From an uncultured Bacteroidota bacterium (GTDB lineage Bacteria; Bacteroidota; Bacteroidia; Chitinophagales; Chitinophagaceae), in assembly GCA_903835005.1 (NCBI GenBank), contig CAILLK010000082.1, forward strand, positions 1 to 64,000: a stretch of DNA of 64,000 nt, given 5' to 3'. The position numbers were made by a program, and so were the translations under genes. This document shows, in pieces, positions 1 through 64,000 of the stretch; position 1 is the stretch's first letter, and every line of letters begins with the position of its first letter. Under the pieces are notes generated by a model. That model had not been told where the DNA came from and did not search any database. It saw only the letters and a program-made list of their open reading frames with translations.

Positions 1-3000
1 CATTCTCTGCCATAACCGCAGCTGTATGTATTACTGTTTCTATCCCGCTGATGTTATACGCTGTAAGCAGGTCCCGCATTTTTCTGCCTGCTTCCGCATG
101 CCCTATATCCATAGATGCATAAATAATCCGGTGGCATGTCTTCCGCAATCGATCCAGCTTTTTAACCGATTCACCGCTCAGTGCCCCTTCTGATGTTCTG
201 CCTGTCAGTATTACTGTATTTGTTTTATCTCTTGCCGATGTCAGGTATTCGGCACACGCATAACCCACTCCGCCAAGACCTCCGGTAATTAAATATACCC
301 CTCCGCCTGAATACCTGCCATTAGCGGCTTTGATGCCTGCTGCCCCGATCTTAACCTGGTGATACGTCGGCGTCCAGTAATAGCTCCCTCGTATCGCTAT
401 TAAATCCTTTTCCGACCCTTTGGCCACAACAGTCAGAAACGTGTGCTCATACCCCCTATCCTGCAGGGACACATCTATATGCAATGCCTTTGTGCCCGAT
501 GTCGCATATTCATAAGGTATTGATTTCGTTACCCCGGATATCAACCCCGGATGCGCCTGAAGCGTTTCCGTTCCGATGACTTCATAATTGTCGAATGACA
601 CTGATATGAATTGAGGTATCCTGATCCTGTGCCCTGCTGCCTGGTCAAATATATTTCTCACCGCAAAAATGTCAAGGCCAGCATTGCCAATATCCGTTCC
701 CGATGAAATATACACTAGCGTATCTATAGCTTTATGCCTGCTCTTTAATGTTAGTATGGATCCTATCTGCTCCGCATCGCTGAAGTTGATGGCCCGGACA
801 GACTCGCTGCCTGCCTGCGGTTCGTGATATGCATAACTCACACTTTCGCAGTTGCTCTCCAGCAGTTCCAGCAATTCTGCTGCTTTGCCCGCTGCTGAGC
901 CTGATTCATTGATCAGAACCAGGATGTTTTTATGCTGCAGATGCCCCGCCTGCCATGGCGATGATTTCAGGTTGCTCTCCCAGTAACGCTCATAATACAA
1001 CTCTTCAAGGCCGTTGTATACCTTACTCTTGCTGATTGTACTTCTGTTTAGCCACGTTTTCTGAAAATCGAACTGGTATACAGGAAGGCCCGTCAGCAGT
1101 TTTGAATGCTTAAACACCCCTGTTTCATTGGGGTGGCTGATAACGCCCGACAGCCAGAGCCTCGACAGTATTGTTTCCCGGGCACTTGCATTACTTCCAC
1201 TTTGAACTCCCGCAGACTCCTTGGCTGATGCCAGCAGCTGTACTGTATTGATCGACTGGCTGATGGATGAGTAATGCTGCTTACCGATAAAATAACTTAA
1301 CCCCTTCCCGGCTCCGGCTTCTATAAACGTTACCTGATGATTGTACTTTGTAATCAGCGCAGATACTCCTTCTGAAAAACGCACAACTTTTCTGAGCTGC
1401 CTGCTCCAGTATTGGGGTTGCATTACCTCTTCACCCGCTATCGCACCGCTCACATTCGAGATAAAGTCCTTTTCTGGCCTGCTTAATCTCATACCCCTGA
1501 TCACTGTTTCAAATTCTGATGCTGCCGCTTCCATCATTACTGAATGGTAACCGTGAGATGTATTCAGCTCAACGGCCGCAATTCCCTGATCGTCCAGATC
1601 CTGCTTAAGGGCCTTGATATCAGTTTCTCTGCCCGAAACAACTATATCTTCCGGTGAGTTTAATACCGATATTTCACAATTATAACGCTCTGCCGCTTCC
1701 CTGACTGTATCTTCTGACGCATTTATGGCCAGCATACTGCCAGGTTGCATGCTCTGCATCAGCCGGCCCCTTGATATCACTGCACTAATCGCGTCTTCTG
1801 GTGTAAATACCCCGCACAGCGTGGCCGCTACATATTCCCCGATGCTGTGCCCAAGGTATCCATCGGCCTTTATGCCCAGGTGCTCCAGGTATTTTGCAAG
1901 CGCATAGCTCGTGATATACAACGCTATCTGGGCATTTTCCGTTTCATCAATAGCGCTGCCTCTTGCTTCGCCTGTTCCCAAAATCATTGCTCCGATATCT
2001 GTGGCCGTATACTTCCCGGCCAGCTTCAGGCATTCGTCTGCTGTACTTCTGTAATATGGCGCCTGTTCATATAGTTGCTTTGCCATGCCCCTGTATTGTG
2101 TTCCCTGACCCGGAAACATAAATACCAGCTTATTGATTCCTTCTGTATTGGCTCGGCCTGAGGGCACTTCTGATGATAACAGCACCCTCAGCTCTTCCGT
2201 ATCACTTGCACACACAGACATACGGTGGACATAGTGTTCCCTTCTTTCCTGAAGTGTATATGCTATGTCGCCGATGACCGGTAATGAGTCACTTTCCTTC
2301 GCTGAGGACAGGTATTTTAACAGCGCCTGTTTCATGAGGTCCAGCGATGTTCTTGTTTTGGCTGAGAACCCGATAATATATTTTACCGGTTCCCGGGGTT
2401 CTTCCCGTTCTGCCGGGAGCTCTGCTGTCCTATAGTCCCCGATTATCACATGGGCATTGGTCCCTCCGATCCCAAATGAGCTTACACCGGCAAGTCGTTG
2501 TTTGCCGGCGGCCGGATGCCACGGCCTGTTCTCTTTGCTGATCTCAAAGCACGTCTTGTCCAGCTCCAGTTCCGGATTGGGCGCTCTATAGTTGGCCTGC
2601 CCGGGCAGTATATTGTGCGCAAGCATCGAAACTACTTTCACCAGGCCCGCTACGCCTGCCGCGGAATCTGTATGACCGATATTGGCTTTAACAGCGCCAA
2701 GAATTGTTTTATGTGGGCCTCTTTCTTCTTTTGATGAATTAAACCTGAATGCTTCACTTAATGCCCGTACTTCTATGGGGTCCCCTAGCTGCGTGGCTGT
2801 TCCATGGCATTCCACATAATCTATCTGACCCGACGTAATCCCCGCCATCTTCTGGGCCATAATGATACACTCGCTCTGGCCCGTAACTGAGGGCGCCGTA
2901 TATCCGCTCTTCCGGTCTCCGTCATTGTTGGTGGCGTAGCCCTTTATAACTCCAAGTACCGGGTCTTTGTCCCGTATCGCTTCTTCAAGACGTTTCAGCA

Positions 3001-6000
3001 ATAATACACCTGCGCCCGAGCCTGGTGTCGTTCCCGATGATCCGACGTCGAAGGTCCGGCAATGGCCGTCTCTGGACAAAATCATCCCCTCCTGGTACTC
3101 ATAGCCAGCGTGGTCGGGCATAATTAAGGATACTCCACCTGCAAGGGACATGCTGCAGACACCTAGCTGTATATTTTTACAAGCCTCGACAACAGCAACA
3201 AGCCCGGTGGAACAGGCCGTATTAATGGAATTGGCCGGACCTGTCAGCCCAAGTAGATACGCTGTTTTTGTGGCCAGCGCATCTTTAATGTTCGACATGG
3301 ATGCCTCCCATGCATTTACCTGGCCGGCTTGTTCTCCGTTCAGTACATGATCCTGGAAATAATTGTTGCTGCCGCTGCCCGCAAATACACCTATATGCCG
3401 CTCCCGGCGCCCCACGCTATAGCCCGATGACTCCAGCGCATACCAGCAATGCTCTATAAATTTGCGGATCTGGGGGTCCATCTCCCGCGCCTCATTGGGA
3501 GACAGGTCCCAGAATATCGGATCAAATAAGTCGGTGCCACTCACTTTGCCCGATACTGGTATAAATGCAGGGTTGGACACCAGCGTTTCATCAGCTGATA
3601 TAGCCCTGAGCTCCTCTTTGCTGTATATCTTTATCCCTTCCTGCTGTGTCGAAACAAGATGCCACAGATCAGCAACTGAATCTGCTCCGCTGAAGGCCCC
3701 GGATACCCCTATAATGGCTATTTCATGGTTGGGGCCAGGCTGCTCCGCTTTCTGCATAATGTAACCATCCGGTTTATCCCCGCCGATACTCTGCACCAGC
3801 TTCTCAATTGTATTATATTTGAACAGGTCGGCTACTGTGATATGATTAAACTCAGGAACCTGGTTCAGTTTCTGCTTCAGCTGAATACTCAATATGGAAT
3901 TACCACCCATTCTGAAGAAATTCTGCTGCGGACGTATCTGGCCCGCTCCAATACCCAGCACTTCTGAATAAATCTGCACAAGCTTTTTTTCCAGCTCATT
4001 TACCGGTAAGGCTGCTCCAGCATTATCGCCGAAATCAGGTTCCGGCAATGCGCGTTTATCCAGTTTGCCATTTATCGTTAATGGAAATGATTCCAATTTT
4101 ACCAATATGGCAGGCACCATATACTCAGGTAATATCTTTGATAATTGCTCCAGAATTGTTGACTCTCCAATAATATGTTCTGCGGCATAATAGCCCACGA
4201 GGTATTTGTGGATTCCTGACTCTATGACACGTTCTTTGGCTACAACACAGCTTTGACTGATACCCGTACACGACAACAATGCCTGCTCAATTTCGCCCAA
4301 TTCAATCCTGTATCCTCTGATTTTAACCTGCTCATCATTGCGGCCGAGATATTCTATTGTACTGTCGGCATTCCATTTTACCAGATCACCGGTCTTATAC
4401 ATACGGGTAAAGCCCTTACGCTTATCAGTTTCGGTGGCAAACGGATTAGCAACAAAACGTTCTCTCGTCAGTTCTGGAAGATTTAAGTAACCCCTTGCAA
4501 GCCCTGCCCCTCCCACATATAATTCACCGGCTACTCCTACAGGTACAGGATTTAAGCAGGAATCAAGAATATATATTTTTGTGTTTTGAATAGTAGCCCT
4601 GCAAAGTTTATCTGTATTCTGTGAAATAATACAGGCGACAGTGGCTTCTGTTGGGCCATATGCATTCAGTACCATGGGTATTGCAGCACTAAACTTTTCA
4701 AACAATTGTCTTGAAAGATATTCACCGCCAAATATTATTCGTTTTACATTCCGGAAATTTGCTGGATCAATTGTACTGAAAAACGAGGGTGTACCATCTA
4801 GATGTGTAATCTGATTTTCAATTATATAATTCACAAAACTTTCAGCATCACTTATTGTTTTATCGTCAAGAATGAACAAAGTCGAGCCTGAAAATAACGT
4901 AACAAATATCTGCTCCACAGAGGCATCAAAAACGTAATTAGAAAACAGGGTGGCTCTTTCGGGCTGTAAAAACTTATACTTGAGCAAGATATCAGTCATT
5001 AAATTTATCAGAGATGCGTGCTCTATCATTACCCCTTTTGGCCTGCCAGTGGTTCCTGATGTATAAATTATATAAGCCAGATTTTTTGAATCGCTGAATT
5101 GTTGTAAACCTGCTATACTTTCCGACAAATACAGATTTTCTGAGAGGTCAATCGGTATAACTTTATCAGCAGGCAAATCAAGCTTATTCCCGATGGATAG
5201 GTGCCGATGGCTTAGAATAATTTCAACACCTGTATCTTCAAGAATATAATTGAAACGGTCTTGTGGATAGGTTGGATCAATTGGTAGGTAGGCACCCCCT
5301 GCCTTAACTACACCAAGTATGCCGATTATTATCTCCGGGCTTCTTTTAAGGCAAAGGGCAATTATAGTATCTGGCTGCAGGTTCTTTCCTGTTCTTTGCA
5401 GGTATTGTGCGCGGATATATCTGGCAAGCTGGTTACTTTTTTCATCAACTTCTTTGTATGTCAGGCTACTACCTTCATAAACAAGGCAAATATTATCAGG
5501 CGTATCGGCTGCCTGTTCCTGAAAAATCTGCTGAATTGTTTTTCCTTCCGGACAATCCGTCTCCGTATCGTTCCATTTAACAATAATCTGATCAAATTCA
5601 TCCGGGCTGAGTAAACTGATCTGGCTGTATGGTATATTTAATAAATCAGTCAATCTTTCAATAAGGAGGATATACTGATTTATGAAATTAATGATTGTAT
5701 CTTTTTTGAATAAGCTGGTGGCAAAGCTGACATTCCCTACAATTTCTTCATCACCATCATTAAAAAATACAGACATATCAAATTTTTCAATTTCATACTC
5801 TTGTTCAGTATTATATTCCTTAAGGTAGGTCTTTTTGCCTTGTCCAGGTTTGTTCTGTTTCCCAAAATCCTGAACACCAAACATTACCTGGAAAACCGGA
5901 TGCCGGGTCAAATCTCTTTCAACTCCTAATGCTTCCACCAATTTCTCAAAAGGCAAATCCTGGTGGCTCTGTGCCTGAACCTGATCCTGATGAACCTGCA

Positions 6001-9000
6001 CTATAAGTTCTTCAAAACTTTGGAATTTATTAAGGATAGTCCGATTTGCCTGTGTATTGACAAAGAAACCTATCAGACCGTCAGTCTGTTTGTGATGTCT
6101 GTTAGCAATGGGGCTACCTGTGATAATATCTTCCTGGCCTGTGTATTTTCCCAACATTATATTCAGGCTTGCCAGCAATACAGTATTAAGTGTGGTTCCA
6201 TTACGGCGGGCTAAATTCCTTAATTTTTTACTGATTTGTTTACTAATTGCAAATGATTGATTAGCACCTCTGTAGTCAATTTTCGCTGGTCTGTGAAAAT
6301 CGGTTGGCATTACTAGAGGCTGAAAGCCTGTAAGTTTGGACATCCAATAACCCATTTGTTTTACAAGAATTTCACCAGTCAGGTAAGTTCTCTGCCAAAC
6401 AGCATAATCTATATATTGAATTTCAAGTTCAGGGAGCCGGAAGGAGTTGTCTCCCTTTATAAATGCTTCATAATAAGAATTTAATTCTCTGAGGAAAATA
6501 TCAACTGACCATCCATCACTGGCAATATGATGCATGTTTACAAGAAGAATACACTTTGCCTGTGGATTATCAACTAATAAATCGGGTCTGGCAAGATGAT
6601 ATAGTGTTGCTCTTACCGGAAAATCATTACTTAAGTTAAAAGGACGATCCATATCTTTCCTTAAAAGGCTATCAAGCGATGCTTTATCAGATACGGTTAT
6701 TTCTTCTATTGATATTGATGAATTGTGTACTGTCTGAAAGCCAGATTTCATACCAGGCTGCTGTACAATAGTTGTTCTCAAAACTTCATGCCTGAAAACA
6801 ATCTGGTGAAGGGCATAAATGATACCACTAATATCGGTATCCTTATCTAATTCAAACAAAGCAGGTATATTGTATGCATTTGTTCCCGGCTCATACTGTT
6901 CAATAAACCATAAACGTTCCTGAGCAAAAGAAAGGGCAGCATTTGATAAATGGGTTTTTGGTATATTTATATGTGTCCGACCTGCAATATTATGCAATAA
7001 ACAAGAGATAGATTTAAATTTAAATATATCTGCAACTTTCACATGAAGTCCAGGTATCTTACTAATACGATGAGCAACCTGTATAGCCAGTATTGAATTA
7101 CCTCCTATTTTAAAAAAATCATCGGTTATTCCCACATGTTCTATTCCGAGAACAGTTTGCCATATTCTGCAAACATCGCATTCTGTTTCTGTGCCTGGTG
7201 CAATATATTCGAATAAGGAGGAACTGAAGTCAGGATCTGGTAAAGCTTTTCTATCCAATTTTCCATTTACAGTTAAGGGAAAATCTTCCATTTCAATAAA
7301 TATCTCAGGTATCATATACTCTGGCAGAAAAGCACATAATTGCTCAATTATGGCAGCCTGGGATATTTTTGAAACATTAGCAACAGGAACATAGTAACCT
7401 GCCAGATATTTATTGGTACCAGATTCAGTATTTATTTCTTTAAGAAGCACACAACTTTTCAGAATCCCATTGATTTGGCCGAGAGCATGTTCAATTTCTC
7501 CAATTTCTATTCTGAACCCTCTTATTTTTACCTGGCCGTCATTTCGGCCTAAAAATTCCAGATTACCATCGGGAAGCCATCGCGCAAGATCACCTGTTTT
7601 ATACAAACGATTACTTCCAGTTATATCATTTTTTTTAATTGTGAAAGGATTTTTAATAAATCGTTCCGAAGTCATTTCAGTACAATTGACGTAGCCCCGG
7701 GCAAGTCCAGACCCGCTAATAAATAATTCACCTTTAACACCTATGGGTACCGGAGCTAAACTGGAATCAAGAATATATACTTTTCTGTTGCATATTGGTT
7801 TGCCAATAGGCACGTTGACCGATGTGACAGGATTTGTAAACTTATAAACAGTGGCGAAAGTTGTACTCTCAGTAGGCCCGTAACCGTTTATGAATTGCCA
7901 GGGTTTGTTATTACTGATCAAAAGTTTATTAACGGTATTTTTATCCAATGCTTCTCCGCCCGTCAACAAAAATTTCAAACTATTAAATATGCTTACATCC
8001 GAATAATATAAGCTTTCGAACAAAGTTGTTGTCAAAAACAGAATTGATATTTTGTTAGCTAACAGAAATTGTTTAAAAACCACCGGATCATCAATAATAT
8101 CATTTAAATTCCTTGGAATAATTAATGTATTACCATTAAGTAAAGGCATCCACAACTCAAATGTTGCAGCATCAAATACGGGGGCTGAGAAAAAAGCAAA
8201 AACATCACTATCCGATATATCAATAATATCACTGTATACTAAGCTGGCAACTGCCCTATGCTCAACCATTACCCCTTTTGGATTTCCAGTAGTTCCTGAT
8301 GTATAGATCACATAAATCAAATCCTCTGGTTTGCTATAAAATTGCAGATCAGATTTACTATTTGTATGGTATAATTGCTCAGTCAGGTCAATCCAGACAA
8401 CTTTATCTAGTGACAGCTTGACCGCAGTATTTTCAATCAACTGTTTACTGCTAAGGATCAACCGGGTATCTGTTTCATCAAGCATATAATTTATACGCTC
8501 GAAAGGGTAACCTGGATCAAGTGGCAAATAAGCACCTCCGGATTTCAATATTGCGAGAATCCCAACCACCATTTCCGGACACCTGTCAAGGCAAATCGCA
8601 ATTATTGTTCCCGGTATTATGTCCTTGCCCGTTCTCTCAGCATAAACAGCACTTATATGCCTGGAAAGCTGATTACTTTTTTCATTAAGCTCCCTGTATG
8701 ATATTTGCATTCCAGCATAAACCAAAGCAATATTATCAGGTGTTCTAAGCGCTTGCTCAATGAAAAACTGGTTAATTGTTTTTACTTTGGAATATTCCTT
8801 ATCTCTGTCGTTCCACTTATTGACTATCAGTTCATAATCGGCAGGACTAATTATACTTATCTGACTGTAAGGTTTATCTCCTGAAGTTGAAAGTTGTTCC
8901 AAAAGATATTTAAAGTTTGTAGTCAACCGTTCTATTGTTTCCTTTTCGAATAAGCTGGTAGCATAACTTATTCTTATCTTTAGATATTCAAGATGATCAT

Positions 9001-10420
9001 CAATAAAAAAACTCAAATCAAATTTTTCAATTTCGTATGAATCCTCTATTTTGTATACACTTATATAGTCAAGGGATTTACCTTTTTCCCTGATTCTATT
9101 ACCAAAATTCTGTACGCTGAACATTACCTGGAAAACAGGATGCCTCGAAGTATCTCTCTCAATTCCTAATTCATTAACAAGTTTTTCAAAGGGAAGATCC
9201 TGGTGTATCTGGGCTTCAATCTGATCTTGGTGAACTCTTTTTATCAGTTCATCAAATCGCTCAGTACTTTTAAGCAATACTCTGTTTGCCTGTGTGTTGA
9301 CAAAAAAACCAATTAATCCTTCAGTTTGTCTCAGGTGCCTGTTTGCTATAGGGCTACCCGTAATAATATCATCCTGCCCGGTATACTTACCAAGTAATAT
9401 ACTCAGGCTGCTAAGTAATACACTGTGTAATGTTGTACCATTCTTGCGGCTAATCTTCCTAAGCTTATTGCTTAAATCTTTATTTAATTCAAATGATTGT
9501 GTTTTTCCCTTATAGTCAATTTTACCGGGTCTAACGTAGTCGGCCGGAAACTCAAGGTACTGAAATCCGGTCAGTTTCTCTTTCCAGTAATTTATCTGAT
9601 TATCTAAAATTTCACCTTCCAGATATGTTTTTTGCCATAAAGAAAAATCTTTATACTGGATTTCCAGTTCCGGCATTTTGAAAGTACGGTTTCCCTCCAC
9701 CCATTTATCATAATATGTTTCCAATTCATTTTGAAAAATATCAATTGACCATCCATCACCTGCAATATGATGTAGATTTACAAGTAAAACTGTCTTGTCA
9801 GTTTGGTTTTTCTGGTAATCAACAGTTGAATAAATTTTATAAAATTTAATTCTTATGGGAAATTCAGTGCTTAGGTTAAATGGTCGATTAATCTCTTCAA
9901 TAATCAGTGATTCCAATTTATCATTATCATTTACAATTCTCACTTCTAGGCCAGGGATGTCTTCATGAACAATCTGAACACCATGATCTGTATCGTCGGG
10001 CTGTATAATTGTAGTTCTTAAAACTTCATGACGTAAAATTATTTGTTGCAATGCATATTTCACTCCCTCTATATCTGTAGTAACAGCCAATTCATAAATA
10101 CTTGGTATATGATATGCATTAGTCCCTTCCTCAAAGTGCTCAATAAACCAAAGGCGCTCCTGTGCCGGACTCAAGGGATAGAAACCAGATAAATTGTGCT
10201 TGAAAATAATGGTACTAAGGAATTTTTCTTTTGAACCAATTTGGTTCGATTTTAGTATTTGGCTGATTATTTTTTTATTATTTGATATGAATTCATAAGT
10301 CCTTTTATTTTGAAATTGCTCAGGTGCAGATAGCATTACAGTTTCATTCTCAACCCAGACTGCGCCAGAGTGGCACCTTAATCTATTGAAAAATGAATTT
10401 ATCCTCTTGAGCTCATTCAT
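1..10420 (-). CDS. Hybrid NRPS-PKS megasynthase, 5' part (runs off window)
   Basis: One frame stays open from the ATG at 10420 to the window edge (at least 3473 residues). Domain order, hand-read: residues 1-55 resemble a TubC_N docking domain; condensation C1 (HHIAGDG at 217-223); adenylation A1 (TSGTTGNPKG, INGYGPTEST, YKTGDLAR, NGKLDRKAL); carrier PCP1 (FFKIGGNSI, Ser 1109); C2 (HHIASDG at 1297-1303); A2 (TSGTTGRPKG, NAYGPTEATV, YKTGDL, NGKLDKRAL); PCP2 (FFRMGGNSI, Ser 2175); ketosynthase (TACSTG, Cys 2403; CHGTATQLGDP; KANIGHT); acyltransferase (GHSIGEY, Ser 2859; HGYHS, closer to the malonyl-type HAFH than YASH); and the start of a ketoreductase (YLITGGLGGVGYA near 3383). No epimerase, methyltransferase or dehydratase domain is seen. 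All key catalytic residues visible are present, so the line looks functional. It would add two amino acids and one reduced ketide unit. The first C domain and docking region suggest a middle rather than starting subunit. No clear ribosome binding site is seen. Confidence 0.95.
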   Translation of the reverse strand, partial: MNELKRINSFFNRLRCHSGAVWVENETVMLSAPEQFQNKRTYEFISNNKKIISQILKSNQIGSKEKFLSTIIFKHNLSGFYPLSPAQERLWFIEHFEEGTNAYHIPSIYELAVTTDIEGVKYALQQIILRHEVLRTTIIQPDDTDHGVQIVHEDIPGLEVRIVNDNDKLESLIIEEINRPFNLSTEFPIRIKFYKIYSTVDYQKNQTDKTVLLVNLHHIAGDGWSIDIFQNELETYYDKWVEGNRTFKMPELEIQYKDFSLWQKTYLEGEILDNQINYWKEKLTGFQYLEFPADYVRPGKIDYKGKTQSFELNKDLSNKLRKISRKNGTTLHSVLLSSLSILLGKYTGQDDIITGSPIANRHLRQTEGLIGFFVNTQANRVLLKSTERFDELIKRVHQDQIEAQIHQDLPFEKLVNELGIERDTSRHPVFQVMFSVQNFGNRIREKGKSLDYISVYKIEDSYEIEKFDLSFFIDDHLEYLKIRISYATSLFEKETIERLTTNFKYLLEQLSTSGDKPYSQISIISPADYELIVNKWNDRDKEYSKVKTINQFFIEQALRTPDNIALVYAGMQISYRELNEKSNQLSRHISAVYAERTGKDIIPGTIIAICLDRCPEMVVGILAILKSGGAYLPLDPGYPFERINYMLDETDTRLILSSKQLIENTAVKLSLDKVVWIDLTEQLYHTNSKSDLQFYSKPEDLIYVIYTSGTTGNPKGVMVEHRAVASLVYSDIIDISDSDVFAFFSAPVFDAATFELWMPLLNGNTLIIPRNLNDIIDDPVVFKQFLLANKISILFLTTTLFESLYYSDVSIFNSLKFLLTGGEALDKNTVNKLLISNNKPWQFINGYGPTESTTFATVYKFTNPVTSVNVPIGKPICNRKVYILDSSLAPVPIGVKGELFISGSGLARGYVNCTEMTSERFIKNPFTIKKNDITGSNRLYKTGDLARWLPDGNLEFLGRNDGQVKIRGFRIEIGEIEHALGQINGILKSCVLLKEINTESGTNKYLAGYYVPVANVSKISQAAIIEQLCAFLPEYMIPEIFIEMEDFPLTVNGKLDRKALPDPDFSSSLFEYIAPGTETECDVCRIWQTVLGIEHVGITDDFFKIGGNSILAIQVAHRISKIPGLHVKVADIFKFKSISCLLHNIAGRTHINIPKTHLSNAALSFAQERLWFIEQYEPGTNAYNIPALFELDKDTDISGIIYALHQIVFRHEVLRTTIVQQPGMKSGFQTVHNSSISIEEITVSDKASLDSLLRKDMDRPFNLSNDFPVRATLYHLARPDLLVDNPQAKCILLVNMHHIASDGWSVDIFLRELNSYYEAFIKGDNSFRLPELEIQYIDYAVWQRTYLTGEILVKQMGYWMSKLTGFQPLVMPTDFHRPAKIDYRGANQSFAISKQISKKLRNLARRNGTTLNTVLLASLNIMLGKYTGQEDIITGSPIANRHHKQTDGLIGFFVNTQANRTILNKFQSFEELIVQVHQDQVQAQSHQDLPFEKLVEALGVERDLTRHPVFQVMFGVQDFGKQNKPGQGKKTYLKEYNTEQEYEIEKFDMSVFFNDGDEEIVGNVSFATSLFKKDTIINFINQYILLIERLTDLLNIPYSQISLLSPDEFDQIIVKWNDTETDCPEGKTIQQIFQEQAADTPDNICLVYEGSSLTYKEVDEKSNQLARYIRAQYLQRTGKNLQPDTIIALCLKRSPEIIIGILGVVKAGGAYLPIDPTYPQDRFNYILEDTGVEIILSHRHLSIGNKLDLPADKVIPIDLSENLYLSESIAGLQQFSDSKNLAYIIYTSGTTGRPKGVMIEHASLINLMTDILLKYKFLQPERATLFSNYVFDASVEQIFVTLFSGSTLFILDDKTISDAESFVNYIIENQITHLDGTPSFFSTIDPANFRNVKRIIFGGEYLSRQLFEKFSAAIPMVLNAYGPTEATVACIISQNTDKLCRATIQNTKIYILDSCLNPVPVGVAGELYVGGAGLARGYLNLPELTRERFVANPFATETDKRKGFTRMYKTGDLVKWNADSTIEYLGRNDEQVKIRGYRIELGEIEQALLSCTGISQSCVVAKERVIESGIHKYLVGYYAAEHIIGESTILEQLSKILPEYMVPAILVKLESFPLTINGKLDKRALPEPDFGDNAGAALPVNELEKKLVQIYSEVLGIGAGQIRPQQNFFRMGGNSILSIQLKQKLNQVPEFNHITVADLFKYNTIEKLVQSIGGDKPDGYIMQKAEQPGPNHEIAIIGVSGAFSGADSVADLWHLVSTQQEGIKIYSKEELRAISADETLVSNPAFIPVSGKVSGTDLFDPIFWDLSPNEAREMDPQIRKFIEHCWYALESSGYSVGRRERHIGVFAGSGSNNYFQDHVLNGEQAGQVNAWEASMSNIKDALATKTAYLLGLTGPANSINTACSTGLVAVVEACKNIQLGVCSMSLAGGVSLIMPDHAGYEYQEGMILSRDGHCRTFDVGSSGTTPGSGAGVLLLKRLEEAIRDKDPVLGVIKGYATNNDGDRKSGYTAPSVTGQSECIIMAQKMAGITSGQIDYVECHGTATQLGDPIEVRALSEAFRFNSSKEERGPHKTILGAVKANIGHTDSAAGVAGLVKVVSMLAHNILPGQANYRAPNPELELDKTCFEISKENRPWHPAAGKQRLAGVSSFGIGGTNAHVIIGDYRTAELPAEREEPREPVKYIIGFSAKTRTSLDLMKQALLKYLSSAKESDSLPVIGDIAYTLQERREHYVHRMSVCASDTEELRVLLSSEVPSGRANTEGINKLVFMFPGQGTQYRGMAKQLYEQAPYYRSTADECLKLAGKYTATDIGAMILGTGEARGSAIDETENAQIALYITSYALAKYLEHLGIKADGYLGHSIGEYVAATLCGVFTPEDAISAVISRGRLMQSMQPGSMLAINASEDTVREAAERYNCEISVLNSPEDIVVSGRETDIKALKQDLDDQGIAAVELNTSHGYHSVMMEAAASEFETVIRGMRLSRPEKDFISNVSGAIAGEEVMQPQYWSRQLRKVVRFSEGVSALITKYNHQVTFIEAGAGKGLSYFIGKQHYSSISQSINTVQLLASAKESAGVQSGSNASARETILSRLWLSGVISHPNETGVFKHSKLLTGLPVYQFDFQKTWLNRSTISKSKVYNGLEELYYERYWESNLKSSPWQAGHLQHKNILVLINESGSAAGKAAELLELLESNCESVSYAYHEPQAGSESVRAINFSDAEQIGSILTLKSRHKAIDTLVYISSGTDIGNAGLDIFAVRNIFDQAAGHRIRIPQFISVSFDNYEVIGTETLQAHPGLISGVTKSIPYEYATSGTKALHIDVSLQDRGYEHTFLTVVAKGSEKDLIAIRGSYYWTPTYHQVKIGAAGIKAANGRYSGGGVYLITGGLGGVGYACAEYLTSARDKTNTVILTGRTSEGALSGESVKKLDRLRKTCHRIIYASMDIGHAEAGRKMRDLLTAYNISGIETVIHTAAVMAEN
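3800..10190 (-). repeat. Tandem duplicated C-A-PCP module inside the megasynthase gene
   Basis: The two NRPS modules are clear duplicates. The C-domain histidine motifs lie exactly 1080 residues (3240 bases) apart, and long stretches match at DNA level, for example around 9121-9480 against 5881-6240. The carrier serines are 1066 residues apart, so the second A-PCP part is slightly shorter. The A-domain pockets differ, so the copies now probably load different amino acids. Confidence 0.8.
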
Positions 10421-10566
10421 AAAATTTATTATAGCCTGTTTATAATATTTATAACTTATGATTTTTATCAGAACGCAGCATCAATACCACGCTCATAAAT
10501 AACTGGATCTATACTATTCAGTAATCCAGACATATTTTAATCCGGTGCACGTCTGCATTGCCTTAT

Positions 10567-11064
10567 TTATTCCGGAAAATTGTCTCGATTTATTTGCAAC
10601 TGAATTGATTTTATGAAGTTCATACCAATTCTGTAGAATGTGTAATAATTGCCATTCATGACTTTTGTGAAAAAAGAATACAGAAATTTAATGATGACTA
10701 TTTTAATTTTTGTAAATGGTAGAACATATCCTCCTATAGATTTGATTACAGAATCCGTCAATCCATTATTGTACTGTTTTCCGTTATTGTTTAAGGGAAA
10801 AAATTCTGATTTTATATTTATGTAATCGGATCTTAAAAGCCATTGAAGGTGATAGCTTTTTTTATTAAATTCTTTGCAGGTGATTATTCGTTTTCCAAAT
10901 TCTATAAATTTAATAACCGGAACCTGGTGTACAAAACTCTCGAATAAGAGTGATAAATTATTATCAGGATACGCTCTTACAGTATTATTCCATTGGTAAA
11001 TAATCTTATCATGTTGATGGCAGGTGAGAGCACAATTAATAGGAGGAAATAATTCGATAATCAT
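10567..11064 (-). pseudogene. Decayed NRPS fragment (C-A linker and start of an adenylation domain)
   Basis: This 165-residue frame is not a free-standing gene family I know, but it aligns with the linker and first part of A2 in the neighbouring megasynthase. It has DKIIYQWNNT against DQIIVKWNDT, then LLFESFVHQVP, then ITCKEFNKKS against LTYKEVDEKS, and IKSIGGYVLPF against VKAGGAYLPI. All catalytic A-domain motifs after that point are missing, and the last 40 residues no longer match. It lies 146 bases upstream of the intact megasynthase gene on the same strand. I infer the remains of a lost upstream NRPS gene or module; an expressed orphan protein is less likely. The gap between it and the megasynthase holds only a 21-codon frame that I do not call. 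Confidence 0.65.
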
Positions 11065-11537
11065 AATTGCTAACTGAATTACGTTTTGTTTGAGTATAAT
11101 TTATTCTAGCAGAATTCCATTATGAAAACAGAATCCTGCTTCAAATTTAAGCTAAAATAATTCAGAAAAGAACTTCTCAAATAATATTTTTCCCTCTTTC
11201 TTTAATTATTTTTTTACTAATTATCACTTTTAAAGAAGCTAATTCAAATATAAATACCTATTTACTTATTAAAAGGGCATTCGGAATAGTTACTACAATA
11301 GCGCCCCTGTAAGGATTTGAAGACTATTCCAATTAGAATTTTCATAAATATCCATGCATAATCTTCCTCAGAATATAAACATAGCGAGCAATAAACTTGC
11401 TCAATCTATTTATATTACTTCCCAATATTTTACCATTACCACAATTACCTAACAATAAGATCATAATAAGTAATATTCAGAAAAGTACGCTGGTCAGGAA
11501 ATTATTTAATTATATATTCTGATACAGTTCAAAGCGA
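11065..11537. other. AT-rich gap with no gene seen
   Basis: About 470 bases of very AT-rich sequence with no frame of useful length and no recognised RNA. It contains an imperfect hairpin near 11107-11138 without a following T-run. The stretch lies between the NRPS remnant and the 3' end of the group II intron, so it is the 3' exon side of the intron and is probably more debris of the lost region. Confidence 0.5.
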
Positions 11538-11614
11538 AATCGAGTAGGTGGTGAGGGATTATTTCCCTCACCGTCCTCTCACACCACCGTACCTGCCGTT
11601 TGGCATACGGCGGT
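11538..11614 (-). ncRNA. Group II intron domains V and VI
   Basis: Domain V is at 11583-11614 (32 nt). Its outer stem pairs ACCGCCGTA with TACGGTGGT through one G-U pair, its inner stem pairs TGCC with GGCA, and the loop is AAAC. Domain VI is the 9-bp perfect hairpin GGTGAGGGA/TCCCTCACC at 11550-11572 with loop AATAA. These are the catalytic and branch-point domains, and both look intact, so the RNA might still splice if supplied with maturase. Confidence 0.8.
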
Positions 11615-12886
11615 TTCTGAATATTTTCCCTGCAGTTCTGTTTTCCGACGGTAAGTTGTGTAAAACCCGACGTATCCTCTCTTGCTAAAGTAACTGATTA
11701 TCATCGTTGTTTGTAGTATCGGACTGTGCGCCACTCTGCAATATCCCTTGCTGCTGTTACCCATTCATATGCCTTTTGCTTCGACTTTACCAGCTTCGAC
11801 AGTTGCCTTACTCGTGTCCTCGGTCGCTTCCATGCTTTCCATTGGCATATCCTCAGCCGTGTTCTCACCAGTTCATCTAAGCTTTTCATCACCGTCTTCG
11901 CTTTTGCTATCGTATAGTAGGTTACCCACCCCACAGGCATTGACTGTATCTTTCCTATCCACTCTTTTTCGCTCAGTCCGTTGCTTCGGTTTGTAATATC
12001 CTTTACCTTCTTTGTGATGCGACCAACTGATTTCTCTGATATCCGTATTTCCCATCCGTTTGCACTCCGGAAAAATGAAAACCCAAGAAGTGTGCTTTCT
12101 GTTGGCCTGCTTATTTTTGTCTTCTCCCTGTTTACCTTGAGTAGCAGCTTTACTTCTATATACTCGATGATGCTTTCTGCCACTCTTTTGGCTGATGCTT
12201 CACTTTTCAGATAGAGGCTGCAGTCATCTGCATATCTCACATAAGAATGACCCCGCTTTTCCAGCTTTTTGTCTAATTCGTCTAATACGATGTTAGACAA
12301 TAAAGTACTTAGGGGGCTGCCTTGGGGGTGCCTTCTGTGTGCTGGCTTACCATTCCAGCTTCCGGTATGCCACTGGTGAAATATTTCCTGATAAGTCGTA
12401 GCGTTGTTTGTCCTCCATCCTCCGACTCAACAGATACATCAGCCTGTCGTGGCTTACATTGTCGAAGAACTTTTCCAGATCAATTTCTATAACCCAAGTC
12501 TTCCCTTCATTCAGGTAGCTTTGCGCCTGCATCACTGCCTGTTTCGTACTCCTGTTGGGGCGAAATCCATAGCTTTGATCGGAGAATTGTGCTTCACATC
12601 TCGGAGATAACCACTGATTTATGGCTTGTTGTATTAGCCTGTCTATTACTGTCGGTATTACCAACATTCTTACTCCTCCCTGTGGCTTCGGTATTTCCAC
12701 CTTTCTTACAAGGCTCGGTTCGTAGTTTCCTTCCAAAATCCTTGTACGTAAACTTTGCCAGTTGGCGTTCAGGTAGTCACGAAGTTCATCTGTCTGAATA
12801 CCATCAACACCTCCTGCGCCCTTGTTGCTGATAACCTGAGCAAGGGCTTTATAAATGTTCCATCTGTTCAGAATCCCTTCCAGCAT
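11579..12886 (-). pseudogene. Group II intron reverse transcriptase/maturase, three frameshifts
   Basis: The protein starts at ATG 12886 (MLEGILNRWNIYKAL). Reverse transcriptase blocks include IPKPQGGVRMLVIPTVIDRL, YGFRPNRST, IDLEKFFDNVSHDRL and the catalytic YADD (near 12240). The maturase part follows (LGFSFFR onward) and ends with GYCRVAHSPILQTT. The frame breaks three times: near 12405, where an A4 run seems shortened to A3; near 12330, where C6 in the codons for TPQGSP is C5; and near 11757, where G4 before GNSSKGY is G3. Without repair no full-length protein can be made, so the intron cannot spread on its own. The final frame stays open through domain V and stops at 11579. Upstream of the start AGTAGG could serve as a weak ribosome binding site. 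Confidence 0.85.
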
Positions 12887-13517
12887 CCTACTTTTTTTCC
12901 TCTCTGCCTGGCGGTCTTACTAATCCTTGCGTCTCCGGCACAACTCCTCCTACATTTTACTCTCGGTTTCCAACCTACCCTTATGCAGGCAGTTCTCTTA
13001 CGTGGCTCGGCTGTTTTGCTCCTTACGATAAATTTCCAATACCTTCGCCTCCCGATAAATCGGAGTTATTCTTACATTCAGTCCTTCGGGTTTGTGAGAC
13101 TGCCGCTTTTGCGGACGTATCCGTTGCGGTTCGTTGGCCCCCTACTATGACCTCGGCAGTTCTGCCGGTACCCAGTGACATCTTTGACTGTGCCACCAGT
13201 TCGCCGCTTCGTCACTCGCTCGTAACTCCGCCAACATTACAGACAGATCTCTCAGGGTAAGGATATATACTTTCAGTTCATGTGGCCACTGCATTTACGT
13301 TGTTATATTTCGTACAGTAAAGGGCTTTTGTCTCTTTAACAACATCACCCATATTATTCCACCTTGTATACAATTTCTGTTCGTTGGACCAAACGTTTGC
13401 CGCTAGCTTCTTTCAGATTCGCAGTCACCCGCGACACCCTTACTCTTGGCTAATATTCCTTACTGTAAAGCGTATTCGGGGCTTGCACCCTATAGCTTAT
13501 ATCCATGCCTGACACAC
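12887..13517 (-). ncRNA. Group II intron 5' structured region (domains I to IV)
   Basis: About 630 bases between the intron 5' end and the reverse transcriptase start. It has no conserved reading frame and is much more GC-rich and structured than the flanking AT-rich DNA. It includes GGGTGCAAGCCCCGAATACG close to the 5' end, a stretch of the kind found in domain I. I did not fold it; domain limits are not assigned. Confidence 0.6.
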
Positions 13518-13523
13518 TAATAC

Positions 13524-13551
13524 AAACGGCCCCGGAAATCCGGGGCCGTTT
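13524..13551 (-). terminator. Rho-independent terminator of the T9SS protein gene
   Basis: A perfect 12-bp inverted repeat (AAACGGCCCCGG / CCGGGGCCGTTT) with a 4-base loop, 20 bases after the stop codon at 13572. On the minus strand the stem is followed by TTTGTATTA-type sequence broken by the group II intron after six bases, so the normal U-tract was cut by the insertion. Confidence 0.9.
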
Positions 13552-13571
13552 ACAAATACCTGATAAAATTA

Positions 13572-16500
13572 TTATTGCTCAATAACAAAATGGAACACAG
13601 TACGTTCTGCACCTGTACTAAGAGTGAGCAGATATACCCCGTTTGCCAAATTGGTTAATGCCATTTTATGGTCAATAGAACCATTTACAGCTTCTATGGA
13701 ACCCGTATATATAATCTGTCCCAGCATATTGGTTATCTCAATATTCAGCATTTCATTTACACTGCTGCCCAATGTGCCTTTCAAGCTGAAAGAGCCATTA
13801 TTTGGGTTAGGCATCAACTTGATGTCAGCACCTGATGCTGTTACTTGTTTAACGCCTACGCCCAGCAAACTCAGAGTAATAGATGCCGATGCAGAATTTC
13901 CACCGCATGTACCGCTTGCTGTAACAGTACAAGTTACCAGATCTCCGTTGAAATAAGACATACCGGCAAAAGTAGAATTAGTAGCTCCCGCTATCAGATT
14001 CCCGTTTACATACCACTGATAAGTAGGGTTAGAACCACCATTAGTAACCAATACTTTTATTGAATCTACCTGAGTTATACCAACACCATTTCCCGGAAAA
14101 GCCTCAACAGATACAACAGGCGTCAGCATAGTATCATAGTATACGCGTGCATTACCTATCATTGAATTGGCGCATGGTGTTATATCACTGTTACCAACTA
14201 CAGTGTATGTACCTGGTGTAGTCTGCAAACCGAAATTGAGGCTGGAACCTGTGCCATACAATGAACCCAATGCACTTGTATCACGATATAACTGATAGCT
14301 GATACCTGCATCTGAACCGTTGATTCCAACTGCTACTCCTGATCCACCTGCACAGAAACCGCCACCCCCAGTTACTGTGTGTGCAGTAGGCAATGGAATA
14401 ATATTAAGGGTTACGCTTGCTGGCATATTAGTTACACAAGATCCGAGAGTTGCTGATACAGAGTATACACCAGCAATAGATTCAAGACCAAAAGTAATTG
14501 GAGTGCCGGTATGGCCGGAAACAGATGATCCAACAATAGTTGAGCCACGGAACAATTGATAAGTTACCCCGGTCTGGGAGTTGATCAGGCCTATATGAAG
14601 ACCTGAATCACTGGCACAGTAATTACCTGAATTATCTATTGTAACAGCATATGGAACCGGAGCCGGCAATAAGCTTACATTAACACTGCCAGCCATTGTA
14701 TTGCCGCAACCGGTTATTGTATTTACTGCTGTTACAGTGTATGCACCTGGCGTGGTCTGCAATCCGAAATTCAGAGGCAGGCCTGTAGTACCAGATATCG
14801 GCGAACCAGTTATGACACCACCAACCTGCAATTGATAACTTATTCCACTCACTGAACTGGACAAACCAACAACCTCACCGCTGCCACCAGGGCAATAGGA
14901 GCCGCCACCGGTTACTGTCTGCGCAACCGGAAGGCTGTTAACTACAACTAAAGCACTGCCGGCCATATTGCCTGCACAGCCCAACATTGTATCGGTAGCT
15001 ATTACAGAATAACTACCTGATCCTGTAATCAGTCCATAGCTTAAAGGCAAACCGGTACCTGAAAGTGGTAAGCCTACCGGGCTGCTGCCACTGGTTACCA
15101 ACTGGTATTTAATGCCTGGTGTCGAACCACTCAGATTAACAAGTACGCCTGTCCCTCCTGAGCAGTATGAACCACCGCCGGTTACAGTATAAACAGTTGG
15201 TGTTATGGTATTAATGGTAACAGTGCCAAGCATGTTCGAAGTACAACCAGTAGTCGCATCCGTTCCTTTAGCTGTATAAGTTCCGAAAGTATCCACACCA
15301 AAGCTAAGTAAACCAGTTACACCAGCAGATGGTGTACCAACAGGGACTCCATCACGGTATAGCTGATAATTAACATTGAGATCCGAACCTGAGAGATTAA
15401 TTGGCTGACCTGAACCACCAATACAATAGTTTCCGCCACCTGTAAGGTTATACTGAATAGGCAAGGCGCTTACATTAATAAGTGCACTTCCGCTCATTGT
15501 ACTTGTACAACCGGTTAATGGATTCGTTGCAGTTACTGTATAGGCACCATTAACGGTTTTCAGTCCGAAATTCAAAATACTACCTGTTCCCGATAAAGCT
15601 GAGCCGGATAAGATACCGCCGCTGTATAACTGGTAGTTTACACCAGCTGTTGATCCACTTAAATAAACAGGAAAGCCTGTGCCACCTGCACAAAGGCTGC
15701 CACCCCCTGTCACTGTATCAATTATGGGTAACGGATTGACTGAAACTGTTGCACTTCCGATCATAGATCTGGTACATGAAGTTGTTCCGACTATCGCTAT
15801 TACTGTATAGACACCCGGAACCGACTGCGTGCCAAAATTAAGCGGGCTGCCTGTACCAGCAACAGTCGTGATTATGCTTCCTGACAGAAGTAACTGATAA
15901 GATACTCCGCTGTTAGAACCGTTTAGTAAAATATCTGGTCCTGATCCCCCTGAGCAATAGCTGCCACCACCGGTAACATTATGTAAAGCAGGCAGTGGAT
16001 TAATGCCTATGGTTGCACTTCCGGTCAGCATAATGCTACAGCCGGTTACCGCATTGGTTGCCAAAACTGTATATGTACCAACTGTAGTAAAATCACCGAA
16101 ATCAATAGAGGATCCCGTTCCTCCACGCGATATGCCGATTGGTGTAGTTCCCAGATATAACTGATAATTTACACCACCTTCTGAATTACTCGTAAAGATA
16201 TCTGAACCACTGGTTCCGGCACAATAATTGCCTCCACCATTTACAAGCAACGACCCGTCTGGCAACGAATTCATTGTTATTACTGCGGTACCAAACATAT
16301 TAGCGGTACATCCGGTCGAAACATTGGTAGCTTGAACAGTATACATACCGGTTACAGTCTGAGCTCCGAAATCAAGGCCAGAACCTGAACCACCTACAGT
16401 TAATACTGTACCACCACCATATATCAAGGAATAATTTATGCCAGGTGTTGAGTAAGAAAGACCAACATGCACACCTGCACTGCCTGCACAATAGCTGCCA

Positions 16501-19202
16501 CCACCTGTTACTGTATTAACAGCAGGTAGCGGGTTGATTATTATGGTTACGCTGCCTGTCATGATGGCGGTACATCCAGCTACATTCGTTGCTATAACAG
16601 TATAAGTACCCGCCCCTGTAAAGAGCCCGAAGTTCAGACTGCCTCCGCTGCTCAATATCGGTGAGCCTACCGGTGCAGAGCCAAGAAATACCTGGTAAGT
16701 TGTGCCGGCATCCGAACCACTGAGGATAATTGGTGCACCTGTACCACCAGCACAGTAACCACCACCACCTGTTACAGTATATAGTGTTGGGGCCGCCGTA
16801 ACACTTATTGTTGCACTGCTGCCCTGAATCTGGCTGCAACCTGTTATAGCATTTGTTGCCAATACTGTATAGGTACCTGTTGCTGTATAAGATCCGAAAC
16901 CCAGCGCTAATCCGCTACCAGGATATACCGGACCAACCGGTGATGCTCCGTTAAATAACTGATAATTGATCCCCATGTCTGATCCATCTGTACCCAGAGG
17001 GCTTCCTGCACCGCCTACGCAATAACCGCCGCCACCGGTAATATTATGTATTGCAGGCAACGGATTGACAGACACAGTTACTGAACCGGTCATATTTACT
17101 GAACATCCGGTAACTGAATTTGTAGCTGAAACTGTATAAATACCTGGCGCAGTATATACACCAAAGTCGAGTCCGGAATTGGATCCCGGCGTAAGAAGTG
17201 ATACAGGAGAACCTCCCATAAGCAAGGTATAGCCTACACCGGTACTTGCATATGAAAGGCCTATATGGACACCTGTACCACCTGCACAATAAGCGCCACC
17301 ACCTGTAACAACATATGCTGTTGGTACAGGATTAACAAGTATTGAACTGGTAATACTGCATCCCGTAGTTAAGCTGTAAGTAACTGTTGTAGTGCCAGGG
17401 CCAACACCGGAAAGAACACCGGTGAAAGTATTGATTGTTGCTGCCAGCAAATTGCTGCTTGTCCAGGTCCCGCCGCCGCCATCAGTTAATGTAAGGCTGC
17501 CGCCAACACACATATTACTGCCGCCGGATATAGCTGCTGGTAAAGCATTAACCACAAGCGGAGTAGTAATATGACAACCCGTAGATGCCAGCGTATAAGT
17601 TATCGTTGGTGTACCCGCAGATACTCCTGTAGCTATACCTGTACCAACGCCTATTGTGGCCTGTGAAGTATTACTGCTTGACCATGTGCCACCCGATACC
17701 GGATCTGAAAGAGTAGTAGTTGAACCTGCACAAACACTGGTTGTACCGGTAATCGGTGCGGGAAGCGGATTAACGGTTATTGTTTCTGATATCACACATC
17801 CATTTGCTGATGTATAGGTAATACTGCTTGTTCCCGGAATGACCCCGGTAACAACTCCGCTGCCTACACCAACCGTAGCCACTGAAGTTGTACCACTGGT
17901 CCACGATCCTCCTGTAAGCGCATCTGTAAGTGTTGTTGTTGCTCCCGAAGCACAAACAGTAGGAATACCACCTATAGCTGCAGGTGTTGGATAAATTGTT
18001 ACTGTAGTAGTTGATGGCGCACATCCTGTTGGTAAAGTATAGCTGATTACTGCTGTGCCTGCCGTAATGCCGGAAACAACACCTGAAGGGCTGACTGCTG
18101 CAACAGACGGATTAGAACTGAGCCATGTACCGCCACCGGCATCACTTAAAGTAGTTGTATTGCCTACACAGGCGCTTGTTGTACCTGTAATCGGGCCTGG
18201 CAATGGGAGCACTGTAACTGATGTAGTTGCAGATACACCACCGCAGGGGTTAGCTTCCTGATAAGTTACAGTAACCGTACCTGGAGCCACTCCTGTAAGA
18301 ACACCGGTTGCTGCATTTATTGTAGCTATTGAAGTATTACTGCTCAGCCATGTACCACCTGTTGCAGTAGGGTTAGTGAGCGTAATTGATGAGCCTGGAC
18401 AAACCGGGGTAGAACCAACTATTGAACCGGGAGAGGTACATAATACTGTTAGAATAAGCTGTCCGTTTCCTGAAGCCGCTGAATAACCTTGCGTATGTAT
18501 TACTCCTGAGCATAAAACAGGATCTGTATATGAAGATCCGCCGCCGCCGCCGCTTTCAATATTGCCGCCGCCGCCGCCATAGTAGCCGCCGCCGCCGCCG
18601 CCGGAAGAACCTCCTGCAGTTCCTCCAACACCAAACGAGCCTGTACCACTGCCACCAGAACCGCCGCCTACCTGGGTTCCGCCGCTACCAGCGCCGCCGC
18701 AACAATAAGCCGCACCTGTTCCTCCTATAAGGCCGCCGCCAACTCCGCCTGCTGCATTAAAATCGCCGCCGCCGCCGCCGCCGCCTGCTACCACCAGCCT
18801 TCCGGTATACGCAGATCCTGAAGCAGAAGTGCGTATATCTGTTCCGCCGCCACCAGCTGCACAGAAAGTGCCGCCGCTGTTTGCTCCTCCATTAAAACCT
18901 CCCAATGTTGAACTTCCATAACTACCGCCTACGCCGCCAACATAAATATAATATGTGCTGCCGGGAGTAACATTCAAAGTACATTGCACCCTGCCACCCA
19001 AGGCGTGCGGTTGGGCTGTACAGCAGTTGTAAGCGCCACCGCCGCCGCCACCATAGGCATCTACCGCCAGCATTGTAACACCGGCGGGTACCGTATAGGT
19101 CTGACTTGATCCTGTGTAATTAAATGTGACAGTCTGACCAAATGATACCCTGGCCACGAAACACATCAGTAAGGAAAGAGAGAGAAAATAGAACTTTTTC
19201 AT
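13572..19202 (-). CDS. Giant repeat-rich T9SS-secreted surface protein
   Basis: 1876 residues. Signal peptide at 1-22 (ends VSFG before QTV). Residues 23-250 form a glycine-rich domain with long Gly runs. Residues about 255-625 hold five Ig-like repeats of the BIG2 type (for example GVLTGVAPGTVTVTY). Residues about 627-1697 hold twelve repeats of about 89 residues, each with VTGGGxYCxGGxG, YQL, a FG motif, GTYTVxATN and TGC, with two Cys per repeat that could form a disulfide. An Ig-like domain (YQWYVNGNLIAGAT) follows, then a type A T9SS sorting domain (1796-1876; LMPNPNNGSFSLKG, NMLGQ, NLANGVYLLTL). T9SS clients of this kind are exported across the outer membrane and anchored to or released from the cell surface. 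I infer an adhesin or a matrix/gliding-related role; no enzyme domain is visible. It is followed by a strong terminator. Confidence 0.9.
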   Translation of the reverse strand: MKKFYFLSLSLLMCFVARVSFGQTVTFNYTGSSQTYTVPAGVTMLAVDAYGGGGGGAYNCCTAQPHALGGRVQCTLNVTPGSTYYIYVGGVGGSYGSSTLGGFNGGANSGGTFCAAGGGGTDIRTSASGSAYTGRLVVAGGGGGGGDFNAAGGVGGGLIGGTGAAYCCGGAGSGGTQVGGGSGGSGTGSFGVGGTAGGSSGGGGGGYYGGGGGNIESGGGGGSSYTDPVLCSGVIHTQGYSAASGNGQLILTVLCTSPGSIVGSTPVCPGSSITLTNPTATGGTWLSSNTSIATINAATGVLTGVAPGTVTVTYQEANPCGGVSATTSVTVLPLPGPITGTTSACVGNTTTLSDAGGGTWLSSNPSVAAVSPSGVVSGITAGTAVISYTLPTGCAPSTTTVTIYPTPAAIGGIPTVCASGATTTLTDALTGGSWTSGTTSVATVGVGSGVVTGVIPGTSSITYTSANGCVISETITVNPLPAPITGTTSVCAGSTTTLSDPVSGGTWSSSNTSQATIGVGTGIATGVSAGTPTITYTLASTGCHITTPLVVNALPAAISGGSNMCVGGSLTLTDGGGGTWTSSNLLAATINTFTGVLSGVGPGTTTVTYSLTTGCSITSSILVNPVPTAYVVTGGGAYCAGGTGVHIGLSYASTGVGYTLLMGGSPVSLLTPGSNSGLDFGVYTAPGIYTVSATNSVTGCSVNMTGSVTVSVNPLPAIHNITGGGGYCVGGAGSPLGTDGSDMGINYQLFNGASPVGPVYPGSGLALGFGSYTATGTYTVLATNAITGCSQIQGSSATISVTAAPTLYTVTGGGGYCAGGTGAPIILSGSDAGTTYQVFLGSAPVGSPILSSGGSLNFGLFTGAGTYTVIATNVAGCTAIMTGSVTIIINPLPAVNTVTGGGSYCAGSAGVHVGLSYSTPGINYSLIYGGGTVLTVGGSGSGLDFGAQTVTGMYTVQATNVSTGCTANMFGTAVITMNSLPDGSLLVNGGGNYCAGTSGSDIFTSNSEGGVNYQLYLGTTPIGISRGGTGSSIDFGDFTTVGTYTVLATNAVTGCSIMLTGSATIGINPLPALHNVTGGGSYCSGGSGPDILLNGSNSGVSYQLLLSGSIITTVAGTGSPLNFGTQSVPGVYTVIAIVGTTSCTRSMIGSATVSVNPLPIIDTVTGGGSLCAGGTGFPVYLSGSTAGVNYQLYSGGILSGSALSGTGSILNFGLKTVNGAYTVTATNPLTGCTSTMSGSALINVSALPIQYNLTGGGNYCIGGSGQPINLSGSDLNVNYQLYRDGVPVGTPSAGVTGLLSFGVDTFGTYTAKGTDATTGCTSNMLGTVTINTITPTVYTVTGGGSYCSGGTGVLVNLSGSTPGIKYQLVTSGSSPVGLPLSGTGLPLSYGLITGSGSYSVIATDTMLGCAGNMAGSALVVVNSLPVAQTVTGGGSYCPGGSGEVVGLSSSVSGISYQLQVGGVITGSPISGTTGLPLNFGLQTTPGAYTVTAVNTITGCGNTMAGSVNVSLLPAPVPYAVTIDNSGNYCASDSGLHIGLINSQTGVTYQLFRGSTIVGSSVSGHTGTPITFGLESIAGVYSVSATLGSCVTNMPASVTLNIIPLPTAHTVTGGGGFCAGGSGVAVGINGSDAGISYQLYRDTSALGSLYGTGSSLNFGLQTTPGTYTVVGNSDITPCANSMIGNARVYYDTMLTPVVSVEAFPGNGVGITQVDSIKVLVTNGGSNPTYQWYVNGNLIAGATNSTFAGMSYFNGDLVTCTVTASGTCGGNSASASITLSLLGVGVKQVTASGADIKLMPNPNNGSFSLKGTLGSSVNEMLNIEITNMLGQIIYTGSIEAVNGSIDHKMALTNLANGVYLLTLSTGAERTVFHFVIEQ
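14110..17320 (-). repeat. Twelve tandem ~267-bp repeats coding for ~89-residue units
   Basis: Units recur every 260-275 bases; the CCACC-CC-GT-AC block encoding VTGGG marks each start (near 17290, 17025, 16770, 16500, 16230, 15965, 15710, 15435, 15175, 14905, 14635 and 14365). Copies have diverged at DNA level but keep the two Cys and the NPLP linker in most units, so they are old repeats under selection rather than fresh duplications. Unit 11 has lost VTGGG (TIDNSGNYC). Confidence 0.9.
17320..18440 (-). repeat. Five Ig-like (BIG2-type) repeats of ~75 residues
   Basis: Each unit has the pattern C-xG-xxTTLxD, GGTWxSSNxSxAT, GVxxGVxPGTxTITY and a second Cys before a PLP linker. Such bacterial Ig-like folds act as stalks in surface proteins. 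The array lies between the Gly-rich head and the twelve longer repeats. Confidence 0.75.
18535..18800 (-). repeat. GGC-rich triplet runs encoding poly-glycine
   Basis: Runs of the CCG/GCC triplet on the plus strand (for example 18540-18553, 18569-18577, 18587-18603 and 18767-18785) encode the glycine-rich head of the surface protein. They are far more GC-rich than the surrounding DNA. Changes by whole triplets would alter the Gly run length without breaking the frame. Confidence 0.75.
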
Positions 19203-19540
19203 ACGTTGCTTTATTAATTAAAACTGGTTCAAAAATATTAACTATAGCTTCTTCAATTATTAACTTATATAATTGTACCCAAAAAAATTACCTGTATAAT
19301 AATATCACCGGTAGCCACAAAATAAAAGTGGAGGTTAAATTTAGGAAATAAAATTTCAATAAAAAAATATTTTCTTTTTTTCGTCCAAAAACTGATTAGA
19401 TAAAGCGTATCAATCCCTTCAAACAAAAAATAATTGCTGTTTAATAGGCGTATGGATTATTGGAATTGTTAGTAAAAAAATCAAATATTTTTACTAATAA
19501 CATACAATTGTTTGGCTGCTTTGGTAATATCTTCACTTAA
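19203..19540. other. Intergenic region with promoter of the surface protein
   Basis: About 340 AT-rich bases between the GNAT gene end and the surface protein start. Apart from the promoter-like elements at 19230-19257 I see no gene or RNA. The part 19330-19540 holds nothing I can name. Confidence 0.5.
19230..19257 (-). promoter_or_regulatory. Putative Bacteroidota promoter of the surface protein
   Basis: Minus strand TATTTTTG (19237-19230) fits the TAnnTTTG -7 element. ATTG (19257-19254) lies 16 bases further upstream as a partial -33 element. Transcription would start about 20-25 bases before the ATG at 19202. Confidence 0.4.
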
Positions 19541-19990
19541 TCACTTAATGGCAGCAATAAACTTTTCCATCATAAAATGGGGTATCCCAACTTCAGTAAA
19601 TTCATCACTGCAAGTAGTATATCCCATCCCGGAATAAAAACCGAGCGCAACCTTCCGGGCATGGAGCACAATTTTCATGTAGCCCTTTTGCATGCAAAAT
19701 TTTTCTGCCGACTGAACAAGCAGTTTACCTATACCTTTTCCCTGCCACCCTCCATAAACTGCCATAGCCCGGAGTTGCACATTATTATCCTCAAGCGGAT
19801 GCAACAGAAGACATGCAATAACTATGTTATCATGCTCAGCAATAATTATATCATCTTCCTTGTCACGGCTGAGGTCCTCATTTCTGAGCGATAACCCAAG
19901 TGGCCGGCGCAATATTTCTTCCCTAAGATCCCACACTCCGGAATATTTGGGTGATGTAGATTTTATAGCAGAAATGGCTATGGTATCCAT
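19541..19990 (-). CDS. GNAT family N-acetyltransferase
   Basis: 149 residues, the normal length for a single-domain GNAT. The acetyl-CoA binding loop is WQGKGIGKLLV (about residues 82-92), preceded by the beta strand NVQLRAMAVY and followed by LHARKVALGFYSGMGY, which is the usual motif B region. It would move an acetyl group from acetyl-CoA to an amine, but the substrate cannot be read from sequence. The overall shape is like ElaA-type GNATs. Its ATG lies 3 bases after the stop of the VWA-protein gene, so the two are almost surely co-transcribed. Confidence 0.85.
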   Translation of the reverse strand: MDTIAISAIKSTSPKYSGVWDLREEILRRPLGLSLRNEDLSRDKEDDIIIAEHDNIVIACLLLHPLEDNNVQLRAMAVYGGWQGKGIGKLLVQSAEKFCMQKGYMKIVLHARKVALGFYSGMGYTTCSDEFTEVGIPHFMMEKFIAAIK

Positions 19991-19993
19991 ACA

Positions 19994-21991
19994 CTATTTA
20001 ATTGTTATTTCAGTTACCTGGGTGGCTTTAATCATAAATGGCACAACCTGTTCCGCAACCGAACCCTGCATCGGGCCTTTCTGGTAATGCACCTGGTAAG
20101 ATCCCGGTTGCATAGCTAAATGCTGGCTTTTAGGGTCGTTAATGTCCATCGGATAAAAACTGAGGAATTTATCTCCATACTGTCTGTACAGGGTTACATT
20201 GTGAATTTTGCCATCTCCGGTGAATTTTGCAAAACCTGGTTGCGGGATGGTGATCACAGTTTCACCATCAAAATCAAGGTCTACATTCCTTACATCACGT
20301 GGGAAAGTGTTAATTTCTATATGGTAATTCCCAGTTTCATAGAGTAATTTCTCTGTACATTTCTGATCCTGAACCCTGCCTTGCGACTTATTACGCTCAG
20401 TAACTTCTGCCGAAAATTCTTTTACCTGTCTCCCTGGTGCATTTTCATATGCAAAACTGAGCGTTGTCTTTTTAACCAATACAGTAATCTTGTTGTTTTT
20501 ATGAGGTGCAATAACTATGCTGTTAAGCATATAATCCGGCCTTCCTGCCAGGGTAAGATCATATGTGCCCGGGGGAATATCGCTCTGTGGATCCGGATTC
20601 CCTGAAGGGTCCACTGTCCGGAAAAATTTTCTCACTGGCTTTTTTGTTGCAGCATCAAGTAGAATAACCTGTGGACTGGTGTTATAAAATTTCCCCTGGC
20701 CATTGGTAAAATATACCGAAACAGTTGTTTCCCTGTCGTCTGTGGTTTCTACATGAAATTCATGCTTCTGGGGTACCTCAGGAACCGGCTTGGCAGCTGG
20801 CTGGTCTGCTTTAACTGGTGGCAATGGCGGTATCTGACGCATGGCATAGGTGTGATCTTCTATTACAAATATCACACTGAAGGTATTAAGTGCAGCCAAT
20901 TTCAGTTTTGAAAGTATATCTGCCGGCCTTTTGGCAATGGTATCGGCTACTACCTTTGGCAAGGGAATATCCAGGTTCACAATCTTAATCTTAGTATCAG
21001 ATGCAGGATTGCTTACAACTTTGAGTTTAACAGGTGCCGGGATTACTGATTCAATCTTTACTACAGGATGAGAAAAGGGTATATCGGCAATAACAGTTGG
21101 CAATTGTATTCTTTGTTCTTCAATTTCCAATTTGTCCATTGCCGGAGGGCTTACTTTTAAAATCAGCATCGATGTGCGGGGTACAATAGTCAATAATGCA
21201 GTATCTCTCGCTGTAGTTTTCTTTGCAGGTTCGGAGTCTGGTTTTATTTCAGGTTTATTCACTTTTAATACACTAGGTGCCTTGGCCGCAATATTCTGTA
21301 CATCCTGGTAATCTGATGCACTTATTTTTATAACCGGCCTGAATGCAGTAACAATTGTACTTACCGCCTTGGGTATATCCTTCTCCTTGGTAACCTGCAG
21401 AAAATCCCCCATACAGGAATAGGTAACCCTTAGTGAAGGGTCATTTTCAAGGCTTACTATATAGGGTTTGAAATAGACCTTGTATTTGATCAGTTTCTTC
21501 ATAACCTCGCATATGTCCCCCCCGCAGCTTTCGCCGCCATCTGTTATCAGTATTATACTGTAAGCATTGGTATTTACATCTGTAAGGTCTTTATCTGCAG
21601 CTTCCGTAAGGGCAAAAGCTATGGGCGTTACTCCCAACGGATGAATATCATCGAGTCGGGCAGCCATCTGGTAACGGTTATCCCTGCTGAATGGTACTTC
21701 ATTGCGGGTATCATAACAATCATTTTCAGGCACAGTGTGCTGATGCCCGAATACCCGTAAAGAAAACTCAACGTCCCTGTTAACAGCGTAAACGCTGTCC
21801 ATGAGCTTCATGATTATTTCTCTTGCAGCTTTATATTTTTCCTTTCCGCTGGCCCATGGCTGAATCATACTTGATGATTCATCCAGCAGGATGAGAACAC
21901 GGGATTGTATCAAACCGCTCTCCCTTTGTGAGTAGGAGAAATACGCATTTAATAAACACAATAAAAATAATATTAACCGCTTAAAATTCAT
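19994..21991 (-). CDS. Secreted von Willebrand factor A domain protein
   Basis: 665 residues with a signal peptide (about 1-21, ending YSQ). Residues 30-220 form a VWA domain; the metal-binding MIDAS motif DESSS (about 38-42) is intact, with ILITDGGES as the later MIDAS-type loop. After it comes a Pro/Lys-rich stretch (about 240-420) and a beta-rich C-terminal half (PPGTYDLTLAGRPDYML), which looks like carbohydrate-binding or Ig-like folds. VWA domains bind protein partners through a metal ion. The protein is probably periplasmic or lipid-free at the cell surface; no T9SS sorting domain is seen. A promoter-like element precedes it and the GNAT gene follows after 3 bases. Confidence 0.8.
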   Translation of the reverse strand: MNFKRLILFLLCLLNAYFSYSQRESGLIQSRVLILLDESSSMIQPWASGKEKYKAAREIIMKLMDSVYAVNRDVEFSLRVFGHQHTVPENDCYDTRNEVPFSRDNRYQMAARLDDIHPLGVTPIAFALTEAADKDLTDVNTNAYSIILITDGGESCGGDICEVMKKLIKYKVYFKPYIVSLENDPSLRVTYSCMGDFLQVTKEKDIPKAVSTIVTAFRPVIKISASDYQDVQNIAAKAPSVLKVNKPEIKPDSEPAKKTTARDTALLTIVPRTSMLILKVSPPAMDKLEIEEQRIQLPTVIADIPFSHPVVKIESVIPAPVKLKVVSNPASDTKIKIVNLDIPLPKVVADTIAKRPADILSKLKLAALNTFSVIFVIEDHTYAMRQIPPLPPVKADQPAAKPVPEVPQKHEFHVETTDDRETTVSVYFTNGQGKFYNTSPQVILLDAATKKPVRKFFRTVDPSGNPDPQSDIPPGTYDLTLAGRPDYMLNSIVIAPHKNNKITVLVKKTTLSFAYENAPGRQVKEFSAEVTERNKSQGRVQDQKCTEKLLYETGNYHIEINTFPRDVRNVDLDFDGETVITIPQPGFAKFTGDGKIHNVTLYRQYGDKFLSFYPMDINDPKSQHLAMQPGSYQVHYQKGPMQGSVAEQVVPFMIKATQVTEITIK

Positions 21992-22007
21992 GATAAAACT
22001 GCGGTTA

Positions 22008-22036
22008 CAAACCTACACCAAATGAATGAAATCAAA
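22008..22036 (-). promoter_or_regulatory. Putative promoter of the VWA-GNAT operon
   Basis: Minus strand TTTG (22036-22033), 17 bases, then TAGGTTTG (22015-22008). Both parts match the Bacteroidota TTTG / TAnnTTTG pattern exactly. This is the best promoter match in the window; it lies 16 bases before the ATG at 21991. Confidence 0.55.
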
Positions 22037-22067
22037 ATCCAAAAAAATAAAAATACAAGAAAATGTA

Positions 22068-23639
22068 TTACGCGCCCTGTTCTGTTTCCTCTTTTACCGA
22101 TTCTGCGCCAATATCCTTCTGAGCTTGTTTATATTTATCATTCAGCTTTTTGAGCTTTTGAGTGCCTTCAATGATCAGTTTTTCCAGATGGTCTTTGAGT
22201 TCAGCGGCTTTTTTACCCGGAGTTATATTTTCCAGTGCATTTTTAAAATCAGCCAGTTTCTCCTCTTCCTCTTTTATATCCTGCTGCAGATTCACAATTG
22301 TATCTTTGGCATATTGCGCTCTCGCTGATTTCTGCGATTCTGCATATTGCTTACGCTGTTCCCGGTTGGCATCCTTACGGGCAAAAAAATATTTGCGCGC
22401 TGCATTAAAATCTTCCCAGAGCTGGTCTCCATATGATCGGGGCACAGGGCCTATCTTCTTCCAGTCCTCAAGCAGTTGCATCATTTCAGATGTAGCTTCC
22501 GACCATTGATTGGAATGCTTCAATTCTTCAGCTCGATCGAATATAGCTTTTTTTTGTGTATAGTTATTTTCAAAAAATGCCCGCTCCGAGTCCATATGTA
22601 CTTTCCTGCCGGCATAAAAATGTTCTTTTGCACCAATAAACCTTTTCCACAGTTCCTCACCTTTATCATGCTGTACACGACCCGATTGTTTCCACTCGTC
22701 CATCAGCGTAGCAAAAGCCTGTGCAGTTTTATTCCATTCAGTGCTGTCTTTAAGTGCCTCTGCTTTTTCAGCAATAGCCAGTTTCACCGTATAGTTGGCA
22801 TCCTGTTCTACCTGAATCCGTGCCGCATGCTCTCTTTTTTTCTCAAAAAAGGTGCTTTTTGCAGCCTGAAACCGCAGCCACAACTCCTCATTTTTTTTGT
22901 TTACAGTATGGCCTATCGTTTTCCACTCATCTGTAAGCCGGTGAAATGCTTCAGTCGTTTTCTTCCAGTCTTCCGATGCGGCAATTCCTTCAGCCTGCTC
23001 TACCAGGTCAATTTTAAGATCCAGATTATGCAGCAGGTCCTTTTCTTCATCTTCATGATGCAGGCGCTTCCTTTCCGAAAATGACTTCCTGGCGGCATCT
23101 ATGCGATTCCAGAGTTTGTCATTTCTGTTTTTATCCACCTGGCCTGACTGCTTGAATTTATCCGAAATTTCTTTCAGTGCCTGCTGGGTTTCTTTCCACT
23201 GATCACTGGCAGCTAGTTCTTCTGCCAGCTCCGCCAGTTTCAGTTTTATAGCATAATTCTCCTCAGTAATTGTATAGAGTGTATGCTCCCAGTCATGTAT
23301 CAATGCGGTCAGCTTACTGAAATTGCCCAACCCGCATAAATGCTGTATGTATTCCTTAAGTGAGGCTACCTTATCGGCAAGCTTTGTCTTGTCTTCAGTA
23401 TTCTGCCACTCCAGTTCCAGTTCAAGAACTCTGGCTTCAGCGCTGGCAAATTTTTCTACCAGGTTCCTGAAAACAGGGTCTGCATTTTCCACCGATACCG
23501 TACCGATTGATCGCTCCCTTATATTATTTCCAGCCGGCAGAATAATTTCACCTGTCTCCAGAAAAGTGAATAATTCTTTACCCGGAAAAGATTGCTCATT
23601 CCACCAACCGATAAGGTCAAAATTCTGTTCCTCCACCAT
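22068..23639 (-). CDS. DUF349 repeat protein
   Basis: 523 residues from ATG 23639; a longer frame from TTG 23651 adds only four residues and is less likely. About four DUF349 units follow each other, each with W-x-x-x-x-x-F-x-x-L-x-x-E-W-K-x-x-G and then LWxRFxxAKxxFFxxK (for example DEWKTIGHTVNKKNEELW). They are highly charged helical repeats; the last 90 residues (QQDIKEEEEKLADFKNAL) are coiled coil. No signal peptide or membrane segment, so it is cytoplasmic. DUF349 proteins are common in Bacteroidota, and their role is not established. It stands alone with its own upstream gap. Confidence 0.9.
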   Translation of the reverse strand: MVEEQNFDLIGWWNEQSFPGKELFTFLETGEIILPAGNNIRERSIGTVSVENADPVFRNLVEKFASAEARVLELELEWQNTEDKTKLADKVASLKEYIQHLCGLGNFSKLTALIHDWEHTLYTITEENYAIKLKLAELAEELAASDQWKETQQALKEISDKFKQSGQVDKNRNDKLWNRIDAARKSFSERKRLHHEDEEKDLLHNLDLKIDLVEQAEGIAASEDWKKTTEAFHRLTDEWKTIGHTVNKKNEELWLRFQAAKSTFFEKKREHAARIQVEQDANYTVKLAIAEKAEALKDSTEWNKTAQAFATLMDEWKQSGRVQHDKGEELWKRFIGAKEHFYAGRKVHMDSERAFFENNYTQKKAIFDRAEELKHSNQWSEATSEMMQLLEDWKKIGPVPRSYGDQLWEDFNAARKYFFARKDANREQRKQYAESQKSARAQYAKDTIVNLQQDIKEEEEKLADFKNALENITPGKKAAELKDHLEKLIIEGTQKLKKLNDKYKQAQKDIGAESVKEETEQGA

Positions 23640-23846
23640 AATTCTTTCCAATTTATTGAATAACAGGCATCAGCCCTTGGTGCAAGATAAAGCTAAATAT
23701 TTATATACTCCAAACGCTTAACATTAACATTTTAAAAGCCAGAAAAAAAATAGCTGTCTAAATCTTTCAATTTTCCTGTTTAATAAGCAAATTTCTGACG
23801 CAATCTATTCAATATCAATACAGTCAAATCCTTGCCATTTCCTAAC

Positions 23847-24590
23847 TTAATGCGTACCAAATACCTTTTTGAGCAGGTCAGTAACCTGGGCTGCTGGGTC
23901 TTTCCTTATTTTCCCTTCTTCACTGGCAATATATACAAATACCCCGTTTAACGCTCGTTCGGTTACATATGCAGGAAGATCTGGATTTACTTTTTTAAAA
24001 GTTGTTGGCAATTCATTATAGGTTTTAAAAACAGTTGCCCAGTATTTTGTAGCACCTACTTTATCTAGCGATGCTTGTATTACAGGGCGGAATGCCTCTG
24101 TCAGTGCTGCAGTAGTCTTAGCCTTAAGATATTGGGTTGCGGCATCATTATGTCCTTTCAATATTGATAATGCATCTTGTATACTCATACTCCTTATAGC
24201 ATCAACAAAAATATCCAGAGCTTTTGTACTGGCATCTTCTGCCGCCCTGTTCATACTTAACACTGCCTCATCTACCTGTTTCCCGAAACCTACCTCACGC
24301 AAGGTATTTTCCACTTTCCTGGTTTCCGGAGGCATAAGTACCTTAATCAACGCATCGCCGAAAAAGCCGTCCTGAACAGAAACCCTCCCTATAGCATTTT
24401 TTGCCCCTACATTTAATGCTTCACGGAGTCCGGCAGAAATATCAGCTTCCGATAATCCGCCGCCGCCATTTCCCTTCCCCCCTATAGTGTTCTCCGCTTT
24501 ACTCAGAAGGTCTTTAAACTGTGCTATTGCGGTTCCGGAAATACAGGTAAGCAACACTAATGCAAAAATCACTTTGATCATTTTATGCAT
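23847..24590 (-). CDS. DUF4197 domain exported protein
   Basis: 247 residues with a signal peptide (about 1-23, ending TAIAQ). The rest matches the DUF4197 family: SEADISAGLREALNVGAKNAI, DGFFGDALIKVLMPPE, and SMSIQDALSILKGHNDAATQYLK, ending with ALNGVFVYIASEEGKIR. The family is all-helical, periplasmic and of unknown function. No operon partner is evident; the neighbours are more than 170 bases away on both sides. Confidence 0.85.
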   Translation of the reverse strand: MHKMIKVIFALVLLTCISGTAIAQFKDLLSKAENTIGGKGNGGGGLSEADISAGLREALNVGAKNAIGRVSVQDGFFGDALIKVLMPPETRKVENTLREVGFGKQVDEAVLSMNRAAEDASTKALDIFVDAIRSMSIQDALSILKGHNDAATQYLKAKTTAALTEAFRPVIQASLDKVGATKYWATVFKTYNELPTTFKKVNPDLPAYVTERALNGVFVYIASEEGKIRKDPAAQVTDLLKKVFGTH

Positions 24591-24768
24591 AAACTTGTTT
24601 TTTTAAACTAAGAATACCAAAGGTAAAGCCATTTCTGTCAAAACCTCTTTTAACAGCAATAGTATTAACTTTTAGCAGATAATATATCCGTTTATGCCAC
24701 TGCATATATCACAAGTCGGCAGAGGAGTATTGCCGGGTTAATCCAGGCTACCTGCAATAATTGAAAAT

Positions 24769-26733
24769 TTAACTTTTAACGGATAGATAAAAAGTGGCTC
24801 CCTTTCCTTTTTCACTCTCAACCCAGATATCCCCGCCATTCTGAATGGCAAATTCCTTACAAAGCATCAGGCCGATACCATTGCCTTTTTCATTGTCTGT
24901 CCCGTCCCTGCTCTTTAGTGAATAAAAGAGCTTGGGTATTATTTCCGGGTCAATACCCATACCTGTATCTTTTACACCAAAAACAGTAAATCCAGGCTTC
25001 GATTTTGTATCTGTGGTAATTTCTATGTTGCCATTCCGCGGAGTGTACTTAAGCGCATTGGCAAGGAAGTTCCTCATTATAAAATCAAAAATAGACGGAT
25101 CCGAATATATAATCAACTCACTTGGCGTATTGTCAGTAACAGTAATGTTCTTTTCTGTTGCTTTGATTTTCCTGAGTTCAATACTTTCCTTTATATATAC
25201 CTTGGGTTTAAATTTTTGTTGCTGCAGACTGATGCCTTTTACAAGTAATCTGCCCCAATACAATAATTTATCAAAGGTTTCCAGCGAAACTTTAGTTTGT
25301 TCTTTAAGGTTATCAAAAAGAAATTTACGGTCTTCTTCAGTTGTAGTTTCATCTTCTATAATATCTATCATCGCAGGTATCCTGGCTATCGGACCGCGCA
25401 GATCATGACCAATCACTGAAAACAATTTATCCTTCATGGCATTCAGCTCTTCTAGTTGCTTATGATTAAGGGCAAGTTGTTTATTAAGTTTTATGGTTTT
25501 ACCAATATAAAACAGAAATCCAAGCATAACTCCGATCAGAAGAAATGCCACAAAAATCAATTCATTCCGTTGCAGCGCATTATGTTTGTTCAGTATTTCC
25601 AGTTCCTTAATCTGCTGGTTTGTTTCCAACTGCCAGGAGGAACTTATATTGGCGATCTCCTTTGTTTTTTCCAGATTAAATACGCTATCTGTAAGTTTTT
25701 GCTTTTCCCTTAATGCTGCCAATGCATCTTTATACTTTCCCCTATGCTCAAGCAAAGATGCGATTTCGTCATATATCCCGGATAAGAAAACCTTACTGTG
25801 AATTTTTTCAGCAAGAGATTTTGCACATTCCAGGTATTCCATCGCTGAATCTGGTTCTTTTTGCTCAAGAATTCTGGCTATTTCCAGCAAAAAATTAGAC
25901 TGCATTTCAGGCAGTTTATATTTAACCGAAACTGATAATCCCATCCGGAGGTATTTCAGAGAGATTTCCGGTTCCCCTTTTTCCTGGTAATACTCGCCAA
26001 GATATAAAAGGCTTTCAATGTGAGAAGAACTGAACTCGGGCTTATCACTTTCATTCAAAGCTTTCAGAAACAGCTGCAGAGCCGTGTCCTGTTTTCCTTC
26101 ACTGGCATACATAACACCAATGGTATTATGCAAAAAGATGGTTGCATCACTTAGTGCCGTTTGCTGACTTACCTTTTCTCCCTTTCTGAAATATTTCCAT
26201 GCATTTTCCTTATCATTCATCTGGAGATAAACATTCCCCAGGTTCATACAGGTTAATAACAAACCATGATTATCAGTAACCGAATCATATAATTTCAAAG
26301 CATCGATAAAATATTTGGCAGCAATGTTATAATTACCTTTACTGGCTTCTATTGAACCAAGGTTATTGTTCATCTCTGCCACACCTTTTAAATCTTTATT
26401 TTTGCGGTAGATAGTTAACGCTTTCATTGATCGTTCTCTGCTGAGATCCACCCTTCCCTGTTTCTCATCAATAATAGATAATTGGTTCAGAATTCTGGCA
26501 GTTCCTAAATCATAATTTTGGGAGCTGCATAAATCTATTGCTTTTTCTGCATACCAGTTTACAGAATCCGGGTTCTTATCCGAATAATAAAGTATTATTT
26601 TATTATATGATTCAATCCTATCTTCTATTCCGGAAGCATGCTCACAATTTGCAATTAATTGATTAATATGCGTTTGTGAAAACAATAAAATCGGCAAAAA
26701 CAGGATAAATAATATTAAAGGTATAAATTTCAT
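24769..26733 (-). CDS. TPR-containing sensor histidine kinase
   Basis: 654 residues. Signal sequence (about 1-20), then tetratricopeptide repeats over residues 30-370 (for example AEMNNNLGSIEASKGNYNIA), a membrane segment (about 393-412, LIFVAFLLIGVMLGFLFYIG), a short coiled coil, the phospho-acceptor box VIGHDLRGP (His near 443), and an ATPase domain with NFLANALKYT, GVKDTGMGID and GNGIGLMLC. All kinase motifs look intact. The TPR part would be periplasmic and act as the sensor. No response regulator gene is adjacent, so its partner is unknown. This layout is common in Bacteroidota. Confidence 0.9.
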   Translation of the reverse strand: MKFIPLILFILFLPILLFSQTHINQLIANCEHASGIEDRIESYNKIILYYSDKNPDSVNWYAEKAIDLCSSQNYDLGTARILNQLSIIDEKQGRVDLSRERSMKALTIYRKNKDLKGVAEMNNNLGSIEASKGNYNIAAKYFIDALKLYDSVTDNHGLLLTCMNLGNVYLQMNDKENAWKYFRKGEKVSQQTALSDATIFLHNTIGVMYASEGKQDTALQLFLKALNESDKPEFSSSHIESLLYLGEYYQEKGEPEISLKYLRMGLSVSVKYKLPEMQSNFLLEIARILEQKEPDSAMEYLECAKSLAEKIHSKVFLSGIYDEIASLLEHRGKYKDALAALREKQKLTDSVFNLEKTKEIANISSSWQLETNQQIKELEILNKHNALQRNELIFVAFLLIGVMLGFLFYIGKTIKLNKQLALNHKQLEELNAMKDKLFSVIGHDLRGPIARIPAMIDIIEDETTTEEDRKFLFDNLKEQTKVSLETFDKLLYWGRLLVKGISLQQQKFKPKVYIKESIELRKIKATEKNITVTDNTPSELIIYSDPSIFDFIMRNFLANALKYTPRNGNIEITTDTKSKPGFTVFGVKDTGMGIDPEIIPKLFYSLKSRDGTDNEKGNGIGLMLCKEFAIQNGGDIWVESEKGKGATFYLSVKS

Positions 26734-26902
26734 TCAGCGTGTTTAAGTTAATTGCAAAAGTATGACAATATAGTAATCGTTTATTTACAAAAGCACCAAA
26801 AATGGTATATTTAATAACATAAAACGAAAATCAGGCTGGATATTATTTACTTCATATTTATATTAATCAGTATGCAAATCGCCATTTACTAACTTTTTTT
26901 TA

Positions 26903-26929
26903 TTGTTCCCTTAAAATCGGATAGTTTCG
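26903..26929 (+). promoter_or_regulatory. Putative promoter of bioBF
   Basis: TTG at 26903-26905, 16 bases, then TAGTTTCG (26922-26929), one mismatch from TAnnTTTG. It lies 21 bases before the bioB ATG. The spacing equals that of the surface-protein promoter. Confidence 0.35.
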
Positions 26930-26950
26930 CCTGTAAAATATACAGTTAAC

Positions 26951-27958
26951 ATGAATGATATCCGTCATAACTGGACCAGAGAAGAAATAACTGAAATATA
27001 CGAACGGCCATTGCTTGGCCTTATAATGGATGCAGCTGATGTGCACCGGCGTTATCATGCTATAGGGGAGGTACAGATAAGTAGCCTGCTATCCGTAAAA
27101 ACAGGAGGCTGTTCCGAAGATTGCAGTTATTGTCCGCAGGCGGCAAGGTACCAGACAGGCGTAAAAGTACAGGCATTAATGAAAACCGATGACGTAGTTA
27201 CTGCAGCAAAAAATGCTAAAGCCGGTGGCGCTTCCAGGTTTTGCATGGGCGCAGCCTGGAGGGAAGTAAGAGATAATACCGATTTTGACAGGGTACTGGA
27301 AATGGTTAAAGAGGTCAATAAACTGGAAATGGAAGTTTGTTGCACACTGGGCATGGTTAATGAATATCAGGCCGAAAGACTTGCTGAAGCGGGTTTATAC
27401 GCCTATAATCATAACATTGATACCTCAGAAGAACATTATAGTGAAGTAATAACCACACGCACTTATGACGACCGGCTCAATACCCTGGAAAATGTAAGAA
27501 AAGCAGGTATATCGGTATGCAGTGGTGGCATAATTGGTTTGGGAGAATCCGATGAAGACCGGGTAGGTATGCTGAAGACTTTGGTAAATCTGCCGGAACA
27601 TCCCGGCTCAGTTCCTATCAATGCTCTGGTACCGGTTGCTGGTACCCCTCTTGGTGAAAATAGCCGGGTTCCTTTTGATGATCTGGTACGTATGGTTGCT
27701 ACTGCAAGAATTTTGATGCCTCGTTCAGCAGTAAGGTTATCAGCCGGCCGGCTCGAACTTTCAGTGGCCGAACAGGGTATGTGTTTCCTTGCGGGAGCCA
27801 ACTCTATATTTGCCGGAGATAAGCTGCTTACCACTCCTAACCCGGAGTTCAATGCCGATGTAGCTATGTTCCGTACCCTTGGTCTGAGACCCAAAGCAGC
27901 ATTTGCCGACGGGCAACCAAAAAACAGGCAGAAACCATTAGTTCATGAATCCTGTTGA
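26951..27958 (+). CDS. bioB: Biotin synthase
   Basis: 335 residues, normal for BioB. Radical SAM enzyme that inserts sulfur into dethiobiotin, the last step of biotin synthesis. The cluster-binding motif CSEDCSYC (about 53-60) is intact, and NHNIDTSEEHY, GGIIGLGES and the LSAGRLE block (second cluster region with Arg) are all present. It overlaps bioF by 14 bases, so the two are translationally coupled. Confidence 0.97.
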   Translation: MNDIRHNWTREEITEIYERPLLGLIMDAADVHRRYHAIGEVQISSLLSVKTGGCSEDCSYCPQAARYQTGVKVQALMKTDDVVTAAKNAKAGGASRFCMGAAWREVRDNTDFDRVLEMVKEVNKLEMEVCCTLGMVNEYQAERLAEAGLYAYNHNIDTSEEHYSEVITTRTYDDRLNTLENVRKAGISVCSGGIIGLGESDEDRVGMLKTLVNLPEHPGSVPINALVPVAGTPLGENSRVPFDDLVRMVATARILMPRSAVRLSAGRLELSVAEQGMCFLAGANSIFAGDKLLTTPNPEFNADVAMFRTLGLRPKAAFADGQPKNRQKPLVHESC

Positions 27959-29072
27959 TCAATATCTCGCCAGCAGGCTTGAGGAAAGAAGACTGGCAGG
28001 TAATTTAAGAAAATTGAAAACGGAGAGAGCCGAAGTTGATTTTTTTTCAAACGACTATCTCGGGTTGGTTACCAGCGGTAAATTGGCTGGTGTATTGCAA
28101 AAATCATTAGCTGGTAAAAATACAGCTCCCGGTTCCACCGGGTCAAGATTGTTATCAGGTAATAGCCTGGCTGCTGAAGAACTGGAAAACAGAATAGCGG
28201 TTTTCCAGCAGGCTGAGGCAGCATTACTGTTTAATTCTGGTTATGATGCCAATGTAGGTTTACTCGCTTGCATTGCCAGCCGGAATACTACAATTTTATC
28301 CGATCAGCTTTGCCATGCCAGCCTTATAGATGGTATAAGGCTGAGCCAGTGCAGCCGGAAATACAAATTTCGGCACAATGATCTGAATGAACTGGAAGGG
28401 CAACTAAAAAAGTACAGGGAATATGGTCCGGTAATTGTAGTAGTGGAGTCGGTATATTCCATGGATGGCGATTTGGCGCCACTGCAGGAAATGGCTGATT
28501 TATGCACCGGATCCGGCGCTCAGCTTATAGTAGATGAAGCACACGCAACAGGGGTATTCGGTGTAAAAGGGGAGGGCCTGGTAGTTACTTTGGGATTGCA
28601 GGATAAAGTATTTGCGCGCATACATACATTCGGAAAAGCACTGGGGTGCCATGGTGCCGCTGTAGCAGGTAGTGCATTACTTAAAGATTACCTGGTCAAT
28701 TTTGCCAGAACATTTATTTATACTACGGCATTGCCGGCACACGCCCTGCTTGCTATAGATAGCGCCTACAGGTATCTGGATAGCAATTCCTTTTCAAACA
28801 AGCCCCTGCATGAATTGATTGCATACTTCAGAAATACTATAAATGAAAGTGGAATGATTGGCTGGAATGACAGCATCAGCACTATACAGGCATTGATTGT
28901 GGGTGAAAATAATCGCTGCAAACAACTTGCCGGCCAGCTGCAGGATGCGCGATTTCAGGTAAATGCCATACTGCACCCCACTGTGCCTGCTGGTATGGAA
29001 CGGCTGAGGGTGTGCCTGCATACTTTCAATACTAAAGATGAAATAAACAGACTGTTCCATATACTCACCTGA
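27945..29072 (+). CDS. bioF: 8-amino-7-oxononanoate synthase
   Basis: 375 residues, usual length. PLP enzyme that joins pimeloyl-ACP/CoA with alanine, the first dedicated ring-forming step of biotin synthesis. Visible: FFSNDYLGL, APGSTGSRLLSGN, DEAHATGVFG and the PLP lysine in HTFGKALG. Starts inside the end of bioB. No bioC or bioH gene for pimeloyl supply lies in the window. It converges on the adenylate cyclase gene with a 12-base gap and no clear terminator. Confidence 0.96.
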   Translation: MNPVDQYLASRLEERRLAGNLRKLKTERAEVDFFSNDYLGLVTSGKLAGVLQKSLAGKNTAPGSTGSRLLSGNSLAAEELENRIAVFQQAEAALLFNSGYDANVGLLACIASRNTTILSDQLCHASLIDGIRLSQCSRKYKFRHNDLNELEGQLKKYREYGPVIVVVESVYSMDGDLAPLQEMADLCTGSGAQLIVDEAHATGVFGVKGEGLVVTLGLQDKVFARIHTFGKALGCHGAAVAGSALLKDYLVNFARTFIYTTALPAHALLAIDSAYRYLDSNSFSNKPLHELIAYFRNTINESGMIGWNDSISTIQALIVGENNRCKQLAGQLQDARFQVNAILHPTVPAGMERLRVCLHTFNTKDEINRLFHILT

Positions 29073-29084
29073 TGATCGTTAATT

Positions 29085-30596
29085 TCATATCCCGTTCTCC
29101 AGATAATACATATCAATACTCCCCTTGTTCTTGGCCTCAATTTTCCCTCTGTGAATGCATTTGTAGGTATTCTTTATCAGTTGGTAGGTTGTCTCCGAGA
29201 TATTGATCTTACCCTCTTCACTGTTCTGTTCTATACGTGAGGCAATATTCACGGTATCACCCCATATATCATACGAAAACTTTCTGGCGCCCACAATGCC
29301 GGCCACAACGTTCCCGCTGTTAATTCCTATCCTTATACCAAAGGTTTTATTGCCCAGTTCCCGCTTCCGTTGCTGCATAAAATTCCTTATCTCAATTGCT
29401 GCCGCTACTATATTATTTGCATGGCCGGCATTGGGTACCGGAAGGCCCGAAACAGCCATGTAGGAATCTCCGATCGTTTTGATCTTTTCAATCTGGTATT
29501 TACCCGAAATTTCATCAAAAGCCTTGAAGCAGATATGCAGTTCCCCAACCAGCTCATGGGGCAGCATTAACTCAGCGGCCGAAGTAAAACTTACAAAATC
29601 CGTAAAAAGTACCGTTACATCAAAAAACTGTTTCGCATCCGCATAGCCTTTCTCCTTAAGTTCTTCAGCTACCTCAGCCGGAAGAATATTTAGCAGTAGG
29701 TCTTCCGATCGTTTCTTCTCTTTAACCAATGCCCTGTTGAATTTCTTCTGATTGATGATAGTACGGTATGCAAGTATGGATATAGCAAGCAAGCTCAGAA
29801 TGCCCAGAATATAAAAATAGCGTTCACGGTTCTTTTGGTCTATATCTCTGTTTTTTTGGTCCAGCTCATTTTTTTGCAATTGCAGGTTGATTTTTGCCAA
29901 ATCCAGCTGACTTTTCTGATAATCCAGTTGGCTTTGCTGCAATTTCAGGTTGGCTGCCTGCAATTCTTTATCGCGTTCTGTCACTAACAGTGTATGATTG
30001 GTTTTCTCAAGTAGGTTTTGCTTTTCATTCAGCTCAATGGTTTTATTTTCAAGGTGTTTTTCCACCACTTGCTTACCTGTTATTAAAGAGTCTTCCCGCT
30101 TACCATATTTATATGCCAGCTGCTTCTGCTCTATTTTAAGCGCTTTTTTAGAGTTCAGTTTCAATGATATCATTTTCCGGTAGCTGTCCAGTGCGCCCGC
30201 TACATTACCTGCCAGGTTTTGTGCTGCACTAAGTGCCTTATAAGACTTTTTCATCAGGCTGATATCACCTGTTACTTCTCCTGAGCTGATTGAATTATTC
30301 AGGTTGTCGATCGCCTTATTGATATTTATTTTCTGGTCACTGGATACTGAATCACCCGGATGGAAATTCTCAGAGGGCTGCTTTGCTATTTTCAGGTATA
30401 ACGCTCCAAGGTTCCCATAGCTGTGTGCCATAACCTCGGTATCCTTCCGCTCTGCAGCAGCTCTCAGTATTTTATATTCCGATTTCAGCGCTTCTGTTAA
30501 ATGCAACAGCTCTTTGTTGGCCGCTGTTTCACTTTTCACCTGCCCAAAGCCAGCAAATGGCATCAGAAAAATTATTGTAAAAATGAGTTTCTCCAC
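29085..30596 (-). CDS. Membrane-anchored class III adenylate cyclase
   Basis: 503 residues from a GTG start that directly precedes a signal peptide (LIFTIIFLMPFAGFGQ). An alpha-helical, TPR-like region and a long Gln/Leu-rich coiled coil (about 165-255) lead to one membrane segment (about 259-280, YFYILGILSLLAISILAY), then the cyclase domain (about 320-500). Catalytic residues are present: FTDFVSFT and KTIGDSYMA (metal Asp), and DIWGDTVNIASRI. The Lys in KTIG and the Asp in DIWG are the pair that selects ATP rather than GTP, so cAMP is the likely product. It lies on the opposite strand between bioF and bioD and is unlikely to be part of biotin synthesis. Confidence 0.9.
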   Translation of the reverse strand: MEKLIFTIIFLMPFAGFGQVKSETAANKELLHLTEALKSEYKILRAAAERKDTEVMAHSYGNLGALYLKIAKQPSENFHPGDSVSSDQKININKAIDNLNNSISSGEVTGDISLMKKSYKALSAAQNLAGNVAGALDSYRKMISLKLNSKKALKIEQKQLAYKYGKREDSLITGKQVVEKHLENKTIELNEKQNLLEKTNHTLLVTERDKELQAANLKLQQSQLDYQKSQLDLAKINLQLQKNELDQKNRDIDQKNRERYFYILGILSLLAISILAYRTIINQKKFNRALVKEKKRSEDLLLNILPAEVAEELKEKGYADAKQFFDVTVLFTDFVSFTSAAELMLPHELVGELHICFKAFDEISGKYQIEKIKTIGDSYMAVSGLPVPNAGHANNIVAAAIEIRNFMQQRKRELGNKTFGIRIGINSGNVVAGIVGARKFSYDIWGDTVNIASRIEQNSEEGKINISETTYQLIKNTYKCIHRGKIEAKNKGSIDMYYLENGI

Positions 30597-30789
30597 AGTA
30601 AAATAATTTCAGGTGAACCTTTTAACCCAGAAACAACTGATATCACTTTTTCAGCAGGTGCTGTATATTCTTGTTTCTATCCGGATGTGAAACATCAATA
30701 GATTTATAGTAAAAATAAGCATTTCTGCTCTAATTTTGGCACTGATGTTATTCATACTTCCTTTTCATTAATCTCATGATTATAAAATT

Positions 30790-31347
30790 ATGAAACGCGA
30801 ACAGATCAAAGCCTATAAAGTCCTGTTACAGGAAGTAGTGCAGGTGGTGCAGCAATCACAGCTATATGCGGTTCGGTCGGTGCAGCAAACTACCAGCTTA
30901 TTGTATTGGGAGATTGGCAAAATGATCATTGAGCGGCACATCAAGTATGGATGGTGCGCTGCTGTTGTTGATAAATTGAGTATTGATCTTAAGGAAAAGA
31001 TAGGAGCTGGGCAAAGCTGGTCTGCTTGCAATCTCAGAATGTTGCGGCAGCTATATGAAGACTACACTCACCTTACCAATAACGAAACAACAAATGCGAA
31101 ACAGCTTGTTTCACATTTGGCAAAACCAGATTCTAAGCCGATTGTTACTGATATAGATAAATTAAAACAACTCGTATCAAAAATGCCATGGCGACAGAAC
31201 ATTCTTATTTTGCAGAAGGTAAAAGAACTGAAAGCACGGGTATTTTATCTGAAGGCTACTATACAAAACAGATGGATCCGGGCAACACTGATACTGCAGA
31301 TAAAAGCACGTGAGGCTCACCATAGGCTGAGTGGGCCAATATTATGA
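30790..31347 (+). pseudogene. Truncated DUF1016 (YhcG-type) protein, nuclease domain missing
   Basis: 185 residues that match the DUF1016 N-terminal domain: LLYWEIGKMIIE, GQSWSACNLRMLRQLYEDY, and PWRQNILILQKVKELKARVFYL. Full-length members are about 340-370 residues and carry a PDDEXK-type nuclease domain behind this point. Here the frame stops at 31347 and the next gene starts 44 bases later; no frame nearby continues the nuclease. I therefore call it a remnant, though a stand-alone DNA- or partner-binding domain cannot be excluded. It lies 44 bases before bioD on the same strand and may be transcribed with it. Full-length relatives often sit near restriction-modification loci; none is seen here. 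Confidence 0.75.
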
Positions 31348-31391
31348 AGCTGTAGATTATACAAAATAAATAGCAACACTTATCCTTACAA

Positions 31392-32018
31392 ATGACGAAT
31401 TCAATAGCAATAGCAGGCATTCACACAGGCATCGGCAAAACCATAGCATCGGCAGTTATAGCCGAAGCTATCGGGGCAGATTATTGGAAACCTGTGCAGG
31501 CCGGTATGGAAGAAAGAGACATACTCACAGTGCAGCAGTTACTTACCAATGGCGGTAAAAGAGTGCATACAGAAGCCGTGGTTCTTTCACAACCTATGTC
31601 TCCTCATGCCGCTGCCGCTATCGATGGGATAGAAGTAGACTTCACAAAATTCATCTGGCCACAAACCAAAAACAAATTATTGGTCGAAACAGCCGGTGGC
31701 CTGTTATCACCCATGTCTTCTGCCACCACTATGGCCGATTTCATAAGCCATTACCAGTTACCGGTAATTCTCATTGCACAGAATTACCTCGGCAGCATCA
31801 ACCATACTTTATTAACCCTGGAAGTACTGAAAAGCAGAAGTATAAAGTTGCTGGGGCTGATTATAAACGGCGCTGCCAATGATTCATCCGAATCTTTCAT
31901 TGAGCAATATAGCCATGTACCCGTAATTAACAGGATACCTCGTCTCGATGTTATTGATAATGATGCTATAGTAAAAAGTGCGGCGCATATACGGGCTCAT
32001 TTACAGAGATATGTTTAG
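31392..32018 (+). CDS. bioD: Dethiobiotin synthetase
   Basis: 208 residues, normal length. Closes the ureido ring of dethiobiotin from diaminopelargonate, CO2 and ATP. The P-loop is GIHTGIGKT (about 9-17), the substrate Lys region is YWKPVQAG, and VETAGGLLSPM is the second nucleotide/metal motif. Ends 31 bases before bioA. Confidence 0.93.
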   Translation: MTNSIAIAGIHTGIGKTIASAVIAEAIGADYWKPVQAGMEERDILTVQQLLTNGGKRVHTEAVVLSQPMSPHAAAAIDGIEVDFTKFIWPQTKNKLLVETAGGLLSPMSSATTMADFISHYQLPVILIAQNYLGSINHTLLTLEVLKSRSIKLLGLIINGAANDSSESFIEQYSHVPVINRIPRLDVIDNDAIVKSAAHIRAHLQRYV

Positions 32019-32049
32019 TTTTGGGCCTCAATTCAACTATTCTATTTAA

Positions 32050-33321
32050 ATGCCGACAATAAAAGATCGCGACAGGCAGGTAATCTGGCATCCATACACT
32101 GCAATGAAGGCCTGGCCGGAAGCTATAGCTATTGTAAAAGGTGAAGGTATATACCTCACTGACGAAAACGGCAACCGGTACCTCGATGCCATCGCATCCT
32201 GGTGGGTAAACCTGCATGGGCATGCGCACCCTTATATAGCACAGAGAGTCAGTGAGCAGATAGCTGCACTGGAGCACTGTATGTTTGCAGGGTTCACCCA
32301 CGAACCAGCTGTGAGGCTGGCAGAGCGGCTGCTGGAAATATTACCCGGTAACTTTCAAAAAATATTCTATTCCGACAATGGCTCTACGGCGGTTGAAGTA
32401 GCGCTGAAAATGGCGCTGCAATACTGGAGCAACAAAGGCATAAAAAAGAACAAACTGCTTGCATTGCAAAACGCCTACCACGGCGATACGTTCGGCGCTA
32501 TGGCGGTAAGCGGCAGAAGTGTTTTTACCGAAGCATTCACCGATTTCCTTTTTGAAGTTGATTTTATTCCATTCCCCGGCAAGCAGGATAGTAGCTATAG
32601 CCTGGCAACCCTGGAAAGATTATTGCAGAATGGCGATGTAGCTGCCTTTATTGTAGAACCCCTCATACAAGGATCGGCCGGAATGCTCATGTTTGATGCC
32701 GATACCCTTGAATTATATTTCAGGCTGTGCCGTAAATATGGAACTCTTATCATAGCCGATGAAGTTATGACCGGTTTTGGCCGCACAGGCCCGCTTTTTG
32801 CCTGCAATTATATACAGACGACCCCTGATATTATGTGCCTCTCCAAAGGCCTTACCGGCGGCGCTTTGCCTATGGGAATTACTGCTGCTACCAGGGATAT
32901 TTTCGATGCATTTTATGATGACGATAAAATGAAAATGCTTTACCACGGCCACTCCTACACAGCAAACCCCACCATCTGCGCCGCAGCCCTTGCCAGCCTC
33001 GACCTGTTGCTACAGGATAGTTGTACTCAAAACCGGAAGCGGATAATTAACGCACATGCCGCTTTTGCAGCATCCGTTGCACACCATCCGCTTGTTAATG
33101 ATATCAGGCAAACAGGAACAATCATAGCCCTGGAAATTGCAACCGAAACTCCGGCTTATCACACCACCCTCAGAGATGTCATGTATCGGTTTTTTCTCAG
33201 CAAAAACATTATCATGCGCCCTCTTGGTAATATTATTTACATTCTGCCCCCATATTGTATCAGTGATGAAGAACTGCAATATATCTACTCCGCTATAAAG
33301 GAATTACTCGGTTCGTTATAA
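32050..33321 (+). CDS. bioA: Adenosylmethionine-8-amino-7-oxononanoate aminotransferase
   Basis: 423 residues, normal for BioA. PLP enzyme that turns 8-amino-7-oxononanoate into diaminopelargonate with S-adenosylmethionine as amino donor. Visible: IWHPYTAM and LDAIASWWVN (substrate side), FYSDNGSTAVEVALKMA, IADEVMTGFGRTG, and the PLP lysine in CLSKGLTGG. The last gene of the bioD-bioA pair. Confidence 0.96.
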   Translation: MPTIKDRDRQVIWHPYTAMKAWPEAIAIVKGEGIYLTDENGNRYLDAIASWWVNLHGHAHPYIAQRVSEQIAALEHCMFAGFTHEPAVRLAERLLEILPGNFQKIFYSDNGSTAVEVALKMALQYWSNKGIKKNKLLALQNAYHGDTFGAMAVSGRSVFTEAFTDFLFEVDFIPFPGKQDSSYSLATLERLLQNGDVAAFIVEPLIQGSAGMLMFDADTLELYFRLCRKYGTLIIADEVMTGFGRTGPLFACNYIQTTPDIMCLSKGLTGGALPMGITAATRDIFDAFYDDDKMKMLYHGHSYTANPTICAAALASLDLLLQDSCTQNRKRIINAHAAFAASVAHHPLVNDIRQTGTIIALEIATETPAYHTTLRDVMYRFFLSKNIIMRPLGNIIYILPPYCISDEELQYIYSAIKELLGSL

Positions 33322-33667
33322 GTTACCCTACTTAGAGGTGCTTTCCTGGTTTTCACAGTTCTAAAATTAATATGTAATGAGATTTTACACCATAGCGGCT
33401 ATCTGTTTTTAGTAAATGGTAGGAGATATACTATGCATCACAGCAGCTCAGGAATCACATGACGAGAATAGCTTATTAGGATCAAAACCATTAAAAATTT
33501 ACAATCATTGTAAAGTCCCCAAATTGCATATTCTGATATTATATTTGTTTACTGCACATTAGTTTTATTAATACACACTTTTCTCTTCTTATTCTTTTAA
33601 CTTATTTCCCTTTTAGTTTTTAATATCTTTGGGGCTCAAGATAATTGAATTTTAAATTTTTAGGTGC
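33322..33667. other. Intergenic region before dxr
   Basis: About 345 AT-rich bases. Only the -7-like element at 33624-33631 can be named. No terminator hairpin for bioA is obvious. Confidence 0.5.
33624..33631 (+). promoter_or_regulatory. Putative -7 element of dxr
   Basis: TATCTTTG fits TAnnTTTG exactly, 36 bases before the dxr ATG. No good -33 TTTG is present at the usual distance. Confidence 0.4.
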
Positions 33668-34837
33668 ATGAAGCGTTTAGCGATATTGGGGTCAACAGGA
33701 TCGGTTGGCACGCAGGCATTAGAGGTAGTGGCTGCGCATCCTGATCTGTTTGAAGTTGAGGTGCTGAGTGCGCATAAGAATGCGACACTGCTCATAGAGC
33801 AGGCCAGAAAGTTTAAGCCTAATGCTGTAGTTGTAACCGATGAATCAAAATATAAAGAAGTAAAGGATGCATTGCTCATGTTGCCCATAAAGGTGTTTGC
33901 TGGTCAGCAGGCTTTGTGCGATGTGGTGAAGTGGGATAGCGTTGATACAGTTCTTGGTGCCATACTTGGGTTTGCCGGTCTGCAAAGCGTTCTGGCCGCT
34001 ATTGATGCCGGTAAGCGTATTGCCCTGGCCAATAAAGAAACACTTGTAGTAGCCGGCGAGCTTGTTATGCAGCGGGCGATTGAAAACAAGGCCCTGATCA
34101 TACCTGTTGATAGTGAGCACTCCGCCATTTTTCAGTGCCTTGTAGGTGAGAATATGAATACCGTCGAGAAAATGATTCTTACCGCTTCGGGAGGGCCATT
34201 CCTTGGCAAAAAGTCGAATTATCTGGTAAATGTAAAAGCTAGCCATGCACTTCAACACCCCATCTGGAGCATGGGTGCAAAAATAAGCATAGACAGTGCC
34301 ACTCTGATGAACAAGGGGCTTGAGATTATTGAGGCCAAATGGCTTTTCGGGCTGCAGAACGAACAGATAGAAGTAGTGATCCATTCTCAATCTGTAATTC
34401 ACTCTATGGTACAGTTTACCGATGGCTCTATAAAAGCACAGATGGGATTGCCGGATATGAAATTACCCATACAATATGCATTGGCTTTTCCGCACAGGAT
34501 TAACAATACTTATAAACGCCTCGACTTTAAAGATTTTCCAAAATTGACTTTTGAGCCTGCCGATTATAAAACTTTCCGTAATCTTGCTATCGCAAAAGAT
34601 GTACTGTACAAAGGCGGGAATGCCGCATGTGTGATGAATGCCGCAAATGAAATGGTGGTACATGCCTTTTTGCAAAATAAAGTTGGCTTCCTGGAGATGA
34701 GCGATATGATTGAAAAGACACTGGAGCAAGTGGCATTTATTGAGCATCCCGGCCTGGACGATTATAAAGAAAGTGATGCCGAAGCCAGGGTTTATGCAAC
34801 AGAATTTATTAAAAAGAGCCAGTTGTCTATTTATTAG
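33668..34837 (+). CDS. dxr: 1-deoxy-D-xylulose 5-phosphate reductoisomerase
   Basis: 389 residues, normal length. Second enzyme of the MEP isoprenoid pathway; converts DXP to MEP with NADPH. Visible: LGSTGSVGTQ (NADPH loop, residues 7-16), IALANKETLVVAGE, the metal/substrate motif VDSEHSAIFQ, and GGPF and NKGLEIIEA active-site segments. It is followed after 160 bases by rseP on the same strand, the order dxr-rseP being common in bacteria. Confidence 0.97.
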   Translation: MKRLAILGSTGSVGTQALEVVAAHPDLFEVEVLSAHKNATLLIEQARKFKPNAVVVTDESKYKEVKDALLMLPIKVFAGQQALCDVVKWDSVDTVLGAILGFAGLQSVLAAIDAGKRIALANKETLVVAGELVMQRAIENKALIIPVDSEHSAIFQCLVGENMNTVEKMILTASGGPFLGKKSNYLVNVKASHALQHPIWSMGAKISIDSATLMNKGLEIIEAKWLFGLQNEQIEVVIHSQSVIHSMVQFTDGSIKAQMGLPDMKLPIQYALAFPHRINNTYKRLDFKDFPKLTFEPADYKTFRNLAIAKDVLYKGGNAACVMNAANEMVVHAFLQNKVGFLEMSDMIEKTLEQVAFIEHPGLDDYKESDAEARVYATEFIKKSQLSIY

Positions 34838-34975
34838 TCTTTAGTCGTGATTAGGTAGTCAAAAAATTAAAACATAGAAAATTAAAACCAGATTATTAAT
34901 ACATATAAAAATATTTATTACAAAATATAACATTCAGATCTTAAACTTTAGACTAACTGCTAAAGACTTTAGACT
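34836..34975. repeat. Short direct and inverted repeats between dxr and rseP
   Basis: ACTTTAGACT occurs at 34945-34954 and 34966-34975. AGTCTTTAG at 34836-34844, which begins within the dxr stop codon, is the exact inverse of CTAAAGACT at 34960-34968. The two could pair across the gap as a long hairpin, but no T-run follows, so I do not call a terminator. Confidence 0.5.
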
Positions 34976-34999
34976 TCTAAAATTCCAGATAATAAAAAA

Positions 35000-36385
35000 A
35001 TGCATTCACTAACTATTTTATTGATGTCGGGCACAGCAGTTAAGGTGATACAACTGTTTGTTGCTCTATCCTTGCTTATCGTATTGCATGAGGGCGGCCA
35101 CTTCTTTTTCGCCAAGCTGTTTAAGACACGGGTTGAGAAGTTTTACCTGTTCTTCGACTTTCTGTTTCCTTTCTCAGGGTTGCTCAATTTTTCACTTTTC
35201 AAGAAAAAGAAGGGTGATACTGAATATGGTATTGGCTGGTTCCCGTTGGGCGGCTATGTGAAGATAGCAGGCATGGTAGATGAGAGTATGGACAAGGAAC
35301 AGATGGCATTGCCGCCACAACCATGGGAGTATCGCAGCAAGAAGCCCTACCAGCGTCTTTTCATTATGCTAGGCGGTATAATTGTAAATACTCTACTGGC
35401 AATAGTATTGTACATTATTGTATTTGGGGTATATGGCGAAGAATACCTGCCAACTGCTAATGCCACATACGGTATTATGGTGGACAGTACAGCCAAGTCG
35501 ACTGGGTTACTTAACGGAGATAAGATAACAGGTATTGATGGCAAGCCGATCGCAAGATTTGAGAAAATAGTGCCTACTATGGTACTGGAGCAGGGTAAAA
35601 CCTTGCAGGTGGTCCGAAACGGGCAAACCATTGATGTGCCTGTGGTGGAAGGTACAGTCAGGGCTATTAATAAAGGAGGTAAAAGAGGTATGTTTATTAT
35701 GCCTCGCATGCCCGTGAATGTGGAAGAGATAACTAAAGGAACTACAGCAGATAAAATGGGTCTTAAAGCAAAGGACAGCATCATAGCGATCAATAATGTA
35801 CCTGTAAGATTTTATGATGAATTTGATAGTTTTAAAGCAGCCCTTGCAGGAAAGCAGTTTTCGATGTCTGTGATGAGGAATGGAAATAAGGTTGATCTTT
35901 CGTCCATCATGCCAACCGATAAAAAGCTTGGATTTATTGCCAATCTGGACGAAGACAGGTATTTTATAACAGATAAGATCAAGTATAATCCGCTTCAGGC
36001 CGTTGGCAGGGGATTTTCGTATACGTTTGAAAAATTCAGCGATTATCTGTTATCGTTCAAACTGATGTTTACCTCAAAAGAGGTGAAACTGAATGAAAGC
36101 ATGGGCGGCATTATCAGTTTCGGGAAAATATTTCCCGGCGAATTCGACATGCAGAAATTCCTGATGCTAACCGCATTTGTATCTATCATCCTTGCTTTTA
36201 TGAATCTGCTTCCTATACCAGGCCTCGATGGTGGCTATGTGATTTTCCTCCTGTTTGAAATGATTACCGGAAAAACAGTAAGTGAAAAAGTAATGGAACG
36301 TGCCACAACTGTAGGACTGGTTTTATTACTCACTCTTATGGTTTATGCCAATGGGCTGGATATCTTCAGGCTGTTTAAGCATTGA
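35000..36385 (+). CDS. rseP: RIP metalloprotease RseP (site-2 protease)
   Basis: 461 residues. Intramembrane zinc protease that cuts membrane-bound regulators such as anti-sigma factors. The zinc motif HEGGH sits in the first membrane helix (LLIVLHEGGHFFFAKL, about 28-43); PDZ-like regions lie in the middle (SKSTGLLNGDKITGIDG and ADKMGLKAKDSIIAI), and the second zinc ligand is in NLLPIPGLDGG near residue 410. About four membrane segments. Lies downstream of dxr. Confidence 0.95.
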   Translation: MHSLTILLMSGTAVKVIQLFVALSLLIVLHEGGHFFFAKLFKTRVEKFYLFFDFLFPFSGLLNFSLFKKKKGDTEYGIGWFPLGGYVKIAGMVDESMDKEQMALPPQPWEYRSKKPYQRLFIMLGGIIVNTLLAIVLYIIVFGVYGEEYLPTANATYGIMVDSTAKSTGLLNGDKITGIDGKPIARFEKIVPTMVLEQGKTLQVVRNGQTIDVPVVEGTVRAINKGGKRGMFIMPRMPVNVEEITKGTTADKMGLKAKDSIIAINNVPVRFYDEFDSFKAALAGKQFSMSVMRNGNKVDLSSIMPTDKKLGFIANLDEDRYFITDKIKYNPLQAVGRGFSYTFEKFSDYLLSFKLMFTSKEVKLNESMGGIISFGKIFPGEFDMQKFLMLTAFVSIILAFMNLLPIPGLDGGYVIFLLFEMITGKTVSEKVMERATTVGLVLLLTLMVYANGLDIFRLFKH

Positions 36386-36435
36386 TAGATAATAAAACCG
36401 GCCAAAACCAATTTCCTTTGAACCTTACAAAATTG

Positions 36436-38097
36436 CTATCTTATATCAACCCGGCTCAGATCAATTATATTCATTGGGTTGCTCCTGAAACCGGTAATGT
36501 TGTTTTGGGTAAAGTGTATCAGCTTTTCGTAATAAAGCGGTATAATTGGTGCATAGCTCATAGCCAGGCTGTCCATTTGTCTGTATATGTGCCATCTGGC
36601 AGTATCGGGCAGGTTAAGGCTTTGGTCGTACCACTTATCGAAGGTTGGGTTGTTAAACCGGGTATAGTTTGGCGGGGCAGGAAAGCTGCTGTTGAAGAAC
36701 ACAAGGTAGGTTTCGGCGTCTGGGTAATCGGCCAGCCATTGTGCCCGGAATATAACTGCCTTTGAGGAACTAATCTGCTGCTTCAGCACATTAGGTTGAA
36801 TCAATTCTATGGTAGTTGTAATACCCACCTCATTCAGTTCACTGGCAATAAAATTGACGATGTCTTCAAAATTGGTGGGCACCATTATTTTTAATGGCTT
36901 CATCCCGGCTCCGTTCGGATAACCAGCCAGGGCAAGCAATTGTAAGGCTTTGGCAGGATTATAGTCGTAGCCGTAAAGGGCATTGGTGTCGTAGCCGGGC
37001 ATACCTGCGGGTATAAAGCCTTTGGTGGCAGGTAGGCCCATACCATTCTTGAAATAAGTTACGATCTTCTGCCTGCTGATAGCATAATTGATAGCCTGCC
37101 TTACCAGGACGCTTCGGGTAGGCTCGCGTGCCATTAAAGGGCTGGTAGTGTCGGTGAGAAACCCGATGTATTCGGTATTGAGGTAGGTGCTTTTCTCCAT
37201 CCTGAACCGGCTGGTAAATTCGGGTTTCAAGGTGCCGTCTTTGGATAGTATCAGGTCTTTGGAAGAGCCATCAACTCCATTCACAAAGTCAATTTTTCCC
37301 TGCATGAAAAGCAGGAATTCTGAAGCTTTGCTGTCCACAAAAGAAATCTGAACTGCATCAAGGTAGGGTAATTGTAGACCCGATGAGTCACGCTGCCAGT
37401 AATGAGGGTTACGCAGCAGGTCAAGTGCATTGCCTTCATCCCAGTACTCAAACATAAAGGGGCCGGTGCCACATGGGTGGCTCCTGAAATCCTTACCCCA
37501 ATGATCAGCCACTTCGTGAGGGATGATGTTGCAGTATGGCATGCTGAGAATCTCAACCAGCGGCCTGAACGGAGTTCTAAGTTTTATCTGAACTGTAGTA
37601 TCATCAATTGCAACAAACGGATTCGCAGATTCTACATGTCCATTAAATATCCATGCGCCCGGAGATGCCGTATGCGGATCAATTATACGTTGAAAACTAT
37701 ACACAACATCGGCAGCTTTCATCTTCCTTCCCTTGCCTTCAGGAAATAAAGGGTTATCCTGAAAGAAGATATCATTGCGGAGATGAAAGGTATATTCCAA
37801 ACCATCCGCATTTACCTCCCAGCTCTGTGCCAGCGATGGTTGAATGTGCAGCTTTTCATCGGTCTCCACAAGTGTATTATAAACCATGTGATCGATCCAC
37901 ATCATGTTCAGGTCTTTGGCATAAGCAGGATCCATTGACTCTAAATAACCTGTTGAAATATTGAGGTGAAAGACCTTCTTGCCATCGCTTGCCTTCTTTT
38001 GAATACAGGATGCCGGAAGGATTAAAAGAAATAGACTGAAGGCTACAAGATTAAAAACCAATCTTAACAGTTGTATCTGGTATTTATTGGCTGTCAT
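36436..38097 (-). CDS. ABC peptide-binding lipoprotein (SBP family 5)
   Basis: 553 residues from ATG 38097; a TTG five codons upstream is a weaker start. The lipoprotein signal ends LILPASC, so it is lipid-anchored. The body is a family 5 solute-binding protein (DppA/OppA type): LAQSWEVNADGLEYTFHLR, FQDNPLFPEGKGRKMKAADV, GTGPFMFEYWDEG, VRQAINYAISRQKIV, and GYDYNPAKALQLLALAGY. It would capture peptides or similar ligands. The cognate permease and ATPase genes are not next to it. Its start overlaps the end of the upstream gene by 14 bases, so the two are coupled. It converges on rseP with a 50-base gap. Confidence 0.92.
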   Translation of the reverse strand: MTANKYQIQLLRLVFNLVAFSLFLLILPASCIQKKASDGKKVFHLNISTGYLESMDPAYAKDLNMMWIDHMVYNTLVETDEKLHIQPSLAQSWEVNADGLEYTFHLRNDIFFQDNPLFPEGKGRKMKAADVVYSFQRIIDPHTASPGAWIFNGHVESANPFVAIDDTTVQIKLRTPFRPLVEILSMPYCNIIPHEVADHWGKDFRSHPCGTGPFMFEYWDEGNALDLLRNPHYWQRDSSGLQLPYLDAVQISFVDSKASEFLLFMQGKIDFVNGVDGSSKDLILSKDGTLKPEFTSRFRMEKSTYLNTEYIGFLTDTTSPLMAREPTRSVLVRQAINYAISRQKIVTYFKNGMGLPATKGFIPAGMPGYDTNALYGYDYNPAKALQLLALAGYPNGAGMKPLKIMVPTNFEDIVNFIASELNEVGITTTIELIQPNVLKQQISSSKAVIFRAQWLADYPDAETYLVFFNSSFPAPPNYTRFNNPTFDKWYDQSLNLPDTARWHIYRQMDSLAMSYAPIIPLYYEKLIHFTQNNITGFRSNPMNIIDLSRVDIR

Positions 38098-38992
38098 ATT
38101 CACTAGCTTCAATTACCACAGTTTTCTGGTCCCATACCTTTTGGGCGTCATCAAATACTTTCACTATATAGGTGCCCTGAGGGTCGCGCCTTGGGTCGAA
38201 TTCTACCTTTACGGTATACCCCAACTTATCAATAATCTGGTCTGCCTCAATATTTTTATAAACGCTTCCGTTCTTATTGAAAACTACTAGGTGCATATTC
38301 CGGAATCCTTCGCCTGCCGACCAGTGCATCTGGGCATAAAGCTTGGTTTGATTTCGGGAAATAATTGCCTGGCCTGGCTTGTTTTCTGTTTTGTATTGTA
38401 TAAAATAATCAGGAAGTTTCACCTTCATCAGGCCTGCTATATACTTTGCAAAATCTTCCGACTCCCTGGCGTAATCGTATGAATAAATGGATGCGATGCT
38501 GTGATGGTTGGTGAAATACCATACACCACTTTGAGCAAGCCGGATGGGTACATTGTTGGCTGAAACATATTTCAGTGTCCTGACAAGGTTACTGTCACCA
38601 ATCTTCAGGAAATGATAATTCAGGTTTGGAAACGGGCTAAGTGCATAGCTCTTGCCGCAAAATGTCTGAAGGGTGATATCAGCGGTTTTTTCCGGTATCA
38701 GCTCTATATGCTCATTGCCCAGCACAACAAGGTCCTGAAAAGAACTGTCATCCGGCCGGAATATTAATCCGGGCTGTATATCTACTTTCAGCGAATCTCG
38801 GGAGTTGTTAGTCAGTTCCAGTTTCAGGCTTTTATCGCAATAACCACCTGTGGATACTGCTTTTACAGTTATGAGCTTCGATACCATTCCCTTTAGCAGG
38901 GAAATGTGTTTTTCCAGCGCGAAACTGCTGCAGTGCCAACAAATGCAGCAACAAAATAATAACATAAATCTGGCTGAGTGGTTACAGTTCAT
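38084..38992 (-). CDS. Exported protein of unknown function
   Basis: 302 residues from ATG 38992 (a longer frame starts with TTG). The N-terminus is a signal sequence rich in Cys (FMLLFCCCICWHCSSFA). The rest looks beta-rich, with an Ig-like first part (LKLELTNNSRDSLKVDI, then LGNEHIELIPEKTADI) and a second part ending YTVKVEFDPRRDPQGTYIVKVFD. I do not recognise a family. The gene overlaps the start of the peptide-binding lipoprotein by 14 bases, so the two are probably translated together and may act in the same envelope process. Confidence 0.75.
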   Translation of the reverse strand: MNCNHSARFMLLFCCCICWHCSSFALEKHISLLKGMVSKLITVKAVSTGGYCDKSLKLELTNNSRDSLKVDIQPGLIFRPDDSSFQDLVVLGNEHIELIPEKTADITLQTFCGKSYALSPFPNLNYHFLKIGDSNLVRTLKYVSANNVPIRLAQSGVWYFTNHHSIASIYSYDYARESEDFAKYIAGLMKVKLPDYFIQYKTENKPGQAIISRNQTKLYAQMHWSAGEGFRNMHLVVFNKNGSVYKNIEADQIIDKLGYTVKVEFDPRRDPQGTYIVKVFDDAQKVWDQKTVVIEASEYDSQ

Positions 38993-39156
38993 AATCAGTG
39001 GTATTAATTTACACAATGTAAGATATAAATGGATAGAGAGGTATAGGTGCTGTGCTAAATATGTTATTAAGGGTTATTTTTTTGCATATGGTTATTCGTT
39101 CAATCAAAACAAATAGTACCTGTTTCAAACCTAAAATCACCTAAATTCGCACCCTG

Positions 39157-42100
39157 ATGAATCTGGAAGTGTTGCAGGGTTTGTACCAAAATGATATCCG
39201 CTTAAAACAAATTGCGGCGGGGATCACTTTGCCCGGACATATGCTCAGGGTGTATCTCGATAACCTCCGGGGCTCAGCAATTAACTTTATTGCAGCCGCC
39301 CTATGGCAGAATACCGATTCCAATCACGTTTTCATTCTCAATGATAAGGAAGAGGCTGCTTATTTCCACAACGATATAGAACACCTCACAAAAGGACTGG
39401 ATATTTTCTACTTTCCTGATTCTTTTAAGCGCACCGGTTACTTCAATGAACTCAATAGCAGCCATGTTATGCTGCGCACGGAAGCGCTTACTAAGTTCAC
39501 GGGTAAGAAAATTAATAAGAAAGTACTTGTCACCTATCCTGAAGCGCTCTTCGAAAGGGTAGTCAACCCATCTTCTCTTTCTGATAATATGATCAGTATT
39601 AAAGTTGGAGAGACACTCGGGGTAGATGCATTGCTGGACAGGTTCATTTCCCTGGGCTTCCGGCGTGAAGACTTTGTGTATGAGCCGGGTCAATTTGCAA
39701 TGCGGGGCGGGATACTCGATATTTATTCCTTCGGCAATGAACACCCTTACCGTATTGAGCTTTTTGATACCGAAGTTGATAGTATCAGGATTTTCAACCC
39801 TGAGACTCAGCTATCCGAACGAAAATTGCTGCAGGTAAATATTCTGCCTAATATTGAGACAAAATTTGAGACATCTGAAAAAATATCACTGCTCGATTAC
39901 CTGCCTGAGAATACAGTAATATGGGCCAAGGATCTTTCCTTTACCTTAGGCCGGCTGGCGAAAATGGCCGCCGATCTGCCAGATAAAATGGAGCTGGGCC
40001 AGGTGGCTATAGACCATGAGGAGGAAATGCTGAAGGAAATATCAAAGGCTGATTTTGAAACAGGCACCGACTGGCAGGAGAAGATTAAAAACAGGCACCT
40101 GATAGAGTGGTACAACCATTCGCTGGCAAAGATAACGGGTGATGAAATTGATGCGGATTTCCTGTTTGCCACTGATGAACAACCGGTCTTCAACCGTCAG
40201 TTCAATATGCTGATAAGTGACCTGCAAAAGCGGATAGCTGAGAAGTATGTTGCTTATATTTTTGCTGAGAACCCCAAGCAGCTGGAGCGGCTCAGGAGCA
40301 TCTTTGATGATGTGAATGCCAATGTTCTTTTTGTACCGGTGCCCACATCCATCAGCAAGGGATTTATAGATCATGATAAAAAAGTGATCTGTTATACCGA
40401 TCACCAGATTTTTCAGCGGTATCATAAGTACAATGTTAAGCAGGCCTATTCAAAGGGCAAGGCGCTTACATTACGGGCACTCAGAGAGTTGACCCCCGGG
40501 GATTATGTTACCCATATAGATCATGGTGTTGGGGTATATAGCGGCCTGCAGAAAATAGATGTAAATGGCAGTATGCAGGAAGCCATACGCATCATTTACA
40601 AAGACAATGATGTGCTGTATGTGAATATCAACTCACTGCACAAAATAAGCAAGTACACAGGTAAGGAAGGCACAGTGCCTCGGGTAAATAAGCTGGGCAG
40701 TGATGCCTGGCAGAAACTTAAAAATAAGACAAAGAAACAGGTTAAGGATATTGCAGCTGACCTAATTAAACTGTATGCCAAGCGTAAAGCTTCGCAAGGA
40801 TTTGCCTTCTCGCCCGACAGTTATATGCAGACCGAACTGGAGGCTTCTTTCTTTTATGAAGATACCCCAGATCAGGGCAAGGCAACTGCCGATGTTAAAC
40901 GCGATATGGAATCGCCGGCACCCATGGATCGGCTGATATGTGGTGATGTGGGTTTCGGCAAAACGGAGATAGCCGTGCGCGCGGCATTTAAAGCTGTGGC
41001 CGACAGCAAGCAGGCTGCTATACTTGTACCAACAACCATACTTGCTTTTCAGCATTATAATACCTTTATGGACCGTCTAAAGGAATTCCCTTGCAATATT
41101 GATTATGTAAACCGCTTCCGGAGCACAAAGGAAAAGAAGGAGATATTTAAGAAGTTGGAAGAGGGCAAGATTGATATTGTGATAGGCACTCATGGCCTGC
41201 TGGGCAAAGAAGTGAAGTTTAAGGATCTGGGTATATTGATTATTGATGAAGAGCAGAAGTTTGGTGTAGGTTCAAAAGAGAAACTCAGGGAGCTAAAGGC
41301 AAGTGTGGACACATTGACGCTTACAGCAACGCCAATACCCCGTACACTGCAGTTCTCGCTTATGAATGCCCGCGATCTCAGCATTATCAATACACCACCT
41401 CCCAACAGGCAGCCCGTCCATACTGAGGTATTGGTGTTTGATGAATATGCTATAAGGGATGCTATATACTATGAAGCAGAGCGAGGTGGTCAGGTGTTCT
41501 TTGTGCATAACCGCGTTCAGAGTCTGCCCGAAATGGCCGGCCTGCTGCGCAACCTTTGCCCCGACCTGCATATTGGTATGGCTCACGGGCAAATGGAAGG
41601 GCACCAGCTGGAAGAAGCCTTGTTTAAGTTTATCAATAAAGAATATGATGTGCTCTGCTGCACCAATATTGTAGAGAGCGGTGTGGATATAGCCAATGCC
41701 AATACCATAATTATCAATAATGCCCACCAGTTTGGCCTCAGCGATCTGCACCAGTTAAGGGGGCGCGTGGGCCGTAGCAATAAAAAAGCATTCGCCTATC
41801 TGGTAGCGCCACCGATGAGCCTGCTGCCGGGCGACAGCCGTAAACGCCTGCAGACACTGGAACAATTCAACGAACTTGGCAGTGGTTTCCAGATTGCCAT
41901 GCGCGACCTCGACATACGTGGCGCAGGTAACCTTCTGGGTGGCGAGCAGAGCGGATTTATTGCTGAGATTGGTTTTGAGATGTACCAGAAAATACTGGCC
42001 GAAGCCATGCGCGAGCTGAAGACTACTGATTTCAAGGATGTCTTCAAAGATGAGTTGGACCGCAAGAAAGACTATGTAAGCGATTGCACTATTGATACCG

Positions 42101-42531
42101 ATCTTGAAATTCTGATCCCAGACATCTATATAGAAAATATAACCGAGCGTCTCTCCATTTACACACAGCTTGACGACATAGAGACAGAGGAAGAAATGAA
42201 CAAATTCGCTCTCGAGCTGCAGGACCGTTTCGGACCATTACCCCCGCAGGTAGAAGAACTCTTTACAACCCTGCGTTGCCGCCAGATAGCCTGCGAACTG
42301 GGCTTTGAAAAACTGATATTGAAGAACCGGCAGATGCGGCTCTATTTCGTAAGCAATCCTGATTCTCCCTACTTCGAATCAGATACCTTCAATCACATCC
42401 TGAAGTACATTCAAACCCAGACCAAAAATGCCCGTCTGAAACAGGTAGGCAAGAACTTCCTGCTGGTGGTGGAGAACATCAAAAAGATGAAGGATGTCCT
42501 GTGGTTTCTGGAAGGTATGATGGTGAAATAA
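39157..42531 (+). CDS. mfd: Transcription-repair coupling factor
   Basis: 1124 residues, normal for Mfd. Removes RNA polymerase stalled at DNA damage and recruits UvrA. Order: UvrB-like N-terminal part; RNA polymerase-interacting CarD-like domain (about 445-505, GDYVTHIDHGVGVYSGL); translocase with GDVGFGKTE (Walker A), IIDEEQKFGV (Walker B), TATPIPRTL, and helicase motifs to QLRGRVGRS; TRCF C-terminal domain (about 1010-1110). All helicase motifs are intact. It stands alone, with its ATG 164 bases after the divergent exported-protein start. Confidence 0.97.
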   Translation: MNLEVLQGLYQNDIRLKQIAAGITLPGHMLRVYLDNLRGSAINFIAAALWQNTDSNHVFILNDKEEAAYFHNDIEHLTKGLDIFYFPDSFKRTGYFNELNSSHVMLRTEALTKFTGKKINKKVLVTYPEALFERVVNPSSLSDNMISIKVGETLGVDALLDRFISLGFRREDFVYEPGQFAMRGGILDIYSFGNEHPYRIELFDTEVDSIRIFNPETQLSERKLLQVNILPNIETKFETSEKISLLDYLPENTVIWAKDLSFTLGRLAKMAADLPDKMELGQVAIDHEEEMLKEISKADFETGTDWQEKIKNRHLIEWYNHSLAKITGDEIDADFLFATDEQPVFNRQFNMLISDLQKRIAEKYVAYIFAENPKQLERLRSIFDDVNANVLFVPVPTSISKGFIDHDKKVICYTDHQIFQRYHKYNVKQAYSKGKALTLRALRELTPGDYVTHIDHGVGVYSGLQKIDVNGSMQEAIRIIYKDNDVLYVNINSLHKISKYTGKEGTVPRVNKLGSDAWQKLKNKTKKQVKDIAADLIKLYAKRKASQGFAFSPDSYMQTELEASFFYEDTPDQGKATADVKRDMESPAPMDRLICGDVGFGKTEIAVRAAFKAVADSKQAAILVPTTILAFQHYNTFMDRLKEFPCNIDYVNRFRSTKEKKEIFKKLEEGKIDIVIGTHGLLGKEVKFKDLGILIIDEEQKFGVGSKEKLRELKASVDTLTLTATPIPRTLQFSLMNARDLSIINTPPPNRQPVHTEVLVFDEYAIRDAIYYEAERGGQVFFVHNRVQSLPEMAGLLRNLCPDLHIGMAHGQMEGHQLEEALFKFINKEYDVLCCTNIVESGVDIANANTIIINNAHQFGLSDLHQLRGRVGRSNKKAFAYLVAPPMSLLPGDSRKRLQTLEQFNELGSGFQIAMRDLDIRGAGNLLGGEQSGFIAEIGFEMYQKILAEAMRELKTTDFKDVFKDELDRKKDYVSDCTIDTDLEILIPDIYIENITERLSIYTQLDDIETEEEMNKFALELQDRFGPLPPQVEELFTTLRCRQIACELGFEKLILKNRQMRLYFVSNPDSPYFESDTFNHILKYIQTQTKNARLKQVGKNFLLVVENIKKMKDVLWFLEGMMVK

Positions 42532-42624
42532 ATTTCTACCTTTATTGACTTATTGATCAACCTGATTCTATTTCCTTATGAAATACCTCTTGCGGCGGCA
42601 GCATTGTTTTAGAGGCGGGTAGGT

Positions 42625-42861
42625 ATGGCTGGGGTTATCTTTAAATTTCAGGATGCGAATAAAAATTCAATGAATTCTGTTAATCAATCAGAAATTAATG
42701 TTGGGCATACTCTCGAAATTATAGGATATGATTTGGTTACTGCCGGAATAAGTATGATTCTGGTTGATGCCATCTTTATCCGTTCTGAGCGCAAATCGAA
42801 CGTAAATATAGTTGCTCAACATAATAATGAAATTGGAATTACGTATGATTTTTTAAGGTAA
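42625..42861 (+). pseudogene. Truncated paralogue of the following small exported-protein gene
   Basis: 78 residues that align with the C-terminal half of the protein at 42999-43430: VGHTLEIIGYDLVTAGISMI against TGRDIEIAGGAVFTAGLIMV, then NIVAQHNNEIGITYDF against HIIAPKSNELGIAYKF. The signal peptide and first 60 residues are missing, so it cannot be exported as such. A short ATG frame just upstream (42578) ends after 14 codons. I infer a tandem duplicate that lost its 5' end. Confidence 0.65.
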
Positions 42862-42998
42862 AAAAACATCTGGTTTATACAAGACGCGCAGTGGTTTCCT
42901 CTCAGGATCACGACGGAGAAAAATGTAGCATGAGTTTGAGGAGTATTTAATAAAATGCATTAATTTTATGTTTTACGCCTCCTCATAAATAAATTCTG

Positions 42999-43430
42999 AT
43001 GAAAATACTGTTCACTGTTCTGTTCTGTTCAATATGGAATGTTCATTGCTTTGCCCAGGAAATTGCAATGGCTCCATCCCGGATGGTTAAGCCTGCTTTT
43101 AAATTCGAAACAATCACCGGGGAGGGTGTAAAACACAGACAATCCGCTTTAGGCAGCGCAGGCACTTATTGTATGCTGGGAGGTGTTGTTGCAGGCATCG
43201 CTGGATACATAGAGGTGAAGGGCGCTACAAAAACAGATGGTCCCTTTACAATAACGGATGAATCGAAAGTAAACACCGGCAGGGATATTGAAATTGCAGG
43301 AGGTGCTGTTTTTACAGCAGGTTTAATTATGGTCATTATAAATGCCGTTGATAATCACAGCAAGCGGGAGACCGCTATTCATATTATTGCACCCAAAAGC
43401 AATGAGCTGGGCATCGCTTATAAGTTCTGA
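42999..43430 (+). CDS. Small exported protein of unknown function
   Basis: 143 residues with a signal peptide (about 1-19, ending HCFAQ). Two hydrophobic stretches follow (YCMLGGVVAGIAGYI and AGGAVFTAGLIMVIINAV), which may be membrane helices or barrel-less anchors. It ends with HIIAPKSNELGIAYKF, a pattern like the last strand of small Bacteroidota outer-surface proteins. Family not recognised. A truncated copy lies directly upstream. Confidence 0.7.
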   Translation: MKILFTVLFCSIWNVHCFAQEIAMAPSRMVKPAFKFETITGEGVKHRQSALGSAGTYCMLGGVVAGIAGYIEVKGATKTDGPFTITDESKVNTGRDIEIAGGAVFTAGLIMVIINAVDNHSKRETAIHIIAPKSNELGIAYKF

Positions 43431-43577
43431 AATAAAACCACAAATAGTTAAAAGGTATTGTGGCTTATGCAGGGGATGTTGATGAAGGTAAAGCACAAAT
43501 GGGTAATGCTGATTTTATAAAATATCTTTTTATTATTAATCCAACACTTAAATTGCATATAATTGCTTCTGTCATAC

Positions 43578-43603
43578 AAAAGCCCGGCAACTGCCCGGCT
43601 TTT
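43578..43603. terminator. Bidirectional terminator hairpin
   Basis: AAAAGCC and GGCTTTT pair over 7 bp, with a C-C mismatch and two more G-C pairs inside and a short loop. A/T runs flank the stem on both sides. It lies 25 bases past the end of the minus-strand lipoprotein gene and 148 bases past the plus-strand gene. Confidence 0.7.
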
Positions 43604-43627
43604 GCACATCTACTTCTAATTCCAATT

Positions 43628-44368
43628 TTAATACAAGGGATTTGGTAATGTAACGGCACTGCCACTAGTATTTATAATTGATAATGGTTCAAATTGCACA
43701 CTCAATCCGGCAGCAAGATTATTCAGAATTGTATTATACAACGTTGAATTTAAATCAGAAGAGATTAATAACACACCATCTGAAATAGAAGAACTGTTCA
43801 GTTGCTCTGAACTTATACCATAGGCTACCTGACCCATATTCAGGTATAAGGTCGATACATAATTAGTACCAGCCGATAATACCACGTTGTCAAGCCAGAT
43901 ACTGCTTAACTGAATCTGGTTATCAATAATTACTTCAACCGGTATAATCAAATTTAAATGGTTAATAAAGGAACCGATAAGCATAAGGGAATGATAACGC
44001 TCATTTGACTTTAAGGTTACCAAAAAGGATGCATAATCATACTTTGAGGAGGTAACACTTACATTTCCCGCATTGATCATCTGGTATAACAATCCATTCT
44101 GAAGATTTGTTGTCGTGAATTGGTCCTGATGCAATGCATTACCAACTATATGAGTACCATTAAATGTTATACTATTCAGGTTTATGTATCCGGAATTGAA
44201 GGTCAGAATAGCATTGGCTGGCTGCGGAACCGTTACAAGATGAAAATTAATAGTTGCATTTGCTGCAACTGCATCAACTGGTGTAACTAAAGAACTGTCT
44301 TTCTTACAGTTACTGAATAAACTTAAGCTTAAGAAAGCAAGTGCGGTTATTATTTTTGCTTGTTTCAT
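43628..44368 (-). CDS. Lipoprotein of unknown function
   Basis: 246 residues from ATG 44368. A longer frame from 44413 adds 15 residues but its 5' end runs into a TAGCTTTG promoter-like element (44405-44398), so I chose the ATG in front of the lipoprotein signal (MKQAKIITALAFLSLSLFSNC). The mature part is beta-rich with Asn/Ser/Thr and no recognised motif; it looks like DUF4397-type beta sandwiches but I cannot confirm that. Probably surface- or periplasm-facing. Single gene between two terminators. Confidence 0.75.
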   Translation of the reverse strand: MKQAKIITALAFLSLSLFSNCKKDSSLVTPVDAVAANATINFHLVTVPQPANAILTFNSGYINLNSITFNGTHIVGNALHQDQFTTTNLQNGLLYQMINAGNVSVTSSKYDYASFLVTLKSNERYHSLMLIGSFINHLNLIIPVEVIIDNQIQLSSIWLDNVVLSAGTNYVSTLYLNMGQVAYGISSEQLNSSSISDGVLLISSDLNSTLYNTILNNLAAGLSVQFEPLSIINTSGSAVTLPNPLY

Positions 44369-44397
44369 AACATAGTATTTAGCAGTTAATTTATAAT

Positions 44398-44405
44398 CAA
44401 AGCTA
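44398..44405 (-). promoter_or_regulatory. Putative -7 element of the lipoprotein gene
   Basis: Minus strand TAGCTTTG fits TAnnTTTG. It lies 30 bases before the ATG at 44368 and supports that start. No clear -33 element at the usual distance. Confidence 0.4.
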
Positions 44406-44525
44406 CTGCTCACACTGCACCTTTTGATTGATAATAGTCAATGCACTGTCTGAATTTAGTCAGCCACAAAACTGTGCCAGCAAACCTCCTGATAACGGAA
44501 TTTGCACATGGATACAGTTAAATAA

Positions 44526-44550
44526 AAAGCGAGGCGCACTGCCCCGCTTT
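44526..44550 (-). terminator. Terminator of the universal stress protein gene
   Basis: AAAGCG and CGCTTT pair with one A-C mismatch followed by GGC/GCC, loop GCACT or similar. It lies 78 bases after the stop codon at 44628, with T-rich sequence on the minus-strand 3' side. Confidence 0.55.
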
Positions 44551-44627
44551 CTTAATAAAAAGAATGATTTGTTATTTTCAGATCGCTCATTATTCCCCTG
44601 GTCTCTTACGGAGAATTGAGGAATTTA

Positions 44628-45452
44628 TTACTCATGTAGTACCAATACCGCTTTTATAGGGTTGTTGATAACCTCTTTTACTGTGCTGTGATTAAATATA
44701 CGGTAGATCATATTATGCTGGTGTTTCACCAGGCAAAGAATATCTGTATTGCTGGTCTTTATATAATTTACAATACCATCCGTTATATCATCTTCCTGAA
44801 TGTATTTGAATTCCAGTTCCGTATTTTTTATCAATTCTTTAATACTGTTTTCGCCAGCTACATTGGTTTTCCATGCTTGCTTGGTATCTATCACATTCAG
44901 TATGGTCAGTTTTTCAGAATTAAAAGCAAGAATCAGGTCATTCAGTGCTGTAATATCTTCCGATGAAAGCGAAACTTCATAATCAGTCGAAAGAGTAATT
45001 ACCGGGTTGGAGGAGAACTTGGTTTCGGCCGGAATGATCAATGTAGGCGTTGTGGTATTATTCACCATCATACTCGCATTGTGGCCAAAAAGGTCTTTAA
45101 TGCCTGTAGCGCCCATCGTACCCATTACCAGCAGTTCAACCGGGTTTGCGTCTATGTATTTGGTGATTACTTTTATAACTGAACCTACATCACAGATGGT
45201 AGATACCTTTACATCTTTGTATTCTTCCCTGCTTACAAAAATATTTGCCCATTTTTCAAGCGACTCTCTTTTTGTTTTGTAGTAATCTTCTATAAAAATT
45301 GCGCTGTATACATTATTATTAATCCCCTCGGTGGTGCCTATCGCATGTATAGCCACAATCTCCGCTTTAAGTATGTTGGCCAGTTCCACTGCATACTCCA
45401 TTGCATTGCTGGCGCAATTTGAAAAATCGGTGGCAACTAATATCTGTTTCAT
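44628..45452 (-). CDS. Universal stress protein, two UspA domains
   Basis: 274 residues from ATG 45452 (MKQILVATDFSNCA). A frame reaching 45623 would overlap the end of the phosphate transporter gene and is rejected. Residues 1-145 are a UspA domain ending LVMGTMGATGIKDLFGHNAS, the G-2x-G-9x-G type of nucleotide loop; residues 155-274 are a second, weaker copy (TLSTDYEVSLSSEDI, then LCLVKHQHNMIYRIF). Tandem UspA proteins act in stress survival in the cytoplasm. Lies 98 bases downstream of the PiT gene and may be in its operon. Confidence 0.88.
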   Translation of the reverse strand: MKQILVATDFSNCASNAMEYAVELANILKAEIVAIHAIGTTEGINNNVYSAIFIEDYYKTKRESLEKWANIFVSREEYKDVKVSTICDVGSVIKVITKYIDANPVELLVMGTMGATGIKDLFGHNASMMVNNTTTPTLIIPAETKFSSNPVITLSTDYEVSLSSEDITALNDLILAFNSEKLTILNVIDTKQAWKTNVAGENSIKELIKNTELEFKYIQEDDITDGIVNYIKTSNTDILCLVKHQHNMIYRIFNHSTVKEVINNPIKAVLVLHE

Positions 45453-45550
45453 TTCGAAATTTTTGTTGATTAAATTATTATTATTAAACCTTATTAATTC
45501 ATAAGCTTTGCCATCTGCTGGACTTAAGATGCACAACAGTTCATGTAAAT

Positions 45551-46972
45551 TTATACAAACAAATGGAATACAAAAAACAGGCCGAAACCCATGGCAATAC
45601 AAACCGGTAAAGTTAATATCCACGCCATTGCAATGCTTTTCAATGTACCTCCGTTCAGGTTCTTTGTTCCGCCTGCTGCCGTCATAGTACCGGCAATTCC
45701 ACTCGACAAGACGTGAGTAGTACTCACCGGCAGACCGAACATGGTGCTTAATTGTATGGTAGCGCCGGCTACCAGCTCCGCTGAAGCGCCTTGCGCGTAA
45801 TTCAGGTGTTCATTACCAATTTTCTCACCTATGGTAACCACAATTCTTTTCCAGCCAATCATTGTACCGAGGCCCAGTGAAATTGATACTGTAGCTATTA
45901 CCCATAAAGGGGCAAAATCAGTTACCTGGCCTAGTCCGTGAGCTGCTTCTTTAAAGGCCGTTTTATCTCCAGCAGCAATAGTCATTTCGTGGCTGGCATC
46001 AAATGCTTTCAGTTGCTTACTGATAGCCTGTATTTCTTTACGGAATTTAAAGGTTTGTTTTTCATCTGTATTCTTCAACGCAATATCAGCTTTGGCATCA
46101 GCTATCTGGGCACTCAGCTTTGCAAAATCTCCTGATTTTGCCGGATTTGCCTGCATTGTCCGCTGAAGTGGCTGATCAATGCTGACAAGTGCTGCCATTA
46201 TTTTGTCATCATTTACACTATGGTCTATTGCAAACTTTGCCGGTAAAAATGCGATCAGAATCAGCATCAGCAAACCAACTCCTTTCTGCCCGTCATTGCT
46301 GCCATGCGAAAAACTAACCCATGTGCAGGTAAATATCAGTAATATACGTATCCATACAGGTGGTCGGTCATTTTCACCTTGAGGTATGTGGAACAATGAT
46401 TTGGCTTTTACAACGTGCTCCAGAATGTACATCAGTCCCCATGCCAGGAAAAAACCGATTACAGGTGATAAGATCAGCGACAATCCTACATCTTTTGCTT
46501 TGTCCCAGTTAACCCCGGTTCCGTGATAAAACATAGTAAAACCCAATGTTGCACCAATAACCGCACCGATAAGCGTATGCGAACTGGAGCAGGGAATACC
46601 AAAGTACCAGGTGCCGAGGTTCCAGATGATTGAGGCTATTAATACAGCCAGTACCATAGCCGCACCAACCTGTACGGGAAGCACCATTAAATCATTCAAT
46701 GGAATCAGTTTCAATATTCCCATAGCTACTGCTATACCACCCACAAATACACCTATAAAATTCCATGCGCCGCTCCAGGGTACGGCTATCATGGGTTTAA
46801 GTGCTTTTGTGTATATAACAGTTGCCACGGCATTGGCTGTATCATGGAAACCGTTTACAAATTCGAATGCCACTACACAGAGCAGGCACAGAAAAAATAT
46901 AACCAGTATCCCACCGGTTAAACTGACTTCCCCGATCAGCGGAAGAGTAATGGAACTTAAAATACTATGCAT
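45551..46972 (-). CDS. PiT family inorganic phosphate transporter
   Basis: 473 residues, about ten membrane segments. The two PiT signature repeats are present: GFHDTANAVATVIYTKAL (about 41-58) and FSHGSNDGQKGVGLLM in the second half, with PVSTTHVLSSGIAGT near the C-terminus. A charged cytoplasmic loop (about 250-330) parts the halves. It brings in phosphate with a cation and, as known for the family, arsenate as well. It diverges from arsR with a 197-base gap, and a universal stress protein gene follows. Confidence 0.93.
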   Translation of the reverse strand: MHSILSSITLPLIGEVSLTGGILVIFFLCLLCVVAFEFVNGFHDTANAVATVIYTKALKPMIAVPWSGAWNFIGVFVGGIAVAMGILKLIPLNDLMVLPVQVGAAMVLAVLIASIIWNLGTWYFGIPCSSSHTLIGAVIGATLGFTMFYHGTGVNWDKAKDVGLSLILSPVIGFFLAWGLMYILEHVVKAKSLFHIPQGENDRPPVWIRILLIFTCTWVSFSHGSNDGQKGVGLLMLILIAFLPAKFAIDHSVNDDKIMAALVSIDQPLQRTMQANPAKSGDFAKLSAQIADAKADIALKNTDEKQTFKFRKEIQAISKQLKAFDASHEMTIAAGDKTAFKEAAHGLGQVTDFAPLWVIATVSISLGLGTMIGWKRIVVTIGEKIGNEHLNYAQGASAELVAGATIQLSTMFGLPVSTTHVLSSGIAGTMTAAGGTKNLNGGTLKSIAMAWILTLPVCIAMGFGLFFVFHLFV

Positions 46973-47150
46973 AATTCAGATGAATAAATATTTTGGAAGA
47001 ATTTGTATTCCACAAAAGACTAAAACGTCTGTTAACTCTAAAATGCCGGAATGTTACCAAATTATTAACTTGATTTTTTTATTCCGCCTGCCATTTTCCG
47101 GCCATGTGTTGAAAATGAAATACGTGTTTTTGGATTTATGAAATCTTAAT

Positions 47151-47164
47151 CGTAATATTGCAAT
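47151..47164 (+). promoter_or_regulatory. Putative ArsR operator 1 (upstream of arsR)
   Basis: CGTAATATTGCAAT, containing the perfect 8-bp palindrome ATTGCAAT, ends five bases before the arsR ATG. The same 14-mer with one change occurs before arsM. ArsR repressors bind such imperfect dyads and often repress their own gene. Confidence 0.55.
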
Positions 47165-47169
47165 GTAAT

Positions 47170-47505
47170 ATGGGAGCGACTAAAACGGATTTGTTTACAA
47201 AAAAGCAGAATGAACTGGCCAATATGGCTAAAGCAATAGGCCATCCGGCCCGAATAGCTATTTTGCAGCAACTCATTAAAACCAATACCTGTATCTGCGG
47301 CGAACTGGCCTTAGATTTAGGGCTTGCCCAACCAACCATTTCACAGCACCTTAAAGAACTCAAAAATGCCGGGATAATCCAGGGCACAGTAGAAGGTACA
47401 AGTGTTTGCTATTGCATTAACCCTAAGGTATGGAAGCAGTACCAGCGTATTTTTTCTGAGTTCTTCGTTGAGGTAAAGGTGGATGGAGAGAGTAAATGTT
47501 GCTGA
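47170..47505 (+). CDS. arsR: ArsR family metalloregulator
   Basis: 111 residues from ATG 47170; a TTG four codons upstream lies inside the putative operator and is less likely. Winged-helix repressor: MAKAIGHPARIAILQQL, then CICGELALDLGLAQPTISQHLKELKNAGII. Possible arsenite-binding cysteines are in TCICGEL, SVCYCINP and the C-terminal KCC. It would repress the operon until arsenite binds. Followed by arsM 77 bases downstream. Confidence 0.9.
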   Translation: MGATKTDLFTKKQNELANMAKAIGHPARIAILQQLIKTNTCICGELALDLGLAQPTISQHLKELKNAGIIQGTVEGTSVCYCINPKVWKQYQRIFSEFFVEVKVDGESKCC

Positions 47506-47525
47506 TTTTTTTTAAATATTATAAA

Positions 47526-47539
47526 CGCAATATTGCAAT
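47526..47539 (+). promoter_or_regulatory. Putative ArsR operator 2 (between arsR and arsM)
   Basis: CGCAATATTGCAAT, one base different from operator 1, with the same ATTGCAAT core. It lies 20 bases after the arsR stop and 43 bases before the arsM ATG, so arsM may have its own controlled promoter. Confidence 0.55.
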
Positions 47540-47582
47540 AAACAAATTTGATTTTATTTTAAAAAAGTCAAAGCATTTTCAG

Positions 47583-48419
47583 ATGAGCACAGAACAGGAG
47601 TTAAAGGAAATAGTAAGACAGAAATACAGCGAAATTGCACTGCAGGACAAAGAAAGTAATATGAGTTCGTGTTGCGGCTCAGGAGGCTGCAGTACAGAGG
47701 TATACAACATTATGAGCGAGGATTATTCCAAAATGGAAGGATACAACCCAGATGCTGACCTCGGGCTGGGTTGCGGCCTCCCAACACAGTTTGCTATGAT
47801 CAAACCTGGTGATGTGGTTATAGACCTTGGCAGCGGCGCAGGCAATGATTGTTTCATAGCCAGGTCGCAGGCCGGATCAGCTGGTAAGGTAATCGGTATT
47901 GATTTTACAGATGCTATGATTGATAAGGCCAGGGCTAATGCCGAAAAATTGGGCTTCAATAATGTTGAGTTCCGGTATGGCGATATTGAGAAAATGCCCG
48001 TAACAGCTAATGCTGCTGATGTAGTGGTAAGCAATTGTGTGCTGAATCTTGTTCCCAATAAGCGGAATGTGATCAAAGAAATATTCAGGGTTTTAAAAAC
48101 CAACGGCCACTTCAGTATTTCGGATATCGTATTAGTCGGGCTACTGCCGGAGAAAATTCAGAAAGCCGCTGAGATGTATGCCGGCTGTGTGAGTGGCGCA
48201 ATTCAGAAGGATGAATATCTGAACCTGATTAAAGAGGCAGGCTTTGAGGCCCTAACTATTCAGAAAGAGAAGCAGATTATAGTACCTGATGATATTCTCT
48301 GCACTTATTTAAGCGCACAGGAAATTGCCGATTTCAAAAACAGCGGCACAGGCATTTATAGCATCACGGTATTTGCACGTAAACCCAATTGTTGTACCCC
48401 AGGCTCAGGCTGCTGCTAA
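47583..48419 (+). CDS. arsM: Arsenite S-adenosylmethionine methyltransferase
   Basis: 278 residues from ATG 47583; the frame extends further upstream but through operator 2. Methylates arsenite to methylated, partly volatile arsenicals. SAM motif VIDLGSGAGNDCFIA (about 79-93). The three conserved cysteines of the family are in LGLGCGLPT, VVSNCVLNL and MYAGCVSGA. Cys clusters at both ends (SSCCGSGGC and NCCTPGSGCC) are also typical. Nine bases precede the aquaporin gene. Confidence 0.95.
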   Translation: MSTEQELKEIVRQKYSEIALQDKESNMSSCCGSGGCSTEVYNIMSEDYSKMEGYNPDADLGLGCGLPTQFAMIKPGDVVIDLGSGAGNDCFIARSQAGSAGKVIGIDFTDAMIDKARANAEKLGFNNVEFRYGDIEKMPVTANAADVVVSNCVLNLVPNKRNVIKEIFRVLKTNGHFSISDIVLVGLLPEKIQKAAEMYAGCVSGAIQKDEYLNLIKEAGFEALTIQKEKQIIVPDDILCTYLSAQEIADFKNSGTGIYSITVFARKPNCCTPGSGCC

Positions 48420-48428
48420 ATCTGACCT

Positions 48429-49079
48429 ATGCGAAACTATATAGCCGAACTGATCGGTACATTTGCCCTTGTTTTTTGCGGCACCGGCGCCGTAGTTATT
48501 GATCAGCAATTTGGCGGAGCAGTTACCCATGTGGGTATAGCCATAACCTTCGGCCTCATAGTTATGAGCATGATCTACAGCCTTGGTAACATATCCGGCG
48601 CGCATCTTAACCCTGCTGTGAGCATCGCCTTCACAATTGCGGGTCGTTTTTCGGTAAAGTATTTGCCGGGCTACATTATCAGCCAGTTGGCTGGCGCAGT
48701 CCTTGCAAGCCTTACCTTGAAATTAATGTTTCCCGCAAATATCTTCCTGGGCGCCACTTTGCCCGCAGGGCCCGAGTTGCAATCGCTGTTACTTGAGTTT
48801 ATCCTTACCTTCTTTTTAATGCTCGTCATCATCAATGTGGCTACCGGCAGTAAAGAGCAGGGTATGTTTGCAGGCCTTGCTATTGGTTCTGTTGTAGCGC
48901 TCGAAGCTATATTTGCCGGTCCCGTTTGCGGTGCCTCCATGAACCCAGCCAGGTCCATCGCGCCAGCTCTTGTTTCCGGTCATTTAGAGCATCTGTGGAT
49001 TTATATTGTTGCGCCTGTTGCGGGTGCTGCATCTGCAATACCTGTTTGGAAATACTTAACTGAAAATCATAAAAACTAA
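48429..49079 (+). CDS. Aquaporin (MIP family) in ars cluster
   Basis: 216 residues, six membrane segments and both NPA loops: SGAHLNPAVS (about 56-65) and GASMNPARS (about 171-179). Family members pass water, glycerol or uncharged arsenite, As(OH)3. In Sinorhizobium the ars-linked AqpS lets arsenite leave the cell. The position between arsM and a fourth gene with 9- and 3-base gaps suggests an arsenic role here, which is inference. Confidence 0.9.
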   Translation: MRNYIAELIGTFALVFCGTGAVVIDQQFGGAVTHVGIAITFGLIVMSMIYSLGNISGAHLNPAVSIAFTIAGRFSVKYLPGYIISQLAGAVLASLTLKLMFPANIFLGATLPAGPELQSLLLEFILTFFLMLVIINVATGSKEQGMFAGLAIGSVVALEAIFAGPVCGASMNPARSIAPALVSGHLEHLWIYIVAPVAGAASAIPVWKYLTENHKN

Positions 49080-49082
49080 ACA

Positions 49083-49853
49083 ATGAAAATCGCATTGTTC
49101 TCCGATATTCACGCCAATCTGCCTGCTCTGGAGGCCTGCCTTTCCGATATTGATAACCAGAAACCCGATGCCGTTTATTGCCTTGGCGATTTAGTCGGTT
49201 ACAATATCTGGCCCAATGAAGTCATCAATACTATCAGGAAGCGGGGCATACCCGCCATAGCCGGCAATTACGATTTTGGTATCGGCAGGAGCAGCGATGA
49301 TTGTGGCTGCGCTTATAAAACCGATGGCGAGAGGGCAATGGGCAAAGTTTCTATTTCATTCACCAACGAGATAACCGGAGAAGAAGAACGTAAATACCTC
49401 CGGTCTCTGCCTGCCCATATCAGAGTTGAGTTTCAGTTAAACGATGATAAACTGAACCTGCTGCTTGTGCATGGCAGTCCGCGACGCATAAATGAATACC
49501 TCTTCGAAGACAGGGACGAAAAAAGCCTGCTCCGCATTATTAACGATGCCGGTGCCGACATTATGTGTTTCGGGCATACCCATAAGCCCTATCACCGCAT
49601 CCTTGAGCAGGCCGGAGAAGCTATTCGTTTCCGACATGCCATTAATTTAGGTTCCGTAGGCAAACCCAAGGATAATGATATCAGGGGATGCTATGTTTTG
49701 CTGCATATAAATGAGGCAAGCAGTATTAACATTAAAGATTCCATCAAGGTAGAATTTGTCCGGTTCAGCTACGACATAGAATTAGCTGCAAAAGCAATTG
49801 AAGACAGCCCGTTGCCCAATCAATATGCCGATATGCTGCGCAAAGGCTATTGA
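49083..49853 (+). CDS. Calcineurin-like metallophosphoesterase in ars cluster
   Basis: 256 residues. Metal-binding motifs of the family are complete: FSDIHANLPAL (DxH, about 7-17), YCLGDLVGYN (GDxxG), AGNYD (GNHD variant with Tyr for His), VHGSP, and GHTHKP. The family cleaves phosphoesters or nucleotides; the substrate is unknown. The gene starts 3 bases after the aquaporin stop, so it is the fourth gene of the ars operon. No membrane segment or signal peptide. Confidence 0.9.
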   Translation: MKIALFSDIHANLPALEACLSDIDNQKPDAVYCLGDLVGYNIWPNEVINTIRKRGIPAIAGNYDFGIGRSSDDCGCAYKTDGERAMGKVSISFTNEITGEEERKYLRSLPAHIRVEFQLNDDKLNLLLVHGSPRRINEYLFEDRDEKSLLRIINDAGADIMCFGHTHKPYHRILEQAGEAIRFRHAINLGSVGKPKDNDIRGCYVLLHINEASSINIKDSIKVEFVRFSYDIELAAKAIEDSPLPNQYADMLRKGY

Positions 49854-50030
49854 TTAATAGTTGATGACGTAACTGATGCTCCTTCTACCTGCAGCTACTT
49901 TTAACAATACACCACTATCCATCAGTTCCTGTGTGTCCCTCAAGTTATACTATGCTATTATTATGCCACTGCCCTTGAAGTTAGATATAAACAACCTAAT
50001 CCGTATCTATAAAAACTAAACTATCCAAAA

Positions 50031-51158
50031 CTACTTTACCACACACTTCATCATACAATCCCAAAGTTTTTGGGCTGATGATTCCCAGGAAAATTTCCTG
50101 ATCTGAATTCGGGCATTGACAATAAGTTTTTTGCGAAGGGCTTCGTCTTTATAAAGGAGGTGCATTTTGGCAGCTATGTCTTCGGGGTCGGAGGGATCTG
50201 CAAGGAGGGCGGCATCACCGGCTACTTCCGGCATAGAGGAAGTGTTGCTGACTATAGCAGGTACATCGCATTGCAATGCCTCAAGAATGGGGATTCCAAA
50301 ACCTTCGAACAGTGAGGCATATACCAGGGCATAAGCGCCTCCTGTTAGCTTCGATAGTTCGTCAACATTCATATAGCCCACCCAAATCACATCATCTTTG
50401 AAAGGCATTGTGGCTTTCATTTCCTCCACTTCCTCATACTTCCAGGCGGGGCGGCCTGCTATCACCAGCTTCATATTGGTATATTGCCGCTGCTTAAAAA
50501 GGACAAAGGCTTTGAGCAGGTTTACGATGTTTTTGCGGGGATGCAGGGCACCGGCAAATACAAAATATTCGCAGCCTCCTGTGTATTGTTTTTTTACAGC
50601 TTCCCGCTCGTCATAGGTTAGCGGTCTGTATTCATCGTGGGCTCCGTTGTATACTACATCTATTTTGCTTTCGCTGATGCCATAGCACTTTATGAGGTCG
50701 TTTTTAGAAAAGGTGGAAACGGTAGCTATCCTTGCTGCTTTATGTGCAAACAACGGGGAAAAATGCCTCCAGTAAACCCGCTGTGCCAATACAAAATGCT
50801 CAGGGTAGTGCTCAAATGCGAGGTCGTGAATAACGAGGCAGGTAGGTACCCTGGTACTCAATGACATGAAGCTGTCGGGGGACAGGAACAGGTCAATTTT
50901 ATATTTGCGCAAAAGGTAGGGTATGCTCCACTCGAACCAGATATAGAACAAAACAGGATGCCGCGCCTGGGGATGAACCACCACAGGCATAACATTGGGC
51001 GCAAAAACAAATAAGGGATCGTAAGGCCTGTCGAAAAAGAAAATGAAATCATGTTCGGGATGGTCCCGCACGATGCGTTCCAGTGTCTGATAAGTAAACC
51101 AACCTATACCCTCCAGCTTTCCTTTTAACAGTAAACGTGTATTTACAGCAATTCGCAT
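50031..51158 (-). CDS. Glycosyltransferase family 4
   Basis: 375 residues, cytoplasmic GT-B fold. The second half carries FVFAGALHPRKNIVNLLKAF and the retaining GT4 motif EGFGIPILEALQCDVPAIVS (E-x7-E), ending SSMPEVAGDAALLADPSD. It would pass a sugar from a nucleotide donor to a growing glycan. It diverges from the flippase gene with a 55-base gap, and TATTTTTG at 51178-51171 is a possible -7 element for it. Both genes probably serve one surface polysaccharide. Confidence 0.9.
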   Translation of the reverse strand: MRIAVNTRLLLKGKLEGIGWFTYQTLERIVRDHPEHDFIFFFDRPYDPLFVFAPNVMPVVVHPQARHPVLFYIWFEWSIPYLLRKYKIDLFLSPDSFMSLSTRVPTCLVIHDLAFEHYPEHFVLAQRVYWRHFSPLFAHKAARIATVSTFSKNDLIKCYGISESKIDVVYNGAHDEYRPLTYDEREAVKKQYTGGCEYFVFAGALHPRKNIVNLLKAFVLFKQRQYTNMKLVIAGRPAWKYEEVEEMKATMPFKDDVIWVGYMNVDELSKLTGGAYALVYASLFEGFGIPILEALQCDVPAIVSNTSSMPEVAGDAALLADPSDPEDIAAKMHLLYKDEALRKKLIVNARIQIRKFSWESSAQKLWDCMMKCVVK

Positions 51159-51213
51159 ACCTTATGCCGACAAAAATATACTTTTACTGCTTTATTCACG
51201 TTTAAAATCCGGA

Positions 51214-52695
51214 ATGCGGCGGTTTTTTGTAAAAAATATTCTTTTTGTAATAGCAGTAAATATATTGGTAAAACCAATATGGGTGCTTTTTATAGACCGT
51301 GTGGTGCAAAACAGGGTGCCTTCTGCATCTTATGGTACCTATACTGCACTATTATCCCTGAGTATTATTTTTCAGACACTGCTTGATTTTGGCATTAGCA
51401 GTTATAACAGCCGCACCATAGCCCAAAATCCGGATAAACTGGCTACAGTGTTTCCGGCTATGCTGTCTGCCCGGCTTGTGCTGATTTTTCTGTATACATT
51501 GCTTGCTTTTATATATGGATACAGTATAGGCTACAGAGGCTGGGAGCTGACACTGCTGCTGGGTGTGCTGATGATACAGTCGCTCAACTCGCTGGTGTCT
51601 TTTATCAGGAGCAATATTGCGGCACTGCACCGGTTTAAGACTGAGGGAATATTATCTGTTTCCGACAGGTTGCTGATGATTATCATCTGTGGTTTCCTGC
51701 TTATTTACCCGGCTACTGCAAGGTTATTCAGTATTCAGTGGTTTGTAATCGCACAGATAGGCTGTTATTTTTTCGCTGCAGCACTGGGGTATATTATTTT
51801 AAAGCGTATAGGTAAAATAAAGCTGCGGTTTTCATTTAACGGGCCTGAGATCTTTGGTATAATGAAACAAAGCTTTCCTTATGCTTTGCTGATACTGCAG
51901 ATGTCTATTTACAACAGGGCTGATGTGATGATTATGGAACGCATCTGCCCCGATGGAAAAGTGCAGGCAGGTATATGGGCGGCGGCCTTCAGGCTGCTGG
52001 ACCAGGCCAATATGTTCGGGCTGATGTTTGCTACAATTTTACTGCCGATGTTCGGGCGTATGCTGGCGCAGAAAAACAATGTAAACCAGATTATAAAACT
52101 ATGTGTAAACATCCTGCTGCCTCTTTCTTTTATGGTAGCCATAGCTGGTATCTTTTTCAGCGGCGAAATAATGCACCTGCTTTATCATTCAGCCAAACTG
52201 TATGGCGACCCTGTGATGGCACAAAAATATAACCGGGTGTTTGCTATACTTATAGCTTCATTCCCGGCATGGTGCCTGATGTATGTATACTCTACGCTGC
52301 TTACTGCCAATGGCAGCCTTAAGACACTTAATATCATTGCTTTTGCCGGGGTTATCATCAACCTCGTACTCAATTTTTACCTGATACCAAGGTATGAAGC
52401 CAAAGGGGGGGCCATTACTTCACTGATCACGCAAACCTCCCTGGCAATAGCGTTTATCATTTATGCATCCCGGATTGTTAAACTTCCCTTTAATCTAAAA
52501 TGGATATTGGCACATATTGCTTACCTGATTATGATTCTGGGTGTAGGGTATGGGATAAACCTCCTGATGCATAATAGTCACTGGCTTTTGCAACTGGCTG
52601 TTTTCATACCAGTATGTATGAGCCTGTTGTTTGTATTCCGGTTTGTTTCTATAGGTAGTGTGAAGCAGTTGATGGCAAGTACGGAAAAGGGATAA
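51214..52695 (+). CDS. Polysaccharide flippase (Wzx/MATE-like)
   Basis: 493 residues with about 12-14 membrane segments over the whole length. The N-terminus (IWVLFIDRVVQNRVPSASYG, then LSIIFQTLLDFGISSYNSR) and middle (AAAFRLLDQANMFGLMFATI) are typical of Wzx-type flippases, which move lipid-linked oligosaccharide units across the inner membrane. Next to the divergent GT4 gene. No polymerase gene lies nearby. Confidence 0.88.
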   Translation: MRRFFVKNILFVIAVNILVKPIWVLFIDRVVQNRVPSASYGTYTALLSLSIIFQTLLDFGISSYNSRTIAQNPDKLATVFPAMLSARLVLIFLYTLLAFIYGYSIGYRGWELTLLLGVLMIQSLNSLVSFIRSNIAALHRFKTEGILSVSDRLLMIIICGFLLIYPATARLFSIQWFVIAQIGCYFFAAALGYIILKRIGKIKLRFSFNGPEIFGIMKQSFPYALLILQMSIYNRADVMIMERICPDGKVQAGIWAAAFRLLDQANMFGLMFATILLPMFGRMLAQKNNVNQIIKLCVNILLPLSFMVAIAGIFFSGEIMHLLYHSAKLYGDPVMAQKYNRVFAILIASFPAWCLMYVYSTLLTANGSLKTLNIIAFAGVIINLVLNFYLIPRYEAKGGAITSLITQTSLAIAFIIYASRIVKLPFNLKWILAHIAYLIMILGVGYGINLLMHNSHWLLQLAVFIPVCMSLLFVFRFVSIGSVKQLMASTEKG

Positions 52696-52743
52696 TATTT
52701 CTGTTGCTTCTGTTTGTTGAAAATTATATCCCAATACATATAC

Positions 52744-55161
52744 CTATTTTATCCTTTTAGCTTCATCCAGCGAACTCTCTTTTTGGTTATTGGCTTGTTT
52801 ACCGCCAAAATTATAGGTAACAGCCACAGAGAATAACTTGGAAGCAAACCTGAACTTTGCATCAGTACTGAAATCATTTGTCTTATTGTGTATCCCCGAT
52901 TGGTAAAGGCCAAAAGGGTCTTCGGCCGCAAACTTTACCAGCAGCCGCTTCCCTGCCTTTTTGGATGCACCAAGCGACATGTATATCATCTGGTCGTCTG
53001 TTTCAATGGGCGATATCCTTTCGCCGGTGTTGTAGCTTGCATATGCCTCGGCCTTCCATCCACTACCCAGGTTGAATTGTGTATTGATATTAAGAGATAA
53101 TCCTGTCCAATCTTTTGTAATAAGAATATTATTCACAGGCCCTGTATATTGCATGTAATAAAGGCTGCCCGATACATTTAATGTCCACCACTTGAAAAGG
53201 TCTTTGTTAAATACCTCCGACCAGGTAGCATACTTGCTTGAGCCAAAATTTTCGTTTATGTCATAAACTGTTTTTGTAGCAGCATTCACCTCCAGCATGT
53301 CGCTGATAACAGATGTGGTGCGCGAAAAACTCAATGCAGAAATGAGCATGTTTTTATAGCTGTGCTTCAGCTCTGCATTATAGGTATATTCGGGTTGCAG
53401 TCCGGAATTGCCTTCCACATAGCTGCCCTGGAAATTGTAATAAATAAAAGGATTAAGCAAAGCATAGCCGGGCCGTTCTGTGCGCCGCCCGAAATTCAGT
53501 TCAAACTGGTTATTAGTGTCATTTTTATAGGTAATAAATCCAGTAGGAAAAGGTGCTAAATAGTTTCTGTTAAAACTGCTGCTATGTTCATATTGCAAGC
53601 CATCAGCAATAGTTAGCTCCGCACGCAATCCTAAACGCGCTTCCCATTTTTTACCGAAGTTGCGGGCGATACCGGCATATGCGGCATTGATGTTTTCCTT
53701 ATAGTGAAAGTGATTGCTTCGTGAGGTATCATTTACCCATTCATTGTTTTCCATCAGCCTGAAGGATCCACTGTCGTTCGTGGTTACCCAACTGCTTTTG
53801 AAACCTGCCTCCAGTTTTATTCCATTGGCGGAAGCATAAGTGTAATCTGCTTTGATACTGTATACTTTTATAGTTAGCAGTTGCCGGCTGTTTTGCAGCG
53901 GGGGCGGCGTAAGTGGGTTCATCTGGCTGTCGAAGCTGGTGGTAGTAAGGTCCTGATATTCGTTTTTTCTATAGGCGAGGTAATCAAAATTAACATCAAG
54001 GCAGCTCTCTTTACTGAACTTCTTGGTGAGATAAGCATTAGCAGCAAGGTTGCGCCTAATAAATCCATCAGCATTGGCCACGTTATTGTAAGAAGCTATA
54101 TTGTTGCCCTGATCATAGTTGACAGTGGAGAGAAAGCCATGATCCGTATTTGGATGGTAGGTATCCCTTGCGTTCACCCCAATGGTTGTTTTATTCGTTA
54201 GCTCATAGTCTGCTGCCAGTCTCAAAGCACTATTGCCAAACCGCTCTTTAGGTGCTGAGTGTATATAACTGCTGCTGTTTACGGCACCTGTTTGCAGATC
54301 AATATATTTAAGTGTTTCCTTCCAGTCGGCAAAGCCTATGGCCTCCATATCGCTGCCGCTGAGTGAAAGATTCAGCCTCTTCACTTTGTAATTCAGCAGC
54401 AGGCTTTCTTCCCGGTGAAAATATACACCCAGGCCATAGCTGCCGGTTACACTGCCGTTAAATCCCTGTTTTTTATTTTTCTTCAGCTTTACATTGATGA
54501 TACCCGTATTACCAGCGGCATCATACTTTGCCCCGGGCTGTGTAATCAGTTCCATCTGGCTCACCTCATCAGCCGATATTGCTTTCAGGTATTCCGCCAG
54601 GTCATCTCCCGATAAGTAGGTTTGCCGGTCGTCTATAAGTACCATCACACCTGCTTTTCCCTGCATGATTATGTTATTGTTCATATCCACAGTTACTCCC
54701 GGAAGCCTGCGCATCAGTTCCAGTACATTTGTGGTGCCTGTTGTAGCAGAGCCTTCAATGTTTATAGTGAGCCTGCCCATGTTCATTTCTATAAAAGGTT
54801 TCCTCGTTGTTATTGCTATTTCACCGAGGATAGTATTTTCTTTTTCAAGGTCCAGGGTACAGCTAACTGCAGCCTTTTCAGTAACTGTTATTACTTGTGA
54901 TCCGGTTTTAAATCCCAAGGAGCTTACCACAACAATATACTTTCCATCTGCCAGATCCCTGAACAAAAAATTGCCCTTATCATCTGTCAGTTCGCTCCTT
55001 ATCCATGCTGAGTCTGTTCCGTTCAATATTGTTACAGAAGCTGCTGCCAACGGAATTCCCTGCCCGGTAACCGTACCAGATATACTTCCCGTTTGTCCGG
55101 CGACATTTAAGCCACAAAACAGGATTATTATTGAAAACAGGGAGCTTATGAGGGAGCGCAT
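52744..55161 (-). CDS. TonB-receptor-like outer membrane barrel protein
   Basis: 805 residues. Signal peptide (about 1-22, ending NVAGQ); carboxypeptidase-like regulatory domain (about 25-110, GSISGTVTGQGIPLAAASV); plug-like region with LELMRRLPGVTVD and VLIDDRQTYLSGDDLAEYL; beta-barrel from about 225 to the end (outer membrane protein beta-barrel family). No TonB box is obvious, so it may be a barrel relative rather than an energised transporter. No SusD-like gene is nearby. A perfect -7 element and a repeat element lie upstream. Confidence 0.88.
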   Translation of the reverse strand: MRSLISSLFSIIILFCGLNVAGQTGSISGTVTGQGIPLAAASVTILNGTDSAWIRSELTDDKGNFLFRDLADGKYIVVVSSLGFKTGSQVITVTEKAAVSCTLDLEKENTILGEIAITTRKPFIEMNMGRLTINIEGSATTGTTNVLELMRRLPGVTVDMNNNIIMQGKAGVMVLIDDRQTYLSGDDLAEYLKAISADEVSQMELITQPGAKYDAAGNTGIINVKLKKNKKQGFNGSVTGSYGLGVYFHREESLLLNYKVKRLNLSLSGSDMEAIGFADWKETLKYIDLQTGAVNSSSYIHSAPKERFGNSALRLAADYELTNKTTIGVNARDTYHPNTDHGFLSTVNYDQGNNIASYNNVANADGFIRRNLAANAYLTKKFSKESCLDVNFDYLAYRKNEYQDLTTTSFDSQMNPLTPPPLQNSRQLLTIKVYSIKADYTYASANGIKLEAGFKSSWVTTNDSGSFRLMENNEWVNDTSRSNHFHYKENINAAYAGIARNFGKKWEARLGLRAELTIADGLQYEHSSSFNRNYLAPFPTGFITYKNDTNNQFELNFGRRTERPGYALLNPFIYYNFQGSYVEGNSGLQPEYTYNAELKHSYKNMLISALSFSRTTSVISDMLEVNAATKTVYDINENFGSSKYATWSEVFNKDLFKWWTLNVSGSLYYMQYTGPVNNILITKDWTGLSLNINTQFNLGSGWKAEAYASYNTGERISPIETDDQMIYMSLGASKKAGKRLLVKFAAEDPFGLYQSGIHNKTNDFSTDAKFRFASKLFSVAVTYNFGGKQANNQKESSLDEAKRIK

Positions 55162-55178
55162 AGCAAATTTTTGTTGCT

Positions 55179-55237
55179 CAAATGTAGTTTAACCTGATAC
55201 TAGTTGTATAGATATTAACCCTAATTAACCCAATATC
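55179..55237 (-). promoter_or_regulatory. Promoter and possible activator site of the barrel gene
   Basis: Minus strand TACATTTG (55186-55179) fits TAnnTTTG. Further upstream are two direct copies of GGGTTAA (55231-55225 and 55221-55215) spaced one DNA turn apart, flanked by the inverted pair GATATT/AATATC (55211-55216 and 55232-55237). The position, about 30-50 bases before the -7, suits an activator or two-component site. Confidence 0.4.
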
Positions 55238-55276
55238 AAAAGTGACCAGATATGCTCAAACTCCATTTTTCATTCA

Positions 55277-55284
55277 TAAATTTG
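55277..55284 (+). promoter_or_regulatory. Putative -7 element of the Uma2 gene
   Basis: TAAATTTG fits TAnnTTTG and lies 17 bases before the ATG at 55302. No -33 TTTG is seen. Confidence 0.35.
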
Positions 55285-55301
55285 CTTAAATAAATTCTGA
55301 A

Positions 55302-55883
55302 ATGGAACTGGCAGAACTCAACCCCAATCTAATATATACTTACGCCGATTATCTGAAATGGACTTTTCAGGAACGCGTAGAATTGTTAAAAGGAAAGATC
55401 TACCCTATGAGCGCACCCAGCAGGGAGCATCAGGACCTTTCTTCTTATATTCAGGGAGAGTTGTACGATTATCTTAAAGGTAAAAACTGCAAAGTATATG
55501 CCGCTCCTTTCGATGTGAGGATACCAAGAAAACTGAAAGATGATACAGATATAATCACAGTATTGCAACCAGACATTTGCGTTATCTGCAACAAATCAAT
55601 TCTTGATGCCAAAGGTTGCCTCGGGGCACCCGATATTATTGTTGAAATTTTGTCTCCCTCTAATAGCGTAACCGAACTCAGCAATAAATATGACATCTAT
55701 CTCGAAGCCGGTGTTAAAGAATACTGGGTAGTATCGCCGCAGAATAAGACTTTTCTCATGTACACACTACAGGACGGCAAGTACATACCTTCTCGCTTAA
55801 TGGTAGCCGGCCATTCAGCAACATCTACAGTTCTCAATGGTTTTTCATTAGACCTCACTGCACTGTTCAATAGTATGGATTGA
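55302..55883 (+). CDS. Uma2 family (DUF820) PDDEXK nuclease-like protein
   Basis: 193 residues, normal for the family. Visible: YLKWTFQERVELLKGKIYPM at the start, the acidic LQPDICVIC, GAPDIIVEILSPSN (PD-E core) and KYDIYLEAGVKEYWVVSP (Lys and final strand). The fold is that of PDDEXK endonucleases. The family is common in cyanobacteria and Bacteroidota, is often multicopy, and its role is unknown. A small gene follows after 22 bases, probably in the same transcript. Confidence 0.88.
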   Translation: MELAELNPNLIYTYADYLKWTFQERVELLKGKIYPMSAPSREHQDLSSYIQGELYDYLKGKNCKVYAAPFDVRIPRKLKDDTDIITVLQPDICVICNKSILDAKGCLGAPDIIVEILSPSNSVTELSNKYDIYLEAGVKEYWVVSPQNKTFLMYTLQDGKYIPSRLMVAGHSATSTVLNGFSLDLTALFNSMD

Positions 55884-55905
55884 TTGACCAAAATCTTCAG
55901 ATGCT

Positions 55906-56202
55906 ATGCCGAACAGAAATGAGAAAAATAAACGCAAAGAATTGGTACGGCAATGGAGCCTGGAACAAAACGAAAAATTCCTGAACAGCCTGCCAATGCG
56001 AAAGGAAAAGTTCCTTGAATTGTTTGATTGCATTGATGAAAATATTACTTTAGACGAAGATGATTTCCCTTCATTCAGATGGACCGAAAAATTTCTAACG
56101 GCTAATTCAATTGACCGTTTGCTAATGATTAATTGGTTTATACAGAATGGGGGTGGTAGTGACAGTGAAATTCTCTGGAATATTGAAGATACTTTTCAAT
56201 AA
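55906..56202 (+). CDS. Small acidic protein of unknown function
   Basis: 98 residues with no signal or membrane segment. A basic N-terminal third (NRNEKNKRKELVRQW) is followed by LPMRKEKFLELFDCID, an acidic stretch (ENITLDEDDFPSF) and the end LMINWFIQNGGGSDSEILWN. I do not recognise the family. It lies 22 bases after the Uma2 gene and could be its partner; that is inference from position only. Confidence 0.65.
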   Translation: MPNRNEKNKRKELVRQWSLEQNEKFLNSLPMRKEKFLELFDCIDENITLDEDDFPSFRWTEKFLTANSIDRLLMINWFIQNGGGSDSEILWNIEDTFQ

Positions 56203-56232
56203 ACTAAATTCTCAAATCCCAATTTCCTAAAA

Positions 56233-59200
56233 TCAATTCAAACTCCTGAAATCCACCGGTACCAACTTACTTACTCCAGGCTCCTGCATTGTTACACCAT
56301 ATATCACATCTACCGATGCCATGGTTTGCTTGTTGTGGGTTACAATAATGAACTGAGAGTTATCGGAAAACTTACGGATCATCTGCGTAAACTTGCCCAC
56401 ATTGGCATCATCCAGCGGTGCATCCACCTCATCCAGTATGCAGAACGGGGCAGGCTTTATGAGGTATATCGCAAACAGGAACGCCGTAGAAGTAAGTGTC
56501 TTCTCCCCGCCCGATAACTGTGTCAATGTGCTTGGCTTCTTACCTTTTGGCTGCGCATAAATTTCTATATTGCTGTCGGCCATATTATCTGGGTCAGTGA
56601 GGCGCAGGTCGCAATTATCTTCTTCAGTAAACAGTGCTTTAAACACAGTTACAAAATTCGTGCGCACCATATTGAAGGTATCGCTGAATTTCTGGTTCGC
56701 GGTCTGTTCCACTTCATCAATTGTTGATAATAATGATTCCTTGGCATTTACCAGGTCATCTCTCTGCTCCACAATAAAGTCATTCCTCACCTTCATTTCC
56801 GTATAAGCTTCAATGGCTGTGGGGTTTATTTCGCCCATATTTTCCAGGCGCTTCTTCATTTTATCTGCACTGGCTGTCAGCTCTTCTATACTTTCTTTTC
56901 CGGTGCGTGGCTGGTCCAGTATCTCATCCAGCACTACTTTAAATTCTATGGCCAGGCGCTCACTCATACCAGCCACCTGCACCTTCATTGTGCTTAATTT
57001 TTCCTTTATACCATTCAGCAGCGCCTCAGCCTGCTCCTTTTCCCTGCGCTTCTGGTTCAGCTGTCCTTCCTGTGCTGTAATGCCATTACGCATTTCGTAG
57101 TAGGCCCTGTCTTTCTCATTCAGTATTCGCTCATCACTTTCCTTCCTGCTCAGCAATTCATAAAGTTCGTTGTCGCCTTTGTGCAGCAGTTTTTCTGTAT
57201 CAGCCAGCTGGGTATTTATCTGCTGCAGTTGTTCGCTGTTGCTGGCTATCTGCCGCTTCAGGTCATTAAACTGGTTATTCCTGAATTGCAATTCCTGCTT
57301 CAGATTATCCAGCTTACTCTGCTGCCTGGTATAGGCTATATTCTGACTGTTGTACAAATGTGTTATCTCATTAAAAGCTTGCTCCACACCTATAAATTCG
57401 TCATCAGCACTCTGTATATTTTGCTGGTGGGTCTTCAGCTGATCTGTAATTTTTTCCAGTTCGGCCCTGGTATCACTAATATTCTCCCTGTTCTGTACCA
57501 GCTGATCCTGCAAATCCAGCAGCCTTTTGTCGGCTGTTGCATTCAGGTTTTCAAAATTTTCCACACGGTTGCCAAGGTTCACACTATGATTCTGGAGTTT
57601 GTTTATTTCCTGGCGTGCCTGCTCTATTGCTTTATCGCTTAGTTCGTTATTGAAGCCGGTAATTCTTGTTTGTGTATCGGCAACATTTTTTTTCAGTTCA
57701 GCAGTAGTTGTTGTCAGATCCTGTATCTCTTTTGCGAGCCGCTCCAGGTTTTTGGCACGACCAATTTTATTCCCTTCAAACAGCCCTACTGATCCGCCAC
57801 CCAGGGTATACTTGCCGCGTATCATCTTGCCGCTTTTTGCCACCAGCACATTGCCGTTTGTCAGGGCTATCTCAGCAATATCAGCGCCATCAATGGTTAT
57901 ATACACATGGCCCAGCAATCTTTTGGCCAGTTCGGCATATTGTTCATCTACAGTTACTACGCTGAGCGCGGGCACTGAATTTTCCGGTGTTTCAGTAACA
58001 TTTGCCACCGATGCCCCCAGGTGGTCCAGCACAAAAAAGTTGGCCTTGCCTTTCTTGTTTCTGTCCAGCAAACCCACGGCCTTGGCCGCTTCATCAGTAT
58101 TGGCAACAATATAGTAGTTCAGGTAACTGTCCAGAACATTCTCCAGCGCCGTCCGATATTCATTCTGTACCACAAATACATCACTCAGCAGCGGGGCGCT
58201 GTTGTCCCATTCTTTATTTTTCTTCAAAAATTTAATGCTGTCCGGATATCCCTCCAGGCTATCCACCAGCGATTTCAGCAGATCATGCTCATTTCTCCTT
58301 GCGTCCAGTTTCCTGTTTTCCTCCACCAGCTTAGCCCTCAGACTTTCCATCTGTTCCTGGCTTTCCAGTATCTTCTGCTTTACCTCTTCGTGTTTTGTTA
58401 TCAGGTCCTGCAGCTCTTCCCGCTTGTCCTCAAGTTTTTCTTCTGTTTCTTTGCGCTCTCTGCCCAGTTGGTCCACCTGGCCTGTACGCTGGTTCTTTTC
58501 TTCCTGTACCTGCATCAGGCTGCGCTGAAGGTTCATTACCGATGTGTCTGCTATCGCAACTTTTTTCTCAGCGTCAAACTGGCTTCTCTGCCCTATCTGG
58601 TAGTCGGCCCTTAGCTTTTCAAGCACCTGTTTCTTCTCATCAAATGCCTTCCGCTTTTCATCCACACTCTTACGCAAAGCTTCCAGTTCTTCTCTTATTT
58701 TTTCCAGGCCTGTGGTTTCTTCAGCAATCTGCTTTTCCGAGAAAGCTATTGACTCCTCCAGTTGCTGGCTCTGCCCGCCAGCACCAGACAGAAAGTCTCT
58801 CAGGTTTTTTTCCCTTTCTTTGAGGTGTTCCAGCTTCTGGGCTGCAAGTTTTTTATCACTTTCCAGCTGCCGCAGCTTATTCACCATTTCATTAAACTGT
58901 TTCTGCAATCCGCTAAGTTCCTGTTCTTTTTCTATGAGTTTCACCTTCTGCTGCTCCACACTCGCCTCTTCGGTTGCAACAATAGCTTCCAGCTGAGCCC
59001 TCCGGTCTGTCTCGGTATCGTGCTGCTCATTCAGTGTTTTATATTGTTCGTTAAAGTGCTCCAGGCTGGCCTTGGCAAGCTCCACACTTACTTCTTTATA
59101 TTCACCCTTTATTGAGAAGTAGCGCTCCGCTTTTTTAGCCTGGCTTTCCAGTGTGCGCAGGTTATTACCTATTTCAAACAGCAGGTCTTCTATTCGTGCT

Positions 59201-59763
59201 ATATCCAGCTCTGTTGCTTCCAGCTTCTGTTTTGCCTCCTTCTTGCGTGTTTTGTAAATACTGATACCTGCCGCCTGCTCCAGCATCCTGCGCCGAGCAC
59301 CTTCCTTATCTTTAATGATATCATCCACCATCCCCAGCTCTATGATGGCATAGGAGTCATTGCTCACACCTGTATCCAGGAAGAGGTTGTGGATATCCTT
59401 GAGCCGGCAGCTTACATCATTGAGGCGATATTCGCTCTCACCGTTTTTATAAAACTTGCGGGTGATTGTAACAGTAGTAAACTCCGTAGGCAGCAGGTTG
59501 CGCGTGTTCTCAAACGTGAGCGATACCTCAGCCATTCCCGATGCCGACCGTGTCCTCGATCCATTGAAGATCAGGTCGTCCAGGTTATCGCTCCTCAGCG
59601 CCTTTATCTTATGCTCGCCTATCACCCATCGTATGGCATCTACAATGTTGCTCTTGCCACACCCGTTCGGGCCCACGATACCCGTTATCGGGTTATCCAA
59701 TATAATATGGGTCTTATCTGCAAAAGATTTAAACCCTTTTATCTCCAACGACTTTAGCTTCAA
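56233..59763 (-). CDS. smc: Chromosome segregation SMC protein
   Basis: 1176 residues, normal for bacterial SMC. ATPase head N-half GPNGCGKSN (about 32-40), long coiled coil, hinge about 510-670 (KANFFVLDHLGA; MIRGKYTLGGGSVGLFEGNK), second coiled coil, and C-terminal head with LSGGEKTLTSTA and CILDEVDAPLDDANV. It condenses and helps part the chromosomes, normally with ScpA and ScpB, which are not in the window. The start is TTG at 59763: the first residues MKLKSLEIKGFKSFADKT fit the family start exactly and no ATG lies upstream in frame. Confidence 0.96.
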   Translation of the reverse strand: MKLKSLEIKGFKSFADKTHIILDNPITGIVGPNGCGKSNIVDAIRWVIGEHKIKALRSDNLDDLIFNGSRTRSASGMAEVSLTFENTRNLLPTEFTTVTITRKFYKNGESEYRLNDVSCRLKDIHNLFLDTGVSNDSYAIIELGMVDDIIKDKEGARRRMLEQAAGISIYKTRKKEAKQKLEATELDIARIEDLLFEIGNNLRTLESQAKKAERYFSIKGEYKEVSVELAKASLEHFNEQYKTLNEQHDTETDRRAQLEAIVATEEASVEQQKVKLIEKEQELSGLQKQFNEMVNKLRQLESDKKLAAQKLEHLKEREKNLRDFLSGAGGQSQQLEESIAFSEKQIAEETTGLEKIREELEALRKSVDEKRKAFDEKKQVLEKLRADYQIGQRSQFDAEKKVAIADTSVMNLQRSLMQVQEEKNQRTGQVDQLGRERKETEEKLEDKREELQDLITKHEEVKQKILESQEQMESLRAKLVEENRKLDARRNEHDLLKSLVDSLEGYPDSIKFLKKNKEWDNSAPLLSDVFVVQNEYRTALENVLDSYLNYYIVANTDEAAKAVGLLDRNKKGKANFFVLDHLGASVANVTETPENSVPALSVVTVDEQYAELAKRLLGHVYITIDGADIAEIALTNGNVLVAKSGKMIRGKYTLGGGSVGLFEGNKIGRAKNLERLAKEIQDLTTTTAELKKNVADTQTRITGFNNELSDKAIEQARQEINKLQNHSVNLGNRVENFENLNATADKRLLDLQDQLVQNRENISDTRAELEKITDQLKTHQQNIQSADDEFIGVEQAFNEITHLYNSQNIAYTRQQSKLDNLKQELQFRNNQFNDLKRQIASNSEQLQQINTQLADTEKLLHKGDNELYELLSRKESDERILNEKDRAYYEMRNGITAQEGQLNQKRREKEQAEALLNGIKEKLSTMKVQVAGMSERLAIEFKVVLDEILDQPRTGKESIEELTASADKMKKRLENMGEINPTAIEAYTEMKVRNDFIVEQRDDLVNAKESLLSTIDEVEQTANQKFSDTFNMVRTNFVTVFKALFTEEDNCDLRLTDPDNMADSNIEIYAQPKGKKPSTLTQLSGGEKTLTSTAFLFAIYLIKPAPFCILDEVDAPLDDANVGKFTQMIRKFSDNSQFIIVTHNKQTMASVDVIYGVTMQEPGVSKLVPVDFRSLN

Positions 59764-59845
59764 AACACAAAATTTTAGGGGGAGAGCAAAGATAACAGAT
59801 AATTGATGGGAATGAAATAAAGCAGAAAATTACAATTGGGGGGAT

Positions 59846-60073
59846 TTATCTTCTGTATTTTCCTTTTGGGCTTCTGCTTTTATGAAAAATGGACGATATG
59901 TAAATCGTTTTATTTTCATCATTTATCAAAAAGACTATTGTAAATGGGAAGTCTTCTACAATTGATTCCCTGAAACGCCCTTTAGAAAAATGAAAGGCAT
60001 GCGGAGTAGCGATGATTTTTTGCAATTGCTTCTCTATTTCCAGGCAGAGTTGCAATTTTAACAATATGCACAT
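59846..60073 (-). pseudogene. ParE/RelE-type toxin, 5' end missing
   Basis: 75 residues that resemble the last two thirds of a ParE-like toxin: EIEKQLQKIIATPHAF, then RFRESIVEDFPFTIVFLIND and IYISSIFHKSRSPK. The normal N-terminal helix with the family start is missing, and the first ten residues do not fit. No antitoxin gene follows. Next to it, in the opposite direction, is another fragment without a start codon (60062-60271), so both seem cut at one breakpoint. Confidence 0.6.
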
Positions 60074-60271
60074 ATTGAAGAGAAAAGAGAAGAAGCATTG
60101 TTAAAATTAAAAACATTATTATGTAAGGGAATTTGTTCCCCCGATTTTAACCTTCAAGATAACGTCGAAATAGCAATAAAAGACGGTCATAAAAATCCAG
60201 ATCTATTGCAAAGATTAGCTGACATTCTTAAAAAAGACTTTCCAGTATCTGATTTATGTGCTGAAAAATAA
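60062..60271 (+). pseudogene. Possible gene fragment without a start codon
   Basis: A frame of 69 codons that looks protein-like (REEALLKLKTLLCKGIC, then HKNPDLLQRLADILKKDF) but has no ATG, and is closed upstream by a stop at 60059. Family not recognised. Its 5' end overlaps the 5' end of the toxin fragment on the other strand by about 12 bases. The remaining stretch to 60395 holds nothing I can name. Confidence 0.35.
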
Positions 60272-60395
60272 TTAAATCATCACCCCCGTTGTTCCATGTG
60301 TTCTCAAATTTAAAAAATGTTGTCTAGGATGTTAGACGAGTGCAGCCTGAAACAAAAATCCATCAAAAAAATTCTCAACATCACTTATTGAGCTA

Positions 60396-60830
60396 TCAAA
60401 CGATGCTCAGTCCCTTCAACGTTTTCTGCGCCATAAAAGGATGTTCAGGATTCACCACCAGTTTTTGAAGCTTTGGATTAATGACCACGTCCATGTCTTC
60501 CATAGGTATGGCGCCAAGTAAACATTGGTTATTGCCGGGAAGCACAAGGGCCCGGCAAATAGTATTTCTGTTTTCAAACACGATAGTAACCGGGCCTACA
60601 ATCTCATACTTTTCAATATGTCCGTTGGCAAGTGTGGCGCTTTCGTATCCAAGCGACTTAAAACCGAGTTGGTTCCTGATCTCTTCATTAATGCACATCA
60701 TATATGCACCGCTGTCAACCAATACATTGACATTGGTTTTCCGTACCTTATCTTCCGGTATATACCCTGAATTAAAAAGGGAAATATCATCCTGGTTGAT
60801 CAATTCTATATCGGTGTGTACTAATCCCAT
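60396..60830 (-). CDS. Retropepsin-like (clan AA) aspartic protease-fold protein
   Basis: 144 residues, a usual length. The catalytic-type motif is VLVDSGAYMMCI (DSG in place of the more common DTG, about 37-48), and the flap and second loop are CLLGAIPMEDMDVVINP. Such small single-domain proteins would act as dimers. Known in bacteria and archaea as predicted aspartic proteases; substrates are not established. It stands alone between debris and a long gap. Confidence 0.8.
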   Translation of the reverse strand: MGLVHTDIELINQDDISLFNSGYIPEDKVRKTNVNVLVDSGAYMMCINEEIRNQLGFKSLGYESATLANGHIEKYEIVGPVTIVFENRNTICRALVLPGNNQCLLGAIPMEDMDVVINPKLQKLVVNPEHPFMAQKTLKGLSIV

Positions 60831-61118
60831 CTATTTATTTTTCCTGATCAATAACGGAAACTTTTTTGCAAATCTACAGCAGTTTTTATGAATATCTCGC
60901 CTGAACTGTAAGTTACTAATTGTCTGCAGTGCATCCATCTTTTCAACCAACATTAAAATCACCAGTTAGCGGTCATACCTCCTGGTGCTCCCGTTTTTCT
61001 CCAACAATAAAAACAAGAAACGTTATTCCCGGAAATTAGTGAAGCACCACACATTGTAACACTATTGATGTGTTCTGCTACTTGGGTGAAAGCTTTTATT
61101 GAGAAAACTCCCATAAAC
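60831..61118. other. Intergenic region, no gene seen
   Basis: Nearly 290 bases between the protease-like gene start and the terminator of the thioredoxin-like gene (about 370 bases gene to gene). No frame, RNA or strong repeat recognised. Confidence 0.5.
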
Positions 61119-61160
61119 TAAAGAAGCTATTTCAGATATGGATCCAAAATAGCTTCTTTA
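61119..61160 (-). terminator. Rho-independent terminator of the thioredoxin-like gene
   Basis: A perfect 14-bp inverted repeat (TAAAGAAGCTATTT / AAATAGCTTCTTTA) around a 14-base loop, 44 bases after the stop at 61204. T-rich on the minus-strand 3' side (stem ends TTTA). Confidence 0.75.
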
Positions 61161-61203
61161 TAAATTAATTTTTTATGACACACCCAATTTGTGGGTTTCT
61201 TAT

Positions 61204-61818
61204 TTAATGAACAGGAGGTTCTGGCGAATAATGCTCACCAGGCTGTAACATACCCGTAGGCTGCCCGTTACTCCATCTTGGTTTGTAGGTTTTCTGATAA
61301 TCCTGACCATTCTGGTGCCGGTAGGCATTATCACCAAAATAGGTAAGTATAGTCTCCAGCTGGTTTACATCCAGGTAGCCGGCCTGAACAATTGGATTCT
61401 GAAAATTCTCCATCATAATTACAGCAGTAGGATACGACATAGATCCTTTCATAATTTCTACTGCAAATGTATTAGCCTTGTATTGCGGATCAAAACGGTA
61501 TTCCTTGCCCTGGAAATGAATTACATCCTGGCGCTCGGCATCCAGTTTTACAGCATAATAATTGGCATTCATGTATTTGATCAGCGCCGGATTCTGGAAT
61601 GTAGTTGCATCCATCTTCTTGCACCAGCCACACCAGCCGGTATATATATCAAAATATACTTTCTTGGGGTTCTGTGCCATCTTGGCCTGCAGTTCATCTA
61701 TCGATGTAATCCAATGTATCTCATTGGCTTCAGGTGCCGGTGCCGGATTTTTCTTCCAGGCAATAAAAGCGGGGCTTATCAGCAGCAAGGCAATCGCAGA
61801 TATCAATACGCGTTTCAT
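61204..61818 (-). CDS. Thioredoxin-like protein
   Basis: 204 residues. N-terminal hydrophobic signal (about 1-20, ISAIALLLISPAFIAW) suggests export to the periplasm. The thioredoxin fold has the active site GWCGWCKKMD (about 62-71), as in DUF255/thioredoxin_7 proteins, and the cis-Pro region is SMSYPTAVIMM. The last 40 residues (NGQDYQKTYKPRW onward) are an extension of unknown use. Likely a disulfide reductase or holdase of the envelope. Diverges from the ubiX-like gene. Confidence 0.85.
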   Translation of the reverse strand: MKRVLISAIALLLISPAFIAWKKNPAPAPEANEIHWITSIDELQAKMAQNPKKVYFDIYTGWCGWCKKMDATTFQNPALIKYMNANYYAVKLDAERQDVIHFQGKEYRFDPQYKANTFAVEIMKGSMSYPTAVIMMENFQNPIVQAGYLDVNQLETILTYFGDNAYRHQNGQDYQKTYKPRWSNGQPTGMLQPGEHYSPEPPVH

Positions 61819-61837
61819 TCAATATAGTTTTGAGAAT

Positions 61838-61866
61838 CAAATTTACAAATATTCCATGTAGTTTTG
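61838..61866. promoter_or_regulatory. Divergent -7 elements for thioredoxin-like and ubiX-like genes
   Basis: Minus strand TAAATTTG (61845-61838) for the thioredoxin-like gene and plus strand TAGTTTTG (61859-61866) for the ubiX-like gene both fit TAnnTTTG. They lie 20 bases before each start. A second plus-strand TAGTTTTG is at 61824-61831. No firm -33 parts. Confidence 0.35.
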
Positions 61867-61886
61867 CTCAATCAGCCAAAAAAATT

Positions 61887-62444
61887 ATGATAAAAATAGC
61901 AGTTGCGGTTTCAGGAGCGAGCGGATCAATATATGCAAAGGTTTTACTGGAACAGCTGCAGAGGCTTAAAGAACAGGTGGCTGAGGTAAGTCTGGTGTGG
62001 AGCGATAATGCATTTACTGTTTGGCAGCACGAGCTGGGCAATAAAGATTATGAGCAGTATCCGTTCAGGGTATGGAATAAGAACGATTTTATGGCTCCTT
62101 TTGCCTCAGGCAGTTCATCCTACAGCGCACTCATTATTTGTCCCTGCAGCATGGGCACACTGGGCCGTATAGCCGGTGGCATAAGTAATGACCTGGTAAC
62201 CCGAGCTGCCGATGTAATGCTCAAAGAAAGGCGCAAACTCATATGCGTGGTGCGCGAAACACCTTATAATCTTATTCACCTGCGCAATATGACAACGATT
62301 ACAGAAGCGGGTGGTATTATTTGCCCTGCCACACCTTCCTTTTACAGCAAGCCGTTAACGATAGATGATGTGGCTTATACCGTTATTCACCGGGTGTTGC
62401 AACTGGCTGGTTTGAATGCTGATGGATATAGGTGGGGGGAGTAG
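61887..62444 (+). CDS. ubiX: UbiX-type flavin prenyltransferase
   Basis: 185 residues from ATG 61887; a longer frame from 61830 would begin inside the promoter region. UbiX makes prenylated FMN, the cofactor of UbiD-type decarboxylases. Visible: AVSGASGSIYAKVLL (FMN loop, about 7-21), LIICPCSMGTLGRIAGGISNDLVTR and CVVRETPYNLIHLRNM, all typical. No ubiD gene lies in the window. A small gene follows after 32 bases. Confidence 0.9.
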   Translation: MIKIAVAVSGASGSIYAKVLLEQLQRLKEQVAEVSLVWSDNAFTVWQHELGNKDYEQYPFRVWNKNDFMAPFASGSSSYSALIICPCSMGTLGRIAGGISNDLVTRAADVMLKERRKLICVVRETPYNLIHLRNMTTITEAGGIICPATPSFYSKPLTIDDVAYTVIHRVLQLAGLNADGYRWGE

Positions 62445-62476
62445 GTTAAGAGAACAAAAAAGTTTAAATTTGAGAT

Positions 62477-62662
62477 ATGGAAACGTTTGAGGTGAAAATT
62501 GGAAATGAAATGAAAAAAACGGATAGAATTGTTTCAATTGAGGGAGGTTACCATATTTTTTCTAATAAGCTTTTTGACTTTGTACTATGGGGTAATACAA
62601 AGCTCGAGGCAGTAGAAGCTTTTGAGTACACATTTCAGGCAATCGATAAAATTTCTCATTAA
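62477..62662 (+). CDS. Small protein of unknown function
   Basis: 61 residues, ATG at 62477, no signal or membrane segment. The sequence looks protein-like (VSIEGGYHIFSNKLFDFVLWG, balanced charge), but the family is not recognised. It lies 32 bases after the ubiX-like gene on the same strand; a stretch of 117 bases parts it from mazG. It may be a real small gene or a remnant. Confidence 0.5.
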   Translation: METFEVKIGNEMKKTDRIVSIEGGYHIFSNKLFDFVLWGNTKLEAVEAFEYTFQAIDKISH

Positions 62663-62779
62663 AAGACGATATTAATCTGACCCTATCTGCACAAAACCTG
62701 AAACTATCATTGCTTGCTTATATTTAAGCCTGCGGTTTTATTTTCCGCAATAACTTTACCCTTATTTCAAATTCAACAC

Positions 62780-63553
62780 ATGCAATACTCAAAATCAATA
62801 GAACGCCTGAGGAAAATAATGGACGAACTGCGCGAGCAGTGCCCATGGGACAGGAAACAAACCATTCACACCCTGCAGCCGCAAACCCTTGAAGAAGTAT
62901 ACGAACTTTCAGATACCATAACCAATGAAAACTGGCAGGGACTGAAAGAAGAACTGGGCGACCTGCTGCTGCACATAGTATTTTACAGTAAGATAGGCGC
63001 CGAAAAAGAGCAGTTTACTTTCGATGATGTTATTGAAGGGGTATGCAATAAACTCATTAACCGGCATCCCCACATTTACAGCAATGTGAAAGTGGAGAAT
63101 GATAGTGAGGTAAAACAAAACTGGGAAAAGATAAAACAAAAAGAAGGCAAGAAATCTATACTGAGCGGCGTGCCACCCGCTATGCCGGCACTCATCAAGG
63201 CTTTAAGGCTGCAGGAAAAAACAAAGCAGGTAGGCTTTGAATGGGAAAATACCAGCCAGGTAAGAGAAAAGGTAGAGGAAGAAATGCAGGAATTGTATGA
63301 AGCTGTGGAAGAAGGCAACCAGAAGGGAATAGAAGAAGAACTGGGTGATGTTCTTTTTGCTTTGATCAATTACGCCCGTTTTATAAAAGTGGATCCGGAA
63401 CGGGCGCTGGAGCTCACCAACAAAAAATTTATCCGCCGTTTTCAACTTATAGAAGATATGGCTGCCCAGCAGGGTAAGTCATTGCACGATATGACACTGG
63501 CTGAGATGGATGCATTATGGAATGAGGTAAAAAAATCGGAGCACAAAATATAA
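62780..63553 (+). CDS. mazG: Nucleoside triphosphate pyrophosphohydrolase
   Basis: 257 residues from ATG 62780 (MQYSKSIERLRKIMDELR); a frame from 62714 adds a hydrophobic leader that the family does not have. Two MazG domains: residues 15-100 with CPWDRKQTIHTL and EELGDLLLHIVFYSKIG, and 165-250 with EELGDVLFALINYARF. Breaks down NTPs, including damaged ones. Its stop codon touches the ATG of the next gene. Confidence 0.94.
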   Translation: MQYSKSIERLRKIMDELREQCPWDRKQTIHTLQPQTLEEVYELSDTITNENWQGLKEELGDLLLHIVFYSKIGAEKEQFTFDDVIEGVCNKLINRHPHIYSNVKVENDSEVKQNWEKIKQKEGKKSILSGVPPAMPALIKALRLQEKTKQVGFEWENTSQVREKVEEEMQELYEAVEEGNQKGIEEELGDVLFALINYARFIKVDPERALELTNKKFIRRFQLIEDMAAQQGKSLHDMTLAEMDALWNEVKKSEHKI

Positions 63554-64000
63554 ATGTTCAGGCGCTATCCATATTGGGGCTGGCTGTTGCTCAGCTTATT
63601 GCTGTGGAGCATAAATGGCTACCAGTATCATTTGCACCGGCAGGCTATGCTACCTGAGAAAATGGCTAAGGAGGTAAATAATGACTTCAGGCGCAGGCAA
63701 GAAGCTTTTGAAAAATTTTCTGGTGATCGGGACCTCATCAGGCGCCTTTTTACAGATTCGCTTACCGAAAAAGAATTTAATCATCTCAACGCGCTTCCAT
63801 TTTACATCTACGGCTACCAGCAGGATTCCCTGAAATACTGGAATACCAATATAGTTGTAGCCACACCTGCCGATTCAGCTTTGGATAAGCCGGTAATCCT
63901 CAGAAATGAAAAAGGTGTTTTCATACAGCAGTGTTTTATTGCTCAGGCCGATGAACATAAAAAGGTGGTGATTCTCTTTCCGGTATTGATTACTTATCCG
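63554..64000 (+). CDS. Membrane-anchored protein, 5' part (runs off window)
   Basis: 149 residues are visible and open at the edge. The start ATG follows the mazG stop without a gap, so they are coupled. One N-terminal membrane segment (WGWLLLSLLLWSINGY, about 8-23) is followed by a Glu/Arg-rich, likely helical, periplasmic part and a second hydrophobic stretch (VVILFPVLITYP) at the edge. The layout suits a sensor kinase with a periplasmic sensing region, but no catalytic motif is visible yet. Confidence 0.7.
   Translation, partial: MFRRYPYWGWLLLSLLLWSINGYQYHLHRQAMLPEKMAKEVNNDFRRRQEAFEKFSGDRDLIRRLFTDSLTEKEFNHLNALPFYIYGYQQDSLKYWNTNIVVATPADSALDKPVILRNEKGVFIQQCFIAQADEHKKVVILFPVLITYP

Follow-up and report, generated by a model that had tools for sequence, protein, structure and literature searches.

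A hybrid NRPS-PKS gene of an uncultured Chitinophagaceae bacterium carries a ketosynthase-acyltransferase pair grouping with gammaproteobacterial and plasmid-borne assembly lines

Introduction

Hybrid assembly lines built from NRPS and PKS modules are a known kind, and the extension of an aminoacyl chain by a malonyl unit is an ordinary mechanism for them. Statine-forming PKS/NRPS modules follow a logic in which A-PCP is succeeded by KS-AT-KR-ACP, and statine peptides are linked to protease inhibition.

Plasmid-borne lines related to the gene described here are found on Salmonella enterica plasmids (e.g. NZ_CP040702.1) and on Vibrio coralliilyticus pSNUTY1, with a KS-AT part 49–51% identical to ours. 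Their order is A-PCP-C-A-PCP-C-A-PCP / C-A-PCP-KS-AT-KR-ACP-C-A-PCP-E-TE; the A domain ahead of the KS is of Val type and no nMT was detected. The line ends with E then TE, the Vibrio TE being in a separate frame. An MFS gene lies beside the line in both cases (L061 8104–29789 in Salmonella, L063 5863–27610 in Vibrio), with a PPTase gene in Salmonella as well.

No paper on this Salmonella/Vibrio line or its product was found in the open-licence literature, outside which most subscription journals fall. The NRPS and polyketide terms looked for in PMC4750946 and PMC7477899 do not occur there, plasmid pSW82 being named once in the latter, and the examined parts of PMC9125672 name no such Salmonella line. 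A line on an Alteromonas plasmid is described in sections of PMC3777966. According to sections of PMC9248904, 12 of 306 Bacteroidetes cluster families were joined to MIBiG references.

Results

A hybrid gene cut by the contig end

The window, i.e. the whole stretch of 64,000 nucleotides analysed, runs from base 1 of contig C82 (CAILLK010000082.1) in an assembly of 5.90 Mb and 163 contigs. Its first gene is a single open frame on the minus strand (2–10420) that starts with ATG, encodes 3473 residues and is still open at the contig end, so that this hybrid NRPS-PKS gene loses its 3′ end at contig base 1. The first-pass annotation had placed the rest of the gene beyond position 1; the gene does run off there, but the contig itself ends at that base. 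The first 140 bases of C82 have no match elsewhere in the same assembly. The features of the gene are:

2..10420, minus strand: hybrid NRPS-PKS gene, 3473 aa, 3′ end cut (open frame, Pfam)
10211..10420, minus strand: probable N-terminal docking domain, residues 1–70 (likeness to L034 gene 3, see below)
8825..10186, minus strand: condensation domain 1, HHIAGDG at residue 217 (Pfam, motif)
7196..8758, minus strand: adenylation domain 1, pocket DAFFLGGTF (Pfam, motif-anchored alignment)
6992..7189, minus strand: carrier (PCP) 1, Ser 1109 (own profiles, active-site residue)
5585..6940, minus strand: condensation domain 2, HHIASDG at residue 1297 (Pfam, motif)
4010..5518, minus strand: adenylation domain 2, pocket DAEDIGAVA (motif-anchored alignment)
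3791..3985, minus strand: carrier (PCP) 2, Ser 2175 (Pfam, active-site residue)
2588..3724, minus strand: ketosynthase, Cys 2403, His 2539, His 2583, member of the shared clade (Pfam, tree)
1316..2125, minus strand: acyltransferase, Ser 2859 (GHSIG), HGYH at 2956 (Pfam, motifs)
5..301, minus strand: N-terminal half of a ketoreductase, 94 of 180 profile positions (Pfam)

The order docking-C-A-PCP-C-A-PCP-KS-AT-KR, previously read from the letters, was recovered by Pfam and by our own profiles, the docking call being indirect and the KR present by half only. Pfam matched two Condensation, two AMP-binding and two PP-binding domains, the N and C parts of a KS, an AT and a KR; our profiles gave an identical order and added the docking domain. 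The C, A, PCP, KS, AT and docking profiles were seeded from the window protein and are not independent for it; they serve for its relatives. The four active-site residues named earlier (Ser 1109, Ser 2175, Cys 2403 and Ser 2859) all lie where they had been placed, both KS histidines are present beside the cysteine, and HHxxxDG is kept in both C domains. NRPS modules (C, A and PCP) whose active sites are conserved thus share one polypeptide with a PKS module, which makes the gene a hybrid, and its integrated AT (139 bits, GHSIG with the active serine) makes it of the cis-AT type.

Among the NCBIfam matches listed (25 of 127 families), an adenylation-domain model and one subfamily model alone reach their cut-offs, and no equivalog does. 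In solved structures, the best matches of the KS-AT part are chains 8xjy and 8xju, named just 'Polyketide synthase'.

Search for relatives

The KS-AT-KR part was searched at E ≤ 1e-60 in 35 genomes of the genus, and the only one matched was the genome of origin. A draw of 294 family genomes contained a KS-AT homologue in 26, own included, at E ≤ 1e-80 (best other 42%), and a draw of 395 phylum genomes, overlapping in part with the former, in four at E ≤ 1e-180 (best other 41%). No further member of the clade described below was present in either draw.

A scan of genome contigs retrieved four loci, with best segments at 47–54%: L034 (Bacteroidetes MAG nzgw121, JAHEYF010000090.1), L035 (Francisella sp. 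SYW-9), L036 (an uncultured gammaproteobacterium, gamma MAG bin.11) and L037 (a Coxiellaceae MAG). Support for assigning nzgw121 to Bacteroidota comes from a different contig than L034, where PorP/SprF and type IX sorting domains accompany an E-TE gene. Plasmid records numbered 59 at E ≤ 1e-150, comprising 12 from Salmonella and one from V. coralliilyticus at the identity given above, the other 46 being at 39.1% or less. The Salmonella hybrid gene gave no megablast match in E. coli genomes. In the order of the Francisella genome, 4/33 genomes matched at E ≤ 1e-150, including those of L035 and L036; in the order of the Coxiellaceae MAG, two of 11 matched at E ≤ 1e-200, a threshold that the MAG itself does not reach, since its contig stops within the KS or close to it.

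The KS and the AT fall in a clade shared with gammaproteobacteria

Trees were built from the window gene, its relatives, 19 family and three phylum or class loci, eight of the remaining 46 plasmids and three KS sequences from the L034 genome, excluding KS pieces shorter than 300 profile positions and family-draw matches without a locus. Both the KS and the AT of the window gene are placed inside a clade shared with the Salmonella, Vibrio, Francisella and Coxiellaceae lines. This clade holds 11 of the 44 rows of the KS tree (100/100, stem 0.90) and 10 of the 43 rows of the AT tree (100/100). It is composed of two Bacteroidota and nine gammaproteobacterial members, four of the latter placed by order only. 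In the KS tree the window gene pairs with L034 (99/88), and both group with Salmonella, Vibrio, Francisella and the gamma MAG (100/99); the junction of the pair with Salmonella and Vibrio stands at 97/88 with 42 rows and at 85/46 with 44. The pair is at just 86/11 in the AT tree, where five ATs of the window's own family are the nearest neighbours of the clade (97/88). KS identities (42 rows) follow the same series: 70% to L034, 62–65% to Francisella, the gamma MAG, Salmonella and Vibrio, 51–55% to the Coxiellaceae MAG, G736 and G714, and at most 46% outside the clade.

The presence of two Bacteroidota inside a clade with nine gammaproteobacterial rows suggests a transfer of the KS-AT pair between phyla. 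Its direction is undecided because the nearest AT neighbours of the clade come from the window's own family. Vertical descent of the gene within the family, as a common type of Bacteroidota cis-AT hybrid, would agree with those five ATs and with the 26 family genomes that hold some KS-AT homologue, but all of these except the genome of origin are at most 42% identical, and 19 of the other 25, those with a locus, lie outside the clade in both trees; we regard inheritance of this kind as very improbable.

The organization of the clade members is conserved ahead of the KS, A-PCP preceding it in 10/10 of the others (across neighbouring frames in Vibrio and G714). The whole A-PCP-KS-AT-KR-ACP series is found in six of these ten (L034, L035, Salmonella, Vibrio, G736 and G714), L036 and L037 being cut by contig ends. 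No KR was detected after the AT in two of the ten relatives, G841 and G844, so reduction is not universal in the clade. The amino acid ahead of the KS varies among members according to the A code. G736 and G714 end in KS-AT-KR-ACP with a weak TE match.

L034 is the most similar locus (KS 70%, AT 54% and the A domain ahead of the KS 58% identical to those of the window gene). It shares the C-A-PCP-KS-AT-KR series, and its gene 3 has a docking domain of like type; however, one C-A-PCP module stands ahead of its KS instead of two. The L034 genome has an E-TE ending on another contig, and the window's own genome likewise has E-TE endings. In the L034 genome, the E-TE gene is followed (L085 101–7091) by genes for a CmlA-type diiron hydroxylase, a biopterin-dependent hydroxylase, an MFS protein, an outer-membrane barrel and a PPTase; the two hydroxylase genes and the PPTase gene in this position are a difference from the window's genome. 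L035–L037 also have A-PCP ahead of the KS (KS 55–65%), but differ from the window gene in their other amino-acid modules and lie on fragmentary contigs. The Francisella and gamma MAG genomes have E-TE ends elsewhere, and a formyl transferase domain (Pfam, 49.7 bits) stands first in the Coxiellaceae gene (L037 212–1699).

PCP-E-TE endings recur in the window's own genome (C73 and C53), the L034 genome, Francisella, the gamma MAG, Salmonella and Vibrio, and only in Salmonella and Vibrio do they demonstrably belong to the same line as the KS. The last A domain ahead of E-TE has identical pocket residues, DAPRVGQVG, in the L034 genome (C192), Salmonella (L061) and Vibrio (L063).

The ketoreductase region departs from that of the clade

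The KR match (Pfam, 37 bits) ends at position 94 of the 180 of the profile, leaving the NAD(P) half inside the window and the catalytic residues outside. Past the AT, the window protein matches L034, L035 and L036 over just 67–79 residues, and so lacks a KR of the clade type. In contrast, the post-AT region of L034, whose KR is of the clade's own type as in the Salmonella and Vibrio lines, matches Salmonella at 41%, Vibrio at 39% and Francisella at 35% over about 430 residues. G714 matches the window's post-AT region weakly, with 24% along the region. The window KR core is 25–26% identical over about 100 residues to the KRs of the L034 genome; its best match among solved structures is MlnE (31 bits). 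At E ≤ 1e-15 this odd KR was traced in two of 394 family genomes, own included, the other at 28%, and the region has no match in plasmids. Judged on these comparisons, the KR region was either swapped or has drifted far from that of the KS-AT clade. The reduction to a hydroxyl announced in the first-pass annotation is accordingly hypothetical, the KR being cut and its visible part unlike those of the relatives. The ACP of this module likewise falls past the contig edge.

A search of the window's own genome for the second half of the KR and an ACP, using the L034 counterpart, matched only carrier domains; this is a weak test, since the window KR is unlike that of L034. A Pfam KR search of this genome revealed no free C-terminal half, all 22 matches starting at profile positions 1–4.

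Predicted substrates

A motif-anchored alignment of 35 A domains supplied nine of the pocket positions, the tenth, Lys, being assumed. These positions are credible since some of the codes match well-known ones (DFWNIGMVHK, DLYNLSLIWK). The code of A1, DAFFLGGTFK, we take to be Val/Ile-like. That of A2, DAEDIGAVAK, is not known to have a definite meaning; its acidic pocket perhaps accommodates a basic residue, a prediction of low certainty. The nearest relative of A2 is the A domain preceding the KS in L034, with code DAEDVGAITK. GHSIG and HGYH would presumably make the AT malonyl-type. The domain order and these two AT motifs support the earlier proposal that one malonyl-type unit is added after two amino acids. 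An aminoacyl-PCP followed by KS-AT, with an AT assumed to be malonyl-type, is the arrangement of statine-forming modules, from which the window gene differs by its incomplete KR. Most likely the aminoacyl chain is extended by malonate, which would give a statine-type (gamma-amino-beta-hydroxy) unit if the KR works.

The upstream flank and the probable docking domain

Pfam TubC_N gave no match up to E 1 with window residues 1–85. The N-terminus of L034 gene 3, 48% identical to that of the window gene, matches TubC_N at 26.7 bits (cut-off 26), and a docking domain is therefore probable at the N-terminus of the window protein. Upstream of the gene, the following features were identified:

10567..11064, minus strand: probable decayed A-PCP relic, A core missing, no carrier Ser (tblastn)
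11701..12886, minus strand: group II intron reverse transcriptase/maturase, split over two frames (open frames, domain search)
13262..13434, minus strand: group II intron RNA, D1-D4-3 family (RNA family match)

The first of these has no Pfam match. Its tblastn alignments number five (E 1.3e-6 to 3.3e-4), of which four cover the start of an A domain and the fifth an A end plus PCP, in collinear order; the segment is probably the relic of a decayed module. The group II intron (11701–13434) adjoins the cluster edge, and its reverse transcriptase is broken, or else split by a sequence error. With a probable decayed module and a broken intron as its upstream flank, the gene has no docking partner in cis.

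Further out, a type IX secretion sorting domain in the protein encoded at 13572–19202 supports the Bacteroidota host proposed at first. Biotin-type genes at 26951–33321 (bioB-, bioF-, bioD- and bioA-like by domain) form an ordinary chromosome flank.

These observations raise the possibility that the line is decaying, its upstream subunit having been lost by deletion and intron insertion, and that the gene makes nothing or a shunt product. The relic directly upstream, the split reverse transcriptase, the missing partner, the restriction to one of 35 genus genomes and a degenerate E domain on contig C53 (see below) would all fit. Nevertheless, 3473 residues are open with every visible active site intact, and no stop interrupts the reading of the genome's seven other NRPS pieces; we consider decay unlikely.

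Other NRPS pieces of the genome

The genome has 15 C or E domains on five contigs. C109 encodes A-nMT-PCP / dk-C-A-nMT-PCP-C-A-nMT-PCP / dk-C-A-PCP-C-A-PCP-E-C-A-PCP-E / C-A-PCP-E-C-; C31 encodes nMT-PCP-C-A, C73 A-PCP-E-TE and C53 PCP-E-TE. In the terminal E domain of C53 (L012 2543–4825, minus strand), directly ahead of the TE, HHxxxDG is replaced by HELIFDRVS, and this domain is probably inactive.

The window gene, C31, C109 and either C73 or C53 could be parts of a single, very large cluster, whose product would be a peptide rich in D-residues, N-methylated and containing one statine-type unit. The starts of C31 and C109 (L002 1–220 and L009 1–220) carry nearly identical nMT sequence, which recurs inside C109 gene 1, so that the assembly probably broke at repeats, as in a repeat collapse. 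L034 has A-nMT-PCP directly ahead of its PKS gene, and the PCP-E-TE end of C73 is 49% identical to one in the L034 genome and 47% to that of Salmonella. On the other hand, the two E-TE ends imply that there are two lines or more, the docking domains of C109 differ in type from that of the window gene (profile scores of 22 and 15 versus 106, and the sequences themselves), and no sequence linking C82 to any other contig of the assembly was found. A single cluster is a tentative proposal, to which we give slightly less than an even chance.

Discussion

We think it likely that the window gene encodes an internal subunit of a hybrid NRPS/cis-AT PKS line. The N-terminal docking domain would take a peptidyl chain from another subunit, and the two C-A-PCP modules are predicted from their pocket residues to add a Val/Ile-like residue, then perhaps a basic amino acid. 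The KS would take the aminoacyl chain from PCP 2 and extend it by one AT-loaded malonyl unit; a KR that is whole past the contig edge would then turn this unit into a statine-type residue (gamma-amino-beta-hydroxy). Other contigs, with their N-methylating and epimerising modules and E-TE endings, may hold the continuation of the line. The KS-AT pair of the gene belongs to a small lineage common to gammaproteobacteria and their plasmids, and modules of this type have probably passed from one phylum to another.

The gene would work by known rules: what is unusual is the ancestry of its KS-AT pair, not its mechanism. That its product is an undescribed compound, as first suggested, is plausible. 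A broader reading is that an undescribed, horizontally moving statine-type family, with members on plasmids of Salmonella and Vibrio and in relatives of Francisella and Coxiella, crossed into Bacteroidota, where exchange of the KR and addition of N-methylating modules led to a new compound class. This broader reading is graded lower because five ATs of the window's own family adjoin the clade, and we hold it to be possible, though somewhat more doubtful than probable.

The module lineage may serve as a marker, being common to two phyla, carried by plasmids of Salmonella and Vibrio, and seldom met with in the Bacteroidota draws. Should the unit common to the family be statine-like, its activity might be guessed to be protease inhibition, by analogy with the statine peptides.
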